Source: Trichobilharzia szidati
Taxonomy: Eukaryota > Platyhelminthes > Trematoda > Strigeidida > Schistosomatidae
Direction: 5' to 3'
DNA: 64,000 nt
NCBI GenBank assembly: GCA_944472155.2
Contig: OX235271.1
Location: forward strand, 37,560,633 to 37,624,632
Under the pieces are notes generated by a model. That model made no database searches, was not told the DNA's origin, and saw only the letters and a list, made by a program, of their open reading frames with translations. A program made the position numbers and the translations under genes. Positions 1 through 64,000 of the stretch are shown here, one piece after another (position 1 is the first letter of the stretch; every line of letters begins with the position of its first letter).

Positions 1-1117
1 TATATATCTCCTGGTCGAGGTCGAACAACCCATCATCTAAACTGAAATGACCATTTAAGTAAATTCAAACTCAAATTCCATGAACGATCCGATGCTACCA
101 TTTGAAAACGCTGGCCAACATTCTGTACAAGGAGTATTCTTGATCTGATGTAAAGAAACAACTGGTTTTCAAACAGTTTTCAATGTATTACTCAACTTAC
201 ATGTGCAGTCTGCCATGCTGACGCAAATATCGCAAATGGATAGTTCTAGAATTGACCCCATTTGATGCAGTAAAACAATCTAACATTACCTTATCTAATT
301 TTCGTATCAAAGATCAAATTTCTTTCCTATTATAAAACTACGATAAGACTGCTGACAAAAATGGAATAAATACATTATTGAATCAAAATAATACATCAAT
401 AAACTTTATCTCACAGATGCTGTTCACAACAAAGTTATATAGGAGAATTGACTTCAAGCTTTATTTTTCCCAGATATTTGCATCACATTCATCTGAAGTC
501 TGGGTTTTTTGTTAATGCGAAGACAATATTTCTATATCTCTTTATGCGTTACACAGACAAACTATTTTGCAGACTGTTCTGACTAACTCTAATGTTAGAT
601 TGAACAAACAAACTGTAATTTATATAATAACTTATCCATGCCTGTACAATTGGTATGTTCCTGCATAAACAGGAATAAATATATATAATAATATAGGAGG
701 GCACAACATTCAAGTTCGGGGCTAATACATTTCCTACATGTAGCTAATTTTGCTTCTTGAGTGTAAAAGTTACGCAGAACAAGGTCATTAAGTCATTTAC
801 AGTCAGAAACCACCTTGTTTGTACGATCGGAAACGGTTAAACCAAAGCATGTTATCCCAACGTCTGTGGGTAGCCATATTGTGAATTATCAGACTGGGGT
901 AATTAATGGCGCGATTCGCAAAATATAGTCAGTTTTCAATTCATTGGATGTTCTGTATACTAGTGATGGACGACTGCCAGTAAAATCTCAGCTCATGGGC
1001 TCGCTTACTATTTTTCCTAGACTCTAGTATTAGCAATAACATAATAATGAATCAATGTGGAGAGTACTGGCTTATTGATCAAGTTGCAAACTCGACATAT
1101 GGAATCCAAGGTAGACA
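1..1117. other. No gene recognised
   Basis: AT-rich sequence with stops in all frames. I see no coding exon or recognisable repeat here. Confidence 0.6.
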
Positions 1118-1302
1118 ACTGATTGGTATCAGTTAGAACAGCTGTTTCATCCTAGTCTGGGACTCATCGGTAGCACGCACCCGTGGAGTTTCGAAACCAG
1201 GACCTTTCTTTGGCAAGGTAAGTTCGTATACCATTCAGTCACTGAGACCCAACCTAATGACCCATGAATTCTAACTTCTAGCATTTCGTGATTTTTATTG
1301 TG
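1118..1302 (-). mobile_element. tRNA-derived SINE relic with decayed hammerhead (family H)
   Basis: On the minus strand a tRNA-like block at about 1180-1265 has a box-A-like stretch and a box-B-like TTTCGAAAC. It is followed at 1132-1176 by a hammerhead-like motif: a GATGA core half, a GTCC/GGAT stem II, then GAAAC. The same order of modules occurs at 10.7 kb and 62.3-62.8 kb. The second core base (U4) is C here, so self-cleavage is not expected. Boundaries come from similarity to the 62-kb copy. Confidence 0.6.
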
Positions 1303-1855
1303 GCTGGTTTTCGGTGGTTTACTAACTGATATTAATCCGTGATCAAACCCGAAAAACAAATTAAATCTTTACAAATGAACTTTTGAAAATTATGGTATTC
1401 AGTCAGTATCGCTCCACTAACCAATAGGAATATCCCTATCTATCCGCAAAGCCTTATCTCTTCGCATATTTTAATCTTTTGATCAAACTATTTTATTGGT
1501 GGAAATTTTAGCAACAAAAATTAACAAAGCATTTATTCATAAAGCCGAATTTAGAATCTTGGTTGAAGGGGAATTATTTTCGGTCTAAAAACAGAAAAGT
1601 GTTCATGTTGTGCTGATGAGTCTTATCTTACGAATCATACTTATCCATTAACTTCAGAGTAATTAAGCTAAGAAACAATTAAGAAAAATTCTAGAACGTA
1701 GGTTTCCTGTTGCGCATTGTTTATCACATAGTGCTATCGACAATATAGTCTGGGTGCTGTCACAAGCGGCACTGTCGAAAGGAAAATAACGTTAGCAGTA
1801 GGCATAGGAAGACTGATCTATTAGCGCGAACTTTGAAAAGGGAGTGAACTGAATT
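1303..1855. other. No gene recognised
   Basis: AT-rich sequence without an exon or repeat that I can identify. Confidence 0.5.
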
Positions 1856-1858
1856 GAC

Positions 1859-2552
1859 AGTTTGCTACACAAACGCCCTCAGCCTGTTAAATAAACGGAC
1901 TGAGCTGGTTAACATGATAGACTCCGGAAACCCGGATGTAATTATTATCACAGAGACATGGTTCACACCCGATGTCACTGACAACGAAGTTAACCTGCCA
2001 GACTTCCAAGTGCATAGGGTGGACTGACTAAACCGCAAATGAGGTGGCGTAGTCATCTACCTCAAGAAATGCTTAACCGTGCGTAGTATTGAAGCACTCG
2101 CTCACGAAAGTGAGTCGTGCGAACTTCTACGCTGCAAACTTAAATGCATAGGCCAAGACATTGACCTCATCGCTATGTACCGCAGTCCTGACTGCAGTGC
2201 AGATGACTTCCTGATAGAGAAGCTAGGCTCCTGGACCTCGAAATGTCGGAGTATCGCAGTTGGCAACTTCAGTGCCCCAAAAGTTGACTGGACGAGCCTA
2301 ACAACTCCATCCTCAGTCAACTCCTTTGATTATAAACTGCTGGAATCTAGTATATCGTTTGCCCTAGTCCAACATATCAATAAGCCCACGCACTATGGCT
2401 CACAGCACTCCTCCTCAACTCTGGACCTAATGTTCTCCCAAGGTGAGGATGTAGATCTCATACGACATCTTCATCCTTTAGAAAAAAGTGACCATGCTGT
2501 GCTCACTTTCAAGTTCACAGCAACGGCAGCAAGGGCCAAAACCCCAGCTTGA
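1859..2552 (+). pseudogene. CR1-type LINE endonuclease domain, decayed
   Basis: The frame starts VCYTNALSLLNKRTEL and contains the endonuclease motif ITETW, which holds a catalytic Glu. Two stop codons lie near 2026 and 2038. Further on, the usual GDFNAPKVDW box reads GNFSAPKVDW, so both the catalytic Asp and Asn are replaced. The terminal SDHAVLTF box is intact near 2490. A TGA at 2550 ends the open stretch, and the linker to the reverse transcriptase continues in another frame through about 2750. The domain encoded is the target-nicking enzyme of the element and is almost certainly inactive in this copy. Confidence 0.85.
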
Positions 2553-2753
2553 CCAAACGTTTGAAAAGCTGGTATAAATGCAATCGTCTCAGCAGCCAAC
2601 TCAGTAAACTGGTACATCAAGCCAGAGTCTCAAGCCGCCCAAGTAACTGAACCTTTCATCCCTTGGTCTGTCCCAAAGGGTCGAATTCATTGCCCTCCTT
2701 GGATAAACAGAGAGATTCGTAAGTTACTCAGACGTAAACACAAATGTTGGAAC

Positions 2754-4586
2754 TTGTTCGCCACATTTGAGACTTCTGAGACCAGGCAATTATACAGCAC
2801 TACTAGAAATAAAGCTATTGCGGAAATCCGCCAATCAAGGATGAAGTTCGAAGCACACCTGGCTCAAAATGCAAAGGCACAACCTAAGAAAATTTCCTCG
2901 TCCATGAACTTCAGGAACAAAACATCCAATGGTGTCCCAAACCTGACTATTGACAATGATACAGTCGAAGAAGGTCAAGAAAAGGCAGAAGAAATGGCAA
3001 ACTACTTCTCCAGAGTCTTCACTCAGGAGTCGTCACTGCCTATAGGATCAGCTATGGCTGCATCAGAAGAACATGGGATAGAATCCATTGACATCGACCA
3101 AGGCATCGTGATCAACTGCCTAAGGAAACTAGATGCGGGGAAGTCAATGGGTCTTGATAATCTTCATCCGAGCCTTCTCAAGGAGCTATCAGCCCACATA
3201 ACCGGCCCTTTGACTACGATGTTCAAGCTTTCTCTCCTAAATGGAGTGTTACCGCGTGACTGGAAAGACGCCATAGTAACCGCCATCCACAAAGGAGGAT
3301 CAAGACAAAGCCCTTCAAATTACAGGCCTACCAGTCTCACCAGCACTTTGATCAAGACACTGGAAGGAATCATCAAGAAAAATATCATGGCATATCTGGA
3401 AAATAGCATCTTACTATCTAGAGCACAGCATGGCTTCCGAAGGAACTTCTCATGCCTGTCAAATCTTCTCAGTGCAAAAGAAAGCTGGGTTCAGTCAAGA
3501 GACAACAGAAGACCAGTTGACATCGTCTTCATAGACTTCAGCAAAGCCTTTGATAAAGTACCCCACAAAAGACTACTCATGAAGTGGGAAAGTCTTGGTA
3601 TCAAAGGCAGCTTACTAAACTGGCTCAGGGAATTCCTCATAGATAGGAGGAAGAGGGTTAGGATCAACTCGAAACTCTCCTCTTGGACAGCAGTACGCAG
3701 CGGAGTGCAACAAGGCACGGTACTCGAACCTCTCCTATTTATTTTGTATGTTAATGGGTTATCTCTGCTCACCAACTCCCCTATGGTCCTATACGCAGAT
3801 GACTTAAAAATTTGGAGAGAGCTGAGGGGCAAGAGTAATACGTCCACGTTGCAAGAGGACGCCAACAAATTGTCAGAGTGGTCCATAGAATGGATGCTCC
3901 CGATAAATGTGGCAAACTGTGCAACCATGCGCATTGGATAAGCAAGCACGAGCTCCTACGAACTAGAGGGAATAACACTTCCATCAGTTCAGACTCACTT
4001 GGACTTAGGTGTCATGGTTAGCCACGACTTAAAAACTACAGCACACTGTCGCGCGGTGGCTGCACGTAGTTTCAGGTTCTTATGGGCAATTGGTAGAGCC
4101 TTCACTGGAATCACCAGAGATATGTTCACCTCCTTATATACATCTCTGGTGAGGTCAAGACTGGAAAACTGCATCCCTTGTCTAAAAGGGGACTCACACA
4201 TTCTAGAAAGGGTTCAAAGGAAGGCAACACGTATGGTTCTTGGAATGACTAATTTATCATACGAGGAAAGACTAGACAGTTTAAATCTCTTCTCCCTGTC
4301 ATACCGTAGGCAGAGAGGAGATTTAATCACAATTCTTAAAATTTTAAATAATGACTACGGACCTGACCTATTCTCTCTTTTCCTTCCCACCAGGTCGGAA
4401 CACCCTAGAGGACATAGCAGGAGAGTTCAAAAGCCAAGAAGAAATCATCTTGCTGTTGAGTACTTGTTCTCACACCGAGTAATAAACTCTTGGAACCGAC
4501 TTCCAGAAGAAGTGGTATCTGCAACCTCAACTGATTCGTTCAAGAAGGGTTTGGACAATCACAGAAATTTACTAGAAAAGGATTAA
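2754..4586 (+). pseudogene. CR1-type LINE reverse transcriptase, one in-frame stop
   Basis: This is the reverse transcriptase that would make element cDNA on nicked target DNA. Visible motifs in order are DNLHPSLLKEL, LPRDWKDAIVTAIHKGG, NYRPTSLTSTLIKTLE, QHGFRRNFSC, VDIVFIDFSKAFDKVPH, SGVQQGTVLEPLLFILYVN and the catalytic LYADDLKIW. One TAA at 3939-3941 interrupts the frame. The same frame resumes with HLDLGVMVSHDLKTTAHC and runs to 4586, carrying the conserved tail NSWNRLPEEVV. Apart from this stop the catalytic region is intact, so the copy is fairly young, yet its endonuclease is already damaged. The first Met of the open stretch lies inside the EN-RT linker and is not a true start. Confidence 0.85.
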
Positions 4587-4693
4587 CATAGTCTCCAGTC
4601 CTTCTATCCTCACCCAATAAATCTGAATCTGAAATCTGAAGTTTACTGCACTTTGAAGGTTACTAGTACGTGGGGAATTTGATCCACGGTCTG

Positions 4694-7398
4694 ATGTCCT
4701 TGAACCCGGCTGATGGTTTTGGTTGGCCGTGGCAATACAATTTCCCGCCTTTTTTCACCCTCCAACCAAATGTCGAAACGCGAAGAAAGCAAATAAATGC
4801 ATGGTGCCAATTAGTAATTGATTATTTCAAAAGCAGAAACCAATTCTCTGTCAGTGTTGCCGCCATTCGTGACCCCACTTGTCCTCTTTTTAATAATAAG
4901 AGTATCCAACGCTCAGCCAGTCCAGATTTAATTGCCCTCATATTGGATGAGTTGTGTAGGCGTGGAAATTTGGAGTGGCTTGATAAGTGAGTTTCACTGT
5001 TTTGTGTGAGAGAACCGTAAGGTCCTCTAGAAAAATTTCTTCCCTATGTAATAGTTGTACGGTATTTGATATAATTTAATTATAATTCATAAGATTTAGG
5101 CCTTGATATGGCTCATGTTTTTGGTTGATAATCAATGGGAAATTACTAGTTGTATTAATTTGCTTTTCCGTTCCCTACAGCTCTGCAAACTAACATATAA
5201 ATTTGCCATTTTGTGTATTAGCTATATCATATTACGTATCACTTACACTATATTTGATGCTGTGTGCGAGTTTTACTACATTAGTGTGACTAAAGCTGGC
5301 ATTATTTTCTAGATTCTTCAGTTGTTATAACAACTGAGGGGACTATAGTGCCTGACTTTGTTCCTATCCAAATATTCGATTGAGTGGAGGAAAAGTCTTA
5401 CAGGCTAGCACTAACCCACATTCTTATTTTTCTTGAATGTACGTTTATTCTAATCGATCAATTAGAGTAAAGTATTCCATCCTATTTTGGGCGCATGATG
5501 ATTGCGTAACATTGCCTTGCCAATGCCTGTGGTATATAACACCAATTTGGCCCGGAATCATGAGTGCCTTTATTGTCGGATGTGGCTTTTAGTCAGTCGT
5601 AATAGGGGGTGCTAACAGATACGACTTCCGAGCTGCCAAATCGCACTTATTAATGTGTACCGCAGTAAGATCAGGTGGGCTTTGGAAAATGTGATAATTC
5701 AGCGGCTAGAGATTTTGAATGGAATATCCCATATGTGCTGCCTGACGGTTTCAGCATTTGCATGTGATTAAAAAAATAAGCGGCTGCTCAGTTTGTTAAC
5801 GAGAATATCAGACCTAATTGATTAAACATTTCAAGTTTCTTAGTGATAATTCTCAAAACTCACCATCCTGCCTGCTGTTTAGAATACTGATAACATCTCA
5901 GCATGTTAGTGAATATCAGTGGACCTCTGGTCTCATTCAGAGTAACTGACCAGAGGGAATTGATTCTAGTAGGTTCTGAGTACTAGAAAAGCAAGGTCCT
6001 CTTCTACATAGCGACAGCTGTAATTTTTTACGAAAATGAAGTATAGGGTTGTTCTCACTTGCTAGTACTCTTCAAAGGCTCAGACTTATTAAAGAAATGG
6101 GCCCCAAAAGTATTATAATGAATAAAATGTCCTAAGTAAATAAAACTTCGGGTAGGACACCTCAGGAAGCAGTTCGAGTAACGTACAAAAGCACCGAGAT
6201 TGCTCACTTCTAAAACCCAACTTAGGTCGAACTTACACATTAGTGTTACAACTGAAGCAAGACAACAGGACCTGGTGGTTTAAATACAGTAGTGTTTTAG
6301 GGTTAGTGAGGATTTACTGACTACGATAGCTACAGTAGTAGTTGGCATGTAGAGTTGACATGTCACGAGAATGATGTAGATCATTAGTTAGGGTTTTATT
6401 AAAAGGTAGACAGTTCTTTCTCTGTTAGTTACCAGAGGAACCTACCATCATTCATTATTTCAAGATAAGTAAAGTTAAAGAGCAGCTCTAGAGAACCGTT
6501 TAATCGTCGTGTTCAGTGTATGGACTAGATCTCCAGCCTTCAAGGGGCTCTGAAAGCACGTATTTATTGGTATACGTTGTGCGTTATTTTTCTTGACCTG
6601 TACAGACATTTGACTCCGTGAATCAAGAGGTATTTTAGTAATGTCTATCTGTAAAGGGAGTGATAAATGTACACTATGCTAATCAAGACACTATTAATGT
6701 CAACTCAGGCATATACGAACTTTATGTTGCCGTAATCCGACATTGTCTATCACGGTTGCGAACGCTATCGTTCTTAACTTTTTTTGTAAATATGCACATG
6801 GAAGTTTGTTTATCGTTGGTTTCTCAAGAGCTGGATTGTCGAAAGAGGAGAGCTTCCGAAATGCAGATTTTATTAGATAATCTAATTTCCTTTTTAGGCA
6901 AAGATTTCAATATTCAGAGTCTTCTGATTGCACCGAGTAGGTACTTACTTCGATTAGCAACTACAGGCTGTAGAGCATTGCACATACCTACTCTAAGGAC
7001 GGATACAGTAATATAACCAAATCAACCAAGTATATACTGTCATGAGTTCATTTTAAAAACGTTTCAACTTTTATTCATTTAATTGCTCATATATAGCGGA
7101 TATCTATATTTTTAATTCTACGCAGAATTTGTATCTTACATTTTCCAGATCTCATAACAATGCTAGGATTGTTTGGCGAACAGCTGAAGAATGGGCTGAT
7201 CTGATATCTAAATGGGCTCGATCAACTGGCCATGGGAATTCAGTTTGCACATTTTATGAGCTAACTGACAGTGATAATACAAGACAAGAGGCTTTTCATG
7301 GACTTGATATAACGGTTTTGATAGATGCATTGACTGTACTGCAGAAACGCGGCAAAGCTGAATTAATGGGAGATGCAGGTGTTAAGTTTTTCTGCTAG
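4694..7398 (+). CDS. VPS25: Vacuolar protein-sorting protein 25 (ESCRT-II subunit), two exons
   Basis: VPS25 pairs with VPS22 and VPS36 in ESCRT-II, which acts on endosome membranes in sorting ubiquitinated cargo into multivesicular bodies and recruits ESCRT-III (family knowledge). Exon 1 is 4694-4986 and exon 2 is 7149-7398, giving about 180 residues against 176 in human. Exon 1 encodes WPWQYNFPPFFTLQPNVETR and ends GNLEWLDK. Exon 2 encodes the second winged-helix domain with VWRTAEEWADLI, CTFYELTDSDNT, FHGLDITVLIDAL and the terminal GVKFF followed by C. The splice is AA|gtgagt to ttttccag|A, completing a Lys codon. I chose the ATG at 4694 because it gives the expected N-terminus; the frame is open upstream but has no ATG. 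The intron is 2162 bp. A CR1-type LINE lies directly upstream, so the promoter or trans-splice acceptor must be in about 50 bp or in the element. Confidence 0.95.
4987..7148 (+). other. VPS25 intron 1
   Basis: This 2162-bp intron has a GTGAGT donor and a pyrimidine-rich TTTTCCAG acceptor. No exon or recognisable mobile element is visible inside it; the short open frames lack coding character. Confidence 0.85.
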
Positions 7399-8082
7399 TT
7401 CTTTGTGTTGATGATTTGTGGTTGTCGAGTGATGCTTCACGGAGAATTAACCGCTTCCTAATGAAAATGAATCCTTTATAATATATAAATCTTTCATCTG
7501 AGAACTCTTTGGGTTTAAATTTGTTTTTTGTTTCGATTTCTGATTTTATTTCCGTGTAATTTGAAAAGATACTTTTTTGATGTTTAGATTTTATATTTGT
7601 TGACAAAGTTCAGTACTACCAAACTATTTTGGTTGCTATACTATATAATGCTTTATTCGTGCTAGAAAGAGCTTAATTGTAAGCAAAATATGTACAGAGT
7701 GACTAATAATGTAAGAAAAGTTTTTTTTATTTTCACTTCTTGTCGCTGGGATTCATTTTCCCAGTGGAACTGTTACTTGTGTATATAAATAAATGAAACT
7801 TTATTTTATGAAATTGGTAATTCATATCCATCATGAAATAAAATGTTATCTATTTATATAGGAAATAGAAAAGGTAACTACAAGGTTATTAACATAATAC
7901 TACTTAGAGAGAATTAAGGTTCTGTAACTCAGTATTGAAGTTGAACATGTGAATATTCAGTTTGCACTTAGCTTATTCCATAAGGTTTTATTCACCGAAT
8001 ACTACTTCACTTTATTATTATCCTGTCTGCTCAGTTCATAATTCACTTATTCGGTTTTTTCATTTCAATGACTGACTCGTTG
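7399..8082 (+). promoter_or_regulatory. VPS25 3' flank with AATAAA signal at 7788
   Basis: A canonical AATAAA lies at 7788-7793, about 390 bp after the VPS25 stop codon, and is the likely poly(A) signal. The rest is AT-rich without other recognisable features. Confidence 0.5.
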
Positions 8083-8125
8083 AGTTTCAACATAGAACTT
8101 GGCGCAGAAGTGCAACAGTTCAGGT
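8083..8125 (-). mobile_element. RTE-2 LINE 3' tail fragment
   Basis: About 40 bp on the minus strand match the 3' ends of the RTE-2 copies near 11.77 kb and 18.83 kb, sharing GCCAAGTTCTATGTTG. It abuts the 3' tail of the SR2 copy at 8126, which suggests SR2 inserted into or beside an older RTE-2 copy. Confidence 0.55.
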
Positions 8126-10545
8126 TATTATTATTATTATTGTTCCCTTGGGTTCCGAGTGACTTCAACAACATATCTCCACTTTGTTCTATTCTTTGCC
8201 GTCCTCTTCACCTGCGTCCATGATTGACCATAATCTCTCATCGCTTCATCGCACGATCTCCTCCATGTCACCCAAGAATGACCCACTCGTCGTTTCGTGT
8301 ATGGATTCCACTCGAGTGATAGCCTGGCGCACGATTTCATTCGATGGCTACCTCAAAGTGTACCCGTTCCATCTCCACTTCCTCCTACATATTTGTTGAG
8401 CGATCGGCTCTTGGCTGGTTTGTTACCAGAGTTTCCTGTTACCAATTGTTTCTAAATGGCCATTTGATCTCCAGTATAGAGCCAGCGAAGGCAGCTACTG
8501 GTAAAAGTCTGCAACCTGTTGGAAATCCTTTTCATGACACACTGGTCAAGTTTCTGACCCATATAGGAAGACCGACTTGACATTGGTGTTGAAAATATGA
8601 ATCTTGTTCTTTATGCTGCAGAGTGCAGTGCAGAAGGTTCCCAAACTGGTTTCAGGTTGATGAAGGTGTGTTTTGCTTTCTCGATTCTGGTCAGCTGTGA
8701 CATCTTTATCGGTTCTGGCTGCCTGTGGTTGAAATGATGCTTCCTAGATAAGTGAAAGAAGTAACTGCTGTCGAATTTCTCCCGTTGATAGTGGTTAGTG
8801 CTGTTTATTGTCACTGTTGGTTGGTTGTCTTCATCACCTCCATCTCCTCTATGTTCACCTGCAGTCCTGTCTTCGCTGCCTGCCTCTTCAGCCAGTTTGT
8901 TGGTTTCCGCCTGTCAGTCTTCGAGTTTGTGTGACATTAAACACAAATCATCCACCGCGAAATCCACATCTTCTACAGTCTTCTTAACGGTCCAGCATAT
9001 TCCTGTCTTCTCACTCCCACGCACAGTCTTCCGCATAATCCAGTCCACCACACTTAGGGATATCATCGGCGATAGTAGGTATCCTTGTCGTACTCCTGTA
9101 ATCAGTTTAAACGCCACGTTGATTTTTCTGTGGTGGATCACTTGACATGTGATATCGTCATATACCTGTTGACTGAGGTTGATAAAGGTTTGGAGCGCTG
9201 CACGCCATAGTGCTGAAGCAGTTTCGAAATTACTTCTTGGTCAATGATATCAAAGGTCTTTTCAAAATCAATGAAAGTGACGTAGAGGTTTGACTGCCAC
9301 TCTATGTTTTGTTTGATGATGATGCGTAGAGCTGCCTTTCCTGAATCCAGCTTGTTCCAGAGAGTAGAGTTCTGCGTCCGGTGCATCTTTTATTCTCTCC
9401 AGGATGATGCGGCTCGGTATTTCGTTTGGTGTAGATAACAGCATGATTTCGCATCATTTCTTGCATAGGCCTAAGTAGACCTTCTTTGGTAGCTAGACAA
9501 GGTAGCCTTTCTTCCAATCAGTATACACCTTTCCTTCCTTACAGGCTTTTTGTAATAATGGCGTGAAAACACTTGTTGCAGTCTCTGGGTCTGTATTCAG
9601 TGCTTCGAGGAGAATTCCGTCTGGTCCCGCTGCGTTCCTGGCAGGCCCCCAGTAGCCTCATTGCATCCCAGGCTTCTGCTTTGTCTGGAGAACTGGCAGT
9701 GGGGTGCCCAACAATAGTGGTATTTCTGGACGAGTTTCAGCTGCACTCAATTCTAGAGTCTTTTGAAGTTATCAGCCCATTATTCTCCTCCTTGGTATCT
9801 AGGTTCCCTTAACCATCTCTTATAAGTTTCATCCAGAGTACAGATTGACCTGGTTATCCGATATAATGTTCTGAGGTCTCTTGACTGTGGTCTGATATGC
9901 TTCAGTTGGCAGTGTGTCATAGAATCGTCTTTTATCTTTCAACTCACTTTTCTTTACTTTATTCAATATAGTGTACACTGAACTCAACTTCTCTTGTTAT
10001 CCATCTGTCCACTGAGTCATCTTCTGTTTCTGCATCCTCCTCTCTTTTATTATTATTATTATTGAGAACCATCCCCTGTCTTGCCTCTCCTTTCTTACTA
10101 AAGTGGTGGTGCATGTTTCCTTGAATGTCACCTTCAGAGAGTTCTAATATTCTTCCACACAATTTTTCTTAGTGATTCCACGTAATGTCTCAGGCTTTGC
10201 TGTGACGGCTGCGGTGAAGGTGTCTTTTATAGTCTTGTCTTTCAGTTTCTGAGTGTTAAACCTCAATTGGGGTCTTTCTCTGATTGCTATGAAGGCTTTC
10301 AACTTGACCTTGAGGGTTTTTTGAACTAGATAATAGTCTGAGCTCACGTCTACTCCCCTTCTCAACTTTGTGTCCTGCAGGCTCCGTCATCACTTCCTTG
10401 AGATTGAAATGAACTCTATGTGGTTTTTGGTGTGTCTGTCAGGTGAAATCCGTGTTTGTACACGCTACTTCCGATCACCAAATTGTTGAAAGCGCAGAAG
10501 TCTTCCAAGAGTTCTCCGTTCTCATCCATTTCTTAAGGCGAGAGC
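8126..10545 (-). mobile_element. SR2-type (RTE clade) LINE, degenerate, minus strand
   Basis: Read on the minus strand, the element runs from the end of an endonuclease domain near 10545 (NGELLEDFCAFNNLVIGSSV, then RRGVDVSSDYYLV where the SDH box has become SDY) through reverse transcriptase. Recognisable pieces are YVTFIDFEKTFDIIDQEV, LITGVRQGYLLSPM and VEDVDFAVDDLCLMSHKLED, where the catalytic FADD reads FAVDD. It ends at the C-terminal WRRSC...NPREQ followed by an (ATT)n tail at 8126-8142. Stops and frameshifts occur throughout. It is 5'-truncated and not functional. The SR2/RTE assignment rests on these motifs and on the simple-repeat 3' tail. Confidence 0.85.
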
Positions 10546-10604
10546 TTCTCGACTCTCTTTTCTGTGATTAAAAGGAAATCAATCAGATTATATATTCAAG
10601 GGTT

Positions 10605-10825
10605 GATTTGCAGAAATTTGATTTGGTTGGTTACAAGATTTCATCATGAGCTGACATCGGCTAGAGAACCACTGGAAAACCTGGCAGTACTGAAGAGTTG
10701 TTTCGTCCTAGTTTGGGACACTTCAGAAGTGTTGGGTGCATACCGATGCAGAGTCGCAAACTACCCCGAAACAGCTGTCTGACCGATGTTAGCTCGCGAT
10801 AAAATCCTGCAACAAATTATTTATA
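10605..10825. mobile_element. Palindromic hammerhead-SINE relic (family H)
   Basis: The left part is a minus-strand unit. It has the outer tail (GGTTACAAGATTTCATCATG), then at about 10692-10745 a hammerhead-like motif with a CTGAAG core half, GTCC/GGAC stem II and GAAAC. The right part, about 10768-10815, repeats GAAACAGCTGTC plus a decayed tail on the plus strand. The two tails therefore point outward, as in the larger palindrome at 62.3-62.8 kb. Core base A9 is T in the minus copy, so it is probably inactive. The central tRNA-like block is mostly lost. Confidence 0.55.
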
Positions 10826-10984
10826 CATACCATAGATTCAACTTTGAGCCTCTTCACAATCTTCATCCAGCAGTTTATATCACCTATGATGGTGAACGAA
10901 GTAACCCCTTCAACTTCCTCGTCCCTGCACTACTAGGAATGAATAGACACCAAGGCTATATATATATATATGAATTGGGGTTTT

Positions 10985-11775
10985 TACCAATGAAGTATGA
11001 GGGTTGATCTCTGACGAAATCTCAGCACGAATACAGAGGTCTAGTTTCGCATATGCCAGTTTACGTCGTCTCTGGCGTAGACGTGATATCCGGCTATCGG
11101 CCAAAGCGCGTGTGTACTGCTCATCAGTCCGCTCCGTCCTCCTTTATGGCTGTGAGACCTGGCCATTGAGGGCAGAAGACATGAAAAGATTAGCTGTCTT
11201 TGATCATAGGTGTCTGCGTTCTATCTCCAGTGTGAAGTGGTATAATAAGGTGAGCAATATTGAGGTTAGGCGTCGAGTGCTAGGTAAGGAGGGGAAATCA
11301 GTCGACGAGACTGTGAAATTACATCGACTGAGATGGTTAGGACATGTGTTACGTATGCCTTCGCCTTCCTCAACGGGCAATGTTAGCTGATATAGCGTCA
11401 CGTTGGAAAAGAGCCAGTGGTGGTCAAACCAAAACATGGCTTTATCAGTCAATGAAATCCACAACAATTAATTTAAACCACGTAGGAAGGTGTAGACTTC
11501 CTGGTTGGGGTCCTTGGGACGGTAAAAACCAATGGTTGGAAACAATTGGTGACATGGCTCAAAATCGTTCTTAGTGGCTTGCGCAGATGCATCCACTCCT
11601 TGTGACTTATGATTCCCAATTAAACTGTTTTGTTCTTCGTTATTACTATTCCTTTGTCTCACACTTCTGTTTACTCTCTCTAATATGCATCTCTCCTACT
11701 TTCTTCTCTTGCGTTGTGTGCTACATGGAGTGTGGTGACTTGAACTGTCGCATATCAGTGCAAAGTTCTATGGCG
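10985..11775 (+). mobile_element. RTE-2 type LINE, 5'-truncated 3' end
   Basis: The sequence encodes the C-terminal region of a LINE polyprotein. It starts LISDEISARIQRSSFAYASL, followed by SVLLYGCETWPLRAEDMKR and LHRLRWLGHVLRMP; then, after a frameshift near 11350, GQTKTWLYQSMKS and CRLPGWGPW. It ends GDMAQNRS with a stop, then about 200 bp of 3' UTR. No reverse-transcriptase core is left. The same 3' UTR is found at 18627-18845 and as a short piece at 8083, so this is one family. It differs in sequence from the SR2 copies of the window. Confidence 0.8.
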
Positions 11776-13302
11776 AAAACAGACAGAAGTATGAGCGTAA
11801 TTTACTTAAGGTATTTCATCTCCTTCATGAATCTCAACGAATGAATAAGAATACGCTATTTGTCTGGAATGTGAAATAACTTTGCACATCACATTTTGGA
11901 TATACTTTACTAGAGATACGATTGAAGCGGAAATTCAAAACAACCGCAAGATATTATTAGATAATAACAATCCTCTAAATTCATTAAATGCTATAGAAGC
12001 ACCAATCAATGAAAAGTTCCATCAGTTATGGCATGTCACCAAATTGATATATATATATATATATATATATATTAAATTTTCCCGTTTAAAAGTGATTGCC
12101 GAACCCTTTCACTAGATGAAGAATCAGAGTAGCACTCTACAGAACTGACTATATAGTTAAGCTCATTATTATGGAGAAGACGGAATTTATGTCGTCCTCT
12201 GAACACTTACAACATTTTGAAGACAGTTTCACTCCACCTATCACAGCGTTTACCAATTTATATGTATGTGTTCACATGGATATAGAGATGGCCCATCAAA
12301 CTCTGAAGGTTAAGGCGTATACCTAAGCACCTGGAAGAACAGATAAAATCACCTATTATTAATTAGCCCTGAAAATAAATGACTAGTCAATTTTAAAAGT
12401 GGCTATACAGTAGATGTGGGTCACATACTTCAATTCCTTGAAACCCTAACCATACAAACACCTTAACATGTTTGATGTATCGAAAATGATTTGTCATTAA
12501 TCCGAGTCCGCCTTAGTAATTCAATTTTAAGACTGGGTCTCCTTTTACGTGATATTACTTCCAGCCCTCATGTTTATTTGTTCTCACCTGTGACATGATC
12601 GAATATTATTGATGGTGATTGTTGTAGGTAGTCCACTCACTGCCTAGCATTCATATCAATTATCCACTGTCCTGTTATTCACTCCTCGCTCTGTGTCCTC
12701 TTCATTTTAATTCATGAGTGATTGTCATCCAGACATTAATAAAAACTTTAAAAAAACACGTAGTTCAGCTGGGAGGCTGTTTCGGACGAAGACAGAAAAC
12801 ACATTCGCTGGAAAGAGACTCTTCGCTGGACTACGTGATTCGCTTCCATCAATCTCATCATCTTAGTCGTTCGTGAGAAAAGAGTATCGGCTTTATCTGA
12901 CGGGTTTTTATCCAATATAAGGTATGGGTCTCTATTAGACGATCTAATTGAATTAATTTGTCAAATAGGGCGTATACTGAATGGTCCTAAATTCTTCGTT
13001 TTTCAAGGTAGCATTTTCCACGGAATTATTTTGTATATATCTAGACTTATAGGACGCGAATATATCTAAAATCCATTGAATACATATGGAGTTCCTGAGA
13101 TTCTGAATGGTGAAATTATTTCAGGCTATTTTTCGAAGTGTAACTTTACGAGAATAAATCTGTGTGGATCAATAGTTTTGAACCTCATTAGTTCAATAGT
13201 TCGGGGTAATGTAATACCTCATGTTTGAAATCCGTTTCCCAACAGAACACCAGAAAATATGAGATCTTGCTGTGCACTTAACTATTTATTTATTTACTTA
13301 TT
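11776..13302. other. No gene recognised; (TA)n tract at 12045-12071
   Basis: AT-rich sequence with a short TA microsatellite. Near 12805-12845 there is a hairpin-like motif (AAAGAGACTCTT, TTCGCTGG) that recurs near 34530, 35670 and 63835. Confidence 0.5.
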
Positions 13303-13483
13303 TTATTAAAGCTTGATTCCACATTGTATTTTGATACAAGTATGGAATTTTCAGCATGTGATATCGGTAGCCAAATTTAGTAGCCTGACCATTGATATCA
13401 GTTGTGCGTTGGCTGGGAATCGAACCCCGGACCATCTGTATTGTCTGCAAGCGTCCTAACCACTTTACCACCGATGCACACAT
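13303..13483 (-). mobile_element. SINE A (tRNA-derived head, tail type A)
   Basis: On the minus strand a tRNA-like head (TGCATCGGTGG, box B GGTTCGATTCC) is followed by tail A ending GTGGAATCAAGCTTTAATAAA. Other copies are at 17.4, 29.9, 36.6 and 41.2 kb. This copy has diverged in the anticodon-arm region. Confidence 0.8.
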
Positions 13484-14164
13484 TATCAGGCTCAAGGACA
13501 TTGCATAAGTGGCTGAACTATTCAAGGATATTGGAAGGAATAATGACCTGAAATATTATCACCGGATTATGTTTCTAACGCTTATTAATAGGTGGAAATA
13601 AGCGCTCACTTCTGAGTCTGTATCAGGCAGCAGGTCAGTACCAAATAATTATATACACTACATAAGATAAACCACTGTTGGAATATTTATTGCCAGCGTG
13701 AGGAGACATCACAAATCGACTGTTCTTGCATTCCCTGCATGTCTTTGGCTGAGTTCTGACAATTACAAGGAAGCAGACAACAGAATGCACTATTTCCTAG
13801 CTTCCGATGATACAAGTAGATGCTAAGGTGGTATTTTGACTTTCGTATAAACACGTTAAGATGTGCCATTGTATTGTCACTGAATTCAAAAGTTAAAATT
13901 GAGACACAACAAATTTAGCCTTTGTGTAAAGTAGTAGTTGTGACTCCAGTTTGATGTCACCTGCATTGAATATCTCTTCCACATGCTTTGTGGATAGTTG
14001 CGTCTGTTGTTTTAAAGTAATGGAGATATTTGAATAAATCTAGTGCATAATAATAATAATAATAATAATAATCACTCTATTCCAAACAGTAGCAAATATA
14101 CAGAATGGAATTTTCGGCGTTTTTATACATATTACAATAATTTAGCTCGTTTTAATAAATGTGT
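13484..14164. other. No gene recognised; (ATA)n at 14048-14072
   Basis: Non-coding AT-rich sequence with a trinucleotide repeat just before the SR2 copy. Confidence 0.5.
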
Positions 14165-15230
14165 AAATACATAATCTCATCCAACAGCTGTAGCACAGTG
14201 CTGCATGCCAAGTAATCCACAAGGGCAAACTCACGGAATCCTTCGAAGTGAGGACAGGAGTATGACAAGGCTGCCTACTATCGCCAATGATTTTCCTGAT
14301 TGCAGTAGACTGGATAATGCGACAAACAGCGGGCAATGAGGAAACAGGCATAAAATGGACTCACACAAAAAACTTGGAGGATCTGGACTTCGCCGATGAT
14401 ATATGTCTGATTTCCCACAAACTGGAAGATATGCAAGCGAAAAGCAACAAGTTGGCAGAAGAAGCATCCAGAGAAGATAGGACTTCCTTCAGGTGAACAT
14501 AGAGAAAACAGAAGTGATGAAGATTCCTGGCCAACACCACCAACAGCAACAACAACAGACAACGATCAGCATAAATGGAAGGAACCTGAAAGAAACAACC
14601 TCCTTTACCCAACTGGGAAGCATCGTTTCAACTACAGGCGGACGGAACTGACGAGGATATCAAAGCAAGAATCGGAAAAGCAAGACAAGCTTTCACTACT
14701 CTCAAGTTTGTGTGGAGGTCAACAGCACTCAGCATCAAACATAAGATCCGGATTTTCAACTCCAATGTGAAGTCAGTGCTACTTAACAAACGGATCAGAG
14801 ACTTGCACTGCGCGTCATAAAGAGCGTCTCAAACAAACTACAGACCTTCATTAACAGTTGTCTTCGCTCAATACCACTCAAGATCAGATGGCCAGCCGGC
14901 CAGAAAAGATCAGCAATAGAGATCTCTGAGGGCGAACCAACCAGGAACCAATTGTGAAAGAAATAGGCAGGAAGAAATGGAGATGGATTGGCCATACTCT
15001 GAGGAAACCATCAAGTGACATCACTAGACAAGTCATTGCTCGAGTGGAACCCGAAAGGGAAGCGGCGAGTTGGACGTCAGTGCGAGGGTGGGAGGAGATG
15101 AAAACGTGTGGGCAGACTTGGAGCCAGGTGAAGACTCTAGCAGAGAACCGAACGAAATGGAGATGCACGGCTGAAGCCCTATGTTCCTCTAGGAATTAAA
15201 GGAAACAATAATAATAATAATATAATAATA
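14165..15230 (+). mobile_element. SR2-type LINE, 5'-truncated
   Basis: The copy begins within the reverse transcriptase and reads CQVIHKGKLTESFEVRTGV, a stop, then QGCLLSPMIFLIAVDWIMRQ and LEDLDFADDICLISHKLEDM, with the catalytic FADD intact. A frameshift follows near 14490. It continues through KTEVMKIPGQ, DEDIKARIGKARQAF, IRIFNSNVKSVLL, RRKWRWIGHTLRKPS-like text and EALCSSRN. The 3' tail is a run of AATAAT repeats at 15205-15235. The stop and frameshift make it non-functional. Confidence 0.9.
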
Positions 15231-15765
15231 TACATACATAAAACTTAAAATAGTAATAATGATATTAATATTAATAATGAAACCACTATAAACAGACTGT
15301 TGGTGTAAACATAATGAAGTATAAGAAGGTAGTATCATAGATAATACATGTAATAATAATAATCTTTCCTCACACTTTAAAGTTCAGTTACTGACTTAAA
15401 AGGTTAATAAGTTCTTATCTGATATTTGACTCTCTCTTCACACAAACCCGTCCTACATAAGGTATGGTGGAATTTTTATACATTTTAGTGTACGAGCGTA
15501 ACTTCCTACAAAGTTTCTTCTGGTTTTACCCGAAGATGAACTACAGGAGACAGTTGAGAATAAAGAGGATATTTTCAGTATCAGACAAAATAGTTTTAGC
15601 CAACTACTTGCAAGACACTTCACTAACCCTACTCAAAATCTTCAATTTTCTGCATAATATGACATAGTCGTTTTTGAGAAGCCCAGGGAATAATAAGTGG
15701 AGTGAATAATAAAGAGGAATGGGCAGAATAAATAAATTAAAAAAAATTGTAAGAGAAGATGTTGA
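15231..15765. other. No gene recognised
   Basis: AT-rich sequence. A short open frame at 15464-15667 shows no recognisable domain. Confidence 0.5.
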
Positions 15766-17414
15766 CTTATGTCAGAAGGTCTCAACTTCTTTATTGTAAA
15801 GGGTCAAACGAAGAATTTTCTTGGGAATCAACACTATAGGAGACGACCAACAGAAATTCGAAGAGAACCTGACGCCGACGTGAGAGATATTCTATTTGTT
15901 CCCTATCATAGTGCTGTCGATATTCAAGGAATCATGCAACTGAATCAGTCCACGCAAGTCTTGTTCGCATGTGAAACTAAAATCAACAATATGACACTTA
16001 GGTGGGTTTAGTTTAAGACCATTTGGGTGAAACCATTTGTAAACTTCAGACAAGAATCCAGTTATACGAGAACAATCCAATGCAGAAACTACTGGAAGAG
16101 AAATGTTTATGTCATCAGCATATTTAATAGAGTTAGTTTTGGAAAAATATGGAAGATCATGCAAAAAGAAAGAAGAAAGGAATGGAGAGAGTACAGCGCC
16201 TCGGGGCACACCAGTTTCCGTTAGAAACGAAGTGGAGTACCTTGCATTCAAAACAGTGTGTTTATTTCCACTCGAAAAATAAGAAGACAGCCATTTTGTC
16301 ACTCAGTAATCACTGCTTACTGAAATCAGCTAGCTTAGTAAAAGTGCCGAAGGGATAGAGTCAAAAGCAGCAGGAGGATCGAGCAAACTTTGCACCTTCA
16401 TCAAGACTTGAAACAGTGTTGTGGTGGAATATAACGACATCATCTAATGTGCTTCTACTGCGTTTGTAAGTGAACTGCTTTGGGACATTAAAAGATTTCA
16501 GAGAAGGTTTAAGAACAAGTAAGAGAAGTTTCTCCCTCGTATCCAAAGTTGTAGACCTGATAGCTATTGGCTTGAACTTTAGACCTGATCCAGAAGATGA
16601 CTTTGGTATAGGCACTACCTTTACTTCTTTTCTGGCTCCAGATACTATATCCCTATGGAGGGACGCATTACAGATCTGAAAAAGGGGATAACACAAAATA
16701 TCAGAACACTTTTGAAGCGAAATGCTTGATTCACCATCGGGTCCTAGGTTGTATGATGCATTTAGGGATTTGAGACATGTTAATTCATCCTTTTCACTAA
16801 AACCAGGGAAATATTAGTTTACACCTGGTCCAGTCACATTAGCTTGTGTCATTATTCAAAATCTATTTAAGGCATTTACATCAGGATAAACACCAACTGA
16901 AATTTGTTTTCTGCTTGTAAGTTGATTAAAAAGTTTCCAGATGTTAGGAGCATTGTTACACGATATAACTTTTTCATCATCTGTCCCATTTACTCTTTGT
17001 AGTTCAGACTTGATCAGAGAGTTCATTGTTCGAACACCTGCATTATCATGCCATTTATACAAATTCTCTTTTTCACTTCTAAGCTTTCTTAGTTGTGGAG
17101 AAGAGATCCTATCGAATCTCGTGAACAGTGAGTGTTTCAGTAGGACAGCAAATGCCCAAACAGAACTTGAGATAGCGGGTGATGTTAGAGACAGTAACAA
17201 CTTACACTTCGTCAAAGAATAGGTCTAAGTCGGTATCATCCAACATACATCTTAGTGCTTGAATATTGTCGTGTGAATAGGAGTTGTTCTTGAATTTCCT
17301 TTGTTCCGTGAACAAAGGCCTTCCTGTGTAAGTTGCCATACACTTTCGGTAAATAACGAATAATTCAGTGGTTAGAATTCAGCAATGGAGCTCTCCTTCC
17401 AACCTCATATATGT

Positions 17415-17590
17415 GTGCGTCGGCGGCACAGTTGTTAGGACTCTCGCCGACCATGCACATGGTACGGGGTCCGATCTCCCGCTATCTATGGTCGGCCTGC
17501 AAAATTTGGGTTACCGAGATCACATGCTTAAAATTCCATACCTGTACCAAGAGATACGGTGTGGCATCAAGCTGTAATCAAAAAATATCC
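17415..17590 (+). mobile_element. SINE A inserted in the minus-strand LINE
   Basis: The tRNA-like head starts GTGCGTCGGCGGCACAG and lacks a few bases after box B. Tail A follows (GGTCGGCCTGCAAAATTTGG ... GCATCAAGCTGTAATCAAAA). It interrupts the endonuclease-RT linker of the surrounding LINE, so it is younger than that LINE. Confidence 0.85.
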
Positions 17591-17854
17591 AAAAAACAAT
17601 CGCTTATGGAAACCAAGTCTAGAGTTTTGTATAGACAAGTGTTGAATTTAACCATGTTCTCATGATCAAGCGATGTGAGAAAGCTGTGATCGCAAGAATT
17701 AAAGTCCGAAAAGACTAGTGACGAAGAATTTCCAAAAACAGGAGCAGCAGATTTGTCTGAGAAGGTCGATATGTCGGAGGAACTGCAGTCTGGAGTCATA
17801 TCAACACTGGTTACGTGTATATTGGAATATTAAATTAAGTGCTTTAGACGACTC

Positions 17855-18845
17855 CTAACACTGATGCAGTCTATGCTGACTGTCATTGGAAAACTTAAAA
17901 CATACATGACTAGATGTAAACCATTTTGTATGAAAAAACGTGGCTACACCTCCACCATGCTTTTTCTTTGAACTATGTCTTTCCTGACGGAAAGTTTTGT
18001 ATCCACTTAATGAGATTAGATCGTCGTCATATTTCTGTTCCTGTTGGCCAGGTGGGGTTAGGTGAATAACCACACTTGGGTCTTGTATGCGTGTTTCTGA
18101 AACACAACATACATCAATGGCTCGGGATGCCAGAGTCTTGGCTAGTGATGCTTGTTGTCCTATTTGGCAAAGTGTCCTAACATTAAATGCTCCTACATGA
18201 AATTGGTGGCGTGGCTTTAGGAGACTATCGATGGTGGCTTTTTGGCTTCCATCGTTATCAGTGCACACAAAGTGAAAAGGAAGTGAAGAGCCATCAAGTA
18301 GAGGAATTGCATTAGTAGAAGGAAGGCAGGATAATAGAGATGAAGATGGAGACAAAGATGAGTGAGGATTAGAGAGGTTTCGCGTGCACTTCGGATTGTG
18401 AGGGCGATTGTTACTTCCTGGCTGCCCACACCATGGAAGTTGGTTGCGTGACCGCAGAGCCCAGGGGACAACTGCTTGAGGCCGGTCACACGCGGCCTGT
18501 TTTTGTTTGTTCTTTTTTATTTGGTGTGTCTCAGTAGCATATTTATCACTTCTGCCCTGTGACACGGCAGCAGGAAGCGCGGTCGTTGTTAATCCGGGCC
18601 CCGACCGATCCGGCATGATATTTTGTGACATGGCTCAAAATCGTTGTCAATGGCTTACGCAGATGTATTCAGTCTCTGTAATCTTTCATATTCCTTTCTA
18701 CCATTACTCATTCTGTTCCACTCTTATACTTGTCAAGACTCTATTGATTCTCTTCATCACTCATTTTCTTGTCTACCTTTGTGTGCTCTTTGGACCGTGG
18801 TAACTGGAACTGCTGCACTTCGGTGCCAAGTTCTATGTTGAATCC
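17855..18845. mobile_element. RTE-2 LINE insertion with inverted 5' segment
   Basis: Segment 17855-18626 on the minus strand is the 5' part of the element: an N-terminal leader, then HVGAFNVRTLCQIGQQASLA and DVCCVSETRIQDPS, the start of an endonuclease domain with its catalytic Glu. Segment 18627-18845 on the plus strand is the 3' end, beginning GACATGGCTCAAAATCG, as at 11548. The element's 5' end abuts the 3' segment, which is the arrangement left by twin-primed LINE insertion. The inserted piece splits the endonuclease of the minus-strand LINE between its ETW and DFN boxes. An (AGCC)n stretch at 18844-18859 marks the right edge. Confidence 0.7.
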
Positions 18846-19030
18846 AGCCAGCCAGCCAGCGTCATATTTCTGGTGAAGCCAAGTTTCTTGTATAGCTAAA
18901 ACACCAACATTTCCATACACACTTGAGGGTATTAGATATTGGAAGTAGTCCACTTTGTTAGGCAGGGACCTGTAGCTAGTGCTAACAACTTCGGCGACAG
19001 TGACACTATTAATTTCTGTACACTTCAATG

Positions 19031-19537
19031 CACGCTACCAACTACCATGATGTTTTTTCCTCAATTTTTGAGAATGACTCGACGCTATGGGTTGAAAAAA
19101 CTTTGAAAATATGCGATGACAAATAACAATACGATATGAAGACATTTTTGACTGATTAAAACCAAAATATATGGGAGCAAATAGAGGCAAAATGTAAGTG
19201 GATGGAAAATGGTAGTTTTCGATAGTCAAAAGTTCATGGGTGGCCTATTAGGTTAGTAGCCATCTTGCTGAGTCTGTCGATGAATACAGTGATAAAATGA
19301 AATAGTCCAGAGTACGTATGCGTCCAAATAAATAAAGGATTTTCATTGTAAAGAGTAATTCAGAAATGATGTACGATTTCAATTCAGATTGCAATCGACT
19401 CCGGTGTCGCCTCCCAGCTGAAATTACAAGTGGCCTAAACTCTTTGTGTCTGATTTTATTCGTGAAAACCGGAGGTCTGGAATTGTTCCGGGTGGTAATT
19501 GGTAATAAAGGAAAACCTCTGAAGCCAACTAATCACC

Positions 19538-19599
<62 letters not shown>

Positions 19600-19824
19600 G
19601 ATTATATCACATTGGTGACAAAACGAGGGTTGGGACTTACGGTTGCCTATGTTTTCATATTCATCACCACACTACTCTCAAGTAGCCAAAAGTCAAATTA
19701 CAAAGTTTTCACTGATGAACTAAATGTTTCAGCGGTGACCATTCCGTTTTCAGAGATTTTATCTTCATAACTGTACGATCATATTTATAGATTAAGAGGC
19801 GAAATAATGCATTGCAACAAGTTT
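19031..19824. repeat. Non-coding; long (TA)n microsatellite at 19542-19597
   Basis: About 28 uninterrupted TA units lie at 19542-19597. Nothing coding is recognised around them. Confidence 0.8.
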
Positions 19825-21172
19825 GGCATCACAGGGAATAAAAAGACAGTTGCAGCGAAGAAAATTTTCTTTTCGACGAAGGCATCATCTAGGCTGTACA
19901 TTCGTGTATTTATGTCATATACAAAAAGCATACAGGGAATGGACAATTCATCAAATTTTAAAGGTTCGTGCCCCTAAGCAGAAAGAGGAACTTAATATAC
20001 GCTCTTTCCTCGAGGATTCGGAAGATATGCAGCGAGGAATTGATTGAAGAAGAACTGCGTAATCTCCGAAAAACCCTGGTGGAAAACGGTTTCCCGCCCA
20101 GGTTCATAGACAAAAATCTCAAATCTAAGAAGACTTCAGAACAAGTCCAATCCGTTCCAAAGAAAATACTTCAGCTTAATCTAGAATTCAAAGATGATAT
20201 TGAAGCAGAAATCCTTCGCAAACGCCTCTCCAAATCGCTAAGGAAAACATACTTCACCGCAAGCCTACGACTGACGTTTTCCTGCAAGAAACTGTTCAAC
20301 CAGAACGCGAAAGACAAACTGTCGCATTGAGCCACCTCAACGTGCATATACCAGTTTACTTGCTCTTGTGGAGCTGAGTACATCGGCCGTACCATGCGCC
20401 GACTTGGAAAACGCGCTCGTGAACACTGCCCAGCCTGGCTAGTAAATGAAGACACAAAACGTGTATACAGTTCAGTGACAGAACATCTGGTCAACTCAGG
20501 AAATTCAGCGGCTTTCGAAAAGTCCTTCAAAGTAATATACAAGATTCAATCAAACTTACCAAAGGGAGTGAAATCAAGACATCGGGGTATAGCTGAGGCG
20601 TTAGCTATCCAAAAGCTCAAACCCACACTTTGTATCCAAAAGAAATACGTCCAACCCCTGTCCATGCCATGGCCATCATAAACAGGTAAATTTTTTTAAT
20701 AATGACCATCCCATCGCCTTTCTTATCTAAACTTCCTGTTTGTTCATGTTATTTTAAGTTTTTCTTAATCCTTGTCTACACTACCATATTTTCATATCCA
20801 CACTTCCTCTTTATTTTGCCATTTTACTATTTCTACATATTTAATCCCTGATTGCATAAACAGTTATTCATCACATTAGTTTCTTATCCAAGCATCCTGT
20901 ATATTTTGTTATTTCTACATTTCTAACCCCCAATTGCACAATGTCAATCTTCTTAGTTATTATGCTACTTTGTTTAAGTTTTACCCGCCCCCCTGTTTAT
21001 TATGGCATTCTAATTCCTTATTGTAATTTTTATTAATTTGACTCTTAACCGGAAATTATTCTGGAACTTTCCCATCCATTTGATATAAATACACGAATTT
21101 ACAGCCTAGATGATGACTTCGTCGAAAAGAAAATTTTCTTCGCTGCAACTGTCTTTTTATTCCCTATGATCA
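19825..21172 (+). mobile_element. Penelope-like element, truncated, with short inverted ends
   Basis: The ends at 19831-19900 and 21098-21170 are inverted copies (both carry the GAAGAAAATTTTCTTC palindrome next to GCAACTGTC/GACAGTTGC). Between them, plus-strand coding in two or three frames gives the region after the reverse transcriptase (RRICSEELIEEELRNL, LVENGFPPRFIDKNL, LSKSLRKTYFTASLRLTFSC). A GIY-YIG-type domain follows (CIYQFTCSCGAEYIGRTMRR) and then the C-terminal AEALAIQKLKPTLCIQKK, ending in a stop at 20681. The reverse-transcriptase core is missing. Frameshifts near 20040 and 20330 disable it. Confidence 0.85.
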
Positions 21173-21536
21173 AACGTGTATATTCCGAAGTTTGGTATCG
21201 ACAGTTATCAATCACAAATTCATTTGAAATAAGAATACATAAAGATGATATTGGCAAAATGATAACCTCCCGCTCAAAGTAGTCTCAATTTCGAAAGCCT
21301 GATGGTGGATAGGATACAAGAGAAATGATAAATGGACAAATCATACGGATTTCGAGATGAGTAAACAGAAAGGTGAGATATAGAAGAAAACCCCCCATTT
21401 AAATATTTAGGCAGCAGAAGGATTCAACGAAGAAGTATTTACTCTTCAATTAGATTCTCATCTCCTGCTCTACTCTGATGTATATATATGTATAGCATTT
21501 TTAGTACAGTACACAACAGTTCATCAATCAAGTATC
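21173..21536. other. No gene recognised
   Basis: AT-rich sequence without an identifiable feature. Confidence 0.5.
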
Positions 21537-21775
21537 TTTGTTTTTTTATTCCTTCACGTTCCCCAGTGGAACATAGGGCTTAAAGCTAGAGGCTTGAAGT
21601 TTCTTTAGCAGTGTTTATTTTTACAGGATGAGGTTGCTAGCCTCATGCCCAACCTTTCCCCCTTACCACCTTTATTTCTGGCTTAGCGAGGTAAAGGAGT
21701 GCGTCGGCAGGGGATCGAACCCCGGACCATGTGCATGGTCGGCGAGCATCCTAACTACTATGCCACCGACGCACT
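21537..21775 (-). mobile_element. SINE B (tRNA-derived head, SR2-like tail), full length
   Basis: On the minus strand the head begins GTGCGTCGGTGGCATAG at 21775, with box B GGTTCGATCCCC, and its acceptor-like ends pair (GCGTCGG with CCGACGC). A body with CTCGCTAAGCCAGAAATAAA follows, then a tail with CCCTATGTTCCACTGGGGAA and A-rich end at 21540. The last 40 bp resemble the 3' end of the SR2 LINEs here. Other copies are at 38.4 and 58.7 kb. Confidence 0.9.
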
Positions 21776-23235
21776 AGCTATTTGTTGGTTAACAGTAATT
21801 AGCCAGTATCAACATGTCAATGGGGTGATATTTAAGGAAGCAAATTAATACACACACTTGAGGGGTAGAAATGATTACTACAAGTGGATGCTCAATGCAC
21901 CATTTTGGTAAAATCGAAGAGTTATTCAGGAATAAGCGAGCGTTCAAGTTGAAAAAGTCACAGCTAACTAAAGAAAAAAATTGGACTATGATAACTTCTA
22001 ATTAAAAAAGAAATTGACTGAAAAAACTATAAAATAATTTAGACGATTGTAAATTACAAAAGGCTCAGTGGAAATCGAAGTGGAACGGTTTAAACATTCA
22101 TGTAATGATGCCCAAGTTATGGATATTGATTATACGAATCTATAATGAACATGATGGCATCACTTCTTCAGGCGGATGCCCATGCCTTCAGTTATGTGTA
22201 GAAGACGAATTTGTAAAAGAAATTTAACACTAGTAGAGATGCGATAAATAAATTTAAATGCAGCATTACCATCAACAGTAGGCTGACTGCATACAAGGTG
22301 TGCTAAAACAGGGCCAGGAATAAGTTTTAGTCACTAGCTTCACCATGCGGGCGCTGGAAAATTTTTCGAAGAAATCAGAAGATACAAGTGCTAGTAATGT
22401 GTGAGGAGAGTATTTGGAATGGAAATGGACTATCGAATTTGTTAACTGGGCAGTCAATAATCAATAATGCTCTGGTCAACTGGACTACAAGGACGAGCAC
22501 ATCGAGAGATGTCAGCAACAGCCGCCACTGCTCTTATGTAGTCGGAATCAGTCTCATCCAGGATGTATCATACAGCAAGATTTAAGTGAGAATGCAGGGA
22601 AGGAGATTACAGTTTTCCAATTCTACGAACAGTGCATATCAAGAGAAGAAGTACGAAAATCAGAACAAGCGATTCAGTGAATAGTTCTGTTTCAGCGAAT
22701 CCATCATCAAGCTGTCCAAACCTTTATGTATTTATATATGGCTTTTGATGTTAACGTGAACTCTCACAAACATAATTGGCCATGCACTCTAAAATATAGT
22801 TCGCGAAATGTGTAAATTTCAAGAGAGTGTAGGAATGGTAAGATCAGTGAGCAGTTGAAACATCGCACATCAAAGTGATAACTGTTATATGACAACATTG
22901 GAAAAATCATTTTGGGTCAAATAAACCCAGGTGTCAAGTGAGATAATACCGGAAGTTGTTCAGAGTAAAATTATTCACGATAGTAATAACAATAGACATA
23001 ATATGGGAGGGATATGCAAATCGAATAGAGGAAGAGAGAGAAAAATTAGTGGCACCAGAGTGTGGATGGCGATTATCACACTTCGTTGCCAAGAGACTCC
23101 TCACTGAATCACTTGTCTCCCAAGAAGCTATAATTGCATAGGGAACTGTGATCATTACTGAACAAAACGCCAAATGGTGACATCAAAATCCCAATGGATG
23201 ACATGAGTGTCAGCTGAAATGGGAGCAGGCAACAA
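21776..23235. other. No gene recognised
   Basis: AT-rich sequence. Near 22695-22725 there is a short match (TTCAGCGAATCCATCATCAAG) to the dispersed repeat at 35.66 and 63.83 kb. Confidence 0.5.
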
Positions 23236-23239
23236 TGCA

Positions 23240-23775
23240 GGCAGAGAATGCCTAATATAATCCTCATTATCCTGGAGAGGTTAACGGATGCTGTAGATGC
23301 CAGGCTCGAACCGTATCATACTGGATTAAGGATCAAATCTCAGCTCTTCACGACATCATGGAACACAGCATAGAATGACAGTGAAATCTCTAACTGAACT
23401 TTATACACTCTGATGGGGCGTTGGGTGAGGTGGACCATGAAACCTCTTCAACACTGAAGAGTGCAGTGACACAAACATTCATCAATCCCATTCAGTAGCA
23501 ACATGACGATGTCTCATGCCAGGTGATTCACACAGGAAAGCTCAACAAAGCTGTTGAAGTGAGAACAGGATTGAATAAGACAAAACTGCCTACTGGGAGT
23601 GGTGACACTCGTGATCGTGGTCGACTGGATCATGCGAAAGACCGTATGTGGGAGGCAAGAAGACTGAAACACGTTGGATAGGGAAGAAGACTCCAGACGA
23701 CTAGGACCTCACCGATGATTTGCGTCTAGTGTCACATAAACTTGTAAGTGTTGTAGTAGGGACATTCTGACTCGC
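23240..23775 (+). mobile_element. SR2-type LINE relic, heavily mutated
   Basis: Plus-strand text in shifting frames resembles SR2 reverse transcriptase: NIILIILERLTDAVDARL, IHTGKLNKAVEVRTGL, and DDLRLVSHKL near 23710. The FADD box is partly lost. Many stops show that this is an old copy. Confidence 0.6.
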
Positions 23776-24660
23776 TGAAATGGATGAATATCTGACAGTG
23801 GAGTACTGAATAGCATCAAACCTTCATCCCATATTCCACTGCCAACCACCAATGAACAAATAACACCAATGAAATAAACAGTACTCCTATGAAATACCCT
23901 GTGATCATTTATCATCATCACTCTGAACAACCTGAACAACCGTGTGTCATTCATCACCAATCAGTTTACATCTCCATATTTTGTTAGTATGAGTTCATTT
24001 ATCATCGCTCATTTCCACTTTCTTCCTGATGGCAGGCCACCAGCTTGAGAAATTCTATGCATCACCCACCGTTTCATATTACATAAAACGATTAGCTTGT
24101 GAGCAGTGAAATGAATGTGTAGAGGACAAAGCTCTAGAATAAGAGATATGAAAAGGTGAATACAAACTGAAGTGATGAATCAAGATTTGTACTCTTCCAC
24201 AAATCACTGTAGGAATGTGACCTGAAATGAATTTGTCACAAAATAACAGATAAACTAATAGCTTGCCAACGAGAATCGGATCACTGTAATCAATGCAACA
24301 AGAGTGGCTGGCATACCTCATCACATCACAGAGTTTTGTTTCACCGTAATGGGTAGTATAGAGGCTTGTTCTCTGTTTCAGTGGGCGCACTCAAATAACA
24401 CATAGTTAGTTAAACGTGAATACTCAGTAAAATGTTGAACCAACATTTGTACTTTTCCATATAACAAACATAATGCTTACCTGATCACATATACGCTGAT
24501 CGCAGAAGGCTCAGTGTCTCTGAGAAAAATATTTTTCACATAAACACCATAATGAAAGGAATCTATTAATTAGTAAGGATAAGAATTCACTGCATCACCT
24601 TAACTTGACCCATTCATTCACTTTGTTCAATTTAAGGTGAATTTGTAATCTTCTTTCCAC
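23776..24660. other. No gene recognised
   Basis: Non-coding sequence upstream of the secreted-protein gene. Confidence 0.5.
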
Positions 24661-24670
24661 CGTCGTAAAG

Positions 24671-24678
24671 TATATAAG
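24671..24678 (+). promoter_or_regulatory. TATA box of the secreted-protein gene
   Basis: TATATAAG lies 47 bp before the ATG at 24725, so a start of transcription near 24700 would leave a short leader. Confidence 0.55.
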
Positions 24679-24724
24679 CGTCAAACTATCTCCACACTGC
24701 TACCTGGATTAAGAAAGTGAGAAA

Positions 24725-26218
24725 ATGAAGGCAGCTGTGCGAAATGTATTTATCTGCTCTCTGGTACGTTCTCTAATTGTCTTAGACAATATTTTGATCC
24801 ATGTTTGTGTTTGCTACCGTAGATGACAGCACTTCTGTTGTGTCACCTAACTGAATGTAAACCAAGTGGAAGTCATGGGAACTGTAACATTCAGAAACAA
24901 TATGAATTATGCGTTACTAAGACTAAAGATGGCATACTTAATCGTGAGTCCAGTGTATTTTACTTTGAAATCGAAATGATGCGTAGTGATATTTTGAAAA
25001 GATTTGTGCATATATTTGTGTAGAGAGTGATGACCGCAGACGACAAGGGGATGTGCAACTGTGCAGGAGTCAACCCCACAGCCGCCTGGTTAGTGGTTGG
25101 ACGCTGTGATATCAGAATTACGAGGCACAAGTGCTAAGCATACTGTGGTTATGGGTGATATCTCTCAGTCACCAGTGTGTGCGAAATATCTCCCTCTCTC
25201 TTTCGAATTATATATATATATATTCATAAATTTATATTCAAACATAAGTATGAATACACTTACAAGTTATCTGGACGAAGCGACATCGTTTCTCAGGGAA
25301 AAGCCAGTGACATTAACAGACTTCATATTGTCCAAATGGAACTTCGCCCTTCTCTGCTCATCGAACAACATATAAACAGATAAGATTTCCTTCATCTTAC
25401 TACTGCGATGAAATGTTGAAATGTTTTCCGAATGTGATGAAATCGTTCTCGCCTCCAAAACCATTTATACGCAATATAGTAGTAGTGGTGTAGATCTGTG
25501 CCCCCTTAATCGTATTTTACCATCTGCTCCATTCTTGTGTGATTCAAACCTTCCATGACTATCTGTATGTTGGTTGATTCCTTCTGTTGATCTCCTTGCC
25601 ATCTCACCACCTTCAGTAGCATTAGTGAACGCATTATTGGAATTACAATTTTCAACGGAATGGACACATCAGACATTTGAAAATAATATTTGATAGTAAT
25701 GATTGGTGTTTCATATTAACTAACCTGGTGTGATCAGGAAGGAAATGACGAACTGACGTCATCATCACTACCAGTAAAAGTCAATGCAAATTTTACAATG
25801 CACAGTCAGTTACCTTTTATAAACGTTGCTCATTATTAATACTTCTCGAAGAAGATGTTTTGGGTATTAATATGCATATTACAACCAGCTAGAATCATTC
25901 ATCTCTCCTAAAATGCAGTCATTGTATTTTTTCTGTTTTGCTTCTACAGTGATTCCCGATTTGGATGTGTCCTCTATGAAGTATGCTGTAAATGCGGACA
26001 ACAATGGTTTCATGAGAGAATGCCTGAAACACAAAGCTTGCGCAGTGGAAACATTCTTGTGTTTCTTCGGTGAGCTAGTTAAACCTGAGTGGGCAGATTG
26101 TTTGAGTAAAGAGAAATTACAAGTGATAAAGGACTTCTATGAACATTTGAAAGCCACGGGAAACACACCAATGGAACTGGATCTCGGAAAATTTGATAAT
26201 TTTCATCAATTCAAATAA
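24725..26218 (+). CDS. Small secreted cysteine-containing protein, three exons, family unknown
   Basis: Exons are 24725-24763, 24823-24943 and 25950-26218, giving 142 residues. Exon 1 (MKAAVRNVFICSL) joins in phase 0 to exon 2 (MTALLLCHLTECKPSGSHG), making an N-terminal signal peptide split by a 59-nt intron (CTG|gtacgt ... ctaccgtag|ATG). Exon 2 ends AATC|gtgagt and exon 3 begins ctacag|TG, forming a Leu codon. The mature part has six cysteines, in NCN, ELC, REC, KAC, FLC and ADC, and looks helical in its second half (LVKPEWADCLSKEKLQVIKD). No membrane segment follows the signal peptide. I do not recognise the family; a short split signal peptide plus a small cysteine-containing body fits many lineage-restricted fluke secretions. 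A TATA box lies 47 bp upstream. Clean splice sites and phase support a real gene. Confidence 0.75.
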
Positions 26219-28200
26219 CATCCATTTGTGTAGCCTTAAATTCTGCGGATATCTTCAATATCTCTAACTCTTTCTTTTTTTCTCTCTCTCTCCCTGAATA
26301 TGTTTCATTCACACACATGTACGTAGAATGTGTTGACATATTAATGTGAGTGTACAACTTGGCATATTCCCTTGAAAGACTACTGATTTTCTTATTTAAA
26401 CAAGTGAATGTACGATGTGGTGATGTGATGTCATTTCTAATATTTCCGAAAACTTGTTTTTCTGTGTACCTGATTTTCAGCCATCCCTCCAGCATCCTCC
26501 ATATTTAATTACTTATTACCCTCTTCAGTGTGTATTCCAGTTTGGTTTGTGTAAGGTGAAATACAGTCAATGATTTCATATCGTTTTATTTTCTCTTGTC
26601 AATTAGCTGGAAGTAATAAGTGTTGAAATTCGCTGCCAGTGCATTGGGAATGGTGTCAATATCATTCGATTGTTGAGTATTTATTTTTCGTCATGCAACT
26701 GAAACGTCGTCTTTGTAAACCGAAATCTTCATCATAAAGCATAATCTGGAATTTGTTGCTGTAGTACATTCCGATGATGTTTGTATTATGGAGTATATTT
26801 CTTCACCGAATGAGACGATATCACTCGGTTATACACAGTGTATACAGCATGTTCTTCGCCGTAGTTTGGGCTGATTATTTATCTCAGACGGTTGGACAGT
26901 CCGTACACATCACACATCCGAACACAATACCTCATCACTTTTGTCTTGTTCGATGTTATACAACTACCAAATAGTCTGAGTTTACGTCTTTCAAGCGAGT
27001 TACAAACTACATTTTATAATCTACAACGGTGCGATTTCGGGTTGGTGTTGACTAGATCGTCTCATTCGAATCAGGTTTATGATGTTGACGCACGATTCAC
27101 TAATGAATATCTGTCACTGTGTGGACCGGAGTTACACACTTCTCGTTTCAGTGGAGATAGTTTGTGAATGATGAATAGTAGAGCTAGAAATCTCCTCATA
27201 TCGATTTCATTTTGAGGTGTTATCGCCAGATGGTATGATACAGTAATTCGCATCTGCGTGCACGTTGGTATATACCAGTGACTGGTAGTAGTCATTGCCT
27301 GTCTCTCATATCGACGAGTAGTGTTTCTTTCAGTGCGATCTCGTGTGATATCTAGAAATTCTATTCTGTATTCTCTGGCTTTAGCACTAGGTGAAGTTGG
27401 CTTTCACAGTGATAAGACCTAGATAAACACAATGAGGAATAATAAATAGATGACTCGTCTTCGCTGTAGACATGTACTCCTGAACATTCTCTGTCACAAG
27501 AGCCTTCTGAGTGAACAAATCTTGATGTGTATCGTCAGTAAAAACACTTTCCGAGAAATGGATCATTCAGCATCGAGCATCCTTCATTCAGGTAGCTTAA
27601 CTTACAACCGATATCCGACCATCAAACCATCTGGTGTATTGGAAGTCATGACAGTCAATTCACCTGGAGGTTAGGACGAAACTCATTAGTACTCACCAAC
27701 AACTGATATGCACAACACAAACACCACTGAAGTGAACGATTCGCATGAATCCATCTGGTTGGCTTGTCTTTCTTGAGATAAAATCAGTCAAATCTGGCAT
27801 ACAAGAGAAAACACACACGGACACAGACACACACACAAACCTCAGATCAGTGAAGGGTTAAAGTGATAATACAACTCACTTGACGTAAACGGCTTCACTA
27901 ATTCTAATTACCGAGACCGACTCGTTGTGTTCTGAGTGTAGGAAAGCAATCCCCACCTCCTAATGTTTACCTGACGGAACTTCCTTGAGACACACACGCA
28001 GACACAAAACGATCCAAAGACAGTCAAATGACGATTATTTTCGAATAAATTGCGGCACTCTCAAGCAACAATAACATCAAAAACTCACAATCACCTGAAT
28101 AGTGGCGTTAGGCGGCTACACAGTGAATGTGATTCTCCGAGTACAAACAAAATACTCAGAATCCAGTGGAGTATTCCCGAATGGGTGGGATCTGAAATTC
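26219..28200. other. No gene recognised
   Basis: Contains the 3' flank of the secreted-protein gene. Short open frames show no domain, and I see no repeat family. Confidence 0.5.
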
Positions 28201-28206
28201 TCTTCA

Positions 28207-28233
28207 AAAGAACCACACACACACACACACACA
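28207..28233. repeat. (CA)n microsatellite
   Basis: About a dozen CA units; shorter CA-rich stretches occur at 27810-27840. Confidence 0.8.
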
Positions 28234-28664
28234 CCAACTCTACCCAAGGACAGTCTAAGAGATGAATCATTTTCATTCACTCAAACACTCATTCACTTCG
28301 TGAAACAACACAGCATCAGTGTATGAACAGCTTCAAAGGAAAGTATTAACATTATAGGTTGAACAGAGAAACAGATGAACAATAAGAATCAAATGAATAT
28401 GCGATATGCGAATATCGAAATAAGGATGTACAAACAGTTCAGGGAGTAAACGGATGATAATTCCATAGTTATCTGAAACACCCAATTAAGCGTGGAATAT
28501 TGTGATTAGACGGCTCACGAGAGATTTTTCAAACAATGATTCCGTCGCAACACAATCGATATTTCGTGTATCGTTCATATTCTAACACCGGAACAAGTCA
28601 GTAATTCATGTGGCTGACAGAATTGCACAAAACGCTTTCAAACATAGATGATTAAAACAATCAG

Positions 28665-28862
28665 TGTCTTTGATAAATTTCAATAAGGCATTTAGAAGAC
28701 AAATTTCGCGAGATGATATCCTCATTTCGTATTTTCTTTACAACCGCTTTACAACTAAGATGGGTAACAATCATAAAATACAGTGCATGACAATTACTCA
28801 GTTATATAAGAAAACTGAGTAATTGTCATGCACTTTCTTTCAGTGTATTTAACCATGTTAGT
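28665..28862. repeat. Solo PLE terminal repeat folded as a palindrome
   Basis: 28668-28805 matches the terminal repeat of the PLE at 42.2-45.1 kb (AATAAGGCATT, TTTCGCGAGATGATATC, ACAACCGCTTTACAACTAA). It then turns back: GTGCATGACAATTACTCAGTT at about 28784-28804 is mirrored at about 28814-28834, and the mirror continues in decayed form to about 28862 (CCATGTTAGTTGT). No coding part is left. Confidence 0.8.
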
Positions 28863-29920
28863 TGTTATGCAGATGTGAAGACACATAGATGACTCAAATT
28901 ACACTGTCTAGTTTCACTGAACACAAACACCACATTCACTCGATACGCGCTGTACACACGCATTTCATGCAGTTGACGCAGAACAACCAGTACGTTGAGA
29001 AAGACGACGTGGACTACTAAGTCAACTAGCATACAGACAGTCAATCGAAAATTGTAGGCTGCCACATACTGACCAATAAACCACAGATTGATGGATAAAA
29101 ATAAGTAATAATGCCTTATGTTCGGTGAAACGGTAGACAAATTTTGACAAACCTCACTGACTCAATTCCAGTGTGTTGACAATCAGACATTGTGCACATG
29201 AAATCTGTCGAAATCAGTCATCCACACTGTCCAACAAAGTATGCGTTCTCACATGGCAGAATTCGTCAGGCGGTGACGATCATGTCACACTGTCACCAAA
29301 GTTCACTACGATAACAATATGAGTGAGAAGTGCACTAACCAGACACATTGTCACCTCATCAGTCGTATTCGTGATCTCAACCGTATCTGTGCAATAACAT
29401 GATATCTAGTGTTGATGATGCACATGCATATTCTCCGCGTAGCTATTGTCCAAATCACGCGTATTCAGAGCATGGATTTGCGCACAGATAGATATCCGAC
29501 CATTGTTTGTTGTTTCGCACAAAGTCTCACTCCTCATTTCTGATCTTCTTTGGTAGTCCCCATGCCTGCCTGAGAAACAGTCTGCAGGTGGCAATACACT
29601 ACGCATATTCTCACCAAAGCGTCTGTCTCATACAGAATCGATGACACGGGTTAGTAATTCAGAATACCATTAAACTGCATACACTGAAATATGACTTGAT
29701 TCTTTCCAATCGAGTTGAGTGCAACAAACCGATCAGCACATTTTTGCTGAGGTTATGTTAATTCTCATTTTTCTTCAATCCTATCTCATTTGTAACATTT
29801 TGAAATAATTTGGGCATTGGGTATATGATATTCATCATAACGAAATTTTTGTATATCCCAATGAATTATTTTATCTCACTATCTATTAGTATCCCCATAA
29901 GCGAAAGTTTTGATATCATA
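28863..29920. other. No gene recognised
   Basis: The minus-strand open frame at 28865-29140 is rich in hydrophobic residues but has no domain or splice context that I can support. Confidence 0.5.
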
Positions 29921-29923
29921 TCT

Positions 29924-30120
29924 GTGCGTCGGTGGCACAGCGGTCATGACTCTCGCCGATCATGCACATGGTCCGGGGTTCGATCCCCTGCCGACGCATA
30001 CCTGATATCTATGGTTGGCCCGCAAATTTTGTGCTACTGATATCACATGCTGGAAATTCCATACCTGTACCAAAACATACGGTGTGAAATCAAGCTGTAA
30101 TCAAAAAAATAAATAGAAAT
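29924..30120 (+). mobile_element. SINE A
   Basis: The head starts GTGCGTCGGTGGCACAG, with box B GGTTCGATCCCC and a 7-bp acceptor-like pairing. Tail A follows and ends GAAATCAAGCTGTAATC plus an A-rich run. It is one of the best-preserved copies. Confidence 0.9.
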
Positions 30121-30229
30121 AAAATAATTTCTGGAATTATGCACTACCCTACCGCAAAATTGTCCACTTGACACCAGTGAAATAATTGAGAGCTTAAAAT
30201 TCTTTCTGAGAAGTTATTATTTTAGTTTC

Positions 30230-31165
30230 AAAGTGAATTTATATACATAGACAAATGGTGTTTTTCTGGGTTCATCAGTTTTCCCAATAGTCGCTGATCG
30301 TTTTATGAATAGATTCGAAGATAACTCCTTTTCTGTCATGCTCACGCCTAAAATATGTCTAAGATACGTTGTTGATACATTTGGAATGCTAAAATGAGAT
30401 CTACACATTTTATTCTTGGAGAAACTGAACAATCTATCTTCCGGTATTAAGTTTACTTAGGAAGCAGAATTAGATGTCGGTGAACCACTATTTCTAGGCT
30501 GTTTAGGTAAGAGGAAGGAAAACGGACATTTTAATATATCTTTATTCAGTAAGATGAAGAAATATCAAACATTATTGGGACTCTCAAGCAAAAAAACTAC
30601 TCAAAGAACTTCATGAACAAAACCGACACTGACATTAAATATGGTCGAACATGTACTCCTAAGCCACGGACCTCACCAGGTTGTCATTCCATATAGATCA
30701 GAAACATCTGATGATATCAGAAGAGTACTCAAGAAGCACGAGATCAGAGTTTTCTTCAAAACATCGTACACATAAAAAAGCAAGCTTGTCCTTATGAAAG
30801 ACCAAATCCCTGAGGATTCCCTATCAAATTGTGTCAATAAAATAAAATGCTTGGGATGTGATGTGATATACAAACATCGTGAGAAATCAAAATCAGAAGA
30901 AATGAACACCGTGGAGCAGCTGCTCGACCACGCAGAAATCCAGTTGAACTAGAAAAGCGTGAAGAATCATCAACCACAGGTCTACACGCTATACAATCGG
31001 GTCACAAAATTGATTTTGACAATGTCGAAATCATTATCCAGAAAAAATCCAGAAATCACAAAGAATGTCTAATATCATAAGCACTTCATATCAATTGAAA
31101 TTCAAATAGTCTGAATAGGAATGATGGACTTTAAAGGAATTTCACTGATTGCAACACCTTCCTCG
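30230..31165 (+). mobile_element. Penelope-like element 3' region, frameshifted
   Basis: Plus-strand fragments in alternating frames match the PLE layout. KEIYTFYS/KLNNLSSGIKF and AELDVGEPLFLGCLG come first, then ISLFSKMKKYQTLLG, VIPYRSETSDDIRRVLKKHE, and QIPEDSLSNCVNKIKCLGCD (start of the GIY-YIG-type endonuclease). Last are IQSGHKIDFDNVEIIIQKK and HKECLIS. The family resembles the outer PLE at 41.5-46.6 kb more than the inner one. It is 5'-truncated and dead. Confidence 0.75.
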
Positions 31166-34100
31166 ATGAAGTGACGAAATCAACACAAATATAAGCAATT
31201 TCAAGATGAAAGCACATGCTGACTTTGTAATATTATACACTTATCAAATCCAACAACCTATATGTGGATTTGCCATATTTACTCACTGGTCAACTTGACA
31301 ACGACGACATAAAAGTTACCTCATGCAGAAGAAGGATGATTAAGTTAGCTATAAACTATGAGCTGAGATTTCACAAATTCTGGTTTAATGACTGTGCAAG
31401 TGCGAGTATACTCCTCATGGCAATTTAATGATAAATGTTATGTTCGAAATAGTGTTGTGAATATTCATGATGTTACTGGTTACTCTGGCAGTGGCATGTT
31501 ATAACGATATCTTTATTCTGGACAGTATTTTTAAAGTGTTCAAAATTTTCAGAGGAGTTAATTGCAGGATATTTTGCCTTCGTACAATATCCTCAAGTAA
31601 AATATTCATTGACGGTGTATTCTGTGACATAGTTGTATTTAAGCTCAATGAGCACAATCCATTCCATTAGGCGATATCTGCATTGTTTCCTTCAAGAGAT
31701 CCACGATATCTAGTTGAAATCCAATTGCAAGTTGTTCAGAAGTACATCTTGAGACCGCATGGACATAACTGAAGGATGGTGATCTCATGTATTGGAACAT
31801 GTTGCCACCCACCGTCAGGTCTTTCCTCAAGTTCAGTAAGCACCTGCGAATCACGCTATGGCGTTTTAAATTTACCTCGCTTCTGGTTTTCTCGTCTTTC
31901 TGTGGCTAGAACAGTAGCAGTCAGTTGGATTTTTGATTTGCCTTAGTCAGGTGTTGTCGTTTACGGTTTTATGTGGTTGCGTTATGCGTGGCTCTCAAGT
32001 AACTGTGATGAATATAAATGGAACATTTGACTATTCTAAAGGTGTTTCACTGTTTTCATACAGACACAATACTTTTTTCTCTGTACAATCTCTCGGGAGT
32101 GATTAAGCGTTTTGGCAGCTATCAGTGACTGCGATCCCATGGATCCCAATCCATTTCTTGAGTTGTGACTCACGAATTGGCTGTGACAATCTGTGGTAGT
32201 AATGTGCTTTTCAAAGGAAGCCTTTTTCTAGGAGTTCATCTCAGATAATCAGTGCTAATAGAAGCAGCACAAATGTAAGAAGCTGAGGACGAACTGAAAG
32301 ACTTTCATAAAGTGAGGAACGTATAGACTGATAACAGTGTTGACATTTTGCAGAGACTACGTTCACATCCGGAGGAAAATTCGGTGGATGATGGATATTG
32401 CATTGTAGTGAAACAACTTTATGGAGCGTGTATGTTTCCCTCTAATATTTCTCTCCCTCAGACCGCTAACAAAGTATGATTCGTACCCACAATAACTAAT
32501 AGTTGATGATATTATATGTGCGTAATTTTCATGATATTTTTATGTGTTCCACATTTCAAAAGAAGTGTAAATTATGATAACTGAATTTATTAAATATGAC
32601 TTAAAGTCATATATATTTTCATGCAGGCTGATCATGTAAATGAATTTAATCCCTATCAAATTTAGGAGTGTCGAGTCGTAATGAGGTTTCTCAGTTAGTT
32701 AAATTCAGTGGGAAGCAGATCTGGTCGCATTCAGATGATGACATCCGAAATCCACCAACGAGTGTCTTACGACTTATCATCAGACAGATTTGCAAAATCA
32801 CTTGTAGGAATTGATTCTACATACAACAACAACAAGCAAAGGTAAGTACACTCATTCGCTGGTAACCATGCAGATATTCTTTATTCCAGTTTGTGATACC
32901 AGACAACTTTGGATGTGGGCGTACAGTTCTGTTTGATTGAATTTAGAAAGAACTGAAACGTGACGCAATTTGGATGCTGGATAGTTTCCGTCGAACAATG
33001 GGAGATACTTCCCAAACCAATACTTTCGTCTGTGCTCAGCCTATATATGTGAATAAACTTGTTTGCGTTCCATTGAAATAAAAATGTTCATCTAATATTC
33101 TTGTGTTCTATTTGATATGCATGCGGTACACTAGACCGGTACTCCTTAGGATATATACTGGTTTTTATATGTATGTGTAATTTTGGACGAAATTTATCGA
33201 TTAGAATAGGTGGTGACGTATAAAGAATCTAGTCAATCCTGAAAATCTGACTAAGTTTCGCGATTACGTCTCCTAGCCATAGGTGACGATGATAAAATCA
33301 CCCAAACTATGTATTTGAAATATAAGAATAGAACTTGAGCACTGCGGTGGAATCTGATTTCGTATAAGATTAAGTGTATTCAAAAGTAGCACATAACCAT
33401 TATTTCACTTGAAGCGTGATGTCAGTCCATATGATTACAGGTGTTAACGTATAATTCGACATTAAATTTACATGAGACGAATATTTGAGTAGATGGAGCT
33501 GCAGAGATCTAAGCACTATTTCACTTTCTCAGGTCTCATTGATATTTTAAGGCTCCATTTCGTCATGATGACAGATTTATTTTCGCTCAAATAGAATAAG
33601 GAAAGTATGGAAAGAAGGATGGGACTTGTACTTAATGAAAGATAATAAAAAGCAAATGCCTGCATACAATCGTTTGTCGTAATTATTTCGGCAGTGTTGA
33701 ATTGCTGTGACCAGGTTGACTGACGTGACCGTACTTCAGCAAACAGGTGAATAAAGTGTATTTCCGAATCCGCTGCAGTTAGAGAAAAGTAGTATGAAAG
33801 TTAAACACTTTATATTTGCCGATCTTCTCTGACAAAAGTTCATTCGCCTTTCTCATTCTGTGGTCATGACAGAATTCTTCTGTGGTTTCCACTATCACGC
33901 ACATTGTTCCTCTTGTCAAGTACACCACTAAGCAATTGACGAATACATGTGTCTGGCATCATTCTGAACCTTGAAAGATGGTTCACACATCTGAAAGATA
34001 GTAGTTATGGAAACTGGGGTAACACTTGTTTCTATGTATTCATAATATTTCCTTTGACAGAGTTTCTTAGCAACAGTTTGCAGTATTCCCAGTGACTTGG

Positions 34101-34480
34101 TAGGAATCATGATTTCACGTTCATTTTCATAGTAGCATGCAGTAACTGCGTATGCCTAACCAGTGTAACCTTAACATCGCAAAGTCTCTGTAGACAGGCT
34201 GTTGAATAATAAACGGTTAAGAAATATGAGACATAAGTGCAACCTCCATATCCTCCATAGCCATTTCTGAAGGAGCTCAAAATACCTTAGTGATCTGAAA
34301 ACGAATGATTTTTAGGACTGATATGACTTACGTAACAGGTATACTAGTTGTGGGATGCAGCTGCAAGCTACTTTTCGACAGAAAGGTAATACTAATTGTG
34401 GGCAGTGTTAAATTCAACATCCAACTCACCTGAACCTACTAATTGTATTTTCGTTTGACAAATTTAATGTACACACACAT
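31166..34480. other. No gene or element recognised
   Basis: About 3.3 kb of AT-rich sequence where I find no coding exon, RNA gene or repeat that I can name. Confidence 0.5.
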
Positions 34481-34484
34481 GTAA

Positions 34485-34565
34485 AACAACCATATATATT
34501 TACGATTGTACAGCTATGAAAATGAATTCGCCGAAAAGAGACTCTTCGCCGAACTACTTGTCTTC
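34485..34565 (+). repeat. Copy of a recurrent TTCG hairpin motif
   Basis: The stretch CATATATATTTACGATTGTACAGC (shorter match) followed by GAATTCGCCGAAAAGAG and CTCTTCGCCGAA is an inverted-orientation relative of the repeats at 35.66 and 63.83 kb. Confidence 0.5.
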
Positions 34566-35663
34566 TGTCTATTAAAATGCAAAAGAAACATCCATAGTAA
34601 TCCACTTGTCCCAATGCACACTGATATTGAGGTATGAAGATGACATTTGACGCGATAAGCAGTTACGGCTTTCTAAAGTTTCATGTGACAATGTAAATTC
34701 TAGCAGTATCACATCTTCGGCTGAGCAGTTTCAACTATGTACTGCATCAAAATGAACATAACCGTCGCAAACTTCGACCGCTTGTCTCATTCATCATATG
34801 ATTTGCTCGAAGTATCATGAACGATTTCATGCATCACGGATGAAATTAAAAAAGTTGAAGCACCTTAGAACAGACATCTAACTTATATCTGTGGATATAT
34901 TCTCTATCAAAAGCAATCAACAATATCAAACTTTTAAAGCTCCCAAACAAAAGTAGGAGTGGTTTCTATGTATACCATTTCAAGTGCATATCTTATTTCG
35001 TAATAATTCATCTGGGATGTCAAGACGCTATTACGCATAAATACGAAAATGATGCAAGAAAATATCGTTTTCCCAAACTGAAGAAGACTCAAATAAATTG
35101 AATTTAACTCATTTTCACACAAATAGACGCTTATATCACCTGTATAGGCATGAACACGATAACCAATACTATGCGCGAAAGTAAATCTCGAAAGTGTTTA
35201 TCCTCACTCATCAGGAGTTTGTAAACACTTTAAATCCACACAAGAGTAAGCAATACCAATAAAGGTCATATCTTTTAAATCGACCAAAACAAAACGAATA
35301 ACAGAAAATACATGCAACACAGGGGAACGGAATTTGTTAGTGAATTCAAAAGAGTTCTGTGAATTGTCATGATGCTACTGATTACTATGATAGTAGGTGA
35401 CTGTCAATTTGAAGGAGAATTCAAGTAACTTTCACTCGTGTTTTTCTTTGGTCTTGTGTTCTAAATCAGCATACTATAATTATTTGTGTTGTTTAATGTG
35501 TGTGCGTGCTTGTCAGAAGTGTAACCTAGTAAATTTTGAGTAGACTCCTTGATTTAAGATTAGAACTTGTGCACTGTGGTACAGCATAATTCCATTGTAG
35601 ATAAATTTTAATTTTTCAAATCATGGAAAATTCCCATTGTAACATATAGAAAATCAATACAAA
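34566..35663. other. No gene recognised
   Basis: AT-rich non-coding sequence. Confidence 0.5.
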
Positions 35664-35829
35664 TGATTCAGCGAAGAGATTCTTTCCAACGAATTTATTA
35701 TCAAGCTGTACAATCGTATATATATGGTTTTTAAGAAGTTATATCCGGTGAGGGAATTGAAACATAGGTGTGAATGCATAAAATAATAATAATATGAAAT
35801 GCAATTAAAACTAAAATGTTTGTGATTAT
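35664..35829 (+). repeat. Dispersed repeat, copy 1
   Basis: About 165 bp, nearly collinear with 63828-64000. Both share TTCAGCGAAGAGA at the start, GTACAATCGTATATATATGG, TTATATCCGGTGAGGGAATT and TAAAACTAAAATGT near the end. The family is unnamed. Confidence 0.8.
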
Positions 35830-35894
35830 AATCGTAGTTAAATGTCAAGTGGCAAAGCAAATTAATGTCATATATAGAATAATTCATAGGATAG

Positions 35895-36576
35895 ATAGAA
35901 CTTGAGAAAGGTGTGCAATTATAAGATTAGTAGACAAATCGAAAATGACAATGGAAAGTCGATCACTAAAGAAGTGGAGCAAATGAAACACTGGGTTGAA
36001 CACTTCAGAAGACTTCTAAATCCACCGCCACCTACAACGCATCCAATAATACCAACAGCTGAATCAGAACTACCAGTGGACATGAACTCTTCGACGAAAG
36101 CAGAAGTCCTGAAGACCATAAAGATGCTAGAAAACTGGAAAAGCAGCATGATCAGATGGAATCTCAGCAGTAGCATTGAAAATGGACTCCGAGACATCAG
36201 CAGATTGGATGACACCAATACTGGAGTAGGTGTGTTAACAGAGCAAGTTACCTGCAGACTGCAGTGAAGGCTACTTATTCAAACTGCCAAAGGATGGAGA
36301 CTTAAGTCAATGCAAGAACTGGCGTGACATTGTGCTTCTGTGTATCCCAAGTAAAATACTAAGCCACATCATCCTGGAGAGAATCAGACAAGCCGTGGAT
36401 GAAAAGCTTCGACAGGAATAGGCTGGATTCTGGAGAAACAAGTCATGCATCTATCAAATCGCAATACTACGCACCATCATTGAACACAGCTTTGAATGGC
36501 AGTCACCTCTCTATCTCAACTTCATTGATTTTATTAGGCCTTTGACAGTGTCGATCGAGAGTTGATTTGACAACTA
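35895..36576 (+). mobile_element. SR2-type LINE, 5' portion before SINE insertion
   Basis: The sequence covers the linker and first reverse-transcriptase motifs: KSITKEVEQMKHWVEHFRRL, NPPPPTTHPIIPTAESELPV, SSTKAEVLKTIKMLENWKSS, then in shifted frames HPGENQTS and, after stops, FDSVDRELI. It joins the copy resuming at 36786. Several frameshifts make it non-functional. Confidence 0.85.
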
Positions 36577-36785
36577 CGTCGGTGGCACAGTGGTTAGGAC
36601 TCTCGCCGACCATGCACATGGTCCGGGGCTCTATCCCCCGCTGACGCACACCCGATATCTATGGTCGGCCTGTAAAATTTGGGCTACCGATATCCATGCT
36701 GAAAATTCCATGCCTGTACTGAAAATACGGCGTGGAATCAAGCTGTAACCATAAATAAAAAAAAAAAGTAAAAATAAAAATAATA
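36577..36785 (+). mobile_element. SINE A inserted in the SR2 copy
   Basis: The head starts CGTCGGTGGCACAGTGG; tail A ends GTGGAATCAAGCTGTAACC and a long A-rich run. SR2 coding is broken at FDSVDRELI and resumes on the other side. A short ACTAC occurs at both edges and may be part of the target duplication. Confidence 0.9.
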
Positions 36786-37890
36786 CTACATAGTGCCGCT
36801 AACAATTATGCACTTCTTCCAACAGTTGTACGACAATGCTGAATGCCAAGTAATCTACAACGGCAAGCTCACGGAACAATTCGAATTGAAGTGGGGAGTA
36901 AGACAAGGCTGGCTGGCTGCCTACTATCTCCAGTGATTTTCCCTATTACGGTAGACTGGATAATGAGACAGAGAGCGGCAGGCAGCGAGGAAACAGGCAT
37001 AAAATAGAGCAACTCAAAACTTAGAGGATCTGGACTTCGCCAATGATATATGATAGATGTCCGATTCTCCACAAACTGGAAAATATGCAAGTGCAAAGCG
37101 ACAAGTTGGCAGAAGAAGCATCAAAGATAGGAGGGACTTCAGGTAAATATAGAGAAAACAGAGGTGATGAAGATTCCTGGCCAACAGTAATAGCAAGAAC
37201 AACAGACAACAATCAGCCAGCATAAATGGGAGAGATCTGAAAATAGCAACCTCCTTCACTAACCTACCTACCTGGGAAGCATCTTCTTCAACTACTAGCG
37301 GACGAAACTGATGGAGATACCAAAGCGAGGATCGGGAAAGCAAGGCAAGCTTTCATTATTCTCAAGTCTGTGTGGCAATCAGCACCACTCAGCATGAAAA
37401 TTAAGATACAGATTTTCAACTCCACTGTGAAATCAGTGCTACTCATTATACGGATCAGAGACGTGATGCTGCATCAAGAGAGGCACTTCGAACAAACTAC
37501 AGAACTTCCTCAACAGCTGTCTTCACTCAATACAGCTCAGCATCAGATGGCCGGCCAGAAAAGATCAGCAATAGTGAGGGGTCTCTGGCAATGAGCGAAC
37601 CAACCAAGCAGGAACCGATTGTGGAACAAATATGCAGGAAGAAATGGAGGTGGATTGGCCATACTCTGAGAAAACAAACCATCAAGTCACAGCACACGCC
37701 AGATCATTGCTCGAGTTGGTTTTCAGTGTGAGGGTGACTTCGAGGAGGTCATGTGAAGAGGGGATGAAAGCATGTGGGCAGATGTGCGGCCAGGTAAAAA
37801 AGTTGGTGGAGAACCGAATGCAATGGAGACGTGTGGCTGAGGCCCTATGTTCCTCTAGGATCTAAAGAAAACAATAATAATAATTTTTTA
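36786..37890 (+). mobile_element. SR2-type LINE, 3' portion after SINE insertion
   Basis: Resumes with NAECQVIYNGKLTEQFELKW and GVRQG, then VDWIMRQRAAGSEETG and LEDLDFANDI, where catalytic FADD reads FAND. Later come TKARIGKARQAF-like text, QIFNSTVKSVLL, WPYSEKTNHQ and EALCSSRI, and a tail of AATAAT repeats at 37873-37886. It is inactive. Confidence 0.85.
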
Positions 37891-38382
37891 CAAAAAATAA
37901 CTCTTGTGGTTATGCTTAACTATCGAAATATTAGTTAGGCATCGCCCACTTCCACTAGATGTTGCTCATGTTCTTTAATATTGGAATGCAGCTGATTATC
38001 TGATAAAAATAAGAAAGAATAAAGTAGGCTTGTGATCAAGAATGAAGCAATCATTCAATTTTCAATAGTTAATTTGTTAGGATTATATTTATTTACTATG
38101 AAGTCACATATATCTCTATCAAACTCTGAACGTAAACCCAAGCAGCGATAGTACGAAGAGCAATAGTGAATGAATACTACAATTCCGGTAGAAGGACAAG
38201 TCAGATGAATACTCCGTTACAAACATTGATATTCATATAATTGCCTTTTACAGTTAAATACATACAAACACAAGAACTTTGCGACGTCGAACAACAAAGG
38301 ATGAATTTCAAGAATGTGTGAGAATCGAAAATCATAGATGAGTATCAGTATTGCTGAGGAGTGTTCAAATTAGCCTATGAGT
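37891..38382. other. No gene recognised
   Basis: AT-rich sequence; ends at the left copy of the 31-bp direct repeat. Confidence 0.5.
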
Positions 38383-38409
38383 CTAGATCAAACACATTAA
38401 AATCTTCTC

Positions 38410-38645
38410 ATGTTTTTTTTCCTTCACGTTCCCAGTGGAACATAGGGCCTCAAGCTAGTGGCATGGAGTTTCTGTAGCAGTGTTCATTTTACAGTATGGG
38501 GTTGCTAGCCTCATGCCCAACCTTTCCTCTTGACCAGCATTATTTCTGGCTTAGCGAGGTGAAGGAGTGCGTCGGCCGGGGATCGAACCCCGGACCATGT
38601 GCATGATCGGCGAGTGTCCCAACCGCCATGCCAGCGACGGACTTA
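38410..38645 (-). mobile_element. SINE B
   Basis: On the minus strand the head begins near 38643 (GTCCGTCGCTGGCATGG), box B is GGTTCGATCCCC, and the tail has CCCTATGTTCCACTGGGAAC followed by A-rich sequence at 38413. It lies directly next to the family K SINE. Confidence 0.9.
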
Positions 38646-38741
38646 ATATGCAACCTTGAAGGAACTCATGTCCCTTCTGAGATTCGAACCCGCGTCACCC
38701 AGTGATACAGTCAGAAACGTTACCACTGAACTATTCGGGCT
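38646..38741 (-). mobile_element. Family K SINE, tRNA-like head only
   Basis: The minus strand reads GCCCGAATAGTTCAGTGGTA (box A) and GGTTCGAATCTC (box B), then GGGACATGAGTTCCTTCAAG. The same stretch at 53.98-54.04 kb is followed by a hammerhead; here it stops at the SINE B junction, before the ribozyme. Confidence 0.75.
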
Positions 38742-38884
38742 CTAGATCAGACAAATTAAAATCTTCTCATGTAGTGCTATATAATTCACACATGTTAAAT
38801 TTATTTTAAAAAATCACTTCCATTTTATGGATGTAGACAAAGCGATAAGAAGATGTAACTTGTCTGAATGACTGAATCACCAAT

Positions 38885-39020
38885 AAGAAGACTCCAGAAG
38901 ATGTGGATTTCGTGAATGATTTATTTTTATGTGACATAAACTCGAAGACTTACAGGTGTAAAACAACAAAGTGGCTGAAGAGGCAGGCAGCGAAGACCGG
39001 ACTCCAGGTGAACATTCATT
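38885..39020 (+). mobile_element. SR2-type LINE fragment
   Basis: Plus-strand KKTPEDVDFVNDLFLCDIN and LKRQAAKTGLQVNIHSTS match the SR2 segment around the catalytic box, here FVND in place of FADD. No other part of the element is found beside it. Confidence 0.65.
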
Positions 39021-39900
39021 CAACATCGTGTAAATTCAAGGAAGGTTTATCTCATCAAGTATAGAGGTAAAATTTTACTCGCACACCATTTATATTCTTC
39101 TGAATTAGCGAGAGACTCAAAAATAATGTTTTTCTAGGATTCAGCAAAATTACCAGTGCCTACAGTATGACCACAGATTTAACTAGAGAGGGAAGAAACT
39201 GACAGTGTACAATCACTCAGATTTTATGTCTGCCAATAATGATTGCACAGTTTGCTCTATAGAATCTAGACGCAGGAAACTGACTTTTCATCTCTTAATC
39301 ACTATCCACATTTGCAGTGAATTTATGAATTCTGAAAGAATTATATACGGCGTCTGTTAGTACATATTTGCTTTTGTAATACTGCATGTTATATACATGA
39401 CCGCATTACTTCCATTTGGGTTGCAGATACCTCTTGCCGATGAATATCAGTAAGTGAACAGTCCATGTCCAGTCGAATATCACAAAATGAACCACTGAAT
39501 ACTTTTCGGGACAGTCTTCACCCATTGGTGTTCTATCTGTCATCAGTATCAGTGATTAGACACAAGCCACGAACTAGCACATAATGCCGTATGTGTGAGC
39601 ACCAGTCTAACATGCGACAAAATATACTTGTTTTATCCATGTTCTGTCTTCATACCCATAATTTCCTTTCGTACAGGCATTGCAAATTCATTCTCATCGC
39701 GTGATTCTCAATAAAACCGCTTCTCGCAAAATTCTGTAGCATGTTTTTCCATGGTTAAATTCCTAATATATCAGGAAAGGCCAAATATCAGAATTTTAGA
39801 GGAATAAGTACATATATAGAACTATACACGTAGACAGCAACTTCCACATTTCCTTTAATATGCTTTAAAAGTTGTTAGTTAGTTGGTTGGAAATAATATG
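39021..39900. other. No gene recognised
   Basis: AT-rich non-coding sequence. Confidence 0.5.
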
Positions 39901-39904
39901 TTAT

Positions 39905-39990
39905 TTCATTCGTGTTGTTTAGGAGCGGAATCCAGGATGCACGGTTCGTCTTATTTGGGAATTGTCAGTTAGATGCAGCTGGATCTCCAG
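39905..39990 (-). ncRNA. Smα-type hammerhead ribozyme relic
   Basis: On the minus strand ATCCAGCTG is followed by CTGACAA, a stem-loop with CCCAAATA, then GACGAA and CATCCTGGATTCC. The loop and the TCCTGGATTCC flank match the hammerhead of the schistosome Smα repeat as I know it. Core G8, needed for catalysis, is A, and the GAAA box reads GAAC, so this copy should be dead. Confidence 0.7.
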
Positions 39991-41228
39991 TCATTGGTGG
40001 AACTTGAACACAACACCGATCGTTTCAAAAAGTAAAGGGTTATTTACTAGGCCCCCAGACATGAGATCCACGTCTTGGTTGATGTGTGCCCATTTCTACT
40101 GGGAAATGCAAGCACATTCAGCTGAAGAGTTTCAAACCGAAGCAAATAGGTGTTTTGGATTCCCCTGCTAGCAACCATGAATACAAAATATCATGCAAAT
40201 TCTCAAATATTGCTAAATTGTATGTACTAGTAGCTGTGATATTTGAGCACAGATGGAACATTTCGTCCGATATAATCAACTAATGAGAACTACAAACCAA
40301 TCTATTTGAAAACGAAAAACCCGAAATTTCCCCTTTGTTCTTCTGCATTCCATATGATACTGATTATATGAGGGTTATAATCAAAAAGCTACTTCTGCAC
40401 TAATCAACCATTCTACTCAGTATTGTCTCCTTGTATTCCAAAATTTTCCAGCTAGTTGCTTTTTCATGTTATCATTCTATTCACTGCACTGTAATGTTCT
40501 GGCCTTATTCGCTCCATTGACCGTAAATCCAACTTAAGTTCAGGATTATCCAGATTAAATTCAGACATTCGAAAATGTGCACCCTTCTTTTACTATACCA
40601 CACTATAACGGCAGACGACAAGAGACTTGGCGAAGGAATGACCATTAGGAATTTGGTGTCTCTATATAGCCAAACTGTGTACATCTTATCTCCATATCAT
40701 CATTTAGACAGATATTCCATGTTCTGCCACTTCTATCCTTCGTATTGTGTTTCTTTGTCTTCCTGTCCACTTCCTCCATGTTTTGTCGGAACGTTGAATC
40801 GGTTGTTCGCCTTGACGTCAATTCTATCTTCCTGCTACTTGACGTTTGTACGCTGATGAACGTCTCTTTATATAAGACAGATAAGCCTTATCGGTAACAC
40901 ACGGTGGCAACAGAACTCCCACTAATTATATTAGTGTATATAGTGGTAAGCAACTCAACAGTGTCAAACACCTGCAGTTAAACTGACATGCGCATTTCAG
41001 CTAAGAGTTTGTGTCTGCAATCTGGTTTATTCTACCTGTTATGGACACATCTGATATTTGATTTGTGAATATTTCAGTTCATATCTAGTTTAAAGTCTCA
41101 CTCGCTAATGATTAAATTCGAGGTATATGTTGATGATGATTTCAGCTGATTTGATTAGCCATTGCAAATATGAGAATAAATGAAGAGTTATTTTGTGGTC
41201 AGTCTTTGAATCTCGGCGACAGTCGGTG
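39991..41228. other. No gene recognised; possible promoter-like stretch near 40868
   Basis: TTTATATAAGACAG at 40867-40880 resembles a TATA region of an LTR, but I found no matching second LTR or internal coding. Confidence 0.4.
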
Positions 41229-41230
41229 AC

Positions 41231-41430
41231 GTCGGTGGCACAGTGGTTAGGACTCTCGCCGACCATGCACATGGTCCGGGGTTCGATCCCCTGCCGGCGC
41301 ACACCCGTTATCTATGGTCGGCCTGCAAAATTTGGGCTACCGATATCCATGCTGAAAATTCCATACTTGAACTGAAAATACGGTGTGGAATCAAGCTGTA
41401 ATCAAAATAAAAAAATAAAAATAAATAAGA
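41231..41430 (+). mobile_element. SINE A
   Basis: The head starts GTCGGTGGCACAGTGG, box B is GGTTCGATCCCC, and tail A ends GTGGAATCAAGCTGTAATC and A-rich repeats. Well preserved. Confidence 0.9.
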
Positions 41431-41499
41431 ATGAATCTTTCTAAATATGCAAGTGGACAGCCATAAAGCTTATTACCTCACAGTGTTATACAGTAATGC

Positions 41500-42224
41500 T
41501 TACTGATGACCTCGTTCCGAGCACAATTTATTGCTCATAATCATATCAAGGTAATCACACGACTTCCTAAATTCATTTATATAGTCCCATTGTTTTTCAC
41601 TTGATTTGATTGGTAGTAATATTTTCCGTAATTTGGGTATGAGTGATAAGTCATTCCTATTGGATGTGTTGGGTGTAGATTCGATGAACAAGGCAGGATT
41701 CAGTAATCAACCTCTCTCCCCACCTACCTAGATTACTTTTTAGAATTTTAACCCTCTCCCACCGTATTGTGTGGTTGTGTGCTAATGCATGCATTGCAAT
41801 TGCCGAGCTTTTTTCTAAATTACTTATCTTCTCTGGGTCAACCATTCTTACCTTAGCTAAATTCTTATGTTCTGACAATCTGACTACCCCTGACCTACTA
41901 GTTTGACCTATGTAGTTGACCTCACAGTCATTGCAGGGTATTTTGTAAATTATATTATTTTGTCTAATTGGGTCCACTGGGTTCTATAAACTACAGAGCT
42001 TGTCTCTGAGTGAGTTTGTAGGTTTAAATGCCACCCTAATTCCTGCTTTATTTAGAATCCTACGTAGGGTCTCAGATGTCCCCTCTTTATATGGTATAAC
42101 TGCAAATGATTTATATTCTCTCTTACTAATGTTATTATTACTAGTTTCACAATACTCTTTATTTATCTTTAAGCCTTTTTAAAACTTCATAATGAATTTT
42201 AAAGGATAGTTATTTAACACCAAC
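41500..42224 (-). pseudogene. PLE-B linker and GIY-YIG endonuclease
   Basis: Reading downward from 42224: EALVLNNYPLKFIMKF, a stop, KGLKINKEYCETSNNN, REYKSFAVIPYKEGTSETL, RILNKAGIRVAFKPTNSL, another stop near 41985, then IIYKIPCNDCEVNYIGQTSR, the GIY-YIG motif, with LSEHKNL and IAMHALAHNHTIRWERVKIL. After a frame change near 41690 the C-terminus runs to about 41500. This domain nicks target DNA in PLE retrotransposition (family knowledge). The stops disable it. Confidence 0.85.
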
Positions 42225-42237
42225 GCCTCTTCTATCT

Positions 42238-45101
42238 AAATAAGGCATTAAGAAGACAAATTTCGCGAGATGATATCATTTCGTAGTTTCTTTACAACCG
42301 CTTTACAACTAACATGTTTAACAATAATAAAATAAAGTTCATGACAATTACTCAGTTAAATAAAAACAAAAGTACATACTAATGACCAATCATATTTAGA
42401 TAGGTCAAGTAGTCCAGGGTAGGCGAAGATTGAAGTCTATTGATTTTTGTACACACAGTTTAGGCTGTATGTGATTAATCCAAAGTGCTTCCATCACCTT
42501 CAATAACCTTGAATTAGAGTTATGTTAAATAATTGTAAAACAGTCATCAATATTGATTTTGTGACCTGACATTAATAAGTGTTTTGCAATGGATGATGCT
42601 GGATTTCTATTCAGATTACTGGCATTGGGATTTTCTATATGATTTAGTAGCCATTTTGGAACATGTTCTTTCCGACGACATTGGAACATTCTGTTGGTTC
42701 TACCTATATAGGTGTCACCGCAGCTGCAGGTGAACTTGTAGATACAGTCTGAAGTAGAGTCCACAGAATTTCGTCCTTTAATCCTAGGTACAGGGATCGA
42801 AAATGTTCGGCAAGTGAGAAAAAGAGATGCGGCGTAGAATGTGCGTTTGATGGCTGACCGAAGTCTTTGAGCTGTCAACTGCATAATCTGATCACCCTTG
42901 AATGGTAGGTTAATAAAGATAGCTTTCTTTGGTACAGTAGCTGTCTTTTCGAGATGTGGTCTTTCTTTACTGTGACAAGTGATAAAGTTTTCCGGATAAC
43001 CATTAGCTAATAAAACTGAATGTATATGTCGAAACTCATCCATCACTGTGTCACTCGTGCATATTTTTCGGGCCCTTGAGAACAAACATTTCACTAGGGA
43101 ACGTTTATACTGGATAGGAACAAAACTGGTAAAATGCAGATATTGTCCACTCCATGTCTGTTTACGAAAAATAGATCTCTGAATCGTACCATCATCTCTC
43201 CTGGTCATTGTAATATCGAGGAAACCGAGTTTGTTATTCGATTCGAGTTCGGAAGTCACTCGGATATTTGGATGAATATGATTAAACAGAGTAATAAAGT
43301 TTTCAATAGATTTACTATTATTACCAATAATGAGAGTATCATCTACATAACGTTTATACAGCATAAATTCTCCCAGCATACCTTGCATTTGTCTCTCCAA
43401 TTTCGACATGAAAATATCTGCTAACAGGGGCCCAAGAGGGCTCCCCATTCCAACACCATCGATTTGTTTGTATGCCTTTTCTTCAAAGGTGAATCTAATG
43501 TTTTGTGTACACATTAAGATGATGTCTCTGATGTAAGTTACAGGAGTAGGTAAGTTTATTTCATTGCTTGTGATGTAATCGCAGATGAAATCAACAGTTT
43601 CATTAAGGGGAACATTGGTGAATAGAGATTCTATGTCAATTGAGCACATAACCTTATCCTTGATGTTCAAGGTGTCTAGCGTATCTATCAGATCAAATGA
43701 GCTTTTTAAAGAATTATTAGATAATGAGTCTCTTACAGGCATAAGGACTTCTGTAATCCATTTTGCGATTTTGTGGTATGGAGAACTCGACATGTCTAAG
43801 ATGGGTCTCAGTGGGTTTCCAGTTTTGTGGATCTTCGGAAGGCCATAAAGCTGGGGAGTATGTGACCCAATTGCTTTAAGTTGTTTATAAAGCTTTTCAT
43901 TTATAAAACCATGCATCAGTAAAATCTGAAGCTGACGGTTGATCTGCTTTTCCACAAGCAGCACATTATCAGTAGCATTGTCCACCAGAAATTCGGACTG
44001 ATCTTTGAGGATATCATTCATTTTATTTTGATAGTCCGATTTGTCCATAATGACAACGCCTTCTCCCTTATCAGGCTTAAGGATAATAAGATTATATTTT
44101 TCAATTAATTCCTTAAGTGCGGCGTGGTGTTCTTTTGATAAACCATTTTTCTGGTGTATTCTAGCATTTATAAATTGTTGAGAAATGTCTACCAGTTTAA
44201 CTTTAAACCAGTCAAGATTATCTTTACTAGAAGGAGTTAAATCGGAGATTTGATCATAAAGGTTTTCATACTGTGACTGAACTTCCATTTTGTTTATTTT
44301 CATAGGAATAGTTTTGTACTTCAATCCATAATAAGATAATGCTTCCAACTGTAGTTGGGATAGAGTGCAGTTAGATAAATTAATTATATGCTTGTGGATA
44401 TCTTGAGGAAATTCCAAAATATGATTCGTGTCTTTCAAAGATTTTGTTAATTTTTGTTTGGTAGGACTTATGGTCTGTTTTACCATATCATTGCAAAATA
44501 CAGTGAATTTAATACGACATACTAAAGATAAATTATCCATAACTGGAATTAGTCTTTGGTGTGTTTCAACAAATTTCGAAAGTTTGTCATTAATTTGATC
44601 AATTTCTAATTCAGCAAAATGCCGAAGATTGGAGAGTGAAGATTTTGACTTATTTCGACGTAGTGATTTGTAAAATGATATAGGAAAATGTTTATTTTGG
44701 ATGCAGTTGCGATAAAACCTTAGTCGTTCACGCTGAATAACAACTTTACATCAATATTAATGACTGTTTTACAATTATTTAACATAACTCTAATTCAAGG
44801 TTATTGAAGGTGATGGAAGCACTTTGGATTAATGACATACAGCCTAAACTGTGTGTACAAAAATCAATAGACTTCAATCTTCGCCTACCCTGGACTACTT
44901 GACCTATCTAAATATGATTGGTCATTAGTATGTACTTTTGTTTTTATTTAACTGAGTAATTGTCATGAACTTTATTTTATTATTGTTAAACATGTTAGTT
45001 GTAAAGCGGTTGTAAAGAAACTACGAAATGATATCATTTCGCGAAATTTATCTTCTTAATGCCTTATTCAAATTTATCAAAGGGACTACTTGTTTTAATA
45101 A
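42238..45101 (-). mobile_element. Inner Penelope-like element (PLE-A), nearly complete
   Basis: The 2864-bp element lies between two copies of GCCTCTTCTATCT (42225-42237 and 45102-45114), a perfect 13-bp target-site duplication. Inverted terminal repeats of about 320 bp lie at 42239-42558 and 44751-45069, so the element is a long inverted repeat around one coding region. The right arm extends about 32 bp past the left one (TAAAACAAGTAGTCCCTTTG). The same terminal sequence recurs alone at 28.67 kb. Confidence 0.92.
42525..44540 (-). CDS. PLE-A polyprotein: reverse transcriptase plus GIY-YIG endonuclease
   Basis: This single 671-residue frame encodes the replication protein of the inner PLE. 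Visible are LIILKPDKGEGVVIMDKSDY (about 151-170), YGLPKIHKTGNPLRPILDM (232-250), SIDIESLFTNVP with the first catalytic Asp (300-311), GVGMGSPLGPLLADIF (362-377) and YVDDT with the catalytic Asp pair (398-402). FRKQTWSGQYLHFTSF follows (458-473), then CIYKFTCSCGDTYIGRTNR (599-617), the GIY-YIG-type motif. An in-frame TAA at 42525-42527 precedes more matching text, LKVMEALWINHIQPKLCVQK, so the natural protein would run to about 42405. The frame is also open upstream of the first ATG to about 44755 (RFYRNCIQNKHFPISFYKSL), so the true start is uncertain. All catalytic residues appear intact. Confidence 0.92.
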   Translation of the reverse strand: MDNLSLVCRIKFTVFCNDMVKQTISPTKQKLTKSLKDTNHILEFPQDIHKHIINLSNCTLSQLQLEALSYYGLKYKTIPMKINKMEVQSQYENLYDQISDLTPSSKDNLDWFKVKLVDISQQFINARIHQKNGLSKEHHAALKELIEKYNLIILKPDKGEGVVIMDKSDYQNKMNDILKDQSEFLVDNATDNVLLVEKQINRQLQILLMHGFINEKLYKQLKAIGSHTPQLYGLPKIHKTGNPLRPILDMSSSPYHKIAKWITEVLMPVRDSLSNNSLKSSFDLIDTLDTLNIKDKVMCSIDIESLFTNVPLNETVDFICDYITSNEINLPTPVTYIRDIILMCTQNIRFTFEEKAYKQIDGVGMGSPLGPLLADIFMSKLERQMQGMLGEFMLYKRYVDDTLIIGNNSKSIENFITLFNHIHPNIRVTSELESNNKLGFLDITMTRRDDGTIQRSIFRKQTWSGQYLHFTSFVPIQYKRSLVKCLFSRARKICTSDTVMDEFRHIHSVLLANGYPENFITCHSKERPHLEKTATVPKKAIFINLPFKGDQIMQLTAQRLRSAIKRTFYAASLFLTCRTFSIPVPRIKGRNSVDSTSDCIYKFTCSCGDTYIGRTNRMFQCRRKEHVPKWLLNHIENPNASNLNRNPASSIAKHLLMSGHKINIDDCFTII

Positions 45102-45213
45102 GCCTCTTCTATCTGTTATATCTCATCATTAAAGTCTTTTTTTCTGTTACTTAGTGCCATTGACGGGTTGTCAAACGCTAAACTAAGCCTGCATTAACAG
45201 TTAAACGATGAGA

Positions 45214-46526
45214 TTAATTAAAGTCTAAATATCTATTAGAATGCGTTGGTTTTCTATAAACACTAGTGTGTAGTTTGCCTTCTTCTATTCGTTTTATTTT
45301 ACAATCTAACATAGCGTATTCTCCTTGCTCATTTTCGGCTTCAAAAGTGAATTTTATTCCCTCCACTAGTGAGTTTATGTGTGTCGAGAAGCTAGAGATA
45401 TGTTCTGTTTTTACCACTGTGAAATTGTCATCCACATATCTCCACCATATTTTTAAGTGCCATATTTTCCCAGCTATCCATAAATATATCTGCTACGATA
45501 GGGGATATTGGTGATCCCATTGCTACACCTTCAATTTGTCTATATATTTTGCCTTGGAATTCAAAGATAGTAGATGTGAGGCACAACTGAATTCCTAAAA
45601 TAATTTCATCAATGGGTAGTTTCGTCCTGTAAGTGAGTTCAGGGTCAGCAGTTAATTCTTTTTTAACTGCTTCTAAGGCCATATTGATTGGTATGTTAGT
45701 ATAAAGACTGGTTATATCAAAACTAACCATTGTTTCATCATTCTCTAGTTGAATGTCATTTAGTTTATTTTTCATCGCAAATGAATTAGATAGTCTAGAG
45801 TTTGAGCGATTTCTAATGGGGCATAATATTAGAGCTAAGTGTTTTGATAATTCATAAGTAGGAGTATTCCTAAAATCTACTATTGGTAGTATGGGGTACC
45901 CTGGTTTATGTATTTTAATAGTGCCATACATTCTACTAGCATTATTAGTTTTAGGCATTAAATTAAACCATTTTGACTCACCCAGTGACGGCTTCATTCT
46001 GCGTATTAATTCCGTTGTGAATTTTTTTAAACATTATTCGTTCTTTATCTATGGGCTTCTTAACTTCCTCATGTGGACCCATCTCAATATATTCACTGAC
46101 TTTCTTGATATGGTCAGACTTATCCAAGACTACTGTCGAGTTTCCTTTGTCCGCTTTTGTAATGACGATGTTTTTATCTTGTTTTAGACTAATTAAAGCT
46201 TCACTTTCCGATGTTGTTAAGTTTGATTTTGTTTTCTTTCTTTCTTTTGCACATTGTGCTCAAACCTCTTCTGCTGTCGTCTTATCTTTTGAGCTTAGTG
46301 CTACTTCTGTGTTTGGAATGACATCCTCTGGTTTTAATTTATTAACTGTTACGTTGAAATTTAGTCCTTTTCCAAGTACTTTTATCTCACTAGAGCTTAG
46401 TTCCCTTGATGAGAGGTTGATCACCGACTTTGTTCTGTCGATAGAGGATGAAGCGTTGACATCGATTTCATTTGTTGTGTTCTTTTCTTCAGTTAGTTTG
46501 TTGAACTTTTTGATTTGTGCAATCAT
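45214..46526 (-). pseudogene. PLE-B N-terminal region and reverse transcriptase
   Basis: Downward from 46526: KKFNKLTEEKNTTNEID, then after a stop near 46260 SLKQDKNIVITKADKGNSTV, MYGTIKIHKPGYPILPIVDF, MVSFDITSLYTNIP with the first catalytic Asp, and VAMGSPISPIVADIFMDS. A one-base frameshift near 45440 separates this from RYVDDNFTVVKTEHI, whose YVDD is intact, and YRKPTHSNRYLDF. It stops at 45214. Sequence differs strongly from PLE-A, so these are two separate PLE families. The KPTHSNRYL motif is of the widespread Penelope type. Confidence 0.88.
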
Positions 46527-46644
46527 CAGTAAACATTACTGTATAACACCGTGAGACTTTATCAAAACAAAATTTACCCATAATGGAATTACACTCTACC
46601 ACAGTGCACAAGTTTTATTCTTATATCAATGATAAAGCTTATTA

Positions 46645-47519
46645 CATTCAAAATGATGAAATTTTGTTTAGAATCCGAAAATCTCCTTTCGCTTTGCAAA
46701 ATTACACCTCGAATTTGCTGATATGAACCATCAATCCAGTGTGCCATACTACACCAGTTTATTTCTCCATCATTATTTCCCATCTCATTAATAAAAACAA
46801 CAAATTGACTGATTCATGCATACAGACTATTTCACTGTAGCCATTGATGATGAATCTTAATTCAGCGTGATGATTTCTATTCCGCGATTTGTCCGACGTT
46901 TTGTCAATATAAGTTACTTGTAATCTCTGTGATGTGTGTGTTTGAAATATTCAAGCTGTCATTTCTCAACATCTACAATGATAATGATAGCTGAGTGTGA
47001 ATTTCAAAACTCTCACTCCGTGCATAATTTTCCTACTCCTAATTACACGTTTGCCATTGTCATCTAAACTATGCTAGCAATATTATATATCCTCGGTGCA
47101 GTGAATGTCCAATCAACTTTCATCTCATTGTGAGTGTTCCTTGGGAGGTTGGTTCTCACGTGGTTCACTGAGACAGCTCCCTGTCGCTCATTGCTGCTGA
47201 TAAGACCTGTGATTTCCAGTGTACAGAAAAAGCACCTGTCGATGTGTGTCTGATTCCAGGTCGAATTGCCATCCACGATGCACACGTCAATTGACTGAAG
47301 GAAGTGGAGGCGCTGGCATGAAGTTAGTGTTGGAAATTCTCGACTTGTGCTTAGTGATGAAGATCTTTACATTGATTAGAGAATGACCATGCTCATCGAC
47401 TCACTCACCAGACCGAATCGCAGCTGCCTCTGGCGTCACCATCAACAGCACCTGTAGACGAAACGATGTTGGCCATATAATTAGGCAAAAGAGATAACAA
47501 TATTCAAATTTCTGCAAGT
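46645..47519. other. No gene recognised
   Basis: AT-rich, then moderately GC-richer sequence near 47.06-47.46 kb. Nothing I can assign. Confidence 0.45.
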
Positions 47520-47725
47520 GACAGTGATCTACGCTTCTTCTTGTTGCTGATTATCTATTTCATCTATCTCTTGTCTATGTTCACCTGAAGAGCTGAATTC
47601 GCTGAATCTTATCGTGAATGGCTGTCTTCAGCGTGAAGATTGAGATTGTGGGAAATGACGCGTGAATGGTCCACCAAATTCCAGATCTTCTGCAGTCCTT
47701 TCGTCGGTCTAACGTATGTTAATAG
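47520..47725 (-). mobile_element. Possible SR2-type LINE relic
   Basis: TCTTGTCTATGTTCACCTGAAG and CCAGATCTTCTGCAGTC resemble the minus-strand SR2 copy at 8850-8990. The match is short and untranslated. Confidence 0.4.
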
Positions 47726-47786
47726 TCTTGCTCTTCACAAAAACAAAGCTAGTGAATTCGATCAAAACATATTTCTACATATATAT

Positions 47787-48031
47787 ATTATTATTCCCTT
47801 GGGTTCCTAGTGGAACATATGGCTTCAACTGCACGCCTTCACTTGCTTCTGTCTTGTGCTGTACTTTTCACTTGCATCCATGTTAAGCCATAATGTTTCA
47901 GTTCCTCTTCACACGATCTCCTCCATGTCACTCTTGGACGTCCCACTCACCGCTTCCCTTTCGGGTTCCACTCGAGCACTGGCCTGACGCGCGATGTCAC
48001 CCAGTGGCCTCCTCAGCGAGTGTTCAATCCA
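47787..48031 (-). mobile_element. SR2-type LINE 3' end
   Basis: The minus strand carries the element C-terminus (conserved text around GNPKGKR and WRRSCEEE) and the ending CCCTTGGGTTCCTAGTGGAAC in reverse, with ATT repeats at 47787. It is of the same subtype as the copy at 52.64-53.26 kb. 5'-truncated after about 245 bp. Confidence 0.8.
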
Positions 48032-48651
48032 ATATATATATATATATTGTTAGCAGAATTTAGCGAATAGCATATCCACTTCAAGTTTGTTGCTATGGTT
48101 GTTTGTTAGTTGCATCATTGAAAGCTTGGTAGAATGCATTTTCTCCCATAACTTCATGCAACACAAGTCCATAATGTCATCAATGAAATAGGTTACCCTG
48201 TTGTATTCATTGGGAGAAACATGATAGCATATGCAATAGAGTGGAAGTAACACCGCTTACAAAGAAACAATTGTCGATGAAGCGTCGTTCCAATTGGTCA
48301 ATTATTAGAAGAAATGTCAGCGCACCTTCTATTTATCAGTTGTCAGCTCAGGTAAATGACAAATTACTCAAAGGGGTGCATTCAACAGAATGTGTCTTCT
48401 CAAGGTATTTCATGAATTTCAAGTGTGTGGATTTTCTGATTTCTGCTTTATAATTTGTTTTGTTCGCATTCTATTGGTTACTTTCATATCAGTCAATGGA
48501 CCAATTACACATTTCTCATAACCATGACTTAGTTTGTCATTTACGATTATATTCACCTCACAAATTACTCTGAAATGTTAAGTGATTTCTGCAAATCTGA
48601 ATTTCTCGTCTGAATAAGGAAGTGTCATTTGATACATCAAGGAATCACAAC
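48032..48651. other. FUT8 upstream region
   Basis: A (TA)n tract lies at 48032-48047. No TATA box or initiator that I would call is seen close to the proposed start codon. Confidence 0.4.
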
Positions 48652-51600
48652 ATGAATCTTCTGGGTGAGTAGTTGTCTATTCTTCATAATTGCAAGTCCG
48701 TTGCAAAGTGACTTCCAAACAGAAACTCGTGATACTACTCGTTTTATGGCTTCCTCTATTACCAGTCCTCCATCTGTACACTCAGCATTATTTCAACAGG
48801 AAAGTGTCAATAGAGACCAATGATTGTTGGCAAACATTATTGAAGAACAGCATAGATTTGAAAGGGAAGATAGAATGGATATATCAGTCGACATTTTCGT
48901 TGCGCACACTGACAGGTGAGTATAATTTTCACCCGTACACCATTTAACTATTTATTGATTAAACAGAAACATGAGTACGATAAATGAATGAATAGTTTAG
49001 AAACTGATTAATTATTTGAGACAGTGACGTACACTATTAAAGAAATATTTTTAAGCGATATAACTAACATATGATAGACAATAAATTCCATCATTTGAAC
49101 CACTCAAATTTAAGGGGGTCACAACAGATCGCATTTCAATAGAATTGTGTTTGTGGAGTAGAGTAATCTGTATAGGATCAATCTCAATATACTTAACGAT
49201 GTCGATCACCTTCAACTGAGGTTATCGATGTTATCAAACCAACCAGTCGTGAACCGGTTCTATTCGCGTTAGGAATTTCACTGAAATATAGTGGATTATA
49301 ATTAGCTGAAAATTTTGCCTAAAGTGCCTCCTAATATTGCGTGATTATTAGCATAAACACACTTCAAAATCACTTCCTTCACAACATTAATGTTGTTATT
49401 ATATAATGGGAATTCAGTAAATCTGAGGAATCGTCAGGTGTTTCTTGTCTTTTTGAATATGTATAAAATTGATACACATTGATTTAGGTACTGATGTCTA
49501 GGCTTTATACATTCCAACCGCTAGAGTTCCTTCTGTGAATCATCACTTGCGTTCAGTCGGCCATTTCTTTAGTATTTCATATCTGATGACGAGAATGTTT
49601 AGGAAATGGTTTGTTTATAGAATTCTACTGATACGCCTAGCGACGACTGAAGTTCAAATAAAGCTCTGGGCCATTGTTCAATGTGTGCCTGGAGCCTACT
49701 AATCACTACTCCTAATTATTTTAGTGAATACTAGTCTATGAACTGACTAGTTGTAACCAGTAGCATACTGGAAGATTTCACAAACTGCTTCATGCCACTT
49801 TACCATGCATGAATATATAACTTTCGTGTTGCGTATGCTTCCCTTTACATAAGTACGATGATTAGGCTGTTGTTCGACCAAATTAGAATGGTTTGTATGT
49901 TGCTGTTTAAAATAAGGTTTGACAACTCTTTGAAACAATTAGTTCCCTTTATGAATTTAGATAAAGCAATAAGAAGACGTAATTTGTCTGAATCGTGTAA
50001 TGTATTTGCGCAACACATTTCGAACAATCTGATCACACACGGACTTGTCATAGGAATATATATGAAATTAATAAAGAGGTAAGAGGTGAGAAAATAGACT
50101 TAGGTCAAGTTTAAAGGACATATTCAAGGTCAAATTAACAATGAAGACCACTAAACCAAATAACAGAGGTAATAGTACATCTGCTATGGTATCAAAACAA
50201 AGTTTACCAAGGAAGGTGGTTTAGTGTGATGACGAATTGTTTTTGAACGCATAAAGGTGGCTTAAACTTTCTAATTGCTAGGGCTTCCACAAACTTTAGG
50301 ATACGCCCCAAACACGTTTTATAGATAGGTTTAAAAGATCTGTTAACGTCAATTTTATGTCCTGTCTCTATAATATGTTTCGCAATAGAAGAGCTAGGTC
50401 TCCTGTTCTCACCGTTAATAGGTTCTGAAGATTCCATTTGTTTCTGGAGCCATTTAGGAATATGCTGTGAAGCCAGCCCTTACTTGCAGAGATCGATGAG
50501 TCCTCCCTATGTATGTGTGTCCACACGTACATTCAAATTGGTAAATACAGTGGGATGTGACGTCATTTTTCGCATGTTCGAAGGGCTTAGATAGATATAT
50601 TGGCTTTACATTCTCTATTATTATGATATTGGCTGCATAAAAAGTCTTTTTGACAGCAGCGTTCAGTCTTTGTCTAGTTATCAAGCTGCTTTGATGCCCC
50701 ATATAGGGTAGCTTGATGTACACGTCTTTCTTAGGGGCGAGCTGGAGAGTGGGTCTTGGTGTTCTGACTACTTTATATCTCCTGATGAACTTGTCTGGAT
50801 AATTGTTATCAACCAGAGTTTGTGTCAACATTCTTTCTTCCGCATCAAGTGTGTCTTCAGTGCATATTCGTTGGATTCTACTGAAGAGGCACCTTACTAA
50901 GGCTCTTTTGTACCGAACAGGGCAGAAACTGTGGTAATTAAGATACTGTCCTGTCCATGTAGGTTTTCTATAAATAGATCTTTTTATTGACCCATCAAGC
51001 CGTCGACTAAGCAATATGTCTAGGAAAGATAAACAATTATCTTCCTCTTCTACAGATGTAAGTGATATGCTATTCTGGACTTCATTCATTCGATTTAAAA
51101 TTGAGGTGGCAGAACAAGACTTATCACTGATGATTACAATATCATCTACATACCTTCTATAAAGTGGCACATTTTCGATTAAATCCTCCGATAAATTCTC
51201 AATGTACGACATATAAATATCTGCTAAAAGGGGCCCTAACGGACTTCTCATTGCAACACCATCGACTTGGCGGAAACAATCGCCTTCAAATGTAAACCTA
51301 ACATTGTTAGTACATAGAAGTAATAAATCCCTTAAATAAGATATAGGGAATGGGATGAAAAAATTGTTTGTGGAAATATAATCACACAAAATGTCAACTG
51401 TTTTGAGCAAAGGCGCATTAGTGAATAACGAGTTTACATCAAAAGAGTACATATTCTTATTCATAATATTAATATTACTATCTTCAAGAAAATCAACCAA
51501 TTCAAATGTATCTTTTAACACATACTTACAGAATTGTGTTTTTACTGGATGCAATAATTCTACTAACCATTTAGCAAGTTTATGTGTTGGGGATTTGCAC

Positions 51601-54600
51601 ATTGACAATATAGGACGTAGAGGATTATTGGGTTTATGTATTTACTAATTTGAATGTACGTGTGGACACACATACATAGGGAGGACTCATCGATCTCTGC
51701 AAGTAAGGGCTGGCTTCACAGCATATTCCTAAATGGCTCCAGAAACAAATGGAATCTTCAGAACCTATTAACGGTGAGAACAGGAGACCTAGCTCTTCTA
51801 TTGCGAAACATATTATAGAGACAGGACATACAATTGACGTTAACAGATCTTTTAAACCTATCTATAAAACGTGTTTGGGGCGTATCCTAAAGTTTGTGGA
51901 AGCCCTAGCAATTAGAAAGTTTAAGCCATCTTTATGTGTTCAAAAACAATTCGTCATCACACTAAACCACCTTCCTTGGTAAACTTTGTTTTGACACCAA
52001 TGCAGATGTACTATTACCTCTGTTATTTGGTTTAACAACTCATTAATTAAATGATTGAATCTGGTTTATGTGATCTGAAAATCTATGATTACATTTACCA
52101 CTTTTAAATGAAGCGCAAATTCACGCACGTGAGCATTTGAGAAGACTTCTTTACTTCATTTTGAATGTTCGGTGTTGATAATTATGTGACGCTTAGCGCT
52201 GAAGTATGTACGAATCTCATCGCTTTGAACATTGTGTCACCTGAAATGAATCAAATTCCTATAATCTGATTCCTGAAAAAAATCACCATGCATTCATTCT
52301 GAAGTACTCCTTAAAATCTGAATATTTTCTTCTTGGCAAAGTGTATAACTAAGCAAATTGTAGAACAGAATAGAACAGAACACAGCAATGTTTGCATTGA
52401 CACAAAATCAACACAAGAATGCGCAAATGTGCTTAATCTAGCCAGTTGCACCACACATGAGGAAAAATACTAAGTTGCATGGAGAACAACAAAAACTATA
52501 AAACTCAAGTTTCGAAGTCGTGTGTTTATAATTGATATGATTATGAACAATAAATTTAGTTCGAAACGTCATTCAGTAAATAATACTATTTCACTGTGTG
52601 ATATATCTGATAAACAAACTAATGTGGGATGAAATGGCTTTCTAACAGTCTCAACTACAGAAGGAACGGACGAGGATGTCAAATCGAGAACCGCGAAGGC
52701 GAGAAACACATTCATCAACCTCCAACCAATCTGGAAATCTTCGTCACTCACTCAGCCTGCATCAACAACAAAATTCGGATTTTCAATACAAACGTCAAGT
52801 CAGTCAGTTCTTCTATATGGATGGATCAGAAACTTGGCCAGTGTGTCACAAAGAATATTTCCAACAGCCTGTTGCAGACCTCTATCAACAACTAGCTGTC
52901 TTCGCTCCAAATTGAAGATGAGATTGCCGGAAAGAATCACCAACAAGAAACTATGGGAACAAACAAAACAAGAACCAATCGCTCAACAAATATGCAGGAG
53001 AAAGTGGAGATGGATTGAACACTCGCTGAGGAGGCCGCTGGGTGACATCGCGTGTCAGGCCAGTGCTCGAGTGGAACCCGAGAGGGAAGCGGTGAGTGGG
53101 ACGTCCAAGGGTGACATGGAGGAGGTCTTGTGAAGAGGAGAGTTGAAACAGTATGGATTAACATGGACGCAGGTGAAAAGTACAGCAGAAGACAGAAGCA
53201 AGTGGAGGCGTGCAGTTGAAGCCCTATGTTCCACTAGGAACCCAAGGGAACAATAATAATAATAATTACTGCCAAATCATATTAGAAATAGAAGTGATTA
53301 TGAGGAAATGTGATACTCTCGAAAATGTTGATTAATTCATCCAAGTGGATTGTCACGAGTTGATCAAGAGGATTGTGGGCACAATGATGAATAAAACGTG
53401 GTAGTCTATAAATGATTTAATAATTTATTCCTTTCACATTGTTATGTAGCCATGGTTAATCGATGCATAATGACCGAATTTCAAATGTGCTAGAATTCTT
53501 GCTGAAATATCGTTTAGCAATCACACAAACAAGTGAAACAAACTGGGAACCTTCGTCTACAGACATTGTGTTTACAACAAGTGTGGTTTCGCCCATCATT
53601 GATGTTAGTCTGTAACTTATCATCTGCCCCCCCCCCCCAGGTAAATCATCTTGAATCACTCCTAAGGTGAATCCTGCCATTTTATGACGCTCAAATGAAA
53701 TAACAAATTTCTTTGCGTAACTTATGGAAACAAGGATCTTCGTGAAGAATCACACAACAGTGTTTCAGGAGATTGATATTTCAACACATTTTGAAGTATT
53801 CTAATAAAATTCGGCTGTTCTCTTTAGTGGAATACGCAAAATATATGTGAAATTACTCTATTCCAACACCTGGACAGATATTTACCTGTTTGGGATGATA
53901 TTAGATGGTTGGAGGCAATCGGCAGGAAGCCTTGGACCTAGGTTTCGTGCTAGTTGGCACTCGTCAGCAGGGCGTATCTGCAACCTTGAAGGAACTCATG
54001 TCCCTTCTGAGATTCGAACCCGCGTCACCTGTCTCCAATTGATTAAATGTCAGTAGGAAAATGCACTGACTTAAATATGATGTACTTCACAAGTCCGAAA
54101 CAAGGCTGTTTATTGAACTTTGATAGGATACACTCGTTTTACAGATATCAGTCACCAGCTTGTGTATGAAAACAGATCTTTGGCATTACTAGTTCAACGT
54201 CACTTGTGTCTCTTGAGAATCGAAAGGCACATCAATTACTCCACACATTATCATGGCTAGTTCTGACGAACTAAGTACTTTCATGTCCCCACCATTCTCA
54301 TGCATGTACTCAAATGATACCATGTAGTATTATATTTAGCAGCTTCATTTTGAAATGAATTCGGCCGAAATGACTAACATTCAGTTGGCATATCTTTTTA
54401 ACCAAGATACATTTCCCTCCGGATATTCTCATGAAATCCTTCGACGTCGTGCAATACATTACGTGCATGAAATGGAGTACACCTTGACCAACCTTCAAAA
54501 TCAACTCACTGATTTGCAAAAGCTGAACAAAACAGTTATTGGGGGTGCCGCAATATCCTCACTTGAAAACAATTTGTCCATATTTCAACAACAGCTCACA

Positions 54601-57600
54601 GAGATACTGTTCAATACTGAGAGAGTTCTGAATCAATTGGGTCAAGTGGATGGATTTTCTGAAGAGAGGATTTCCAGGCTGAATGAGATATCTCGAAGAG
54701 TACAGAAGAGGATTCAACAGTTGCAGGTAAACAAAATCTCAGTTGATTAGGCTATTGCAATGAAAATGGCGTGTGTGCCACTTAACTTTATGAAGTTGTT
54801 CAGTTTTAATATGTTCATATTGCTCATGATTCTCGCTTCTAACACTAGTAATCCCAAAATCTGAGCATGTATGCAAACCACATTGCTATTTACCAAGAGG
54901 ATTCTATTCTGCTTCACCAGTGTCTAATTGGAGAAGTGTGTATTCTTCCCCAAGCAATCAAATTTCAGGAAGCCCGGCGACCAAAGACCACAAAAATACT
55001 TGATTAGCTTATTGCGATAATCTAGCCACCGGCGATGTCTGCATATCTAAATGTGCAGATACACAGGAAAATAATTGTGGGGAAAAAGACTTAAAGATAC
55101 GTATTCAAATCGATGGTGCGTCGTTGTCTTTTTTCTTAGCAAATCACAATTAAATCATGCTTTTTCAGTCATCCCTCTGACAATAGAATTTAAAGATGAA
55201 TAACTATGTACGCACGAAGTAAGTATTCACTAGTCGTGTTCGGCTATGCTCAACTGAAACACTTCTATCCCAGACGAAGTGGAAAGGCTGTACACCTAAC
55301 TCGGTATCACATAACTTCTAACTTTATAAAACTCTAAACGCGTTTACTTCCTAAGATATTTACATTGTAATGCCACTTTGAGTATACTTAACACCACCTG
55401 CATTCAAGTGCGGAGAACAAATTATTTTCTCCTGTAACAGTAATACATTTTCGACATTGTCATTTTCTGACTGATTGTAGAATCCGGCTGACTGCAGGAA
55501 AGCCAAGTTTGTGACATTCGATTTCCTAGATTTTTGTGGATTCGGTTGTTCCATGCACCGGTTGACCTACTGCCTACAACTGTCTGTGGAGAGTGGACGT
55601 GTATTGGTCTTGAAGAGACATGGGATTGGAGATATTTTCCGAGAATGGTTGCGGCAGAACATCCTTCCGATTTCTGACAAGTGCAGTTATCGAGACATCT
55701 TTAAAGCGTCAGGTGCGTTGAATATTCTATTTCATATCTGTAACCAATATTAGATTTAATTACTTCCATGTCAATATGATGAATAATACGCTGCATAAAC
55801 TCGTATAATCGCTCACGTATAAAAATATCACACGAGTAATTTATGTATTTCCATAGTGATAATTATAGAAAAAGCTTTAGTCAAATAAGTAATTTCATTA
55901 AATTCTCACCAGACTTTACATTTACATCATGAAATGTTTGTCGTAGGCATTTAAGTCCACGCTATCGATGAAATATGGGATCAGAGTTCAGGGATGTGAC
56001 ATAGCGAATAACAGTCGAAGTGATCATAATAATAATAACAAGGATAGATTCAATCAAGTTTTTATATAATCTAGGCAACTTTCAGTGTGTATATATAATG
56101 TACATACTAGTAAGGCTAGACTATTGTCACATGGAACTTAGATAGTAATTATTATTTATTATTATTGTATCCTTTAATTCCTACAGGAACATAGGGCTTC
56201 AGCCGTGCGTCTCCATTGCGTTCTGTTCTCTGCTACAGTCTTCACCTGGCTCCATGTCTGCCCACACGTTTTCATCTCCTCTTCACATGACCTCCTCCAA
56301 GTCACCCTTGCACTGACGACCAACTCGCCGCTTCCCTTTTTGGCCGGGTTCCACTCGAGCAATGGCTTGTCTAGTGATGTCACTTGATGATTTGTTTCCT
56401 CAGAGTATGGCCAGCCAATCCATTTGCATTTCTTCCTTCCTATTTGTTTCACAATCGGTTCCTGCTCGGTTGGTTCGCTCATTGCCAGAGATCTCTGTCG
56501 CTGATCATTTCTGGTCGGCCATCTGATCTTGAGTATTGAGTGAAGACAACTGTTAATGAAGGTCTGTAGTTTGTTTGAGATGCTGTTTATGACGCGCAGT
56601 GTAAGTCTCATATCCGTATAGCGAGTAGCACTGACTTCCCATTGGAGTTGAAAATCCGGATGTTATTTTTGATGCAGAGTGTTGTTGTCCTCCACACAGA
56701 CTTGAGAGTAGTGAAAGTTTGTCTTGGTTTTCTGATTCTTGCTTTGATATCCTCGTCAGTTTCTCCTGTAGTTGAAACGATGCTTCCCAGGTAGGTAGTG
56801 GAGGTTGTTTCTTTCAGGTTCCTCCCATTTATGCTGCTGATTGTTTTCTGTTGTTGTTGTTGCTGTTGTTAGTAAACTAAAAGTATATTGTGAAACCAAG
56901 ATTAAAGTGTACAACAATATCACAGCAGGATAATGATAATGCAGTTTGTATTACAAATAAAATAAAATAAGGATATAATGAGATAATATTTATATCTTCA
57001 CTTGTGAAGAAGAGCATGATGGTAGACTACACTCCTTTGATGTTCTGTTGAGCAGAACACAGGATGGTTCACTCAAGAGAGATGTCTATAGAAAACCAAC
57101 ATCTGTAGGACAATATACACATTTCCTCAGTTTTCTATCAATCCGATACAAAATCAATTCGGTCAGATGCCTCACGAATAGAGCAAGACGGATCTGTACG
57201 GGTGACTACCTAGAAAATGAGTTAGGGTGTATCAACAGAAGGCAAGACACGGAAGCCCCTGTTTATATGTGTACAGTTTATATTCTCCAACCAATCACTG
57301 AGCGTGTGATTTCGGTTTACATCAAAGCACATGAAATGGAATGTTCGAATATACATAGTATTCTTTTGCAAATGCAGTATTAAACTGTGGGAATAAAATT
57401 CCGACTCTAACATCAAATAGAATGTTCAAATAGATATATCATATTCTGTTACTAATGCCGAATGGAATCGTGAGAATATGTGGGAATACTATTCCGTTGG
57501 CACACATTGTCTGTATCGCACCACCACACTCGTCCTCCCGTTAAATAGTTTAGACTGAAGTTGGCTTCATCTTCTTGGTGCTGGCGTCTTCATTTGCTTG

Positions 57601-60600
57601 TCTCGCTGTATCCATTTCCGGAGCTCAGTGACGTTCACCTACTTCTCTTTGTCTGCATTTTCGGCGGTATGTACGTGACGACGTCTCACGGTGACCGTGT
57701 ATGGTCCTTCCCACTTTGGAATCAGTTTTCGTGACCCTGGCGTGGATTCGCCGGTGTTTCGCCTGTCTCTACATTTAACTTGATCTCCGATCTCGAATGC
57801 TGAGTACACCCCCTTACCCTTGTTGGGATTTCACAGTGTTTGTCTTCTGCTTTCGTTTTACGTTGTTGATTGGTCCTTTCCGCTCCGTCCACCATCTCGT
57901 CATAATCCACTGCTGGTGGTGGAGCCAGGTCTTGTTATATATTGGTGGTCATGGTTTCCTTCTGTACATCAACTGAAACGGTGATTTATTCGTCATTTCT
58001 CGGGCGGATTCACTATGTGCCGGTAGAATCACGGGGAGCTCTGTTCTCAGTTACTTCTCCTTGTAGCCGGGGACTATTTTAGAGTATGGCTATTTCTCTC
58101 CGTCAAACCGTTCGTTTGTGCATGATATGGCGTTGTTCGAATTTTCCTCATGCCGATTGCTTGCAACCAAATTTTAAACTCTTCACTTTCAAAATACGGA
58201 CCCTGATCTGTCAATATCGCTTACTGCACACCCTGGTTTGCAAAGACCTGTCGAACCACTGCTTCTGTCACCGTCTTTGCTCGTTGATGGGGGATTGCGA
58301 CTGCGTCTAGCCATCGTGTGGCGTATTCTGTCATTACCAGAAGGTATTGGCTGCCATTATACGTCTGAAGAAAAGGTCCCATTACATCTATTGACCACAG
58401 GTAACCCACTGCTGTCACTGGAATCGACTGCGGTGATGGTCGTATGTACTGGTCACCTTTCACCAGCTGACATTGCTTACATGCTGTTACGTACTTCTTC
58501 ACGTTTTCTCTTATATCTGGCCAGTACATGCTTTGTCGCAGGAGATCGATCGTTCTGGCAACGCCTGTGTGTGACAGTTAATGACATTTTTGTGTCATCT
58601 CTTGGCGCAGGCATCGCGGTATTACTGCTAATCAGCTTCCGTCATCCTCCTGCCACTTTAGCATTCTGCAGTCATTCAAGTCGCTCGCCGACTATGCACA
58701 TGGTCCGGGGTTCGATCCCCGGCCGACTCACTCCTTTACCTCACTAAGCCAGAAATAATGCTGGTGAAGAGGAAAGGTTGGGCATGAAGCTAGCAACCCT
58801 ATCCTGTAAAATAAGCACTGCTACAGAAACTTTAAGCCACTAGCTTGAGGCCCTATGTTCCACTGGGGAACGTGAAGGAAATAAAAAAAGTCATTCAAGC
58901 TCATTCGGTCTTTCCGTTTGAGTTGGGGATTTAACTCACGATTCGCTGTAGGCTGATTCACATTTCTTCATTAATTATCACTTGTATGACAGTTTGCAGG
59001 GCGTCCCCCGATCTTTAACTCTGGACAATTCTTGCTGGATCTTGCTCTAAGGCATCTACACTATATGCTATTTCAAGTAACTCTACCTCTTCTGTTCTAA
59101 ATAAAATATCCGGTAACACGTTCTCTTCACCTCTTTCAGTCGCAACATCCACCTCGACAACTTCTCACGTGGGCCTCTGGCAGTTATCAACCACTGCCAC
59201 GGCTTATGATCAGTCTCTACGAGGAGGCATAGACCACGTAAATAGGGTCTCCATTCGTCTAATGCCCCCACAACTAGATAAATTATGAACATAATTCTAA
59301 ACACACAATCGCCAAACATTCCTTCCCTTTTGTTGAATATTTCTATTCTGTGTGTGATGAAACACAGCTGGCGTATTCGACGACCCCGTCACCCTGTCTG
59401 AGTGCTGCACCTATTCCGTAGTCACTGGTATCCGTAGACACTGAAGGGCTTTCCTGGCAACCGTAGTCATAGCATCATTCTCTGGTGATCCATCAGCTGT
59501 TTGGTGCGGTCGAACACCCTCTGTGAGTCTGCTAACCAGACCAGCTTTGACTCGCCTAATAGTCGGTAGAGTGGAGCCGCTACCTTGTTGAAGCTTTAAC
59601 GAACCGACTAAAGAACATTAATCCCCCAGGTAGTGGTGTTATCTCACCGTTTCCCACCTTGTATCCTAAAAGCACAACATTCTTCATAGCAATCTGAGAT
59701 TTCGCCTTCTTGATGCATAGACCGAATTCTCCGTTACGTCTCAGAACTGTCTCTGCATGCTTCACTTGGTCACTCTCGCGCGTACTTTATATCACTAGAC
59801 TATCTCCATAAACTTCGACGTTTCTCAGATTCTTAAGCAGCAACGTCATTAATCGTCTAAATGTAAACCAGGCACCTGTCAATCCAAAAGGCATGCGTTT
59901 AGACCGATATTGTTTCTGTCCCACAAAGAATACCGTCTTATCTCTATCTCCTTGCTTTATTGGTAGTTGCCAGTACCCTGATCGCAGATCGGAGACTGTG
60001 AACAGCTTCGCGCTTTGTAAGCGATCCAAAGTTCCCCTTGTAGTTGGCAATACACACGGTCTCATCTCTGTTATGCTGTTCAGTTGTCAGAAATCAACAC
60101 AAAATCTGTATTTCATGTTGCTTTTCTTCACTAATAGCACTGGATAACTATATGGGCTATCGGATTCTTCAATAATGTCATCCTTCAACATCTCTTCAAC
60201 CTCTCTTGCAACCTCGCTTTCTAAATGACACGGAACTCTTCGACTTATGAATGGTCTCACTTTCCCGGTCGTCACTGGAATTTCGTGCTCCACTTTATCA
60301 CAGTAACTGTACGGATGTCTATCTCCAGTGAAAAGATGGTCATATTCGCTAAGTAATGTTGCTACACATAGTACTTCCAACGCTGCAATCCCTGCTACCT
60401 CACTATGCTCGTGCATGCTGAAACACCCATACTTCGTAACGACAATCCTTTTCCTCATGTTAATCACTGTATCTACTTCTCGAAAAAAGTCTTCTCCAAG
60501 GATTGTTCAACAAAACTCGGGTACAACCAGGAATGAAAACTTCGCGTCAACCTCTCCATTACTAACTCTGCAATCTGACACTCCTGCAACTCTTAACACG

Positions 60601-63347
60601 TGCCACTCCACTGTCTGCACTATCAACGAACATGGCCTTATACTCCATCATAAACTCTTATCTACGAGTGAGACTGCTGTGCCTGTAATAGTTAATTAAA
60701 CACACCAATTCGCGGTCATTTACGCGCAACTTCGAATACATCACCCCATTCTCAATCGCCCCTATTATCTCAAATCTCGGAGAATAGAAAGAAGACACAG
60801 TATACCTTTTATCCTAGTAGATTTGTAAGGAGACACATGAAGGCCAGTAATAATAAAGAGGAACTGACAACAGTTAAAAAGAAACAACTGTCCTAAAATT
60901 GCAGTCTGATGGGGACGTGGCTAGTGAAGTCTCACACGTAAGATTATCGAGAGCGATAAAACGGACTTATACTGCCGCTACCCTTTGTTTTTTCTTCAGT
61001 CGATTAATTATGATAGCCCAGGTGAAAGACATCCTACCTAGCGGTGCTACTTCTGTGTGTATCCACAAATTTAGTTGCTTCTGTCGAGAGGGCGTATTAA
61101 TGAGCATCTATGGTTCGGAAAAGACCAAATAAAATCTATGAGAAAATATATTATGACTAATCTGATTGGTGATAGAGGACACCAGGTGAACAGGAGTGAT
61201 GCCTTCAAAGTTATCTATCCCATTCCATCGAGCCTTTCGAACGGAATTCGAATCCGTCTTCTACACATAGCCGAAGCTATGGGAACTCCAGAGAACAATC
61301 CTGGTTTTGCATACAAAAGACGTTTGTTCTACCTTTGTCTCTCCCTTGGTCTAGGTAAATTTTAATTCAAACAAATCCTCCCACCCTTTTTCATTTTCCA
61401 TCTCCTTCGTACTTTTATGGTATTTATTTAAATTCTGATTATCTGTCCACTTCACCTACAGTATTACGTAACTTTAAGGATTTGACCTAGATTATTTATT
61501 GAACTGTCTACATGTATACATATTACTTCCTTCTTTGTTCTATCGCCACCTGCATAAACCTTATTATCACTATTTTGTTATCGTTATAATCATCGTTATC
61601 ACTGACGTTCAAAACATTTACCACATTACTGTTATTATCATTATTTGATCTACAACATCACTGTCATTGTTTATAATTTCTATATCTAAATCTACGTAAA
61701 TTAAAGTAAAGCCTGAAGAAGATCTAATTCAGAATAATGTTGTTCGATTATACGTCTTGTTCTAATAGTAGTAATAATAATAATCGGAATTTTTGAAGAT
61801 TATTATGATCACCTCGATTGTTATTCATTATTTCACATCCCTGAACTCTGATGCTTTATTTCATCGACCGCATGGACTTAAATGCCTACGACAAACATTT
61901 CATGATGTAAATGTAAAGCCTGATGAGAATTCACCGAAAATACCTATTTGCTTAAATCGTGTTCTGTGAATATTGTGCAATTGTAAGAAACGTGTTGAGA
62001 AGTTCCCCTATTCAGAATATCTTTCGTATTTTGAGGATTTCAAACTTGCCTATTTCTATTTTTTTGCCAGTGACACCGATACAGGGAAAAGTGTGTTAAA
62101 AATGTCATTAAAAGTAGTTCTTAATTCTATATTTAACTAATTTCAGAAGAAGGTGATTCTAATTAAGAGATGTCGATTCATAGAATACTCTATAATTAAA
62201 CATGTCTTGCAAGTGCATTAACAAGTTGTTCCTGGAGTGTCGAATTTATATACTTGTGTGTTGACAAAGATCAGTTTGGTTACAGGATTTTCATCATGAG
62301 CTGACATTCGTTAGAGAACCATTGGAAAACCTGGGAGTACTGGACAGCTGTTTCATCCTACTTTGGGACCATTCATCAGTACGCACCCACCGGGATTCGA
62401 ACTCAGGACCTTCTGGTTACAAGGCTAGAGAGCTCGTATACCATTAAGCCACCAGGACCTGAACCAATGGTCCTTGAATTCTAACTTCTGCCGATTCACG
62501 ACATAGTGCGACCATTTCGGAGTGTCTCCTTCCATGAGTTACTGCCTCATCTTCATCCTGTTGTACCCTACTGGTCACGGCTTCCCACTAGAATCCCGTG
62601 ACCAACGCTATGCCGTGAATTGGCAGTAGTTAGAATTCAAGGACCATTAGATCGGGTCTCAGTGACTCAATGGTCTACGAGATCGCCTTGTAACCAGAAG
62701 GTCCTGGGTTCGAATCCCGGTGGGTGCGTACTTCTGAAGAGTCCCAAGCTAGGACGAAACAGATATCCAGTACTCCCAGGTTTTCCAATGGTTCTCTAAC
62801 GAATGTCAGCTCATGATGAAAATCCTGTAACCAATCAAATCTCTACAAACCAACACTTGAACATCATTTTGGTTAGCTATTGTGATGATTAGTAAACTCA
62901 ACTTCTCAACATAGTAGCGAGTAATACGTCACTGACTTCATCATAGTGACTTCACCTCATGAATGTTATCAACTTCGTTGATCGGAGTTGTAACATTTGG
63001 TTAAGTTGATCCAGTGCCTATTAAGTGGTTGATGTTAATTTCGTTTGACATAATGAATGTCAAGTAATTATAAAATTGTTTATTTAACTACAGATAGTTT
63101 GGACTGCTCTGAATTATTTTTTCATTCTACTCATCGACACCACTGGATTCCAAATATTCTACCAAGTGACTTGGCTACAGAATTATTTCGTCATCACGAA
63201 GCACCCTACGTTTGGTTTGCCGGTCAGCTAGCTGCGTTCATTCTGCGGCCTAAACCTCATCTCGCTGAGTTAATCAAAGAAGCGGTGAAGGAATTCAAGT
63301 CAAAACATCATCCTGTTGTAGGTGTGCATGTAAGACGTACAGACAAA
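48652..63347 (+). CDS. FUT8: Alpha-1,6-fucosyltransferase, first five coding exons, continues past the window
   Basis: FUT8 moves fucose from GDP-fucose to the innermost GlcNAc of N-glycans in the Golgi lumen (family knowledge). Proposed exons are 48652-48664, 48697-48915, 54407-54726, 55481-55712 and 63094-63347. Exon 2 encodes a type II membrane anchor (KLVILLVLWLPLLPVLHLY). Exon 3 encodes HEILRRRAIHYVHEMEYTL and a coiled coil ending RVQKRIQQLQ. Exon 4 starts NPADCRKAK and has CGFGCSMHRLTYC. Exon 5 has YVWFAGQLAAFILRPKPHL and the donor-binding VGVHVRRTDK. Joins 3/4 (phase 0) and 4/5 (phase 1, GAT) are exact and match human FUT8 order. Least certain: the 13-nt first exon with a 32-nt intron, and the exon 3 acceptor (54406 fits phase; 54339 or 54342 would need another exon). 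Catalytic exons lie beyond 64000. Confidence 0.9.
48916..49925 (+). other. FUT8 intron 2, first part
   Basis: After the GTGAGT donor about 1 kb shows no recognised feature. Confidence 0.5.
49930..50151 (-). repeat. PLE-2 end region, left side only
   Basis: TTTATGAATTTAGATAAAGC and AAGAAGACGTAATTTGTCTG resemble sequence at 38.83-38.87 kb. This looks like element-end sequence continuing from the PLE at 50.15 kb that has no partner on the right side. Confidence 0.45.
50152..52034. mobile_element. PLE-2: 5'-truncated PLE capped by an inverted copy of its own 3' end
   Basis: 50152-50548 and 51638-52034 are near-identical inverted arms of about 397 bp. Each arm encodes the C-terminal ESSEPINGENRRPSSSIAKH and EALAIRKFKP, minus strand on the left and plus on the right. 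Between them lies minus-strand reverse transcriptase. The junction at 51638 falls at GTATTTAC, present at both joined points, and cuts the coding region at IHKPNNPLRP. Located in FUT8 intron 2. Confidence 0.9.
50454..51608 (-). pseudogene. PLE-2 reverse transcriptase and GIY-YIG, lacking N-terminus
   Basis: The open frame reads RPILSMCKSPTHKLAKWLVE, then MYSFDVNSLFTNAP with the first catalytic Asp, and VDGVAMRSPLGPLLADIYMS, where the usual G before SPLGP is R. RRYVDDIVII keeps the catalytic Asp pair. YRKPTWTGQYLNYHSF follows, then CIYQFECTCGHTYIGRTHRS. After a frame change near 50455 the C-terminus continues to 50204. The N-terminal third is missing, so no full protein can be made. It belongs to the same broad PLE type as PLE-A. 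Confidence 0.88.
52035..52635. other. No gene recognised (FUT8 intron 2)
   Basis: AT-rich intronic sequence. Confidence 0.5.
52640..53265 (+). mobile_element. SR2-type LINE, 3' end
   Basis: Plus-strand frames give EGTDEDVKSRTAKARNTFIN, QICRRKWRWIEHSLRRPLGD and ASARVEPEREAVSGTSKG, then a 3' end with CCCTATGTTCCACTAGGAAC and AATAAT repeats at 53253-53267. The C-terminal 200 residues of the element remain, frameshifted. It lies in FUT8 intron 2 in the same direction as the gene. Confidence 0.85.
53268..53920. other. No gene recognised; C-run at 53629-53638
   Basis: Intronic sequence with a short poly-C tract. Confidence 0.5.
53924..53978 (-). ncRNA. Hammerhead ribozyme, intact core
   Basis: On the minus strand the core CTGACGA (53961-53967) fits CUGANGA. 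Stem II is GTGC/GCAC with loop CAACTA. GAAA follows, and stem III is a three-pair ACC/GGT with a two-base loop, ending in the cleavage triplet GTC (53937-53935). Stem I pairs GCCCTG with CAAGGC apart from one C-A mismatch. All conserved residues of the family are present. The short stem III resembles that of retroelement hammerheads. It is antisense to FUT8. Confidence 0.8.
53924..54040 (-). mobile_element. Family K SINE fragment: tRNA box B plus hammerhead
   Basis: The minus strand carries GGTTCGAATCTC (about 54016-54027) and GGGACATGAGTTCCTTCAAG, identical to 38.65-38.70 kb. The hammerhead at 53924-53978 follows directly. The box A half is missing in this copy. Confidence 0.75.
54727..55480 (+). 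other. FUT8 intron 3
   Basis: 754 bp with donor CAG|gtaaac and acceptor gattgtag|AAT. No repeat seen. Confidence 0.8.
56149..56870 (-). mobile_element. SR2-type LINE, 3' end
   Basis: The minus strand gives INSCLHSILKIRWPTRNDQR, EQEPIVKQIGRKKCKWIG, RVTWRRSCEEEMKTCGQTWS and EALCSCRN, then ATT repeats at 56149-56176. The open stretch is intact for 145 residues, but the reverse transcriptase is missing. The left edge of the truncation is at a (TTG)n run near 56850-56870. Confidence 0.88.
56990..57235 (+). pseudogene. PLE-D coding, first part
   Basis: FDVLLSRTQDGSLKRDVYRK, PTSVGQYTHFLSFLSIRYK and LTNRARRICTGDYLENELG match the segment after the YVDD box in PLE-A and PLE-2. It stops where gypsy sequence begins. 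Confidence 0.8.
57700..58529 (-). pseudogene. Gypsy integrase
   Basis: MYWPDIRENVKKYVTACKQC is the end of the zinc-binding region. IDVMGPFLQTYNGSQYLLVM carries the first catalytic Asp. Then come VTEAVVRQVFANQGVQ and, after frameshifts, HSESAREMTNKSPFQL and a C-terminal RTNQQRKTKAE. Confidence 0.85.
58681..58890 (+). mobile_element. SINE B, 5'-truncated, inserted in gypsy element
   Basis: It starts inside the tRNA-like head (TCGCTCGCCGACTATGCACA), with box B GGTTCGATCCCC, and ends CCCTATGTTCCACTGGGGAA plus an A-rich tail. The repeat (A)GTCATTCAAG at 58670-58680 and 58889-58899 is its target-site duplication. Confidence 0.93.
59083..59319 (-). pseudogene. Gypsy RNase H region
   Basis: VETDHKPWQWLITARGPREK and LSRWMLRLKE are the conserved RNase H end of gypsy polyproteins. 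The upstream part is in another frame. Confidence 0.8.
59580..60470 (-). pseudogene. Gypsy reverse transcriptase
   Basis: VEHEIPVTTGKVRPFISRRV, VEEMLKDDIIEESDSPYSYP, FTVSDLRSGYWQLPIKQGDR and MPFGLTGAWFTFRRLM are present. The catalytic box reads VYGDSLVI where YLDD is expected, so the second Asp is lost. It ends NGEFGLCIKKAKSQIAMK and LGYKVGNGEI. Frame changes occur near 59780 and 60070. Confidence 0.88.
60471..60715 (-). pseudogene. Gypsy aspartic protease region
   Basis: The minus strand reads TITGTAVSLVDKSL, where an active site would read DTGAAVSLVD, so the catalytic Asp is Ile. It continues QTVEWHVLRVAGVSDCRVSN, with FLVVPEF and LGEDFFREVDTVINMRKR leading into the reverse transcriptase. 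Confidence 0.7.
60795..61365 (+). pseudogene. PLE-D coding, second part (GIY-YIG region)
   Basis: SRFVRRHMKASNNKEELTTV, a stop, LSRAIKRTYTAATLCFFFSR, then SVCIHKFSCFCREGVLMSIY, where the GIY-YIG motif is disrupted. In another frame come DRGHQVNRSDAFKVIYPIPS and LLHIAEAMGTPENNPGFAYK, ending at 61365. It continues the frame order of 56990-57235 and so marks the right side of the gypsy insertion. Confidence 0.8.
61932..62263. other. No gene recognised (FUT8 intron 4)
   Basis: AT-rich intronic sequence between PLE-D and the palindromic SINE. Confidence 0.5.
62268..62850. mobile_element. Palindromic hammerhead-SINE pair (family H)
   Basis: Two arms of about 240 bp (62268-62505 and 62605-62850) are inverted copies around a 100-bp centre. 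Each holds a tRNA-like block (box A TGGCTTAATGG on the left arm's minus strand; box B GGTTCGAATCC at 62708-62718), a hammerhead motif and an outer tail (GGTTACAGGATTTTCATCAT and its reverse). It lies in FUT8 intron 4, about 240 bp before exon 5. Confidence 0.85.
62728..62773 (+). ncRNA. Hammerhead ribozyme candidate, sense to FUT8
   Basis: Stem I is GTACT (62728-62732) with AGTAC (62769-62773). The core is CTGAAGA (62734-62740), stem II GTCC/GGAC, the box GAAA at 62756-62759, and the cleavage triplet ATC ends at 62767. All core positions fit. Weak points: a C-A mismatch in the very short stem III and a mismatch next to the cleavage site. The partner in the left arm (about 62342-62384, minus strand) has an AT insertion after its core and an altered stem I. 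Confidence 0.6.
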
Positions 63348-63827
63348 GTAAGTGTTAGTGAAAACTCTTTGGAAATGAGGTATGGTGCGCACATTGATTG
63401 GAATGTCTATTAGGACTACTAGCTTGCGATTTCGTTATGTAATGAAGGTAACGTTTGATCAATATTTGAAGTCTAATCGCATTTAGATGTTCAACTATTG
63501 ACCGCATCAATTTTATGACCTCATAATTGGTCAAGGGAAGACCTGAACAATTTTCAATCCCTCTCCACAATACAATACCTGGTGGTTTGATTTCACACGG
63601 ATTGTCCACCTGAATGACCGCCTGCCTGTGCTGATTTCCAGATGTTATATCGTATTGCCATTTGAGGCAAGTAGTGAAATGTGAACTGTCGCATTATCTG
63701 ATCGAAAACGATTGTCAAATTAGTGGTTCCGATAACGGCTGGATGATGTGATTAAATTGCTTGAAGTTGGCTGGTTCTGTATGAGCTAACTTTGTATTAT
63801 CCTGAGAAGATTAGATAACCGAAATAA
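63348..63827 (+). other. FUT8 intron 5, start
   Basis: Donor AAA|gtaagt at 63348. No feature recognised before the dispersed repeat. Confidence 0.7.
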
Positions 63828-64000
63828 ATCATTCAGCGAAGAGACTCCTTTCAACGAATTCATCATCAAATTGTACAATCGTATATATATGGTTATTAAG
63901 AAATTATATCCGGTGAGGGAATTCAATCATAGGTGTGAATGCATAAAGTAATAATAATAGTAGTATGAAATGCAAATAAAACTAAAATGTCTGTGATTAT
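63828..64000 (+). repeat. Dispersed repeat, copy 2 (cut by window end)
   Basis: Collinear with 35664-35829 with scattered substitutions. It runs to the last base of the window, so its right end is unknown. Confidence 0.8.

What the first reader, a model, noticed from the sequence alone, without database searches (positions are those of the whole stretch)
53924..53978. Hammerhead ribozyme with all core residues, attached to a tRNA-like SINE
CTGACGA, GAAA and GTC are intact, stem II is four perfect pairs and stem III is ACC-TA-GGT. It sits directly after a tRNA-like block with box B. Sequence in stems and loops differs from the Smα-type relic at 39.9 kb, so it may belong to another family of self-cleaving pol III transcripts.
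Basis: partly seen in the sequence, partly recalled or inferred. Interest (0 to 1): 0.75.

Follow-up and report, generated by a model that had tools for sequence, protein, structure and literature searches.

The report
Hammerhead retrozyme fragment beside tRNA-like head
The spot is a real, young fragment of a self-cutting RNA repeat that exists in thousands of copies in a bird-fluke genome; it looks like a further family of an already known kind of mobile element, and the way its copies are joined hints at what moves them.

Summary
The motif is real. On the minus strand, 53929-53973 matches Rfam Hammerhead_1 (41.7 bits, cut-off 34) with every core residue intact. The complete unit is 345 bp (head with boxes A and B, hammerhead, tail, linker) and occurs in tandem; one array has 15.6 units differing at one site. 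Two other hammerhead families share the genome; across the three, stems differ but stay paired. So this is a tRNA-headed, Smα-like non-LTR retrozyme family, a known kind; I could not compare it with the S. mansoni W-element sequences. This supports, without proving, the published idea that Penelope enzymes move retrozymes. No cleavage or transcript was tested.

The parts
53894..54029 (-). T-family retrozyme fragment: end of tRNA-like head, hammerhead, tail
   Evidence: One difference in 136 from a T consensus that I read by hand from the alignment, which includes this copy; 652 first-look candidates in the genome, 40 scored, those 40 at 91-100% identity, the copy itself included
53929..53973 (-). 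Type I hammerhead, core motif
   Evidence: Rfam RF00163, 41.7 bits against cut-off 34
53922..53981 (-). Extended hammerhead: outer stem I GCAG/CUGC with internal loop AUAC/UUC
   Evidence: Sequence; same layout as Smα-like GCAG-GUAC...UUCCA-CUGC; Rfam HH9 model aligns the same outer stem in the sister array, below its cut-off, while for this copy Hammerhead_1 was the best of its clan
53934..53935 (-). Predicted cleavage site (after GUC, 53937-53935)
   Evidence: Position by motif; cleavage not tested
53932..53970 (-). Stem I mismatch C53970·A53932
   Evidence: cmscan alignment; 78 exact copies with C against 4,840 with U
54010..54020 (-). Box B (GGTTCGAATCT); box A absent from this copy
   Evidence: Read from sequence; end of homology at 54029
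38646..38742 (-). Second T-family copy: head with boxes A and B, no hammerhead, abutting a different tRNA-like SINE
   Evidence: 94.8% to the T consensus; sequence
39920..40178 (.). Head-to-head pair of decayed Smα-like (family A) copies: 39920-39999 (-), 40098-40178 (+)
   Evidence: Rfam 24.3 bits for 39930-39974, below cut-off
62276..62840 (.). Head-to-head pair of family C copies: 62276-62484 (-) and 62630-62840 (+)
   Evidence: hammerheads at 62728-62773 (36.7 bits, over cut-off) and 62337-62382 (31.4 bits, under cut-off)
42239..45068 (-). Reverse-transcriptase element, Penelope-like by my reading, ORF 42525-44750, with an inverted copy of its 3' end at 44750-45068
   Evidence: RVT_1 48.1 bits; inverted repeat 319 bp, 98.7%; no GIY-YIG model match at E up to 10; fluke relatives
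50152..52034 (-). Second, truncated element of that kind with the same inverted layout
   Evidence: RVT_1 27.2 bits, under cut-off 29.6; inverted repeat 398 bp, 98.2%
54340..54750 (+). Stop-to-stop ORF with FUT8 similarity (probable exon); the T element ends 311 bp from it, in antisense
   Evidence: Pfam FUT8_N_cat 30.5 bits, cut-off 27.6

Best explanation
53894-54029 (-) is a young, truncated genomic copy of a Smα-like, tRNA-headed non-LTR retrozyme family with a 345-bp unit, which I could not match to a described family. Inferred life cycle: (1) pol III starts at boxes A and B of an intact unit and, since the unit has no T4 stop, reads through tandem units; (2) each type I hammerhead cuts after GUC, releasing 345-nt monomers with 5'-OH and cyclic-phosphate ends; (3) the ends are joined into a self-paired circle; (4) a reverse transcriptase borrowed from an autonomous element copies it into more-than-unit, unit or truncated cDNA that is inserted, often with a second, inverted piece joined head-to-head. 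Shown here: the motif, the unit, boxes A and B, tandem and inverted copies, paired covariation. Inferred: transcription, cleavage, circles, the enzyme. The window copy itself is a dead-end product without its own promoter.
For: Hammerhead over the Rfam cut-off. 13 of 13 hammerheads over cut-off in the array stretch L051. Array of 15.6 units of 345 bp with one variable site. 4,840 + 78 exact copies of the 33-nt ribozyme half, reversed-pattern control 0. Tandem neighbours at 345-354 bp (4 in the first 100 listed copies) and direct-repeat offsets of 346 and 358 in dispersed copies. Box A TAGCTCAGTGG, box B GGTTCGAATC and no T4 run in the unit. Three hammerhead families with different but paired stems: 90.0% of 350 cells paired against 27-37% when slid, 67 cells changed on both sides against 24.1 in shuffles, covariation score 0.512 against 0.206. 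Circular monomer fold -109.9 kcal/mol, z -4.0 against 100 shuffles.
Against: No RNA data at all. Two of the five covariation measures (number of pairs with double change, number of pair types) are not above shuffles, and the structure that RNAalifold predicts by itself has stems I and II but not stem III. The circular fold pairs 60% of bases, less than the 70% quoted for metazoan retrozymes (PMC4918200, passages), and its minimum-energy form does not show the active hammerhead. No tRNA model hit. No target-site duplications found. Only 5 of 12 near-complete T hammerheads in the held DNA keep both core motifs.
Confidence: 0.78

Rival explanations
1. A tRNA-derived SINE that picked up a hammerhead, moved by an ordinary LINE, with no circular stage; tandem arrays are satellite DNA grown by unequal crossing-over.
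For: Boxes A/B; many dispersed, truncated copies; 12 monomers 100% identical with one site stepping from T to C along the array also fits DNA-level expansion; other reverse-transcriptase ORFs are in the window (their LINE type is my recall).
Against: Dispersed copies longer than one unit keep a 345-358 bp period; inverted head-to-head pairs are frequent here but not in a hammerhead-free tRNA-like SINE of the same records (40 of 84 against 2 of 30 copies, p 4e-05).
Confidence: 0.2
2. A chance or fossil hammerhead without function.
For: The copy lacks box A and has a C·A pair in stem I; many copies are decayed.
Against: One difference from the family consensus; 4,918 exact copies of the ribozyme half; strong covariation between families.
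Confidence: 0.05
3. A pseudo-LTR hammerhead left by a Penelope insertion rather than a separate element.
For: Two elements that I take for Penelope-like lie about 2 and 9 kb away, and Penelope elements are known to carry minimal type I hammerheads (PMC7761336, passages).
Against: No hammerhead and no convincing tail similarity in the ends of the two elements (BLAST matches of 10-14 nt only); only inverted ends, no direct terminal repeats, were found around them; the T unit carries pol III boxes.
Confidence: 0.04

Closest known systems
Smα / W36.2 SINE-like retroposon of Schistosoma mansoni (332-335 bp; passages of PMC8490949, PMC2770079)
   Same: pol III-type head, type I hammerhead, similar unit length, tandem and dispersed copies; the Smα-like family A of this genome shares the outer stem GCAG/CUGC and a short palindromic stem III
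   Different: Stem I, II and III sequences, tail and linker differ; BLAST similarity to family A is 83% over 40 nt of the hammerhead plus a weak match around box B, 75% of 24 nt; unit 345, not 332-335
Metazoan non-LTR retrozymes (PMC7229834: abstract, passages, sections 13 and 17; PMC4918200: passages)
   Same: Non-LTR tandem units of 150-450 bp with type I hammerheads; multimers of the unit; self-paired monomer
   Different: Box A/B head, which PMC4918200 notes only for schistosome repeats; frequent inverted head-to-head copies; circular RNA not tested here
W25.2, W26.2, W27.2 hammerhead W-elements of S. mansoni (399-428 bp; PMC8490949, table lines and section 11)
   Same: Type I hammerheads with only weak similarity to Smα and very short stem III; in that paper 3 of 5 tested candidates, variants of W25.2 and W36.2, cleaved in vitro
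Penelope-like elements (PMC3846280, passages)
   Same: Head-to-head inverted end copies, variable structure
   Different: T is short and has pol III boxes; no 8-10 bp target-site duplication found
Rfam Hammerhead_HH9 (RF02275)
   Same: In the sister array, outer stem I and internal loop align, model positions 1-77
   Different: 42.6 bits, below its cut-off of 52

Membership tests
Type I hammerhead ribozyme | CUGANGA, GAAA, NUH core | tested here: met
Type I hammerhead ribozyme | Three stems, open at stem I | tested here: met
   Stem II 4/4, stem III 3/3 with a 2-nt loop, stem I 5/6 with one C·A
Type I hammerhead ribozyme | Stem I/loop II tertiary contact | tested here: inconclusive
   Internal loop and outer stem present; contact not modelled
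Type I hammerhead ribozyme | Self-cleavage | not testable with these tools
   none
Non-LTR retrozyme | Tandem units of 150-450 bp each with a type I hammerhead | tested here: met
   345 bp, 15.6 units, 16 hammerheads
Non-LTR retrozyme | Strongly self-paired monomer RNA | tested here: inconclusive
   z -4.0 but 60% paired
Non-LTR retrozyme | Linear and circular monomer RNA in vivo | not testable with these tools
   no RNA data
Non-LTR retrozyme | Target-site duplication, when present | tested here: inconclusive
   Not above background in 46 head-to-head pairs (27 A, 4 T, 15 C) nor around the target (longest shared word 5 nt); boundaries were set too early in many pairs because the unit runs on, so the test is weak
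Smα family proper | Sequence homology over the unit | tested here: not met
   Against family A of this genome only 40 nt at 83% plus a weak box B match; S. mansoni Smα itself was not available
Smα family proper | Internal pol III boxes A and B | tested here: met
   In the family unit; box A missing in the window copy
Penelope-mobilised element | Head-to-head inverted end copies | tested here: met
   20 against 1 tail-to-tail same-family pairs; 9 against 0 within 400 bp in the first 100 listed T copies; array joined to an inverted piece
Penelope-mobilised element | Target-site duplication of about 8-10 bp | tested here: inconclusive
   None found, weak test
Penelope-mobilised element | Shared ends with a resident Penelope element | tested here: not met
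   two elements only
Penelope-like element (the two elements in the window) | Reverse transcriptase plus GIY-YIG endonuclease | tested here: inconclusive
   RVT_1 found, no GIY-YIG model match at E up to 10; relatives carry PF00078, PF28514, PF26215; the Penelope label is my reading of the ORF and layout

The most novel reading that the evidence does not exclude
tRNA-headed hammerhead retrozymes (T, and likely Smα) are moved by Penelope-like elements: a circular or multimeric ribozyme-made RNA is copied by a Penelope reverse transcriptase, giving rolling tandem cDNA ended by an inverted, head-to-head piece. The C6 array, with an inverted piece at one end, 15.6 near-identical units and a tail at the other end, would be a snapshot of such an event.
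Probability: 0.4. Interest if true: 0.7.

Novelty: new member of a known kind. Interest (0 to 1): 0.5.

Why it matters
Which enzyme moves animal retrozymes is open; PMC7229834 (section 17) names Penelope elements as a strong candidate because of shared hammerheads, tandem copies and co-existence. Head-to-head inversion is a further, countable signature, and this genome offers thousands of copies, three families and a hammerhead-free SINE as control. The between-family stem changes also show that pairing of this hammerhead has been kept while its sequence turned over.

Tried and rejected
Linear folding of the 45- and 55-nt motif: not informative (z 0.15 and -0.31). Scan of the window for hammerheads with at least 4 uninterrupted stem I pairs: none, the target included, because of its mismatch. 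Hammerheads in the ends of the two Penelope-like elements: none. Target-site duplications: none. I first took the C·A mismatch as private to this copy; the array then suggested a subfamily; the genome counts (78 C, 13 of them in the array, against 4,840 U) leave it as a rare variant, perhaps recurrent. Self-priming at the linker hairpin (unit 144-164) as the single cause of inversions: rejected. By (and 109 for the array) the two arms end at unit positions 131/145 in L023 and 150/190 in L015, near the hairpin, but at 334/235 (L039), 314/249 (L043), 99/240 and 300/81 (L047) and about 108/211 (array) elsewhere. Arms of one pair from one cDNA: mixed. Arms share more variants than unrelated copies (means 0.16/0.25/0.16 against 0.04/0.07/0.04 for A/C/T), but 11 of 39 pairs share none, and two genomic pairs (L016/L017, L020/L021) were counted twice. 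Exact scans of viral contigs for two T motifs: no match. Protein search with the FUT8-like ORF: none of 10 candidates passed. I therefore lowered the novel case from 0.45 to 0.4.

Full report
The observation. Rfam's covariance models find a type I hammerhead at 53929-53973 on the minus strand, 41.7 bits against a cut-off of 34. Stem I has six positions, one of which is a C·A mismatch (C53970·A53932). Beyond it, GCAG/CUGC forms an outer stem around an internal loop AUAC/UUC. The Smα-like copies of the same genome have the same layout, GCAG-GUAC ... UUCCA-CUGC. In the sister array the HH9 model aligns this outer stem with 42.6 bits, under its cut-off of 52; for the target, Hammerhead_1 stays the best of its clan. 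Folding energy alone does not reveal the motif.

Where it lies. The window is part of G000, 1.11 Gb in 907 contigs. A reverse transcriptase of the window has its best match, 96% identical over 80% of the query, in a protein named Trichobilharzia szidati on a contig of 136,740,957 bases, exactly the length of contig C2 of G000. A second T. szidati protein lies on a contig of 142,264,673 bases, the length of C4. I take the genome for T. szidati, a bird schistosome.

What it belongs to. Three sets of DNA were held: 20 stretches of 10 kb at preset round positions on C1-C6 and C8 (L031-L050), the surroundings of 30 Smα-like hits picked by hammerhead score (L001-L030), and the window. They contained 165 BLAST-defined copies or pieces of three hammerhead families: 74 A (Smα-like), 66 C (as at 62.7 kb) and 25 T (the target's family). 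The target differs from a T consensus that I read by hand, and that includes it, at one of 136 positions: the C of the C·A mismatch. Whole-genome exact counts of the 33-nt 5' half of the ribozyme are 4,840 with U and 78 with C, 13 of the latter in one array; the reversed-pattern control gave 0 in both. These counts do not cover the cleavage site or the 3' side of stem I.

The unit. T copies run on beyond head, hammerhead and tail into a linker of about 150 nt, which also lies upstream of the head. L034 and L046 carry more than one unit in direct repeat (offsets 346 and 358). The genome search showed 13 hits spaced 345 bp on C6. Fetching that stretch gave an array at 21411939-21417320, 15.6 units and 16 hammerheads (13 in L051, 3 in L052). 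All 12 complete monomers in L051 are identical. Across the array one site varies: T, pairing in stem I, in the three leftmost units and C in the other 13. The right end stops in the tail; the left end joins an inverted piece of the unit. The unit has box A TAGCTCAGTGG, box B GGTTCGAATC and no run of four T. Its circular fold has -109.9 kcal/mol, z -4.0, 60% paired, but the minimum-energy circle does not show the active hammerhead. The tRNA-likeness rests on the two boxes. No tRNA model scored; besides the hammerheads the best was a chance-level Vault RNA match, E 1.2.

The target copy. It starts at 54029, just upstream of box B, and ends at 53894 in the tail. It has neither box A nor linker, and no target-site duplication (longest shared word 5 nt). 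It ends 311 bp from an ORF with FUT8 similarity on the other strand, so it probably lies in an intron or 5' flank of that gene, in antisense. The other T copy in the window, 38646-38742, has both boxes but no ribozyme and abuts another tRNA-like SINE.

Covariation. From 113 near-complete hammerheads (12 T, 53 A, 48 C) I picked 27 by hand (7 T, 10 A, 10 C), leaving out 5 T copies with insertions or missing ends; most A copies had been found by their hammerhead score. In this alignment 90.0% of 350 cells pair, against 27-37% with partners slid; 67 cells are changed on both sides against 24.1 in shuffles; the covariation score is 0.512 against 0.206. 8 of 13 pairs show double changes, a number that 383 of 500 shuffles also reach, and the number of pair types is not above shuffles either (485 of 500). 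RNAalifold's own prediction has stems I and II but not stem III. By consensus, stem I is AUCCAG/CUGGAU in A, GCCUUG/CAAGGC in T and GUACUG/CAGUAC in C. The stem III hexamers UGCGCA, CCUAGG and CAGCUG are all self-complementary, so a two-molecule hammerhead is conceivable.

Inverted pairs. In the sample and window (76 + 8 copies), same-family neighbours within 400 bp were 20 head-to-head, 1 tail-to-tail and 7 tandem, one of the seven (L039) being a single copy split by a deletion; different-family neighbours were 1 tail-to-tail and 3 tandem (binomial p 1e-05 for 20 of 21). In the score-picked loci L001-L030 (81 copies) the counts were 28 head-to-head, 6 tandem and 2 tail-to-tail of different families, with two genomic pairs counted twice. 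A tRNA-like SINE without hammerhead had 1 head-to-head and 1 tandem pair among 37 copies in all held DNA, 30 of them in sample and window. For sample and window the comparison is 40 of 84 copies against 2 of 30 in head-to-head pairs, Fisher p 4e-05. In the first 100 of 4,840 T copies, all on C1, neighbours within 400 bp were 9 head-to-head, 0 tail-to-tail and 4 tandem at 345-354 bp; one tail-to-tail pair lay 827 bp apart; random placing would give about 0.1 neighbours.

Link to Penelope elements. Two reverse-transcriptase elements of the window have inverted copies of their 3' ends in the same sense (319 bp, 98.7%; 398 bp, 98.2%). I call them Penelope-like from the look of the ORF and layout, which is recall and inference: the calls show a reverse transcriptase (RVT_1) with relatives in many flukes, but no GIY-YIG match. 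PMC3846280 (passages) describes head-to-head as the most frequent inverted arrangement of Penelope elements in a rotifer and interprets the palindromic junctions as self-priming. Against a simple link: no hammerhead or convincing tail similarity in the two elements' ends, no target-site duplications, varied junctions and mixed arm identity.

Comparison with what is known. Smα is a described SINE-like, hammerhead-bearing repeat (passages of PMC8490949 and PMC2770079; the 1998 paper is not held). Schistosome repeats have been shown among putative retrozymes, with a tRNA (PMC4918200, passages). PMC8490949 lists W36.2 (332-335 bp) and W25.2/W26.2/W27.2 (399-428 bp) as hammerhead families, and 3 of 5 tested candidates cleaved (section 11). 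T's 345 bp equals none of these lengths, but I could not compare sequences. PMC7229834 (section 17) proposes Penelope elements as movers of animal retrozymes. The search hammerhead + SINE + inverted + head-to-head gave 0 papers. The search retrozyme + Penelope-like + inverted gave 5, of which I saw passages of PMC4918200 and PMC7761336 only; there 'inverted' stands in the abbreviations and the reference list. The search hammerhead ribozyme + Trichobilharzia gave 0.

Verdict. The ribozyme is real; its kind is known, a tRNA-headed, Smα-like non-LTR retrozyme, in a family that I could not match to a described one. The wider finding, inverted pairs shared by hammerhead repeats and Penelope-like elements but rare in a hammerhead-free SINE, deserves follow-up.

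Noticed in passing
L052:40-1000 and L051:1-4421 (G000 C6:21411939-21417320): 15.6 units of 345 bp with a single variable site that steps once from T (3 units) to C (13 units) along the array, as if the template changed during synthesis or one repeat spread by recombination.
   Followed up: partly
window 39920-40178, 62276-62840; L036, L038, L043, L049, L050 and others: Head-to-head inverted pairs of hammerhead repeats in all three families, tails outward (20 against 1 tail-to-tail in sample and window).
   Followed up: yes
window 62728-62773 (+), 62337-62382 (-), 10687-10732 (-): Third, more decayed hammerhead family C (stem I GUACUG/CAGUAC, stem III CAGCUG), direct-repeat offsets 338-437; by length it may correspond to the W25/W26/W27 elements of S. 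mansoni.
   Followed up: partly
window 21571-21775, 29924-29998, 38440-38650, 58684-58858 and four more: A separate tRNA-like SINE without hammerhead (weak Rfam mascRNA-menRNA matches at 21701 and 29926, below cut-off), mostly solitary.
   Followed up: partly
window 38646-38742: T-family head that stops inside outer stem I, with no ribozyme or tail, fused to the hammerhead-free SINE; a 3'-truncated copy is hard to explain by target-primed reverse transcription.
   Followed up: no
window 53929-53973; families A, T, C: The stem III hexamer is self-complementary in all three families (UGCGCA, CCUAGG, CAGCUG), which would allow hammerhead dimers.
   Followed up: no
   Followed up: yes
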